From a virus, in IMG/VR virus record IMGVR_UViG_3300009155_000211, positions 1 to 26,996 of that record: DNA of 26,996 nt. The stretch is one strand, 5' to 3'. Position numbers and translations under genes: made by a program. Position 1 is the stretch's first letter. Each line of letters starts with the position of its first letter. The notes under the pieces were generated by a model. The model made no database searches, had not been told where the DNA came from, and was given only the letters and a program-made list of their open reading frames with translations. This document shows positions 1 to 26,996 of this stretch, piece by piece.

Positions 1-7
1 ATGTTTT

Positions 8-649
8 TTATTTTTCTAATTTTTTAACCTTAGTGACTTTACCAATAAATAAATGTTGACCAACTTTAAACTGAATGGTGTCGTTAGAATTAGTCGTTGA
101 TTCAACCAACATACCAGCCTCTTTTAATTCCTCTCTAATAACATCCCTAACGGTATCTCTAACTATGTCACGTAACATAGTTTTAATCTCATTAACATTA
201 ACATTATTTGAATTTGATGCTTGTGTGTTTATATTTGAATTTTCGGATACCTTACTTTTAGGAAAATCAGTAATTTTATTTTTATCCATATTCATTAGTC
301 TCTGTGCTCCTTGTATTACTTCTTCCGAGATACTTGCCGATCCACCAACACTTGTTGGTTGGACGATTGGTTGTTCGATCATAAGTCTTTTTATCTCATC
401 GGGTAATTTTGAGTTTAAAACCCTATCATTATCTAATGGTTTTGTTGGATCGTGTGACGGTCTTTGTATTGTTGATTCTGATAAAAACTCTTCGGGTACG
501 TTATATTTTGCCTGAACAGGTTCAAAATCTTGAACCGTTGGTATATTATATCGTCTACTATCGATATCTCCCGATTTTATTTGTTCGGTTCTCTCCATTA
601 TTTTTTTTGATACTGCAAGTCTTTGCATTAAATCTTCTGCTGCTCCCAT
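8..649 (-). CDS. Hypothetical protein, last gene of a five-gene minus-strand cluster
   Basis: 213 residues, no family recognised. The first ~100 residues are polar and proline-containing and probably extended. Residues ~140-155 are Asn/Ser-rich. Residues ~155-180 form a charged segment with repeated VRD/IRE triplets that looks like an amphipathic helix or coiled coil. The C-terminal ~25 residues (IQFKVGQHLFIGKVTKVKKL) look like a small beta-barrel or SH3-like strand pair. The ATG lies one base past the stop of the upstream gene (651-1052), so the two are probably co-transcribed. No Shine-Dalgarno sequence precedes it. A virion or assembly role is possible given the phage context, but nothing in the sequence shows it. 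Confidence 0.7.
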   Translation of the reverse strand: MGAAEDLMQRLAVSKKIMERTEQIKSGDIDSRRYNIPTVQDFEPVQAKYNVPEEFLSESTIQRPSHDPTKPLDNDRVLNSKLPDEIKRLMIEQPIVQPTSVGGSASISEEVIQGAQRLMNMDKNKITDFPKSKVSENSNINTQASNSNNVNVNEIKTMLRDIVRDTVRDVIREELKEAGMLVESTTNSNDTIQFKVGQHLFIGKVTKVKKLEK

Positions 650-650
650 A

Positions 651-1052
651 TTATGCGATATTTTCTAAATTATTAAATTTTGCGTTTATTAATACCCTTT
701 CCATCGATTTATCACCGTTAGGATTATATTTAGGTCTTACATCAACAAAGTTATCCATCGTTGGTTTATAAGTAAAGATTTTATCTAACCTAAAAAGTCT
801 CCATCCTGGTAAAAAATTTCCCTTGTTTTTTTCTGACCAAGAAGACCCCTCAGTCTCCCAAGCCCTTAAAACTAAATTACCTTTTTTACTGTACCCTAAA
901 CATACAGGTTCAATCGTTCTATACCCCTTACCACCATTATCATTACCATCATAATAAATGATAATAACATTTTTCTTTTTAATGGAGTCTTGGACATCAC
1001 CTAACGCTGCGGCTTCTGATACAATATTTTTTAAACTATTAAGTAGTTTCAT
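651..1052 (-). CDS. Small protein with WYL-like domain
   Basis: 133 residues. Residues ~44-92 match the pattern of the WYL domain, an Sm/SH3-like ligand-sensing fold: an Arg followed by IEP (45-49), a turn, a strand with RAWE (63-66), then GWRLFRLDKI (83-92). In bacteria WYL domains usually sit behind a helix-turn-helix and sense nucleic acid or nucleotide ligands. No HTH is present here, so this is a stand-alone domain. The N-terminus (MKLLNSLKNIVSEAA) is a short amphipathic helix ending in a VSE-A site resembling prohead-protease leader sites of T4-like phages. The start overlaps the upstream gene's stop by 4 nt, implying translational coupling. The WYL assignment rests on pattern recognition only. 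Confidence 0.6.
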   Translation of the reverse strand: MKLLNSLKNIVSEAAALGDVQDSIKKKNVIIIYYDGNDNGGKGYRTIEPVCLGYSKKGNLVLRAWETEGSSWSEKNKGNFLPGWRLFRLDKIFTYKPTMDNFVDVRPKYNPNGDKSMERVLINAKFNNLENIA

Positions 1053-1342
1053 TTAACGTTATAGTATGGGTTATTTGTTGAGTATTTGTTTACTTTTAAA
1101 TCGTCTTTTCTTTCAAAAATATCGGTAGAAGTACCGGCTTTTTGATTATAGACATCTAGATCCCCACCGGTACCCCTACCGATCTTATCACCATTTGCGA
1201 TAGCATCGGGATGAACCGTTGAGTATTGGTCTGTAGGTTTAAAATCATTTCTTGGAAATAATTTTTTTCTTTGTTCTTCAGCAATTTTAGACAACGCATT
1301 GTCAGGTTGTGAAAAATCTAATTTATCTGATTGTACTGGCAT
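1049..1342 (-). CDS. Hypothetical protein, 97 residues
   Basis: Small hydrophilic protein rich in Asp, Asn, Lys and Gly with no recognisable domain, membrane segment or cysteine. The middle (GDKIGRGTGGDLDVYNQKAG) is glycine-rich and probably unstructured. It overlaps the following gene by 4 nt and begins one base after the stop of the preceding gene (1344-1805), so it sits inside a compact co-transcribed block. The packing and uninterrupted frame argue that it is real. The function is unknown. Confidence 0.65.
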   Translation of the reverse strand: MPVQSDKLDFSQPDNALSKIAEEQRKKLFPRNDFKPTDQYSTVHPDAIANGDKIGRGTGGDLDVYNQKAGTSTDIFERKDDLKVNKYSTNNPYYNVK

Positions 1343-1343
1343 C

Positions 1344-1805
1344 TTATTTAATAATGTTTATTAGTTTATTTATTCTTTTTACTTCCTCAGTAACTGAGTT
1401 AACTTTTAAATTGTCTGCGGTTGTTGTGTGGGTATCCGCCAAATTAAAACTGTTTTTTTCGTGAGAATCCAAATATTGATTTTGCATTCCGGTACCCGAT
1501 TTATGTTCCTTACTTGATGAATCACCACTTCTCCAAACTCTCAACACCTCATCACACCAAGACTTCATTCTATCACCACCATTTAATATAAAGGGTGCGT
1601 CTTCTTTATTACCGTTATAATCGTCAAACCAACTCTTTATACGTTTTATTTGTTGGTATGTAACAATTCCACCATCTACCAAATCTTGATTCCGATTAAA
1701 CCCTTCTGTGTTTGAATCCGCACTAACAGAACTAGCATTTTTTTTTAAATGTTTAATAAGATCACTTGGCAATTTTGCCTTTCTATTATATAAATTACTG
1801 TTCAC
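1344..1805 (-). CDS. Hypothetical protein with conserved-looking Trp-rich helical core
   Basis: 153 residues. The recognisable part is residues ~45-95, from IVTYQQIKRIKSWFDDYNG through ILNGGDRMKSWCDEVLRVWR. It is helical, has regularly spaced Trp residues and looks like a folded core seen in proteins of other large marine phages (from memory, unverified). The flanking regions are low-complexity Ser/Asn/Thr. The C-terminus (VTEEVKRINKLINIIK) is an amphipathic helix. The start overlaps the end of the preceding gene (1795-2550) by 11 nt in another frame. No enzymatic motif is visible. A structural or internal virion role is a guess from context. Confidence 0.65.
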   Translation of the reverse strand: MNSNLYNRKAKLPSDLIKHLKKNASSVSADSNTEGFNRNQDLVDGGIVTYQQIKRIKSWFDDYNGNKEDAPFILNGGDRMKSWCDEVLRVWRSGDSSSKEHKSGTGMQNQYLDSHEKNSFNLADTHTTTADNLKVNSVTEEVKRINKLINIIK

Positions 1806-2550
1806 GACTAATTAATCTTATAAGTTGTTGTGTTGTTATTCCTTGACTTCGGGCCATTTTCTTTAAAGACGTTATGTTTTTTAAAATAATTTTATCAACA
1901 TCATTCTCTTCCTTTTTATTTAAAAAATTACTTTTAGTTTTATCTACTAAAATATCTTCTGCGATTTCAGATTCATCAATTTCTTTTTCTTTTAAAATTA
2001 ACCTATCAATATAATTTTTTAACTTACTAATTTTTTTTGGTGTTTTTTTATGTAAGTTTGGTTTTTTCCCTTGTTGTATTGTTCTTTCAATTGCTGAATC
2101 TTTATCCAACCCTAATTTTTTTTGAAAGTGGTTAACCGTTTCATCGTAATCCATAAATAAAGTGTCCTCATATCCAAATGCGTCTGACATATCCGTTTCT
2201 TTTAATTCTGACTCACCGTAATAACCATACCACCCCCTTAAAAGTGGATCTCTTGGCATTCTAGACATCTGAACTATTTGGTCGGTTGTTTTTGTTCCAA
2301 CACCCGCACTTGCCGGATCAATAATAGGTAAATTTGAACTTAACCAAGTTCCGTCATCGTCCACCAACTCGGTAACTTCTTGTTCTTTCCCTTTAGTTTC
2401 TTTTTTTGTTTTTTCTTTAAAGGTTTTCATATCCTTACACGGCATATATATTTTTTTACCATCCTCATCGTGTGAATGACATCCACTACACCCTAAAGTC
2501 TTTGCGACTCTTTCAGCTCTCTCCTTTGTTGAATATTTATAAGTTTTCAT
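1795..2550 (-). CDS. Hypothetical protein with N-terminal Cys/His (zinc-ribbon-like) cluster
   Basis: 251 residues, first gene of the minus-strand cluster. Residues 20-40 carry C21, C24, H25, H27 and C38 (GCSGCHSH, then YMPCKD). This arrangement suits a small zinc site. It formally contains CxxCH, but there is no signal peptide, so haem attachment is unlikely. Residues ~70-150 contain a conserved-looking block (DPASAGVGTKTTDQIVQMSR, RDPLLRGWYGYYGE). The C-terminal third is Lys/Glu/Ile-rich and helical, ending in a short helix-turn-helix-like stretch. A TATTTATA element lies 13 nt upstream of the ATG on the sense strand. It may be a virion or assembly protein, but no activity can be assigned. 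Confidence 0.7.
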   Translation of the reverse strand: MKTYKYSTKERAERVAKTLGCSGCHSHDEDGKKIYMPCKDMKTFKEKTKKETKGKEQEVTELVDDDGTWLSSNLPIIDPASAGVGTKTTDQIVQMSRMPRDPLLRGWYGYYGESELKETDMSDAFGYEDTLFMDYDETVNHFQKKLGLDKDSAIERTIQQGKKPNLHKKTPKKISKLKNYIDRLILKEKEIDESEIAEDILVDKTKSNFLNKKEENDVDKIILKNITSLKKMARSQGITTQQLIRLISREQ

Positions 2551-2563
2551 TCAGGCTTTTACC

Positions 2564-2571
2564 TATAAATA
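2564..2571 (-). promoter_or_regulatory. TATTTATA start element for the 1795-2550 cluster
   Basis: The plus strand reads TATAAATA here, so the minus strand reads TATTTATA toward the gene, 13 nt before its ATG. It shares a 51-bp divergent intergenic region with the oppositely oriented copy at 2584. Confidence 0.5.
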
Positions 2572-2583
2572 CATCAACTAAAG

Positions 2584-2590
2584 TATTTAT
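2584..2590 (+). promoter_or_regulatory. TATTTAT start element for the 870-residue surface protein
   Basis: TATTTAT followed by an 11-nt A-rich leader and the ATG at 2602. It is arranged back to back with the minus-strand copy at 2564-2571. No Shine-Dalgarno sequence is present. Confidence 0.5.
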
Positions 2591-2601
2591 CATAAAAAAG
2601 A

Positions 2602-5214
2602 ATGCCAAGTCAAAATATAAATTCGTATTATTACCCAAAATATTCAATGAAGATGAATTACGGTCAATATTTTGATCTAACTTTATCTTTGGATGAAAGA
2701 AGTTACGACGAAGAGGTTGTGTTCTCAACCAAATTAATTGGAGAGGACGACGGAAACAGATTACCAATATTTATCGATTTAAACAATACAGGAACAACCA
2801 TACAACCAACATTGAATTACGGTAAATATATTTCAGGGAATACATTTGTTTCAAAAAATTATTATAATCCAAACAATACAAATTTTACTTGTTATACAGC
2901 GTACACGGGAATTTGTGACGTTGGTCTTGTTGCTACCGATAATGGGTTGTTTACAAAAATGTCAGGAGGAACTTTATACTATATTAAAGGTATATCTAAT
3001 ACCTACAAGTTTCACCCACATTATAGAGATAGTAGATTTAAAATGCACCCAGTAACGGGATATACCCAATTACCTAATGTTGTTTTTTCGGGTAGACCAA
3101 AAAATACATTATATAATATCGTATCAAAAAGTGCAAACACTATTGGGTATTATCAAGAATTATATGGTGGGTTCTACCAAGGATTTTATAAATTAAATGG
3201 ATATGACTATGAAGTATTTCCCGAAAGAGTAAATAAGGGGTGGTCTGTTGAGATGATGTTAAAACCAAGAGTCACCAACGAATATGTGCCATTCACACCA
3301 ATTGAGGAATATTTAAATGACAAATACCCATCAAATGCTGGAACTTTCTTTTATTTTGGTACGAGAGCGGAAAATAAATATTACCATAACGCGGCAGGTT
3401 CTCCTCAGTCTAATTCAGGATATACAAGAGTAACAAATAAATTATCCTGTGTTGAGTCGTGCGCTTGTTCAGATACGGGAGTAACAAACGCAAATTGTAT
3501 ACACGTTTATCCTATTAGTGGATCAACCACTGTACATAATATAGGGTGTAATTGTGGTTGTGCGAGTACAGAAATTGTACCATTACCTGAAACAGACCCA
3601 AAATTTGACGTTCTATCAAGTGCGATATCGTTAAGGTTTGATGGGTGCGCATCAAATCCAAGTATTGCTGTAAAATATTTAAAAATAACTGGAGACTGTG
3701 TAACCACAGGGAGTTGTGGAACAACGGGGTTAACTTTTCAAACGGGATACACAATAACCGAAGTAATATCCCAACCAATATATGATATATGTAACGTAGA
3801 ATGTACCGGCACAACTAACGAAAGGTGGGTTATGATTAGTGCCGTGTTTGAGAGATACCGAAATCTAGAAGATTGTGACTTAGGAAATTTAGGAGGACTT
3901 AACGATTTAAGGGTAGTTACAACCCAATCATCAATAGATGGTCAATCTTATAAATTAATCGGACCACCTGAAACACATTCAGGATCAACTGCCGAACCAA
4001 AAGTTTATAAAGTTAGGTTTGATAAAAAATGGTTTGACGAATTAAATTACAGATTAGGTACATTAAAATTATATGTTAACGGATATTTGTTTTTAGTTAT
4101 AGAGGATTTTGAAGAAATAATTCCGAGAGAATTAAATACGGAAAAAGAAAAACAAGTTGGTGTTCCTTTTAACATATCATTCGGAGGGGGTACTCAAGGA
4201 TTACACGACCATTTAATTTTCTCTGGATGCTCAACCCCATTCGGACCGTACAGGCAAGATCCGGAATTATTTCCAAATAACATATTAAGTGCAACCACCT
4301 TGTCAGGACTTTCAACAAATATTTTATTAGAACAGAATTTTGGTGGAACATTTATGGGTGGTATATCACAATTTAGAATGTATACCGAACCTTTAAGTTC
4401 ACCACAAATACAACATAATTTTAGAATATTGGAAGATAAGTTTAATTTACTTAATTTTTGGTGTCCGAACTGTTTAACTCCGATACCGACACCGGAACCG
4501 GCATGTTTTACTGGATGTACCGTAATAATGAACGGACCATCAAACAGTTCGGTTTATTTTTATAATACTACGGCAAATACCCTAACCAATATTAGTACCT
4601 CATTTAGTCCTCAAATTAATTTTGGTTTGTTTGATATCGCATCAACATCTAACAAAATATGGGCATATAATAATTTAGGTAAAAAAATCATAGAGTATGA
4701 TTATACCCCTTGTCCTTTTAGTGGTACAGCGGTCAGAACAATAACTACACCAACCTATTTAGGTGCAGGATTAACAGCTAAAGATAATACAACATTAATA
4801 AGTAGTTCGGGTAATACCCTAATTAAAATAGACATATCAACGACCGCAGCGACGTATACCGCTATAACGTCAATTTTACCAAATAGGTTTGTTTCTGGCG
4901 ATATGATATATACAACTAACGATAAATTAATTGTTACGTATAATGATAATTCTATGAATGCATGGATAACTCAATATAATTACACTACAGGAGCATTAGA
5001 GTTTGATATAAATATTTATTCAGCAACTTCAGAACCATATGGTATATTTACGCAAAATAATACTTTATATATTGTTGACGGATCTTCTTCAGGTAAATTG
5101 TTTTCAATATCAACAACACCACCATATAATACAACGTTAGTACAATCAATAGGGACTGCCATAGGTGGTTGTACATCTCCAAGTGTAACTTGTAATAATG
5201 TTTATTTTACTTAA
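2602..5214 (+). CDS. Large virion surface protein: lectin-like domain plus C-terminal beta-propeller-like repeats
   Basis: 870 residues. The N-terminal ~210 residues (MNYGQYFDLTLSLDERSYDE, later YYQELYGGFYQGFYKL) are beta- and Tyr-rich and look like a virion-attachment module. From ~213 (GWSVEMMLKPR) to ~505 (GTLKLYVNGYLFLVIEDF) the pattern is that of a LamG/concanavalin-A-like sandwich, interrupted by a Cys-rich insertion around 280-325. From ~640 to the end, repeated blade-like units (SNKIWAYN, NTTLISSSGNTLIKID, NDKLIVTYND, NNTLYIVDG) suggest an NHL/YVTN-type propeller. Both folds commonly bind glycans or proteins, so a host-recognition or capsid/tail decoration role is inferred. It has its own TATTTAT element upstream. 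Confidence 0.7.
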   Translation: MPSQNINSYYYPKYSMKMNYGQYFDLTLSLDERSYDEEVVFSTKLIGEDDGNRLPIFIDLNNTGTTIQPTLNYGKYISGNTFVSKNYYNPNNTNFTCYTAYTGICDVGLVATDNGLFTKMSGGTLYYIKGISNTYKFHPHYRDSRFKMHPVTGYTQLPNVVFSGRPKNTLYNIVSKSANTIGYYQELYGGFYQGFYKLNGYDYEVFPERVNKGWSVEMMLKPRVTNEYVPFTPIEEYLNDKYPSNAGTFFYFGTRAENKYYHNAAGSPQSNSGYTRVTNKLSCVESCACSDTGVTNANCIHVYPISGSTTVHNIGCNCGCASTEIVPLPETDPKFDVLSSAISLRFDGCASNPSIAVKYLKITGDCVTTGSCGTTGLTFQTGYTITEVISQPIYDICNVECTGTTNERWVMISAVFERYRNLEDCDLGNLGGLNDLRVVTTQSSIDGQSYKLIGPPETHSGSTAEPKVYKVRFDKKWFDELNYRLGTLKLYVNGYLFLVIEDFEEIIPRELNTEKEKQVGVPFNISFGGGTQGLHDHLIFSGCSTPFGPYRQDPELFPNNILSATTLSGLSTNILLEQNFGGTFMGGISQFRMYTEPLSSPQIQHNFRILEDKFNLLNFWCPNCLTPIPTPEPACFTGCTVIMNGPSNSSVYFYNTTANTLTNISTSFSPQINFGLFDIASTSNKIWAYNNLGKKIIEYDYTPCPFSGTAVRTITTPTYLGAGLTAKDNTTLISSSGNTLIKIDISTTAATYTAITSILPNRFVSGDMIYTTNDKLIVTYNDNSMNAWITQYNYTTGALEFDINIYSATSEPYGIFTQNNTLYIVDGSSSGKLFSISTTPPYNTTLVQSIGTAIGGCTSPSVTCNNVYFT

Positions 5215-5222
5215 TATTAAAA

Positions 5223-5229
5223 TATTTAT
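5223..5229 (+). promoter_or_regulatory. TATTTAT start element for the 5235-5588 gene
   Basis: TATTTAT ends only 5 nt before the ATG, just after the stop of the preceding gene. If it is a promoter box, the mRNA would be essentially leaderless. Confidence 0.45.
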
Positions 5230-5234
5230 CTAAT

Positions 5235-5588
5235 ATGGAATTTTTTATAAAACAAAATACAAGTTTGCCAATTTTAAAAATGGATGTTATCAGAGACGGA
5301 AGAACCGACTCTTGGAAAAACTTTTATGAGATTTTGGATAACGCAAACATCCGATTCTCGATGAAAAGTGAAGACAACGGCATTCAAAAAATATTTATGC
5401 AACCGGCATATCTTACAGAAAAAGATAGGACAAATCCGGACTCAGACAGAGAATATTATATCTATTACAAATGGTCGGCAAGAGACACAAATAAAAAAGG
5501 AAGATTTATTGGAGAATTTTCAATTATATTAGAAAACGGAGAGTTGATCGCACCAATAGTTTCAAATTTATACATCAACATCATTTGA
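5235..5588 (+). CDS. Small beta-rich structural protein, BppU N-terminal/Ig-like pattern
   Basis: 117 residues. The layout resembles the N-terminal Ig-like domain of baseplate upper proteins (BppU family): a first strand with FIKQNTSLPILKMDVI, a middle WSARDTNKKGRFIGEFSI motif in which an aromatic-Asp segment precedes a Gly-x-aromatic-x-x-Glu-Phe strand, and a final strand LIAPIVSNLYINI. In that family the domain anchors receptor-binding proteins to the baseplate. It follows the large surface protein by 20 nt and may partner with it. The assignment is a fold-level guess, but the gene is well supported by its frame and spacing. Confidence 0.6.
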   Translation: MEFFIKQNTSLPILKMDVIRDGRTDSWKNFYEILDNANIRFSMKSEDNGIQKIFMQPAYLTEKDRTNPDSDREYYIYYKWSARDTNKKGRFIGEFSIILENGELIAPIVSNLYINII

Positions 5589-5606
5589 CATTTCACCATT
5601 TAACCA

Positions 5607-5613
5607 TTATTTA
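5607..5613 (+). promoter_or_regulatory. TATTTAT element upstream of the DNA polymerase gene
   Basis: Same heptamer as at the other unit starts, but 62 nt from the polymerase ATG, much farther than elsewhere. It could serve the polymerase gene with a longer leader that includes the small inverted repeat at 5627-5645, or be coincidental. Confidence 0.3.
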
Positions 5614-5626
5614 TTAAGAAAGGGAA

Positions 5627-5645
5627 ATCACAATATTTTTTGTGA
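5627..5645 (+). promoter_or_regulatory. Small hairpin in the DNA polymerase leader
   Basis: TCACAA (5627-5632) and TTGTGA (5640-5645) are perfect inverted copies around a 7-nt T-rich loop, ending 30 nt before the polymerase ATG. In T4, gp43 represses its own translation by binding a hairpin near its start. A similar role here is conceivable but unsupported beyond position. Confidence 0.25.
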
Positions 5646-5675
5646 GTATAATAACCCAAACTTAAAAATACACAT

Positions 5676-8600
5676 ATGGTTCCACAAGAAGAAATTGAGC
5701 GCTTTTTACACGGCGAAGACGACGAGAAATATATTGTCGCATTAGAATACGATTACAAATCAGATAAAATTTTCAAGGTAATACAAGATCCAATCAAAGG
5801 AAAACTTTTGAGAATGGATACATTCATCCCATTTGCTTGGGTTGGTGACCTTAGAACAAAAAACTTTTATAAAGGTAATAAAGACTTTCAAAAAAAGGCG
5901 ATGTCTGAAAACGGCATTATAATAGAAAAATTAGAAGATCGCGGAGACGAAAGATTAAAAAATGGATTGACTTTCTTGGTCAAAACAACAAAATCATATT
6001 CAAACCTTGTGAACTTTTTTAAGGGTGGTGGTCTTGATCCTTGGGGAAGAGATAATTCCGACTGCATAACAATATTATCACCTGTAGAACAATACTTAAT
6101 CCAAAAAAGTAAAAGGTTATTCAAAGGGTTTGATGAATACGACGAAATCCACAGGTTTGTATTTGATATCGAGACCACAGGTTTAGATCCCAAGACAAGT
6201 AAAATGTTCTTGATTGGAATGAAAGACAACCGTGGATTTCTAAAATTATTATCGGCACAAAACGAAGATGAAGAACGACAAATGATTATTGAGTTCTTTA
6301 AAACTATAGACGAATTAAAACCTTCTCTTATTGGTGGGTATAACTCGGCGTTCTTTGACTTTCCGTTTATTTTAAAACGTGCAGAGATTTTAAAGTTAAA
6401 CATTAAAAAAATATCCAAAACTTTAAACCCCGACTACTCACTAAAACAAAAAGACGGTATTCTAAAATTAGCAAATGAGATGGAACCTTACGTTCAAACT
6501 CAAATGTGGGGGTATAATATTGTGGATATTGCTCATGCGGTTCGTAGAGCACAAGCAATTAACTCTGACATTAAGAGTTGGTCTTTAAAGTATATTACTA
6601 AGTTTATTGAGGCAGAAAAAGAAAATCGTGTTTATGTTGAGGGGGATAAAATCGGAAAGATTTATTTTGACAATGAGGACTATTGGATGAATAAAGAAAA
6701 CGGTAACTATAAAAAGATAGGTGTCAACGAAAAGATAGATGAAGTTTGTTCAAGGAGAACTGATGTATATATAAAAACTAACGGTTCAAAAATTATTGAG
6801 GACTACCTTGATGATGACCTTTATGAAACAATGATTGTTGATGAACAATTCAACCAAGCAAACTTCTTACTTTCCAAATTGGTACCAACCACCTATGAAC
6901 GACTCTCAACGATGGGTACTGCAACATTATGGAAAATGATTATGTGTTCGTGGTCTTATAAAAACAATTTAGCACTACCTAAAAAGAAAGAGAAAAGAAA
7001 ATTTACAGGAGGTCTTTCTCGTTTGGTTCAGGTTGGTTACTCAAGGAAGGTATTAAAACTTGACTACTCGTCACTATACCCCTCCATTCAGTTAGTTCAC
7101 GACGTATTTCCATCTTGTGATGTAACAGGAGCAATGAAAAGTATGTTAAAGTACTTTAGAGATACTCGTATAAAATATAAAAACTTAGCAAGTGAATTTA
7201 AAAAAACGGATCCGAAACTTTCAGTCTCATATGACAGGAAACAATTACCAATTAAAATCTTCATCAACGCATTCTTTGGATCTCTCTCAGCACCTCACGT
7301 ATTTCCGTGGGGAGATATTGACATGGGAGAGCAGATTACGTGTACAGGAAGACAGTATTTACGACAGATGATTATGTATTTTATGGGTAGAGGGTATGTT
7401 CCTTTGGTTCTTGACACGGATGGGGTCAACTTTGAGACTCCACAAGATAGAGAAGATTACACTTATGTAGGTAAAGGTCTTAATGGTTTAGTTAAAGCGG
7501 GTGAAACCTACGTAGGCGCTGAGGCTGATGTTGCAGAATACAATGATCTATTTATGAGAAATGAGATGGGTCTTGATATTGATGGTGTATGGCCAGCAAC
7601 CATTAACGTGGCTCGTAAGAACTACGCATTACTCACAGATAAAGGTAAAGTTAAACTTACGGGTAACTCAATTAAATCTAAAAAACTTCAAACATATGTT
7701 GCAGAATTTTTAGATAAAGGGTTAAGAATGTTACTTGATGGTAAGGGTGGTGAGTTTTTGGATTTCTATTATGAGTATGTAAGTAAAATTTACAACAAAG
7801 AAATACCTTTAGCAAAAATGGCAAACAAGGCTCGTGTTAAACAATCAATTGACGATTATAAAGTACATATCACAAAAAAAACAATTTCGGGTAGTTTAAT
7901 GTCAAGACAGGCTCATATGGAACTTTTAATGAATGCTGGTAAAAAACCAGGTTTAGGTGATACCATCTATTACGTTAATAACGGTGTAAAAAAATCACAC
8001 GGTGATGTTCAAAAGGTTAATAAACCAAAAGCTGGATGGAATGATGAACAAGTGGAATTATTTTTCTCGGATTCTACAACAATTAAAGGTTCATACAAGG
8101 AAAAAGAAAAATTCCTACTTGATAATGGTTGGGAAAAATCTTGGTCAGAAGATAACTGGGTACGTAGTAACTCTAAAAATAAAGAAGCTAATACCGGTGT
8201 ACCAACCGATGTCGCGTATAGACTTGCTAGTACAGATTCGGTAATACAACTTAATTGTTATTTAATTGATGAAAAGGAAATAGAAAATAACCCTGACTTA
8301 TTAGGTGATTATAACGTAGCAAGAGCGTTAGCGGCATTTAATAAAAGAATTGAACCCTTACTTGTGGTATATAACCCTGACATTAGAAAAGACATCTTAA
8401 TTGAGAACCCAATATATCAACCAATCTTTACCAAGTCACAAACAGAATTAGGTAGGGGATACCCAATGAAAGAAAAAGACCAAGACAATATAGATGAACT
8501 ACTAACAATTTCAGATATGGAATTATTGTTTTGGAAAAGTGTTGGGATTGATCCTTATTATATGTACATAGATAATACTATTGAACTTGTTGATAAAAAA

Positions 8601-8717
8601 TATATAGATAAAAATAAACAACTAATGACTAAAACACTATTAAAGGTTACGGTAGACGATAATAATACCTACGAATTTGATGAGGATGGTGATTTAATGT
8701 CTTTAATTTATGATTAA
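5676..8717 (+). CDS. DNA polymerase, family B with 3'-5' exonuclease (T4 gp43-like)
   Basis: 1013 residues. Replicative phage polymerase. Exonuclease motifs: Exo I FDIETTG with D164 and E166; Exo II GYNSAFFDFP with N223 and D228; a Y-x3-D candidate for Exo III at ~377-381. Polymerase motifs: A, DYSSLYPS from D463; B, RKQLPIKIFINAFFG ~521-535; C, LDTDG with D580 and D582. A thumb-like KNYALLTDKGKVKLTG segment follows. All catalytic residues expected for both activities are present, so it should be active and proofreading. It is longer than T4 gp43 (898 residues), mostly C-terminally, where no known domain is evident. It ends in a 4-nt convergent overlap with the minus-strand gene 8714-9046. 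No intein or split is seen. Confidence 0.95.
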   Translation: MVPQEEIERFLHGEDDEKYIVALEYDYKSDKIFKVIQDPIKGKLLRMDTFIPFAWVGDLRTKNFYKGNKDFQKKAMSENGIIIEKLEDRGDERLKNGLTFLVKTTKSYSNLVNFFKGGGLDPWGRDNSDCITILSPVEQYLIQKSKRLFKGFDEYDEIHRFVFDIETTGLDPKTSKMFLIGMKDNRGFLKLLSAQNEDEERQMIIEFFKTIDELKPSLIGGYNSAFFDFPFILKRAEILKLNIKKISKTLNPDYSLKQKDGILKLANEMEPYVQTQMWGYNIVDIAHAVRRAQAINSDIKSWSLKYITKFIEAEKENRVYVEGDKIGKIYFDNEDYWMNKENGNYKKIGVNEKIDEVCSRRTDVYIKTNGSKIIEDYLDDDLYETMIVDEQFNQANFLLSKLVPTTYERLSTMGTATLWKMIMCSWSYKNNLALPKKKEKRKFTGGLSRLVQVGYSRKVLKLDYSSLYPSIQLVHDVFPSCDVTGAMKSMLKYFRDTRIKYKNLASEFKKTDPKLSVSYDRKQLPIKIFINAFFGSLSAPHVFPWGDIDMGEQITCTGRQYLRQMIMYFMGRGYVPLVLDTDGVNFETPQDREDYTYVGKGLNGLVKAGETYVGAEADVAEYNDLFMRNEMGLDIDGVWPATINVARKNYALLTDKGKVKLTGNSIKSKKLQTYVAEFLDKGLRMLLDGKGGEFLDFYYEYVSKIYNKEIPLAKMANKARVKQSIDDYKVHITKKTISGSLMSRQAHMELLMNAGKKPGLGDTIYYVNNGVKKSHGDVQKVNKPKAGWNDEQVELFFSDSTTIKGSYKEKEKFLLDNGWEKSWSEDNWVRSNSKNKEANTGVPTDVAYRLASTDSVIQLNCYLIDEKEIENNPDLLGDYNVARALAAFNKRIEPLLVVYNPDIRKDILIENPIYQPIFTKSQTELGRGYPMKEKDQDNIDELLTISDMELLFWKSVGIDPYYMYIDNTIELVDKKYIDKNKQLMTKTLLKVTVDDNNTYEFDEDGDLMSLIYD

Positions 8718-9046
8718 GACCCTTTTAAACCATCGGACGAAAGGATATACCAGTTATTTCCGATATACTTAAATTCAACACAGGAACCTTTAGTTAGTTC
8801 AACCTCACTAAACTCTTCATCTATCAGTGTATCGGATTTTACTAAAGTGTTTGTTAATGATTTTATAACTACGTGATCCGTGTTTGTGTGGTCTAAAGAT
8901 ATGACACAAAGATCAACACCTTTGGTAACAATAACATACTCACCATTAGTAGTATAGTTTTTATTGGTTACAATAGCTGAGTCAGAAGTCTCAATAATGT
9001 TACCATTTATAATTCTTTTGGATGGAATTGATTTAAAAACTGCCAT
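8714..9046 (-). CDS. Small beta-rich protein downstream of the neck gene, probable virion component
   Basis: 110 residues, almost entirely alternating beta-strand pattern (GEYVIVTKGVDLCVISLDH, DHVVIKSLTNTLV, CVEFKYIGNNWYILSSDG). The last strand pair, with an aromatic NNWYILSSDG, resembles ends of small phage fibre or decoration proteins. It starts 6 nt after the stop of the neck-protein gene on the same strand, so it is probably co-transcribed with it and virion-associated. It overlaps the polymerase stop convergently. There are no catalytic motifs or signal peptide. The specific role is unknown. Confidence 0.6.
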   Translation of the reverse strand: MAVFKSIPSKRIINGNIIETSDSAIVTNKNYTTNGEYVIVTKGVDLCVISLDHTNTDHVVIKSLTNTLVKSDTLIDEEFSEVELTKGSCVEFKYIGNNWYILSSDGLKGS

Positions 9047-9052
9047 AAAAAA

Positions 9053-10171
9053 TTATATCACATTGTATGGACTTGTAAATGGTCTGTATTTTAATGATTT
9101 ATTCATATTTTCAGCCATAGCACCTTTAATTTCCCACTGTTTTTCTGGTCTTAACCTTTCAAGTCTTGTTTTAAGTTCTTCCCACAACATAGTTTTTTCA
9201 TCTTTCGCTTCGGATTGTAAGGTCGTATACTCTAATGTAATTTCAGTATCAGGTGTTTTTAAATTACCACTATATTTTCCTCTAACTCTCGCTAAAGTTT
9301 CTTTACAATAAGCGGTAAACCATCTACGAACCCAAGTCTGTGCGGGTGAATTTAACTCATCCCAACGGGTCTCATCAATAGGAACGTCTGACGGCAATCT
9401 TACAATATCGGGGTTTTTCTTTAAACAATCTTCTCTATCGAAAGTATCGTAATACCAATACCATACTCGATATCCTTGATATTTGATATTTCCAAAATCA
9501 AATTTCCCACCAGGAACATTCATTAAATGTAACGCTTTTTTACCTTCAGGTAATGCGGTAACCCTATACGTTAATTCTCCCGTAATAATTCTTCGTTTAA
9601 TATTGATGTCTTGCATCCTTAATAATATATCAAATGCTGGCGTTATAAAATAATTTCCTGTTGTTCCCATTTGAGAAAAACCAGCACCACCACCAAGACC
9701 AATTCCACCAAATCCACCAAACCCACCCATAAACGGGTCAAAATATGCTGCATCCAATTCTGATCTTGAGAACCATAACAATTCGTTAAGTTCCCTACCC
9801 GCAGGAATTTCATAAATTTGTTGATTATGTATTAAGTCTATATAATCTTTCTTTAAAACGTAATCTCCTCCGGCTTGTAACCCTACAATTTTAGAGTATG
9901 AATAAGTGTATTGCGTTTCCCAATCCAAACTTCTTGTTGTAAACGCCCGTGTTACAGATTGTTCATCTAAATTTAAACCGTACAAAGACGACCATTGGCT
10001 TTCAATCAACCAATCATTAACGTGTTGGGAATAATCTTGAATAGATAATTCCAATAAAGAATCCATCATTTCATCCTCTAGTTCAACACCCCTCAACGGA
10101 GCCCCCAAAAGATTTCTAATTCTTTTATAGAGTTTACCTCTATCTGGTTCTTGAATAATTGATGTGGCCAT
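9053..10171 (-). CDS. Neck/virion structural protein, T4 gp13-like
   Basis: 372 residues. The N-terminal segment (RIRNLLGAPLRGVELEDEMM, then LSIQDYSQHVNDWLIES) and the C-terminal helical region (TWVRRWFTAYCKETLARVRG, KYSGNL, then a Glu/Lys-rich helix LQSEAKDEKTMLWEELKTRL) follow the pattern I associate with gp13-type neck proteins of T4-like marine phages, which close the head beneath the portal. Residues ~148-175 hold a Gly/Phe-rich loop (GGFGGFGGIGLGGG) that is probably a flexible insertion. T4 gp13 is 309 residues. A TATTTATA element lies 14 nt before the ATG. The family call is from memory of sequence patterns and needs a profile search. Confidence 0.55.
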   Translation of the reverse strand: MATSIIQEPDRGKLYKRIRNLLGAPLRGVELEDEMMDSLLELSIQDYSQHVNDWLIESQWSSLYGLNLDEQSVTRAFTTRSLDWETQYTYSYSKIVGLQAGGDYVLKKDYIDLIHNQQIYEIPAGRELNELLWFSRSELDAAYFDPFMGGFGGFGGIGLGGGAGFSQMGTTGNYFITPAFDILLRMQDINIKRRIITGELTYRVTALPEGKKALHLMNVPGGKFDFGNIKYQGYRVWYWYYDTFDREDCLKKNPDIVRLPSDVPIDETRWDELNSPAQTWVRRWFTAYCKETLARVRGKYSGNLKTPDTEITLEYTTLQSEAKDEKTMLWEELKTRLERLRPEKQWEIKGAMAENMNKSLKYRPFTSPYNVI

Positions 10172-10185
10172 AAGATATATTTTTA

Positions 10186-10193
10186 TATAAATA
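10186..10193 (-). promoter_or_regulatory. TATTTATA start element for the neck-protein unit
   Basis: The plus strand reads TATAAATA; on the sense strand it is TATTTATA, 14 nt before the ATG. It lies within an inverted repeat whose arms are AAGATAT (10172-10178) and ATATCTT (10191-10197). Confidence 0.5.
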
Positions 10194-10198
10194 TCTTA

Positions 10199-11287
10199 TT
10201 ATTTTGATTTGTTTCTTTCTATTTGGGTTGTGTATAAATCATTTACAAACGACCAATTAACAACCTTCCAAAAGTTTTTAACGTATTTGTCTCTTTGGTT
10301 TTTATATTTTAGGTAATAAGCGTGTTCCCAAACATCTAAACCCAATATGGGGTACCCCAGTATTTTTTCAGTATTCATCAGAGGGTTATCTTGATTTGGT
10401 GTGGTGACTATTTTTAAAGTATTATTTTTTGTTAATATTAACCAAACCCAACCGGAACCAAAACGGGATTTTGCTTCCTCTTCAAATTTCTCTTTAAATT
10501 TATCTATAGAACCAAAAGTTTTTTCTATTTTACTTTTGATTGGGTCTTTTATTTCTTGTTTCGTTGGGGATAACATTTTCCAAAATAATGCGTGATTAAA
10601 TGCCCCACCACCATTATTTTTAACTTTATCATTAAATTTAGATATTTTTTTAATGATTGACTCAATATCCAAATCAGGACCTTTAACCTTTTCTAACTCT
10701 ATATTTAATTTCTCAACATACCCCTTATAATGTTTTGTGTAGTGAGTTTTCATTGTTTCTGAATCTATAAACCCCTCTACAGAGTTATAATCGTAAGGTA
10801 ATTTTTCAACACTTATACTTTTTATTTCTGAAATAATATTTTTATGTGAAATTAAATCTTCATTTAATTTAATCTCCAATTCATTGATCTTATTTTGAAA
10901 TGGTTTGTAAACAGATTTTATTTTCTCTTTGTTTTTTTGTTCAAATTTTTTCATTAACTCACCGGCCTTCGCATTTGCTTCGTCTTCGTTTTTACCCCCG
11001 ATATTCGGGCCTTTTTTTCTTTTTAAAACCGTTCTTTGGTATTCGTGATGCCATTCGTGAGATAAGGTTTTTAATATGTCCCTATTTAATCTGTCTTTAA
11101 CTAATATTTTTAAACGATGAGTGTCGGTTCTACTACCGGTAGTCATTTTTCCTGTTCTCTGATTTAAAAAATCAATTTCCACATCATCTTTAAGTGGTAG
11201 TTCTTTTTTTAAAAACTCAACAAATTTATTAATTAAGTCTTTTTGTTCTTTTGTGGTGTCTCCGTTATATTTAGTATTCACTTCCAT
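10199..11287 (-). CDS. Fusion of HExxH metallopeptidase-like domain and Fe/Mn superoxide dismutase
   Basis: 362 residues. The N-terminal ~120 residues contain LSHEWHHEYQ, an HExxH zinc-binding motif (H77, E78, H81), followed by NEDEANAKAGEL with E101/E103 as candidate third ligands, as in zincin metallopeptidases. A Lys/Glu-rich helical linker runs ~115-160. Residues ~165-355 are an Fe/Mn superoxide dismutase: H182 in THYTKHYKGYV (H186 and Y190 at the spacing of H30 and Y34 of E. coli FeSOD), H232 in FNHALFW, the GSGWVWL strand, and D318/H322 in GLDVWEHAYY. All four metal ligands are present, so dismutation of superoxide is plausible. There is no signal peptide, so it should be cytosolic or virion-borne. 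A TATTTATA box sits 4 nt upstream of the ATG. Confidence 0.85.
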   Translation of the reverse strand: MEVNTKYNGDTTKEQKDLINKFVEFLKKELPLKDDVEIDFLNQRTGKMTTGSRTDTHRLKILVKDRLNRDILKTLSHEWHHEYQRTVLKRKKGPNIGGKNEDEANAKAGELMKKFEQKNKEKIKSVYKPFQNKINELEIKLNEDLISHKNIISEIKSISVEKLPYDYNSVEGFIDSETMKTHYTKHYKGYVEKLNIELEKVKGPDLDIESIIKKISKFNDKVKNNGGGAFNHALFWKMLSPTKQEIKDPIKSKIEKTFGSIDKFKEKFEEEAKSRFGSGWVWLILTKNNTLKIVTTPNQDNPLMNTEKILGYPILGLDVWEHAYYLKYKNQRDKYVKNFWKVVNWSFVNDLYTTQIERNKSK

Positions 11288-11291
11288 TGTT

Positions 11292-11299
11292 TATAAATA
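11292..11299 (-). promoter_or_regulatory. TATTTATA start element for the peptidase-SOD gene
   Basis: Sense-strand TATTTATA is packed between the helicase stop codon (11300-11302) and the SOD-fusion ATG, with only 4 nt between box and ATG. Confidence 0.5.
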
Positions 11300-14164
11300 T
11301 CACCTACCATTAGAAATTATTTTTAACATTTCTTCTATTGAAGATGCGTCGTCCAATAACAGGTCATCTCCCATAACTGTGGATATAATTTTTTTCTTTC
11401 TATTTAAGATGTTGTAGATCGCACCCTCTATAGTATTTTCAAAAAGGGGATAGTAAACTGATGTTGAATTTTTTTGACCTATTCTATGTGATCGGTCTTC
11501 TGCCTGTGCGTGTTCTGCCGGCACAAACGACAAATCATTCATAATAACCGCTTCAGCCGATGTTAAAGTAATACCAACACCCGCAGCCTTTAAGTTTCCA
11601 ACAAACACTTTAATTTTATCATTCTCTTGAAAATCATCCACAGATTTTTGTCGATGAGGTTTTGAACAAGACCCATCTAAATAAACCGCACTTTTTCCAA
11701 AATGGTTATAAATAGCACGTAATGTATCTGTAAAGTTTGTAAATATGATAACTTTTTTTCCTTGCTCAATAATGTTCTCAGCCAACTCAATAGTATTTTT
11801 AACTTTTTCTTCGGCAATAACTTTTCTAACCTTCATCAATTTACCAAATTGGATGGTCAATGATCCGGATTCATCAGGGTTTTTGTCGTACCAATCATAG
11901 TATTCACCCATAAGTTCTTCATAGTCTTTAGACTTTAATCTTAAATAAACGGGTGTAATAATTTTATCGGGTAAATCTAAAACGTCTTCTTTTAGTCTCC
12001 TAAGAATGTGTGATTGTGTTCGTTCCCTTAACTCATCTAAGTTTGATGCTCCAGTAACGTTCCAAATTTTTCTTTTACCAACACTAAATTGAAATCCGTT
12101 GCAGTATCTTTTTGCATAAGCCATCCAATTTGATGCAACAGGACTCTCAACTAAACTCAAAAGATTAAAATAGTTCATCGGTCTTGAGGTCATTGGTGTT
12201 CCCGTCAATAACCAAACCCTATCAATTTTATCACATAGATCATTAACAATTTTTGTTCTTTGTGCTTGGGGGTTACTTACAACATGGCAATTACTAACTA
12301 AAATACCATTTGCGAAATAATTGTGATTATCCACAATTTCTAAATCATACACATTTGTATTTTTTCTACACATCCCATTATGTTGTTGTCTATTTCCTCG
12401 TTCCAAAACCTCAACACTTTCCACCCTAATGAAGTCAATATTTCTGTTTTCCTTTTGTCTATAAATTTCCATTTTTTCAGTTTGTGACTTTTCCCATCTA
12501 TTTCTATAATCAACATCAGTTTTGAATTGGCAATATCTACGTTGTAGTGATTTGGTAAACTTTTTTGATTTCCAATATAACCCTTTGTTAAAATAGTATA
12601 CTCCATTTCCCAACCCTGACCTAAAGATTCGTATAATTTTTTTTGTTGTTTCGTTAATTTCCCGTTCCCCCCTCTTGATAAAAAAGTTTTTCCCTTTAAA
12701 GATTTTTTCATTTTTTCCAATGACTCCAAATTGAACATTGGGTTGTTTTTTTTCATCCTTTCCGATGATTTCAGTCTTATATTTGGATTGTTCCTGTGCA
12801 CTTCTTTCATTTTTTCTGACATATTGTGTTTTTTCATAGAATTTTTCCACTTCTGTCTTGTTTCTACACTCTTCCATTTCATTTTGCTTGCGCAACTTAT
12901 TGAACAACAAATTTGTTTTTTCATTTGTGATTGTGTTTGAAATTTCATTATTTCTCCACAATTTAAACATTCTTTTTGATGTTTTAATTCTATTTCTTTT
13001 TTTTGTGGTGGATTTTTTTTGTATCTGTATGTTGTGCTGCAAGATTTTGAACAAGTTTGAGTTTTTTTCGTTATTTGTTTTTTTGTTAATAATTTTTGAC
13101 AGTTCAAACACGTAGTCGTTTGATTTGATTTTATCTGATCTAACATAACCTTTATCTTTTACATATATTTTATGGTTTGGTGTGCACTCTATAAATACTC
13201 CGTTGCGTAATTTAATTTGAAGTATAGTGTCTGTTTTTTTAGATAATTTTCTAAATATTTTTTTGTATTCGGTTTTTTTTGTTTCATGATTATAAGACAA
13301 AACGTCCACATCTAAATTTTTTTCAACAATATCACCAATTTTGATTTCACCCTTATTTGTTGTTATTTTAGTGTCGTAAGAAAAACATTCGTCAGCAATT
13401 AAAAGATCAAAATTGGCTTTTAAAATATCAGAATTTTCTTTATTTTTTATGTCATGGAAGTTTTTTAAAATATCATAATTAACAATCACATAATCGTGAT
13501 TAGTTTCTATTTTTTTACCTTCAGCAATATAAACACTACGGTTACTATATATGTTAATCTCTCTTTGCCAATTTATTTTTAATGATGCGGGACAAATTAC
13601 TAAAATCTTTTTTGCTCCTGATTCTAATGAAGCTATTACTGATGAACCTGTTTTTGCCAAACCCATATCGTCCGCCAAAATAAACTTTTTATTACCTACT
13701 AACTTTTGAATCGCCTCTTTTTGGTGATTCATTGGTGGTCTTGAGTCGTATTTTGTATAATCGACAACAATATTTTTAACTTCATTGTCTTTAATGATAG
13801 CAGTTTTTGGTATCCAAAAATCGTGAACAGTTTCACCACTAAATATCTTACCCCATATATGGTATGATTTATCTTTCTCAACCAAAAGTTTCTCAACATA
13901 AATCTCTGTTGGTTCTTTGGTATACATTTTTTCTTCCATCATTTTTTTACCAAAATACGAATCGAGTTTGACCCATTTTTTTGCAACCTTTGGTGTACGA
14001 CCGTGAAAATTTATAATGTACTCCGCTTGAGACCTGGTAGGTGTAAACGATTTACTATTTTGTTTTTTGTGTTTTAAATTTAAGATGTAGTTATTTGATC
14101 CTTCATATTCGTCAAGTAATTGAAGTGACCGTGTTTCGGGCGTTCTTGAAATTAATTCTTCCAT
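11300..14164 (-). CDS. SNF2-family DNA helicase/ATPase interrupted by an intein
   Basis: 954 residues from the ATG at 14164; the mature extein would be ~588. Motif I is ILADDMGLAKTGSS (~162-174), with Ala170 where Walker A usually has the second Gly. Motif II, DECH, is split: D258-E259 precede the intein and C626-H627 follow it. Motif III is WLLTGTPM. The second RecA-like domain has the QAEDRSHRIGQ motif typical of SNF2/SMARCAL1-type proteins. A role in fork remodelling or recombination, like T4 UvsW, is inferred. An upstream in-frame extension to 14374 would run through the divergent promoter region and gene at 14223. The start at 14164 has a TATTTATA 5 nt upstream and is preferred. Activity requires splicing, because the intein sits in the ATPase active site. 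Confidence 0.88.
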   Translation of the reverse strand: MEELISRTPETRSLQLLDEYEGSNNYILNLKHKKQNSKSFTPTRSQAEYIINFHGRTPKVAKKWVKLDSYFGKKMMEEKMYTKEPTEIYVEKLLVEKDKSYHIWGKIFSGETVHDFWIPKTAIIKDNEVKNIVVDYTKYDSRPPMNHQKEAIQKLVGNKKFILADDMGLAKTGSSVIASLESGAKKILVICPASLKINWQREINIYSNRSVYIAEGKKIETNHDYVIVNYDILKNFHDIKNKENSDILKANFDLLIADECFSYDTKITTNKGEIKIGDIVEKNLDVDVLSYNHETKKTEYKKIFRKLSKKTDTILQIKLRNGVFIECTPNHKIYVKDKGYVRSDKIKSNDYVFELSKIINKKTNNEKNSNLFKILQHNIQIQKKSTTKKRNRIKTSKRMFKLWRNNEISNTITNEKTNLLFNKLRKQNEMEECRNKTEVEKFYEKTQYVRKNERSAQEQSKYKTEIIGKDEKKQPNVQFGVIGKNEKIFKGKNFFIKRGEREINETTKKIIRIFRSGLGNGVYYFNKGLYWKSKKFTKSLQRRYCQFKTDVDYRNRWEKSQTEKMEIYRQKENRNIDFIRVESVEVLERGNRQQHNGMCRKNTNVYDLEIVDNHNYFANGILVSNCHVVSNPQAQRTKIVNDLCDKIDRVWLLTGTPMTSRPMNYFNLLSLVESPVASNWMAYAKRYCNGFQFSVGKRKIWNVTGASNLDELRERTQSHILRRLKEDVLDLPDKIITPVYLRLKSKDYEELMGEYYDWYDKNPDESGSLTIQFGKLMKVRKVIAEEKVKNTIELAENIIEQGKKVIIFTNFTDTLRAIYNHFGKSAVYLDGSCSKPHRQKSVDDFQENDKIKVFVGNLKAAGVGITLTSAEAVIMNDLSFVPAEHAQAEDRSHRIGQKNSTSVYYPLFENTIEGAIYNILNRKKKIISTVMGDDLLLDDASSIEEMLKIISNGR
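12290..13387 (-). mobile_element. Intein in the DEAD/DECH motif of the SNF2 helicase
   Basis: 366 codons, from Cys260 to Asn625 of the helicase precursor. Block A is CFSYDTKITT; block B is FIECTPNHKI, with the TxxH motif; the N-terminal half ends near RSDKIKSNDYVF. The C-terminal half includes FIRVESVEVLERG, block F (VYDLEIVDNHNYFANG) and block G (ILVSN followed by extein Cys). The nucleophiles Cys1, terminal Asn and Cys+1 are present. The penultimate residue is Ser instead of the usual His, a variation tolerated by some inteins. The frame stays open across the whole element, so this should be a cis-splicing intein. The central ~220 residues are a Lys/Asn/Arg/Glu-rich stretch with no domain character, produced by reading the nested endonuclease gene in another frame. 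Confidence 0.85.
12340..13146 (-). CDS. Vsr-like (EDxHD) homing endonuclease nested out of frame inside the intein
   Basis: 268 residues, in a different frame from the intein. Two Cys4 zinc-finger-like clusters come first: C13/C16/C32/C36 and C60/C63/C80 or C81/C85. A basic helical region with a NUMOD3-like motif (NNPMFNLESLEKMKKSLKGK, 134-153) follows. The C-terminal nuclease has VDIAN (D204), LIIEIDGKSH (E215, D217, H221), FIDKRK (D230) and GWKVLRFW, the arrangement of Vsr/DUF559-type PD-(D/E)XK enzymes and of the EDxHD homing endonucleases reported with fractured intein genes. It would cut intein-free helicase alleles to spread the intein. The start at 13146 lacks a strong ribosome site, and a downstream start is possible. 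Whether it is expressed alone or by frameshifting from the intein is unknown. Confidence 0.82.
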   Translation of the reverse strand: MLDQIKSNQTTTCLNCQKLLTKKQITKKTQTCSKSCSTTYRYKKNPPQKKEIELKHQKECLNCGEIMKFQTQSQMKKQICCSISCASKMKWKSVETRQKWKNSMKKHNMSEKMKEVHRNNPNIRLKSSERMKKNNPMFNLESLEKMKKSLKGKTFLSRGGNGKLTKQQKKLYESLGQGWEMEYTILTKGYIGNQKSLPNHYNVDIANSKLMLIIEIDGKSHKLKKWKFIDKRKTEILTSLGWKVLRFWNEEIDNNIMGCVEKIQMCMI

Positions 14165-14169
14165 AATAA

Positions 14170-14177
14170 TATAAATA
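14170..14177 (-). promoter_or_regulatory. TATTTATA start element for the SNF2 helicase
   Basis: Sense strand reads TATTTATA, then TTATT, then ATG (5-nt gap). It faces away from the plus-strand copy at 14212-14219 in a 58-bp divergent region. It supports the start at 14164. Confidence 0.5.
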
Positions 14178-14211
14178 AAAATAGTAAACAATAATAAATA
14201 ATCAATCAATG

Positions 14212-14219
14212 TATTTATA
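14212..14219 (+). promoter_or_regulatory. TATTTATA start element for the 14223-15970 unit
   Basis: TATTTATA is followed by only GAT before the ATG at 14223, the shortest gap in the window (3 nt). Confidence 0.5.
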
Positions 14220-14222
14220 GAT

Positions 14223-14738
14223 ATGGCACAGAATAAGGTCCCGATTACAAGGTTAAACAAGTTTTTTTCTGAAGAAGATTTCAATTTAGAAATTGAGATG
14301 GGCATGGAATGGCAGTTAGGTGATATGAATTTTACTGTCGTATTATACAGAGTGGACAGACAAAAGACCAACACTGATGACGTATATGGAGAAGCGTTAA
14401 GTAGTGGTATACAGTTTTTAACACCGATAGAAATAAAAGGTTTGGTTAAAATTGATGCTCCAACAAACTCAGATCTTGGTTCTTCTAAATTATCACAGAT
14501 TGAGCCGGGGAATATGACCTTTAGTGTTTATCAAACATACTTAGATCAATTGGTGATTGATATTTCTTCAGGAGATTATTTGGCTTATTATGAAACCGAA
14601 GATAGGGTTAGATATTATACCGTAGTTAACGACGGTAGGGTTACTTCAGATAATAAACACGCTTACGGTGGATATAAAAAATATTATAGAACAATAATTG
14701 CGTCGCCAGTAACAAACGATGAATTTAACGGATTATAA
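14223..14738 (+). CDS. Probable neck/head-closure protein (T4 gp14-like pattern)
   Basis: 171 residues. Beta-rich with FTVVLYRVDRQKTNTDDVYG near residues 37-56, a segment LTPIEIKGLVKIDA, then GDYLAYYETEDRVRYYTVVN and a final KKYYRTIIASPVTNDEF. A Tyr-Gly-Glu after an Asp/Thr-rich loop, and strands carrying a GD-turn, recall gp14-type neck or head-closure proteins. The gene is followed after 2 nt by a gp15-like gene, matching the T4 order gp13-gp14-gp15 if the strand switch is ignored. It is probably a virion protein at the head-tail joint. Function is assigned from order and a weak pattern, not from a clear family signature. Confidence 0.55.
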   Translation: MAQNKVPITRLNKFFSEEDFNLEIEMGMEWQLGDMNFTVVLYRVDRQKTNTDDVYGEALSSGIQFLTPIEIKGLVKIDAPTNSDLGSSKLSQIEPGNMTFSVYQTYLDQLVIDISSGDYLAYYETEDRVRYYTVVNDGRVTSDNKHAYGGYKKYYRTIIASPVTNDEFNGL

Positions 14739-14740
14739 AA

Positions 14741-15970
14741 ATGGCATTACCAAAAAAGATTAAAAAACATTTACCCCTTATTCCTCAAAAGGTTGGGGTT
14801 GAAAGAAGACAAGAAATGTTGGACGACATCACTAATGATGGGACGTACCTACCTAAAGGTGTGTTGCACGCTGATATGGATAGAGGTATATTAGATTTTG
14901 TTAAAAATGATATTAAATTGGTTGTTGATGGAAAATTGGTTCCCACTGTGGATAAAATCATAACAACGCAGGGGTGGTCACAATTTACGGAGACTTGGGA
15001 TTTTCAAGACTTAGATAAAAACGTATCACTACCTTTTATTATTACCGTTAGACAACCCGAAGTTAAATACGGAAAATTTCAAGGAGGTGCGGCAAACATA
15101 CCCGAAAGATTACGATTTTTTTATTATACGGTTCCTACGTGGGATGGTCAAAGAAAAGGTGCGGATGTATATACAATACCACAACCTGTTCCTGTAGATA
15201 TTACCTATACTATTAAAATCTTTTGTAATAGGATGAGAGAGGTAAATGAGTTTAATAAAATTATGATGCAAAAATTCACATCAAAACAAGCTTACACACA
15301 AATTAAAGGACATTATATGCCGATTACATTAGAGGATCCAACGGACGAATCGGTAAAGGACATTGAAAAAAGAAAGTATTATATACAAAGTTATAAGATA
15401 ACATTAAAGGGACTATTAATTGACGAGGAAGAATTTCAAGTGTCACCAGCAATTAGTAGACAGATAACATTATTTGAATTTGAAACAAAAAAGTCAAATC
15501 GTAGGGTAAAAATAGAACCTCCAAGACCTGACAGTTTTGATTTAGATTTATTATTTGTATCAGGTGTTACCCAACTTAATGAGGTTTTCAGATATACGGC
15601 AGATGTAACGATTAACGAAACCACTAATTTAATTAATTGTTATCAAGCAACTTATTCATCAATAACAAATAATACTTTAACTTATATTAATTGTAGTGGT
15701 ACGACAACCACAATATCAACAAACATTGGTGGTTCGGGTAATATATGTGTTAAATCCTCAACTTTACCATCTTTTAGTAATGCGACTGGTGGAACATTTA
15801 GTCAAGGGGTATCTTGCGCGTCAAGTTATTCGGTTTTTATTAATAATAATTATTTAGGCGATAATGTTCCAAAAATACAAATTACCGATGGGGATACTTT
15901 AAAAATTATCGTTTATAAAGATAATATAACACAGAATGCGGTTATAAAAACTAAGGCGGTTTTGGTTTAA
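14741..15970 (+). CDS. Tail completion/sheath-terminator protein (T4 gp15-like) with C-terminal beta-sandwich extension
   Basis: 409 residues. Residues ~60-260 (VDKIITTQGWSQFTETWDFQ, LPFIITVRQPEVKYG, IPERLRFFYYTVPTWDG, PVPVDITYTIKIFCNRMREV, KYYIQSYKITLKGLLIDEEE) follow the gp15 layout, in which a Pro-Ile/Val-Asp-x-x-Tyr strand precedes a long helix. gp15 hexamers cap the tail tube and bind the neck. The last ~135 residues are an extra domain with paired Cys strands (INCYQ, TYINCSGT, GNICVKS, SCASSYSVF) and Thr/Ser/Asn-rich loops, which would explain the length over T4 gp15 (272). Such small sandwiches are often virion decorations. Translational coupling to the upstream gene is likely (2-nt gap). 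The stop abuts the convergent gene at 15971. Confidence 0.6.
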   Translation: MALPKKIKKHLPLIPQKVGVERRQEMLDDITNDGTYLPKGVLHADMDRGILDFVKNDIKLVVDGKLVPTVDKIITTQGWSQFTETWDFQDLDKNVSLPFIITVRQPEVKYGKFQGGAANIPERLRFFYYTVPTWDGQRKGADVYTIPQPVPVDITYTIKIFCNRMREVNEFNKIMMQKFTSKQAYTQIKGHYMPITLEDPTDESVKDIEKRKYYIQSYKITLKGLLIDEEEFQVSPAISRQITLFEFETKKSNRRVKIEPPRPDSFDLDLLFVSGVTQLNEVFRYTADVTINETTNLINCYQATYSSITNNTLTYINCSGTTTTISTNIGGSGNICVKSSTLPSFSNATGGTFSQGVSCASSYSVFINNNYLGDNVPKIQITDGDTLKIIVYKDNITQNAVIKTKAVLV

Positions 15971-16120
15971 TTATTCACCGTAGATATCTTTTTCTTTAAC
16001 ACACGTCTTTTTTATAAGATTTTCCAAAAACTTATAAAGTTTTAAACCATTTTCCTCACAGTATGTTTTTAATATATTATGAGATTCTTCTGAAATCTTT
16101 ATATTTTTAATTTTTTTCAT
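15971..16120 (-). CDS. 49-residue ribbon-helix-helix-like DNA-binding protein
   Basis: Small ORF starting MKKIKNIKISEESHNILKTY and ending KEKDIYGE. The basic first strand (KIKNIKIS), helix SEESHNILKTYCEENG, turn, and second helix LKLYKFLENLIKKT fit the Arc/MetJ-type ribbon-helix-helix fold, which binds DNA as dimers at inverted repeats. The frame is open from ATG to a TAA immediately next to the tail-completion stop (no gap), and a TATTTAT element lies 4 nt before the ATG, so it is very likely a real gene. It is divergent from the tail sheath gene, with a long inverted repeat between them. An autoregulator or late-gene regulator is inferred. Confidence 0.72.
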   Translation of the reverse strand: MKKIKNIKISEESHNILKTYCEENGLKLYKFLENLIKKTCVKEKDIYGE

Positions 16121-16124
16121 ATTA

Positions 16125-16131
16125 ATAAATA
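16125..16131 (-). promoter_or_regulatory. TATTTAT start element for the ribbon-helix-helix gene
   Basis: The plus strand reads ATAAATA; the sense strand reads TATTTAT, TAAT, ATG (4-nt gap). Confidence 0.5.
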
Positions 16132-16135
16132 TTTT

Positions 16136-16177
16136 TATAGGTAGAAAAAAGGTAGAATTTTTTCATACTTACCTATA
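16136..16177. promoter_or_regulatory. Long inverted repeat between the RHH and tail sheath genes
   Basis: Outer arms TATAGGTA (16136-16143) and TACCTATA (16170-16177) are perfect inverted copies. Inner arms GAAAAAA (16144-16150) and TTTTTTC (16158-16164) also pair, around the loop GGTAGAA. A 5-nt asymmetric stretch (ATACT) separates inner and outer arms on the right. It lies between two divergent starts, so it is not a terminator for either gene. It may be an operator for the adjacent small DNA-binding protein, or an RNA structure in a sheath leader initiated upstream. Confidence 0.45.
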
Positions 16178-16182
16178 TTTAT
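16176..16182 (+). promoter_or_regulatory. Second, upstream TATTTAT copy before the tail sheath gene
   Basis: TATTTAT, 75 nt before the sheath ATG and overlapping the right arm of the inverted repeat by two bases. It may be an additional start or fortuitous. Confidence 0.25.
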
Positions 16183-16217
16183 TATTTTTTTGGTCAGTTT
16201 TTTGCTGTTTTTAAATG

Positions 16218-16225
16218 TATTTATA
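16218..16225 (+). promoter_or_regulatory. TATTTATA start element for the tail sheath gene
   Basis: TATTTATA followed by a 32-nt leader of A and T with almost no G or C, then ATG. The leader is longer than at most units and is shared in style with the tail tube gene (30 nt). Confidence 0.5.
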
Positions 16226-16257
16226 TAAAAAAATAAATCTTTAATTAAATAGAAAAA

Positions 16258-19200
16258 ATGGCATCTACTACTAAAGTATTCGTTTCTCCGGGGGTATACA
16301 CCTCAGAAAGGGACTTAACTTTTGTTGCACAAAGTGTTGGTGTAACTACTTTAGGTTTAGCTGGTGAGACCCTACAAGGTCCCGCTTTTGAACCTATTTT
16401 CATTACAAATTTTGATGAGTTCCAAGTATATTTTGGAGGAACAAGTCCTGAAAAATTTGTAAACACACAAATCCCTAAATATGAAACTGCATATATTGCT
16501 AAATCATACTTACAACAATCAAATCAATTATTCGTTACAAGAATACTTGGGTTATCAGGTTATGATGCTGGACCGTCTTGGTCTGTTGTGACTATGGGTA
16601 ATTTAAATTCAAGTACACTTGCAATTACTGGTACTACACCATCGTCAGTTTCATTTGTATTCTTTACGGGAACAACAGGATCAAGTGCTAACATTACAAT
16701 CACTTCACCGTCAGCGTCATTATCTGCGGATTTTTACAGTACGTATACAACGGCAAATGGTGGTACATCTACATTAAAGTCTGATTTTCAATCTTATATT
16801 TCGTCAGAGGTTAATCGTTATTCTACGGCATCCGCATTAACAGGTAGAACCGCATATTTTTGGGGGTCTGTAAATACACCTACTTACAGTGCGGTTACAG
16901 GAGCCTCAATTACTGCTGGTGGTGCAACCGCATACACAGAAACATTTGGAGTTGATAATGTAATATTTGCAAACAATACGCTATCTTCATACGAAAATGA
17001 TCCTTGGTATTATTCATTGTTTGATTACAAGAAATCAGGACTTAACAGTTACTATAACGGTTATGGTTTTGGTTCAGTACTAAAAACAATTTCAAGTATA
17101 GGTGGTGGTGTTTATTCTGGATCTATGGCGGTTTATCTTACAAATTATTCAGGAGCAACTTATTCTGAATATGATAATATGGTCGTATCAACATTAAGAT
17201 CAAGAGGTATTACATCGTACTCAAGTTCTCAACACGGACCTAATTTTCAAGTTAGTGCAACAACAGGGGTTAATATTATTACAACAGGAACGTATTCTGG
17301 AGTATCTACTAATCCGTTTGAAACATTTGTTATTTCAGGTATTACAACTGATGGAGATACATTTAGTTTTGAAACGTCATTAGCATCTACAGACTCTCAA
17401 TATATTTCTAAAGTATTTGGAAGATCTAACTTTGGTAAAGACAGAAATGAAGTTCCTTTATTTGTTGAGGAGACATACTCTAGTCTATTAACTACAGGTT
17501 ATAATGGTGGAAAAATCAGAGGTATTTACGGAACGTTGATTGACCTTCCTGGTGTTACAGACGATTCAAATATTCAAGATTACCGTGATTCAATCGCATT
17601 TTACTTAGAACAATATCAAACACCTGAAACACCATATATGGTTTCAGAATTAAGAGGTAATAAAGTTTTTAAATTATTCAAATTTAAATTAATCTCCGAT
17701 GGTAACGCAGCAAATAGACTTGTTAAAATGTCCATTGGAAATATTTCATTTGCTAACGGTACTTTTGATGTATTCATTAGAGATTTCTATGATAACGATC
17801 AAAATGTAAGGGTTGTTGAAAGTTTCACTAATTGTTCTATGGATCCAAATCAAACTAACTATGTGGCTAACAAAATAGGTACATCTAACGGTGAATATGA
17901 AGTTAAATCTAAATATGTAATGTTAGATATGAGTTCAGAAGCACCATCAGACGCATTACCTTGTGGGTTTGAAGGTTACATCTCAAGAGAGTACGCACAA
18001 TCAACACCACCATTTGTAGTATATAAAACAAAATATTTACAAGCGGGTGAAGTTATTTATAACCCACCGTTCGGATCTTCGTCAGGTGGAGATAATCCAG
18101 TAATATCAAATGGTGAAAACCCAAGAAAGGCGTATTTAGGGATATCAAATATTACCGGTATTGATTACGATTTTTACGAATATAAAGGAAAACAAATACC
18201 AGCTAACTTAGCTACTGATACTGTTGGTACTCCTTGGGCTTACACAACAAAAGGTTTCCATATGGATAGTGGGGCAACGGTCGTAACCAAACTTAACGTA
18301 TTAACATCCGCTACAACGGCAGCATTTGAGGTTGGTACAGGATCATTTAGTTCTGAACCTACCGATATCGATAACCCATACTACAGATTAAATACTCGTA
18401 AATTTACAGTATTAGCATATGGTGGTTTTGACGGTTGGGACATTTATCGTGAAAGTAGAACTAATGGAGATACGTTCGCATTAGGTCAATCAGGATTTAA
18501 ATTCGGAGCAGCATCATCAGTATCTTACCCGACAGCATCAGGATGGGGAGCGTTTAAACAAATTTCAGGACCAAACCAAGAGACTTGGGCAAATACTGAC
18601 TATTACGCATACAAATGGGGACAATCAACATTCGCAAATCCTGAATCGGTTAACATCAATATATTTACAACACCGGGTATTGATTATGTAAATAACTCTA
18701 ACTTAGTTGAGGATGCTATTGATATGATCGAATCAGATAGAGCAGATTCAATATATATTTGTACGACACCAGACTTTAACCTATTCTTACCATCTTACAC
18801 TGATATTGAGGAGGGGCTTATTTACCCCCAAGAGGTTGTGGATAATTTAGAGAATACAGGTATTGATTCTAACTATACCGCCACTTACTACCCTTGGGTA
18901 TTAACAAGAGATAGTGTAAACAATACACAAATTTATATTCCAGCAACTGCAGAGGTAACTAAAAACTTGGCGTTAACTGATAATATCGCATTTCCTTGGT
19001 TCGCATCTGCGGGTTACACAAGAGGTCTTGTAAATGCTATTAGAGCACGTAAAAAATTAACACAAGAAGATAGAGACACACTTTATAAAGGTAGAATTAA
19101 TCCAATTGCGACTTTCTCTGATGTTGGTACTGTAATTTGGGGTAATAAAACATTACAAGTTAGAGAGTCAGCACTTGACAGAATCAACGTAAGACGTTTA

Positions 19201-19488
19201 TTACTACAAGCTCGTAAGTTGATTTCAGCGGTAGCGGTTAGGTTATTGTTTGAACAAAACGACGATAAAGTAAGACAACAATTCTTAGATTCAGTTAACC
19301 CAATCTTAGATTCAATAAGAAGAGATCGTGGTTTAATTGATTTCCGTGTGACGGTATCAAACACTCCTGAAGATTTAGATTCAAACACTTTAACAGGTAA
19401 GATTTTCTTAAAACCTACAAGAGCGTTAGAGTATATCGATATCGAGTTTGTTATTACACCTACTGGAGCATCTTTCGATGATGTATAA
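16258..19488 (+). CDS. Tail sheath protein (T4 gp18-like)
   Basis: 1076 residues. The N-terminal signature VSPGVYTSERDLTF and TTLGLAGETLQGPAFEPIFI, with the following YFGG, is diagnostic for contractile sheath subunits. The C-terminal core (LLLQARKLISAVAVRLLFEQ, RRDRGLIDFRVTVSNTPEDL, RALEYIDIEFVITPTG) matches the conserved sheath C-terminal domain, which links neighbouring subunits and surrounds the tube. T4 gp18 has 659 residues. The extra ~400 lie mainly between ~100 and ~390 and are Ser/Thr/Gly/Tyr-rich, probably outward-facing domains. Subunits polymerise around the tail tube and contract on infection. A hairpin terminator follows 15 nt after the stop. Confidence 0.93.
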   Translation: MASTTKVFVSPGVYTSERDLTFVAQSVGVTTLGLAGETLQGPAFEPIFITNFDEFQVYFGGTSPEKFVNTQIPKYETAYIAKSYLQQSNQLFVTRILGLSGYDAGPSWSVVTMGNLNSSTLAITGTTPSSVSFVFFTGTTGSSANITITSPSASLSADFYSTYTTANGGTSTLKSDFQSYISSEVNRYSTASALTGRTAYFWGSVNTPTYSAVTGASITAGGATAYTETFGVDNVIFANNTLSSYENDPWYYSLFDYKKSGLNSYYNGYGFGSVLKTISSIGGGVYSGSMAVYLTNYSGATYSEYDNMVVSTLRSRGITSYSSSQHGPNFQVSATTGVNIITTGTYSGVSTNPFETFVISGITTDGDTFSFETSLASTDSQYISKVFGRSNFGKDRNEVPLFVEETYSSLLTTGYNGGKIRGIYGTLIDLPGVTDDSNIQDYRDSIAFYLEQYQTPETPYMVSELRGNKVFKLFKFKLISDGNAANRLVKMSIGNISFANGTFDVFIRDFYDNDQNVRVVESFTNCSMDPNQTNYVANKIGTSNGEYEVKSKYVMLDMSSEAPSDALPCGFEGYISREYAQSTPPFVVYKTKYLQAGEVIYNPPFGSSSGGDNPVISNGENPRKAYLGISNITGIDYDFYEYKGKQIPANLATDTVGTPWAYTTKGFHMDSGATVVTKLNVLTSATTAAFEVGTGSFSSEPTDIDNPYYRLNTRKFTVLAYGGFDGWDIYRESRTNGDTFALGQSGFKFGAASSVSYPTASGWGAFKQISGPNQETWANTDYYAYKWGQSTFANPESVNINIFTTPGIDYVNNSNLVEDAIDMIESDRADSIYICTTPDFNLFLPSYTDIEEGLIYPQEVVDNLENTGIDSNYTATYYPWVLTRDSVNNTQIYIPATAEVTKNLALTDNIAFPWFASAGYTRGLVNAIRARKKLTQEDRDTLYKGRINPIATFSDVGTVIWGNKTLQVRESALDRINVRRLLLQARKLISAVAVRLLFEQNDDKVRQQFLDSVNPILDSIRRDRGLIDFRVTVSNTPEDLDSNTLTGKIFLKPTRALEYIDIEFVITPTGASFDDV

Positions 19489-19503
19489 ATAAAAAATAAA
19501 ATT

Positions 19504-19529
19504 AATGGGGAGTAGAAATATTCCCCATT
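19504..19529 (+). terminator. Hairpin after the tail sheath gene
   Basis: AATGGGGA (19504-19511) pairs with TCCCCATT (19522-19529), giving 8 bp around a 10-nt loop, followed by ATATATTT. The short, imperfect T tract makes it a moderate intrinsic terminator. It overlaps nothing and precedes the next TATTTATA element. Confidence 0.55.
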
Positions 19530-19533
19530 TATA

Positions 19534-19541
19534 TATTTATA
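19534..19541 (+). promoter_or_regulatory. TATTTATA start element for the small ORF/HAD unit
   Basis: TATTTATA with an 11-nt leader to the ATG at 19553. It lies just after the sheath terminator hairpin, so this unit appears independently transcribed. Confidence 0.5.
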
Positions 19542-19552
19542 AAATAAAGACA

Positions 19553-19699
19553 ATGAAAATAGAAAAAAAAATTATTAGGGAATCGGTTGGTAACGACCTT
19601 AAAGGGTATAAAACATATTCTAACAAAAAACAAAACATTGTTATAACTGAAAGTCAATTAGAGAAAATTTTAGAAAAACTACAAAATAATGGACATTAA
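19553..19699 (+). CDS. 48-residue hypothetical protein
   Basis: MKIEKKIIRES through NIVITESQLEKILEKLQNN. The start at 19553 is chosen over the in-frame ATG at 19505 because the latter would translate through the terminator hairpin and the TATTTATA element. The C-terminal segment is an amphipathic helix with a TES-x-L-x-x-I pattern that I associate with short segments in marine phage proteins. The N-terminus is basic with an IRE-S site. It overlaps the HAD gene start by 11 nt, so it may couple that gene's translation. No function is recognised. Confidence 0.55.
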   Translation: MKIEKKIIRESVGNDLKGYKTYSNKKQNIVITESQLEKILEKLQNNGH

Positions 19700-20567
19700 A
19701 AGACACGTATATAATTTTGTAAAAAAACGTAATTTATTTGAGGGGTTTGATGAACAAGGGAATCCGGATACAAAATATTATGCGTTTGATTGGGACGACA
19801 ATATTGTTTTTATGCCAACACAAATAATCGTGATGACCGAAAATGAACAAGAGGTTGGAATGTCCACAGAAGATTTTGCTGAACATAGACATCAAATTGG
19901 TGTCGAACCTTTTAATTATAAAGGAACCACAATTGTTGGATATGCTCCTGACCCATATAGAAATTTTGGAACCAAAGGTGATAAAAGATTTATTATAGAT
20001 GCAATGGTAGCGTCTCCTGGTCCTTCTTGGAACGATTTTATTGAGTGTGTTAATGGTGGATCTATATTTGCTATTATAACTGCAAGGGGACATAACCCTG
20101 AAACCTTAAAAGAGGCGACATATAATTACATTATATCAAATCACAATGGGTTAAATAAAAACACGTTGGTTGAAAACTTAAAAAGATATAGTCACTTTAG
20201 TGAGGAAGAACAATTAGATGAATCATTTGAATTAAACTTCACAGATAAAGACCTCATCAATGAATATTTAGATAGGTGTCGATTTGAACCTGTTTCTTTT
20301 GGAGAAGGTAATGCTTCCAACCCTGAAGAAGGTAAGATAAAAGCAATGAGAAGTTTTATTAGTTATTGTAAAGAAATGGCCCAAGTTATTGGTAAAAATG
20401 CTTTCTTTAAGAATGATGTGAATAACCAAGAAATTATACCAACAATCGGATTTTCAGATGATGACCCAAGAAATATAGATAAGATGAAAGAATTTTTAGA
20501 TAGTGAATATGAAAAAAGTCCAGTAAAAACATATTTAACTAAAGGAAATATTAAAAAAGAACTATAA
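19689..20567 (+). CDS. HAD-superfamily phosphatase-like protein
   Basis: 292 residues. HAD motif I is FDWDDNIVF with D34, D36 and N38 (DxDx[TN]); motif II is IFAIITARG with T131; a Lys near 216-218 is a candidate for motif III; motif IV is GFSDDDPRNI with D257-D259. These are the residues for phosphoaspartyl catalysis with Mg2+. The substrate is unknown; nucleotides or DNA ends (as in the T4 Pnk phosphatase domain) are possible. The long insert between motifs I and II (~45-120) is a cap. The N-terminus (MDIKRHVYNFVKKRNLFE-G) is an amphipathic helix ending in an LFE-G site like T4 prohead-protease leaders, hinting at capsid packaging. It sits unexpectedly between sheath and tube genes. Confidence 0.8.
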   Translation: MDIKRHVYNFVKKRNLFEGFDEQGNPDTKYYAFDWDDNIVFMPTQIIVMTENEQEVGMSTEDFAEHRHQIGVEPFNYKGTTIVGYAPDPYRNFGTKGDKRFIIDAMVASPGPSWNDFIECVNGGSIFAIITARGHNPETLKEATYNYIISNHNGLNKNTLVENLKRYSHFSEEEQLDESFELNFTDKDLINEYLDRCRFEPVSFGEGNASNPEEGKIKAMRSFISYCKEMAQVIGKNAFFKNDVNNQEIIPTIGFSDDDPRNIDKMKEFLDSEYEKSPVKTYLTKGNIKKEL

Positions 20568-20635
20568 TAACTGGATATATTATAAGAATATTTTATTTGT
20601 ATACGAAAGTAAATAGAAAAAAATAAACAAGACAA

Positions 20636-20643
20636 TATTTATA
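20636..20643 (+). promoter_or_regulatory. TATTTATA start element for the tail tube gene
   Basis: TATTTATA with a 30-nt A-rich leader to the ATG at 20674. The 106-nt gap after the HAD gene otherwise shows no structure. Confidence 0.5.
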
Positions 20644-20673
20644 TAATAAATAAAACAAATTAAAAAATAGAAC

Positions 20674-21162
20674 ATGGCTGATTTACTAATGAAAATGCCT
20701 TTTCAGTATGAACCTAAAAGAACCAATAGGTTTATAATTACTTTCCCATCTAGTTTGGGTATCAACTCTTGGTATGTTGAAAGTGCGTCAAGACCACAAA
20801 TAGATATCGCAAAAAAAGAGATTAAATTTTTAAACACTGAAACGTATGTCTCAAGTTCATTTAAGTGGAATGAGATAACCGTTAAGTTACGTGACCCAAT
20901 CGGACCTTCAGCTGCTCAGGCGGTTATGGAATGGGTTCGTTTACATGCAGAATCGGTAACAGGACGTATGGGTTATGCTGCAGGGTATAAAAAAGACGTT
21001 GATTTAGAAATGTTAGACCCAACGGGAGTTGCGGTTGAAAAATGGATATTACAAGGATGTTTAATCACTAAAGCAAACTTTGGTTCTGTTGGTTACACAA
21101 CTGAAGATCTTGCAACTGTTGAAATTGGTTTACAACCAGACCGTTGTATTTTAGTTTACTAA
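20674..21162 (+). CDS. Tail tube protein (T4 gp19-like)
   Basis: 162 residues, the same length class as T4 gp19 (163). The N-terminal part (PKRTNRFIITFPSSLGINSW, with the following YVESASRPQI) and the VKLRDPIGPSAAQAVMEWVR helix segment are typical. So are MLDPTGVAVEKWILQGCLIT and the closing TTEDLATVEIGLQPDRCIL. It forms hexameric rings inside the sheath for DNA passage. It is monocistronic: its own TATTTATA lies upstream and a strong terminator downstream, consistent with high, separate expression of a major structural protein. Confidence 0.93.
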   Translation: MADLLMKMPFQYEPKRTNRFIITFPSSLGINSWYVESASRPQIDIAKKEIKFLNTETYVSSSFKWNEITVKLRDPIGPSAAQAVMEWVRLHAESVTGRMGYAAGYKKDVDLEMLDPTGVAVEKWILQGCLITKANFGSVGYTTEDLATVEIGLQPDRCILVY

Positions 21163-21185
21163 AATACCTTTTCATATATTTTTTT

Positions 21186-21213
21186 AAACCCATCTTTAAT
21201 AGGTGGGTTTTTT
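21186..21213 (+). terminator. Rho-independent terminator after the tail tube gene
   Basis: AAACCCATC (21186-21194) pairs with GGTGGGTTT (21202-21210) with one wobble, around a 7-nt loop, and runs into six consecutive T (21208-21213). It is the clearest intrinsic terminator in the window. Confidence 0.8.
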
Positions 21214-21256
21214 ATTTACATAAAGTGGATCTAAATTATATTTAAAATAAAAAACT

Positions 21257-22009
21257 ATGGATCAATCAATGGAATATGGGCAACAAAATTTAAATTTGCC
21301 ACACGACGTTGTTAAACTACCCTCAAAAGGAATATTCTACACACCAAAAAAAGAATCACTTAAAGTTGGTTATTTAACTGCAAACGACGAAAACTTATTA
21401 ATGTCACCAAATGCAACCAAAGACGGTATTGTAAATGCGTTACTAAGAAACAAAATTTATGAACCGGGATTTAATATTGACCAACTACTAATGGTTGATG
21501 TTCAAGCGATTCTAATGTTTTTAAGGAATACGGCTTTTGGGCCTGAATATGGTTTTAGTGTTAATGATCCGGCAACAAACAAATATTTTGATATAACCAT
21601 ATTATTAGACGAGGTATCATACTTACCACTTACACAACAACCGGACGATAACGGGTTATTTACTTACGAGTTACCAAAATCAAAAAAAATCGTTAAATTT
21701 AAATTATTAAATATTGGAGACGATAAGAAAATTGAGTCTCTACTTGAAAGTTATCCTAAAGGAATGGTCTCTCCTGTTGTAACAAAACGTTTAGAGACAC
21801 AAATTATGGAAATAGACGGAAACTCTGATAAAGGTATGATAGGTACGTTTATCACTAATATGCCGATTTCGGATTCTAAAGATCTTAGAAAATTCATAAA
21901 CGAATGTGAACCTAAAATGGATTTACAAAGGAAAGTAATCGCCCCGTCTGGAGAAGAAGTAACAGTGAATGTTGCCTTTGGGGTGGAGTTTTTTCGGCCT
22001 TTCTTCTGA
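21257..22009 (+). CDS. Tail assembly chaperone/baseplate hub protein, T4 gp26-like
   Basis: 250 residues. VVKLPSKGIFYTPKKESLKV, YLTANDENLL, IVNALLRNKI, LLMVDVQAILMFLRNTAFGP and the following EYGF match the T4_baseplate (gp26) family pattern: LPS-x-G-x-x-Y, then a T/A-D-E-x-L segment, then a gD-x-x-x-x-l-x-x-LR-x-x-x-x-G-x-x-Y segment. These proteins act in tail assembly. The position between tube and tape measure is that of the G/GT chaperones of other tailed phages. The 0-frame ends EFFRPFF-stop. The T6C run at 21989-21995 would allow a +1 shift into the next ORF, giving a 298-residue product. No exact TATTTAT box precedes it, unlike its neighbours, so its promoter is unclear. Confidence 0.75.
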   Translation: MDQSMEYGQQNLNLPHDVVKLPSKGIFYTPKKESLKVGYLTANDENLLMSPNATKDGIVNALLRNKIYEPGFNIDQLLMVDVQAILMFLRNTAFGPEYGFSVNDPATNKYFDITILLDEVSYLPLTQQPDDNGLFTYELPKSKKIVKFKLLNIGDDKKIESLLESYPKGMVSPVVTKRLETQIMEIDGNSDKGMIGTFITNMPISDSKDLRKFINECEPKMDLQRKVIAPSGEEVTVNVAFGVEFFRPFF

Positions 22010-22154
22010 AGTTAAACAATATATTTTAGATGAATTTTACTATCTTGTAAAATTTGGTGGATTTTCATACTCCGACCTAATGGTTATGCCTGTCTATGAA
22101 AGGAAGTTCTTTATGAATAAACTAACGAAAGAATACGAAAAAAAGAATGAATAA
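21969..22154 (+). CDS. gp51-like chaperone extension, probably made by +1 frameshifting
   Basis: Open frame overlapping the end of the gp26-like gene by 41 nt. The meaningful part follows the T run: SSEVKQYILDEFYYLVKFGG, then FSYSDLMVMPVYERKFFMNK. This resembles the short helical protein or domain that follows gp26-type chaperones in T4-like phages, with a GF-x-[YW]-x-[DE] turn and MPVYERKFF. The ATG at 21969 is within the upstream gene and would add a sequence (MLPLGWSFF) with no counterpart, so independent initiation is less likely than fusion through the slippery site (52 codons added after Phe246). A one-base assembly error in the T run would also explain the break. No box or ribosome site precedes the ATG. 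Confidence 0.6.
   Translation: MLPLGWSFFGLSSEVKQYILDEFYYLVKFGGFSYSDLMVMPVYERKFFMNKLTKEYEKKNE
21989..21995 (+). other. Candidate programmed frameshift site T6C
   Basis: 0-frame codons are GAG TTT TTT CGG CCT TTC TTC TGA. A phenylalanyl-tRNA on the second TTT can move +1 onto TTC, with a CGG Arg codon (likely rare in this AT-rich genome) waiting in the A site. The shifted frame then reads GGC CTT TCT TCT GAA and continues to 22154. The 0-frame stop follows 12 nt after the run. Confidence 0.5.
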
Positions 22155-22155
22155 C

Positions 22156-22162
22156 TATTTAT
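22156..22162 (+). promoter_or_regulatory. TATTTAT start element for the tape measure gene
   Basis: TATTTAT immediately after the stop of the frameshifted ORF, with a 13-nt leader to the ATG at 22176. Confidence 0.5.
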
Positions 22163-22175
22163 CAAATAAAGAATT

Positions 22176-24113
22176 ATGATGTGGTTATTTACAGCTACTG
22201 GTCCCGAAGAGGAATGGTCTACTAAAGGTTTGAATATCGCCGATAGTTTAGTAACACTAAAAAACTCCCTTAACAAGTTAATTGATCCTGAAACAACAAT
22301 AAGAGGGATCACTGAAATGGAAAACAAGGCCAAGGAATTACAAAGAACTATGTCTAGTGGAATGGTTTTTGAGGCTAGTAACTTTAGGGAGCAATTATTT
22401 AAATCATACAAACAAACATTAGAACTTGGAGGAACCTTTGAAGACATTACGGAGGCCGTTGGTGGATTTTCTGAGGGTATGAATAAGGTTGTTTTTATGA
22501 CTAGTGATATGACCAAAAATGGTGAAACATTTGCAAGTAGTCTTGTTGCTATGGAAAAAACGACTGGACTTACATCAAAAGAGTTAGGTAAAATGACTTC
22601 TGAGTTTATAAGACTTGAGGGATCTCAAATAAAAAGTGTTGAGAGAATGCAAGACATCTCAAGGACTGCAAGACTATCAGGTCTTAGCAGTAAGGCCCTT
22701 TTAACTGAGGTACAAGGTAGTTTATCAAAAATAGATTCATATGGATTTAAAAATGGTGTTGAGGGTTTAGTTAAAATGTCAACACAAGCACAACTTTTAA
22801 GAACATCGGTTGACGACATTGGCGCATTAAGTAAGGCTCAAGATTTTTGGGATCCAGAAAAAGCCATTGAAGCGGCATCTAAATTACAAATGTTAGGTGG
22901 AGCGATAGGTAATTTAGGTAACCCGTTTAAATTAATGAATATGGGTATGAATGACGTTGAGGCATTGCAAGATGAAATGATTAAACTATCGGCTAACGCA
23001 TTTAAAATAAATAAAGAAACTGGCGAAATAGACATTGATCCATTATCAAAAATGAAATTAAAAGAACAGGCTGATGTATTTGGTAAAACATTGGAGCAGT
23101 ACACTAAAATAGGTAGAGAAGCGAAAAAGGCTCAGGAGGTAATGAATGCCGTATCTGAGACTGGTTTTGGTGAAGGTATGAAAAAAGAATCAAAAGATTT
23201 ATTAGCGTCTTTAACTGAATTTAAAGGTGGAAAAATGATTTTAGACATACCTGGATTTAAAACTGACGATTTAGAATCGGCAATGGTAAAATCTCCAGAA
23301 TTATTACAACAGGCGTTAGAAAGTTATCAAAAAACTGCGGATATGTCTGATAGGCAAATAGCTGAAAAAGGACTTACATTACAAGAAACTTTAAATAAAG
23401 ATGCAAGAATTATTAGGGACACTTTAATATTAAGTTTAAGTAAAGAACAAAGAAGTGATATTATTAGTAATTTTGAAAAAGGTATTGATAAGATGTCCAC
23501 CAACCTCAAAGGAAATGCGCAACAAGGAGCCCAATTGGGTATGACCGGAATTAACGAAATTTATGATGATGCCAATAAGGGATCTCAAACTAGATTATTT
23601 ACTGAAGAGGAAATGATAAATATAAAAAACGAACAAAAATTAAAACAAAAAGACCCAATAAAGAATATTAACAAGACATACGAAAAAACAGACGCTGCAT
23701 TCTCAACAGGAAACAAAGTTTTAAGTTTAGGTAAAGGAGAAATGTTTAATTTTATTCCTGAAGATGAGGCTGTTTTTGCTCCAAACCTATTAAAAAAATT
23801 AGATTTTTTAAAAAATATATTCTTAGGGGTCCAAGATTTTACATCGAACCTACCAACAACGTTTAATCCACCAAAAATGGAAATGGGTAACCCTATTGAA
23901 ACTGCAATCCAACAAAAAAACATAAAACAAGAAATAGTAGAAACCCAAAAAGTTGAAGCGTCTGGAGACATCAATGTGAACATTAACGTTAATACTAGTG
24001 GAACTCTTTCAGATGCGTTAATGAAAGATAGAACATTTACTGAAGAACTAAAAACTAAGGTCGTAAATACAATAAAGAATATGCCTAAAATTATGGCTGA
24101 AAAGGGTAAGTGA
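22176..24113 (+). CDS. Tail tape measure protein (T4 gp29 position)
   Basis: 645 residues, close to T4 gp29 (590). It is almost entirely helical with long Lys/Glu/Ala/Leu segments. The core region (~85-260: FMTSDMTKNGETFASSLVAM, TTGLTSKELGKMTSEFIRLE, RTARLSGLSSKALLTEVQGS, LQMLGGAIGNLGNPFKLMNM) has the amphipathic and glycine-punctuated patterns of tape measure proteins. A Val/Asn repeat (SGDINVNINVNTSG) lies near 595. The protein sets tail length, sits inside the tube and is ejected with DNA. Two ATGs are adjacent (22176, 22179); the first is used here arbitrarily. Placement after the chaperone pair and before a baseplate gene fits the role. No lysozyme or peptidase motif was seen. Confidence 0.82.
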   Translation: MMWLFTATGPEEEWSTKGLNIADSLVTLKNSLNKLIDPETTIRGITEMENKAKELQRTMSSGMVFEASNFREQLFKSYKQTLELGGTFEDITEAVGGFSEGMNKVVFMTSDMTKNGETFASSLVAMEKTTGLTSKELGKMTSEFIRLEGSQIKSVERMQDISRTARLSGLSSKALLTEVQGSLSKIDSYGFKNGVEGLVKMSTQAQLLRTSVDDIGALSKAQDFWDPEKAIEAASKLQMLGGAIGNLGNPFKLMNMGMNDVEALQDEMIKLSANAFKINKETGEIDIDPLSKMKLKEQADVFGKTLEQYTKIGREAKKAQEVMNAVSETGFGEGMKKESKDLLASLTEFKGGKMILDIPGFKTDDLESAMVKSPELLQQALESYQKTADMSDRQIAEKGLTLQETLNKDARIIRDTLILSLSKEQRSDIISNFEKGIDKMSTNLKGNAQQGAQLGMTGINEIYDDANKGSQTRLFTEEEMINIKNEQKLKQKDPIKNINKTYEKTDAAFSTGNKVLSLGKGEMFNFIPEDEAVFAPNLLKKLDFLKNIFLGVQDFTSNLPTTFNPPKMEMGNPIETAIQQKNIKQEIVETQKVEASGDINVNINVNTSGTLSDALMKDRTFTEELKTKVVNTIKNMPKIMAEKGK

Positions 24114-24136
24114 TTATAAAAAATCTATACAATACC

Positions 24137-24144
24137 TATTTATA
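24137..24144 (+). promoter_or_regulatory. TATTTATA start element for the baseplate gene
   Basis: TATTTATA in the 44-nt gap after the tape measure stop, with a 13-nt leader to the ATG at 24158. Confidence 0.5.
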
Positions 24145-24157
24145 TATAAAATACTAA

Positions 24158-26996
24158 ATGGAAAGTCCGTTATCATTTGATTCGACAGAAAATTTTAGAA
24201 AAAAACTATTATTAAAAAACCTTAAACCTTATAAAGTTGATGGGTTTTATAGTCCTGCAGAAAAAACAACAAACAAAGAATTCTCATTAGTTGATTATTC
24301 AGTTATTGATACTACACCGTTAGATAACACCGCTAAACTAATTGAGAACACATTAATAGGTCAAAATAAATACACACCAGAAACCGATGGATTTGGTAAT
24401 ATGGTTAGTATTAATGTTAATAAAGGAACACAAACCAATAATGGTGTTTATGAATATTCTAAAACATTTTTTTCCACACTTGAAAATTTTGGAAAAAATA
24501 AAGAAATAGAATTAATGGTTCAAAACCAATATGGTCCGGAAGGTCAACAAAGTAAAACAACAATAACACCCAATTTAAATTTCCAAACAAAGGCCAATGA
24601 AGGAAACTACGGTTATACTGATAGTATTCGGAGTAATTTAGAAACTAAAGGAAATGAGTTAGAGAGGTTTTTAAGAGTATTAAACAAATACGGACCTGAA
24701 AAACAAGGGGGACAATACGGTGATTCGGTTGAATTTGAACTAAAAACTTTAGGAACAAATACAGGAGAATATAGAAACCAAAAAGACGCTCAAGGCAGTT
24801 TATTAGAGACTGACGGTCAAAAACAAGAGATTATATTATACACTAAAAACAAGTACGGACCGGCAATTAGAGGTAGTAAATCTTATGGTGGTGTTGTACC
24901 GATCAACGATGAGTACTCATTAGGTTCAAATTACGGAGAGTATATTCCAAACGAAAGTTCAGGATTTAATAGTGAATTACAAATATTAGGAGAACAAAAT
25001 TTAGTTATTTTACTAAATAATGTTTATCAACCAAATAACCCAACAGAGGTAACACCAAATGATAATATACAACAAAAACCAAGTAAGGGTGAGTTTATAT
25101 ATGAAACATCAATACCTGGTAGATCAACACAAGAATCACAAAGTTTGGTTTATGCAAAAAATAAATACAATAATGGTGAGGGTGGGTATGAAGATTTAAC
25201 AATAGACGACCTAACCACCGAAACAATTAATAGTCCTTACTTGTTAAGTGACACAACGTTCGCTTTCATTCCTTCTGACTATTTGCCGATTTCCATATTA
25301 ACAACGGATAAGGTTGAAAATATTAGTGGTAGTGATGGTAAGTTAAGTCAAGACTCATCGTTAGCACAAATAGGTGCGAAACGATTACAAAAAGAATTTA
25401 AAGCGAGAGTTGCTTTTGAGTTATTACAACAAACATTAGGTAAGTCAACATTAACTAATTCTACGATTGCACCGGATAGTGGTGGTATTTCTGTAAACCC
25501 AAAATTAAATCCATTTGATGTCTTAGGTGTTTTATCAAATAAATTACCAATAATACAAAGAGATTATAAAATTACATCAGCATCAAATAATGCCATTGAA
25601 TCGGTTGGATTTGTTGGTAGATTGTCTGGACTTTATTCGCCATATTCTATCATACCTAATCAATATTTTGATTACCCAAACAGGAATTTTTTAAGTCAAT
25701 CAGTCGATAATCCGGTTGGTTCGGTATTAGGTCTTGTTAATAATTTGGTTAATAGTATAACATCACCATTTATTGATTCTGCATCTGAATTATTTATCGC
25801 TAACACCTCACCGGCAGTTAGAGGGTTATTATTTGATCAATTATTTTATAACAACTATAGACCTGACTATCTTTTAAGTTCACTACAAAGTCCAAACCTA
25901 TTAGCACCTAAAGGTAATTACTACGTTGGTAGTACTAAAAACTTTATAAGAGACGCGGTTAGCCCTAAAACTGACCTACCAAAGGGAATATTCGGAAAGG
26001 CAAATATAGGTCCTGTTTTTGGTTATAGTGAAATAGCAAAAGAATATGAGGGAGCAAAATTATCAGAACAACTTTTTGGTATATCCTCTAAACCGTTTTA
26101 CGATAGTGTTGGTATACAAGGTGGATTTACTTGGGTCGCTAAGGATAATTTATATAGTCCTGGTAAATTTGTAGGTCCTGGAAATAAACAAATAAATGGG
26201 GGAACTGATACCGTATTTGAACAATCAAGTTTTGGGCCTGAATATAATAAATCAAAATCTACAAATTTTGATTTAACCGAAGGATCAATTTTAGACGCAA
26301 CCCAAAAATTAGTACAGGCAGCCAATAACTCCACAAGAAGAAGTGAACACGTTGGTAATGCTATTAATCAAGTATCTAAAGTGTTTAAAGATGGTTTAAT
26401 GGAAATGACGAAGGGATCTAAAGTTATTAGATACACAACACCGACATCTGTTGATCCGTCACAAGCGATTATGGGGTATGAGTATTGTCGATTATTCACA
26501 AAAGATAGACCATACTTAACATACAATGAATTACAAAAAAAAGACGGAAACATAAGAAATTTTTCTTATTCCGTATTAGATAAAACCTACAATCTTAATA
26601 TTGCTCCTATGGGTAGTAAAGATAATTTAGGGTCAAGTAATATTACTAATGAGGGTAAAGTAAAAAAATATATGTTCTCTATTGAGAATTTGGCGTGGAA
26701 AACATCCAATAAGTCTGGATATAGGGTTGACGATTTACCTGCTTGTGAGGTGGGACCTAATGGTGGTAGAATTATGTGGTTTCCACCATATGAATTAAAG
26801 TATGATGATTCCTCATCCGCTAGATGGACAACCGTTGATTTTTTAGGAAGACCCGAACCTATTTACATATATAAAAATAGTGAAAGATCAGGAGGATTAT
26901 CTTTCAAAATTGTGGTAGACCATCCATCAATTTTAAATTTGATTGTTAATAAAGAACTTGAAAAAGAAAATAATAGTGAGTCAACAAAAATAATTG
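24158..26996 (+). CDS. Large baseplate/tail structural protein, 3' end beyond the window
   Basis: Open from the ATG (MESPLSFDSTENFRKKLLLK) for 946 codons to the window edge without a stop. Residues ~62-350 are six degenerate repeats of ~53 residues, each with N-x-Y (often NKYGPE) and a later G-[EN]-Y turn. Residues ~400-430 contain a helical segment (IGAKRLQKEFKARVAFELLQ). The last visible ~100 residues (YMFSIENLAWKTSNKSGYRV, GRIMWFPPYELKYDD, TTVDFLGRPEPIYIYKNSER, SGGLSFKIVVDHPS) look like the beta domain of LysM-associated baseplate or tail-hub proteins, where a Gly-Arg-x-Glu-Pro strand precedes Tyr-Lys-x-x-x-Arg. Placed just after the tape measure gene, a baseplate role is inferred. The exact T4 counterpart cannot be named. 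Confidence 0.65.
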   Translation, partial: MESPLSFDSTENFRKKLLLKNLKPYKVDGFYSPAEKTTNKEFSLVDYSVIDTTPLDNTAKLIENTLIGQNKYTPETDGFGNMVSINVNKGTQTNNGVYEYSKTFFSTLENFGKNKEIELMVQNQYGPEGQQSKTTITPNLNFQTKANEGNYGYTDSIRSNLETKGNELERFLRVLNKYGPEKQGGQYGDSVEFELKTLGTNTGEYRNQKDAQGSLLETDGQKQEIILYTKNKYGPAIRGSKSYGGVVPINDEYSLGSNYGEYIPNESSGFNSELQILGEQNLVILLNNVYQPNNPTEVTPNDNIQQKPSKGEFIYETSIPGRSTQESQSLVYAKNKYNNGEGGYEDLTIDDLTTETINSPYLLSDTTFAFIPSDYLPISILTTDKVENISGSDGKLSQDSSLAQIGAKRLQKEFKARVAFELLQQTLGKSTLTNSTIAPDSGGISVNPKLNPFDVLGVLSNKLPIIQRDYKITSASNNAIESVGFVGRLSGLYSPYSIIPNQYFDYPNRNFLSQSVDNPVGSVLGLVNNLVNSITSPFIDSASELFIANTSPAVRGLLFDQLFYNNYRPDYLLSSLQSPNLLAPKGNYYVGSTKNFIRDAVSPKTDLPKGIFGKANIGPVFGYSEIAKEYEGAKLSEQLFGISSKPFYDSVGIQGGFTWVAKDNLYSPGKFVGPGNKQINGGTDTVFEQSSFGPEYNKSKSTNFDLTEGSILDATQKLVQAANNSTRRSEHVGNAINQVSKVFKDGLMEMTKGSKVIRYTTPTSVDPSQAIMGYEYCRLFTKDRPYLTYNELQKKDGNIRNFSYSVLDKTYNLNIAPMGSKDNLGSSNITNEGKVKKYMFSIENLAWKTSNKSGYRVDDLPACEVGPNGGRIMWFPPYELKYDDSSSARWTTVDFLGRPEPIYIYKNSERSGGLSFKIVVDHPSILNLIVNKELEKENNSESTKII
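24340..25200 (+). repeat. Six degenerate ~53-codon tandem repeats in the baseplate gene
   Basis: The Asn codon of an N-x-Y motif recurs at 24365, 24524, 24683, 24848, 25019 and 25160, at intervals of 159, 159, 165, 171 and 141 nt (53, 53, 55, 57 and 47 codons). Peptides at the anchors are QNKYTPE, QNQYGPE, LNKYGPE, KNKYGPA, NNVYQPN and KNKYNNG. Each of the first five is followed by a turn with Gly and Tyr or Phe, such as NGVYEY, GNYGY, TGEY, YGEY and KGEF. Similarity is at protein level only. Confidence 0.7.

Follow-up and report, generated by a model that had tools for sequence, protein, structure and literature searches.

Full-length inteins can carry an in-frame endonuclease domain (LAGLIDADG and others). 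In the "fractured genes" that Dassa et al. reportedly described in 2009, a free-standing EDxHD nuclease gene instead lies between the halves of a split intein. A further relevant system is the ShiLan-type hidden HNH endonuclease in a phage methylase (Arsenault, Gosselin, and Gogarten 2025; PMC11855218), an out-of-frame homing endonuclease with a disjunct distribution and proposed inner translation. The insertion that contains it stays open when read in the host frame, lacks an intein splicing domain, and presumably remains part of the host protein. We compared these systems with a locus in the window (the whole 26,996-nucleotide stretch of viral DNA analyzed here). Its intein resembles full-length inteins in being contiguous, with a nuclease between the splicing halves that is predicted to target the empty site, but the nuclease lies in another frame and would be a separate protein. 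As in the fractured genes, intein halves flank an EDxHD nuclease gene, an arrangement that four relatives (L046, L062, L090, and L174) also appear to have; the fractured genes, however, have an interrupted intein frame and splice in trans, whereas the window frame is continuous. Unlike the ShiLan-type HNH nuclease, the window nuclease is of the EDxHD/DUF559 type and is surrounded by an intein. In the open-licence PMC literature searched (including PMC12613952, PMC3229294, PMC6892783, PMC9403480, PMC12350094, and PMC7765530), we found no description of a nuclease overprinted in an intein.

Judged from its sequence, the window locus very probably encodes a contiguous intein that is predicted to splice, overprinted in the +1 frame by a separately translated homing endonuclease that is predicted to cut (Table 1). 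The helicase-intein frame (14164 to 11300, minus strand) is translated without an inner stop, as the earlier note on this DNA had proposed. Profile searches with this frame recovered SNF2 and Helicase_C domains besides the intein halves, and the insertion site is motif II (DE/CH, the slash marking the junction) of the phage SNF2-type helicase. The splicing regions at both termini passed the family cutoffs in the host frame (TIGR01445, intein_Nterm, 51.2 bits versus 24.5, E = 1.9e-13; TIGR01443, intein_Cterm, 28.8 bits versus 15.6, E = 1e-6), which separates the element from ShiLan-type insertions; the Pfam Intein_splicing profile scored 28.9 bits, under its cutoff of 35.8. The intein has the C1, block B TPNH, final Asn, and +1 Cys residues, with Ser in place of the penultimate His, and the closest solved sequence is the NrdJ-1 intein (PDB code 8ubs; E = 1.4e-9). 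Its AlphaFold model has low overall confidence (pLDDT 56.7, pTM 0.42) and predicts a HINT fold, confidently for the splicing part only, that resembles solved inteins (e.g., 1mi8, 2.5e-7; 8ubs, 3.3e-7). Blocks of the N half reach pLDDT values of 75 to 92; in the C half, strands 317 to 329 and 345 to 364 are modeled and residues 332 to 341 fall below 50. The linker between the halves is below 50 nearly throughout and is predicted to be disordered. A tRNA search of the region found none, and a DNA comparison of positions 8000 to 20000 with phages gave no match.

The nested nuclease was recognized by the DUF559 profile (60 bits versus a cutoff of 20.6). The Vsr profile, at 17.5 bits, remained far under its cutoff of 97.85. 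Residues E215, D217, H221, and D230 are invariant in a 38-row alignment and, with the predicted DUF559/Vsr-like fold, place the protein among the putative EDxHD homing endonucleases. The best Foldseek match of its AlphaFold model is a weak one to I-Bth0305I (3r3p; E = 4.5e-3), which together with 1vsr (E = 2.7e-2) is within the top four, nothing being recovered at E = 0.001 or better; a profile match to 3r3p had an E value of 0.019. I-Bth0305I is likewise an EDxHD homing endonuclease, but its PDB entry names a mobile intron protein and gives no intein context. Both of the proposed zinc-finger-like CxxC...C...C clusters are present in the sequence. The first is without a profile match; in the second, C60, C63, and C81 are invariant and C85 nearly so (38 rows). 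The SERMKKNNPM motif is present and conserved in the family; it may be NUMOD3-like, but profile searches gave no match to it. The overlaps at both ends are as had been described, with the nuclease tail GWKVLRFWNEEI... opposite intein SVEVLERG...VYDLEI and intein KIKSNDYVF opposite the nuclease start.

Table 1. Positions of the features of the helicase-intein-nuclease locus within the window
Feature	Positions	Strand	Evidence
N-extein of SNF2-type helicase, to motif II (...LLIADE/)	13388..14164	-	
Contiguous intein, 366 aa, C1...SN, +1 residue Cys	12290..13387	-	TIGR01445, TIGR01443, structure matches
Intein N-terminal splicing half (blocks A, B; TPNH), residues 1-98	13094..13387	-	
Intein-frame linker, residues 99-314, +1 shadow of nuclease, open	12446..13093	-	0 stops, pLDDT <50
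Intein C-terminal half (SVEVLERG strand, blocks F, G)	12290..12445	-	TIGR01443
Helicase C-extein (/CHVVSNPQ...), including stop codon	11300..12289	-	
Putative EDxHD/DUF559-type homing endonuclease gene, nested, 268 aa, +1 to helicase/intein frame	12340..13146	-	PF04480
Zinc-finger-like cluster 1 (C13, C16, C32, C36)	13039..13110	-	Sequence
Zinc-finger-like cluster 2 (C60, C63, C81, C85)	12892..12969	-	38-row conservation
SERMKKNNPM motif, nuclease residues 128-137	12736..12765	-	Family conservation
Catalytic-type core E215, D217, H221, D230	12457..12504	-	Invariant in 38 rows
5' overlap: nuclease start and end of intein N half	13094..13146	-	
3' overlap: nuclease tail and intein C half	12340..12445	-	
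TATTTATA, gene-start-associated motif in this phage, 43 nt before nuclease ATG	13190..13197	-	
Donor-like co-conversion tract upstream of insertion	13388..13687	.	Informative sites 77:9:5

Across the 268 nuclease codons of the window, the intein frame has no stop and is thus not interrupted as in a split intein with a free-standing nuclease. Synonymous-codon shuffling within the nuclease predicted 15.9 stops (standard deviation, 2.5; minimum, 6 in 30,000), and drawing codons at the frequencies seen in eight other window genes predicted 25.7 (minimum, 12 in 20,000), so that the approximately ten stops expected earlier for about 222 codons from a uniform 3/64 rate understate the avoidance. Correspondingly, none of the 106 nuclease codons that precede a codon starting with AA, AG, or GA ends in T, versus 52 of the 161 elsewhere. 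Since a stop in the +1 frame needs NNT before AAN, AGN, or GAN, and NNT has the synonym NNC, synonymous substitutions always suffice to keep this frame open; the other same-strand relation (+2) cannot for most family proteins, 96 of 100 having unavoidable stops.

The same pattern extends through the family. We scanned 407 records with hidden Markov models built from family members themselves; because each scan retained only its 80 top-ranking loci, the figures hold among the matches listed and are no census, and contigs were often refetched, so records are repeated. Both intein halves surround the nuclease in 340 of these records; in every one, the halves share one frame and the nuclease is in +1, as in the window, which sets the arrangement apart from an in-frame endonuclease domain. 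A search for homologs with a stop in the intein frame left 328 of the 340 without one, a TAG in the linker occurring in one contig (L040, L250, and L340); in a smaller set of 172 records, 107 of the 111 that had both halves were open, which points in the same direction. Clustering at 80% amino acid identity was applied to the 378 of 407 records with nuclease scores of at least 60 bits. Of the 173 open clusters, 171 could be tested (the other two had <80 codons or ambiguous letters). Their intein frames contain 0 stops in 29,138 codons versus 1,294 expected from synonymous shuffling; 166 clusters were individually significant at P < 0.05 (locus GC, 0.256 to 0.699), and five GC-rich ones were not. 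The controls came near expectation, with 93 stops versus 103 in four split-intein clusters and 125 versus 128 in six free-standing nuclease relatives, one of which (L102) has a clear deficit (17 versus 24.3; P = 0.002); 51 DUF559 matches without an intein showed a mild deficit (145 versus 175). The intein frame is therefore kept open by selection, and the idea that a second open frame carries the intein across the nuclease gene and so joins its halves is borne out. Among 178 cluster representatives, C1 and the final Asn occur in all (both ends being set by the profile), TxxH was found by pattern in 151 and not in the other 27, the penultimate residue is His in 155 and Ser, as in the window, in 21, the +1 residue is Cys in 166 and Ser in 12, and 155 inteins directly follow "DE."

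Frame-specific rates between the window and one relative (L402) distinguish the two readings. The nuclease has a dN of 0.047 and a dS of 0.365, and the intein N half has a dN of 0.041 and a dS of 0.239; the linker has a dN of 0.091 and a dS of 0.079, and the extein dS is 1.587. Linker dN/dS in two window pairs was 0.6 and 1.15, values that ignore the overlap with the nuclease frame, and its low dS is partly due to constraint on the nuclease; the 23 pairs compared share loci and hence are not independent. Judged by these substitutions, the nuclease evolves as a protein and the overlapped intein stretch does not.

The element has also moved recently. The site is empty in 79 of the best 80 listed nearest C-extein loci (classed by pattern), where the helicase reads DE/AHMISNPQ. 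Between the window and another relative (L220), nuclease dS is 0.033 versus an extein dS of 1.034. Informative sites within 300 bp upstream of the insertion match the donor in 77 cases, the recipient in 9, and neither in 5, and those 450 to 700 bp upstream match the donor in 2 and the recipient in 35. This is a recent horizontal transfer of the element, accompanied by what resembles a co-conversion tract.

We suggest that ribosomes from the helicase start would read the entire intein, whose middle would be an unstructured filler peptide removed with the rest on splicing, and that ribosomes from the inner ATG would make the nuclease as a separate protein, not as an intein domain. The nuclease would then cut helicase genes with an empty site, repair copying the element across, and selection would hold both readings, the nuclease frame for its protein sequence and the intein middle mainly for the lack of stops. 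In the family, the first nuclease ATG has a median Shine-Dalgarno pairing of -5.4 kcal/mol versus -2.9 for 1,097 internal ATGs (P = 3e-13); only this first-ATG figure was used, since choosing a "best start" among candidates is biased. The window nuclease is without a Shine-Dalgarno sequence (-0.9 kcal/mol), as are window genes in general (median, +0.4 over 18 genes). The TATTTATA motif upstream of its ATG may be promoter-like; a promoter consensus scan of the region found 13 sites versus 11.8 expected.

If ribosomes reading the helicase shifted into the +1 frame, the nuclease would be made fused to the intein N half. This route would fit the constant +1 relation and could be regulated, but it is highly improbable given that the window nuclease frame closes four codons before the ATG (a 272-codon open frame) and that many relatives have a Shine-Dalgarno sequence ahead of this codon. 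That the open frame is a product of chance or an assembly artifact in a T-poor or AT-rich gene is scarcely conceivable; a few GC-rich clusters do have few expected stops, but the shuffles, which predict 1,294 stops where the 171 clusters have none, and the same-family controls near expectation lead us to reject it. Decay, with an intein that no longer splices or a dead nuclease in this phage, might be read from the Ser in place of the penultimate His and from a Polaromonas relative (L094) that is a decayed remnant. It is nonetheless highly improbable, as the nuclease and the intein N half have low dN/dS, the catalytic-type residues are kept, and the element was recently transferred. The overprinted, contiguous intein is our preferred reading.

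The direction of evolution is a separate question. The earlier note had offered either a route from split to contiguous inteins or a step toward splitting; the joined halves stand, but the trees establish neither direction, and a passing intermediate finds no support in at least 173 open clusters (80% amino acid identity) and 21 genome records with a named phylum, which span 11 phyla (some may be phage contigs binned into genomes). Split relatives carry the same nuclease in the same +1 relation at both ends, with 15 to 27 stops. All three stop codons occur in L046, L062, and L090; these are therefore split forms, and recoding of stops is rejected. An origin from such forms, in which the nuclease gene first separated the halves, with stops between that selection later purged, gains from a tree with eight DUF559 outgroup rows (66 rows, comprising every second open row plus chosen ones, without L147, L089, and L079): the topology in which the split forms fall with the outgroup, away from all contiguous and free forms, scored 29.3 log units above the free quick search (p-AU, 0.776). 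We nevertheless regard this origin as unlikely. It needs the removal of many stops, and the split forms make up four clusters versus at least 173 open ones, the seeds having been mostly open forms. A quick tree (103 rows at about 52% identity, with L228 [= L076] wrongly labeled as outgroup) unites the four split representatives in one clade (SH-aLRT, 100) and places it among the open forms, with supports of 80 to 89 and a faulty outgroup. The contiguous-before-split order that this tree suggested was not established with the better outgroup, under which the constrained tree scored better.

The double-coded arrangement is a widespread architecture, with well over 100 sequences from diverse phages and bacteria sharing it. 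It is possible, and we advance it tentatively, that it represents a third design for mobile inteins, beside in-frame domains and split genes: an old, widespread dual-frame class in the motif II/Walker B sites of phage helicases, clamp-loader-like and similar ATPases, with a +1 nuclease whose start signals lie in intein codons, from which loss of the second frame would give split inteins and escape of the nuclease would give free-standing genes beside empty sites. Such an element would preserve both host function (splicing) and mobility (the nuclease) through two proteins encoded by the same DNA. Overlapping coding under selection is seen here in a clear form, and the unconstrained nuclease relatives, which have about the expected stops, serve as internal controls. 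Because one family now supplies contiguous, split, and free-standing forms, the origin of natural split inteins becomes testable. Overprinted nuclease genes seem to be overlooked by public annotation: the features under each of 40 phage matches were only a helicase, P-loop NTPase, coil-containing, or hypothetical protein, and in all seven records inspected, the annotated gene at the locus is one long helicase-frame coding sequence.

The intein in the window is inserted at the motif II site of a helicase ORF with SNF2 and Helicase_C domains (profile search) and encloses, in its +1 frame, an ORF for a predicted homing endonuclease of the EDxHD/DUF559 type (here, the nuclease). Profile searches with both translations, which an earlier note had proposed, placed the N- and C-terminal intein regions above the NCBIfam cut-offs and detected DUF559 in the nuclease, in which two cysteine clusters can also be read. 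The nuclease ORF overlaps the coding parts of the splicing halves at both its 5' and 3' ends; that note's description of a complete nuclease in another frame of an open intein frame, with recognisable intein-half coding at either end, holds. The AlphaFold model of the intein shows a splicing fold (pLDDT ~75-92 for residues 1-98 and ~80-90 for 317-329 and 345-366) that matched solved inteins in Foldseek, and no order in residues 99-314, the linker overlapping the nuclease gene. Among solved inteins, NrdJ-1 is the closest in sequence (E = 1.4e-9). For the nuclease model (pLDDT 84.4), the best Foldseek match is I-Bth0305I, a weak one (E = 4.5e-3). Judging from its tail sheath, tail tube, and baseplate hub families, the phage is contractile-tailed; window positions 8000-20000 had no close DNA match in the phage collection.

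Features of the window and their coordinates
Feature	Coordinates	Strand	Remark
Helicase ORF with intein	14164-11300	(-)	954 codons without a stop (translation)
Intein	13387-12290	(-)	between ...LLIADE and CHVVSN...
Nuclease ORF	13146-12340	(-)	268 aa, +1 frame, within intein; DUF559 domain (profile)
Tail sheath family	16258-19488
Tail tube family	20674-21162
Baseplate hub family	21257-22009
DNA polymerase family	5676-8717

Split inteins with EDxHD nucleases were reportedly described by Dassa in 2009. Among the titles listed in our search of the open-licence PMC literature, none dealt with an intein overprinted by a nuclease gene. The closest published parallel, the ShiLan insertion, places an HNH gene out of frame inside a methylase, is open in the host frame, and has no splicing domain (PMC11855218), whereas the window nuclease is enclosed by an intein. 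We therefore regard the window element as a new combination, its novelty being the joining of an intein with the hidden-nuclease principle.

The arrangement recurs widely. A tblastn search with the nuclease against 50,697 phage records recovered 40 (37 Vibrio, 2 Corynebacterium, and 1 Pseudomonas), and all seven examined combine a long helicase-frame coding sequence and intein ends with a +1 nuclease. With the nuclease and four nuclease alignments as queries, scans of IMG/VR and GTDB contigs, keeping the best 80 loci per scan, brought the total to 407 records, the window counted. In 340 of these, the nuclease lies between two intein halves, which always share a frame, the nuclease being +1 to it; 328 of the 340 are free of stops, 9 contain 15-27, and 3 (one contig) contain a single one. 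The remaining 67 comprise 58 lacking intein halves, 8 with just a C half, and 1 without a scored nuclease. Because one contig is often present several times, clusters at 80% amino acid identity are the better counting unit: of 211, 173 are open, 4 split (interrupted by stops), 1 one-stop, 4 showing the C half alone, and 29 lacking an intein. All 178 cluster representatives have C1 and the last Asn (both ends being set by the profile) and Cys or Ser at +1, and most have the penultimate His (155), the TxxH pattern (151), and insertion after DE (155). The host genes, assigned from flanking residues alone, include SF2 helicases, clamp-loader-like ATPases (e.g., DE/CHKLTNDAQNALLK), and others. One overprinted intein (L079) lies in a different ATPase-like gene, terminase-like by eye only, where CWVEEAQ follows the intein. 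In the clamp-loader-like gene of L040 (= L250, L340), an intein overprinted in the usual way has a single TAG in its linker; this codon is probably not recoded, since TAG also terminates other long open frames there, and is perhaps a beginning split.

Synonymous-codon shuffling of the window nuclease gave a mean of 15.9 intein-frame stops (minimum 6 in 30,000), and sampling with the codon frequencies of eight further window genes gave 25.7 (minimum 12 in 20,000), against none observed. Stops are absent from all 29,138 codons tested in 171 of the 173 open clusters, versus 1,294 expected, with 166 clusters individually significant at 0.05, a sign of selection on the second frame. Relatives free of the overprinting constraint show about the expected numbers: 93 versus 103 in split clusters, 125 versus 128 in six free-standing relatives, and 145 versus 175 in 51 DUF559 matches without intein. 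The exception is the free-standing L102 (17 versus 24.3; P = 0.002), whose deficit might be left over from a formerly overprinted state.

In the +1 relation, an intein-frame stop needs a nuclease codon NNT before AAN, AGN, or GAN, and window nuclease codons end in T in 0/106 cases before such codons versus 52/161 elsewhere. As NNT and NNC are always synonymous, every such stop is avoidable with the nuclease protein unchanged. The alternative same-strand relation produces an unavoidable TGA wherever Met precedes Ile, Met, Thr, Asn, or Lys, as happens at least once in 96 of 100 family proteins. The constant +1 relation may reflect either the avoidability of its stops or common descent alone. Over 23 overlapping pairs, dN/dS, uncorrected for overlap, is ~0.07-0.39 for the nuclease and ~0.6-2.5 for the linker; between the window and L402 it is 0.13 (nuclease), ~0.17 (intein N half), and ~1.15 (linker), and between the window and L220 0.39 (few changes), ~0.17, and ~0.6, respectively.

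The split forms (L046, L062, L090, and L174) occupy a neighbouring helicase site (DE[AS]HS/C or DEHHR/C), carry the same nuclease in +1, and form one clade in both trees. The first tree places this clade among open forms (supports 80-89). With a better outgroup, a tree that separates split forms plus outgroup from open and free-standing forms outscored the free quick tree by 29.3 log units (p-AU 0.776); for this reason a history in which a split intein preceded the open forms, doubtful as we consider it, is kept as a candidate. Free-standing nucleases in L085, L102, L196, and L284 directly precede intein-less SF2 helicase genes. In L196 (3548-5078), the SF2 helicase frame adjoining the free-standing nuclease is broken at the DE/HH site, perhaps through faulty repair of a cut or a mixed assembly. 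L076 (3300-3944) is a free-standing family nuclease without intein and with no SF2 helicase neighbour among the open frames listed, and in L094 (3438-4162; Polaromonas) the nuclease is surrounded by the remnant of a decayed intein, with 2 shadow stops versus 6.5 expected.

Between the window and L220 (on a contig shared with L003), dS is 0.033 for the nuclease and 0.077 for the intein N half versus 1.03 for the extein (flanking helicase part), and the two are 97-99% identical across most of the intein versus ~76-89% in helicase flanks >80 bp away. Among the best 80 of at least 599 C-extein loci, 79 have an uninterrupted DE/AH-type site and the other is the window's near copy, a ratio that is no frequency because relatives that carry the intein, L003 and L004 among them, lie outside the best 80. 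We scored informative sites, those separating donor-like L003 from recipient-like L408, both stand-ins for the actual donor and recipient. Upstream of the insertion, the first 300 bp are donor-like (77 donor, 9 recipient, 5 neither), 300 to 450 bp mixed (13, 15, and 7), and 450 to 700 bp recipient-like (2 versus 35); downstream, the first 50 bp have 9 donor and 5 recipient sites, and the region beyond 13 versus 75. Such a pattern would be expected from an element copied along with a short flank.

An in-frame ATG precedes the profile-match start, or lies ≤10 codons from it, in 170 of 173 representatives, and the first such ATG has a median Shine-Dalgarno energy of -5.4 versus -2.9 kcal/mol at 1,097 internal ATGs (p = 3e-13). 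The Vibrio and Pseudomonas phages have GAGG, part of the intein DEV codons, directly upstream of the nuclease start. The window nuclease, like most window genes, is without a Shine-Dalgarno sequence. TATTTAT[AC], which may be a promoter, occurs 21 times in the window versus 9.8 expected (e.g., 2584-2591, 5223-5230, 11292-11299, and 14170-14177), and 12 copies lie ≤60 bp upstream of a same-strand gene start, one of them inside the intein, 43 nt upstream of the nuclease ATG. Intein codons alone might preserve that copy irrespective of any promoter role; of 14 related loci, 11 have a copy 38 to 116 nt upstream of the nuclease start.
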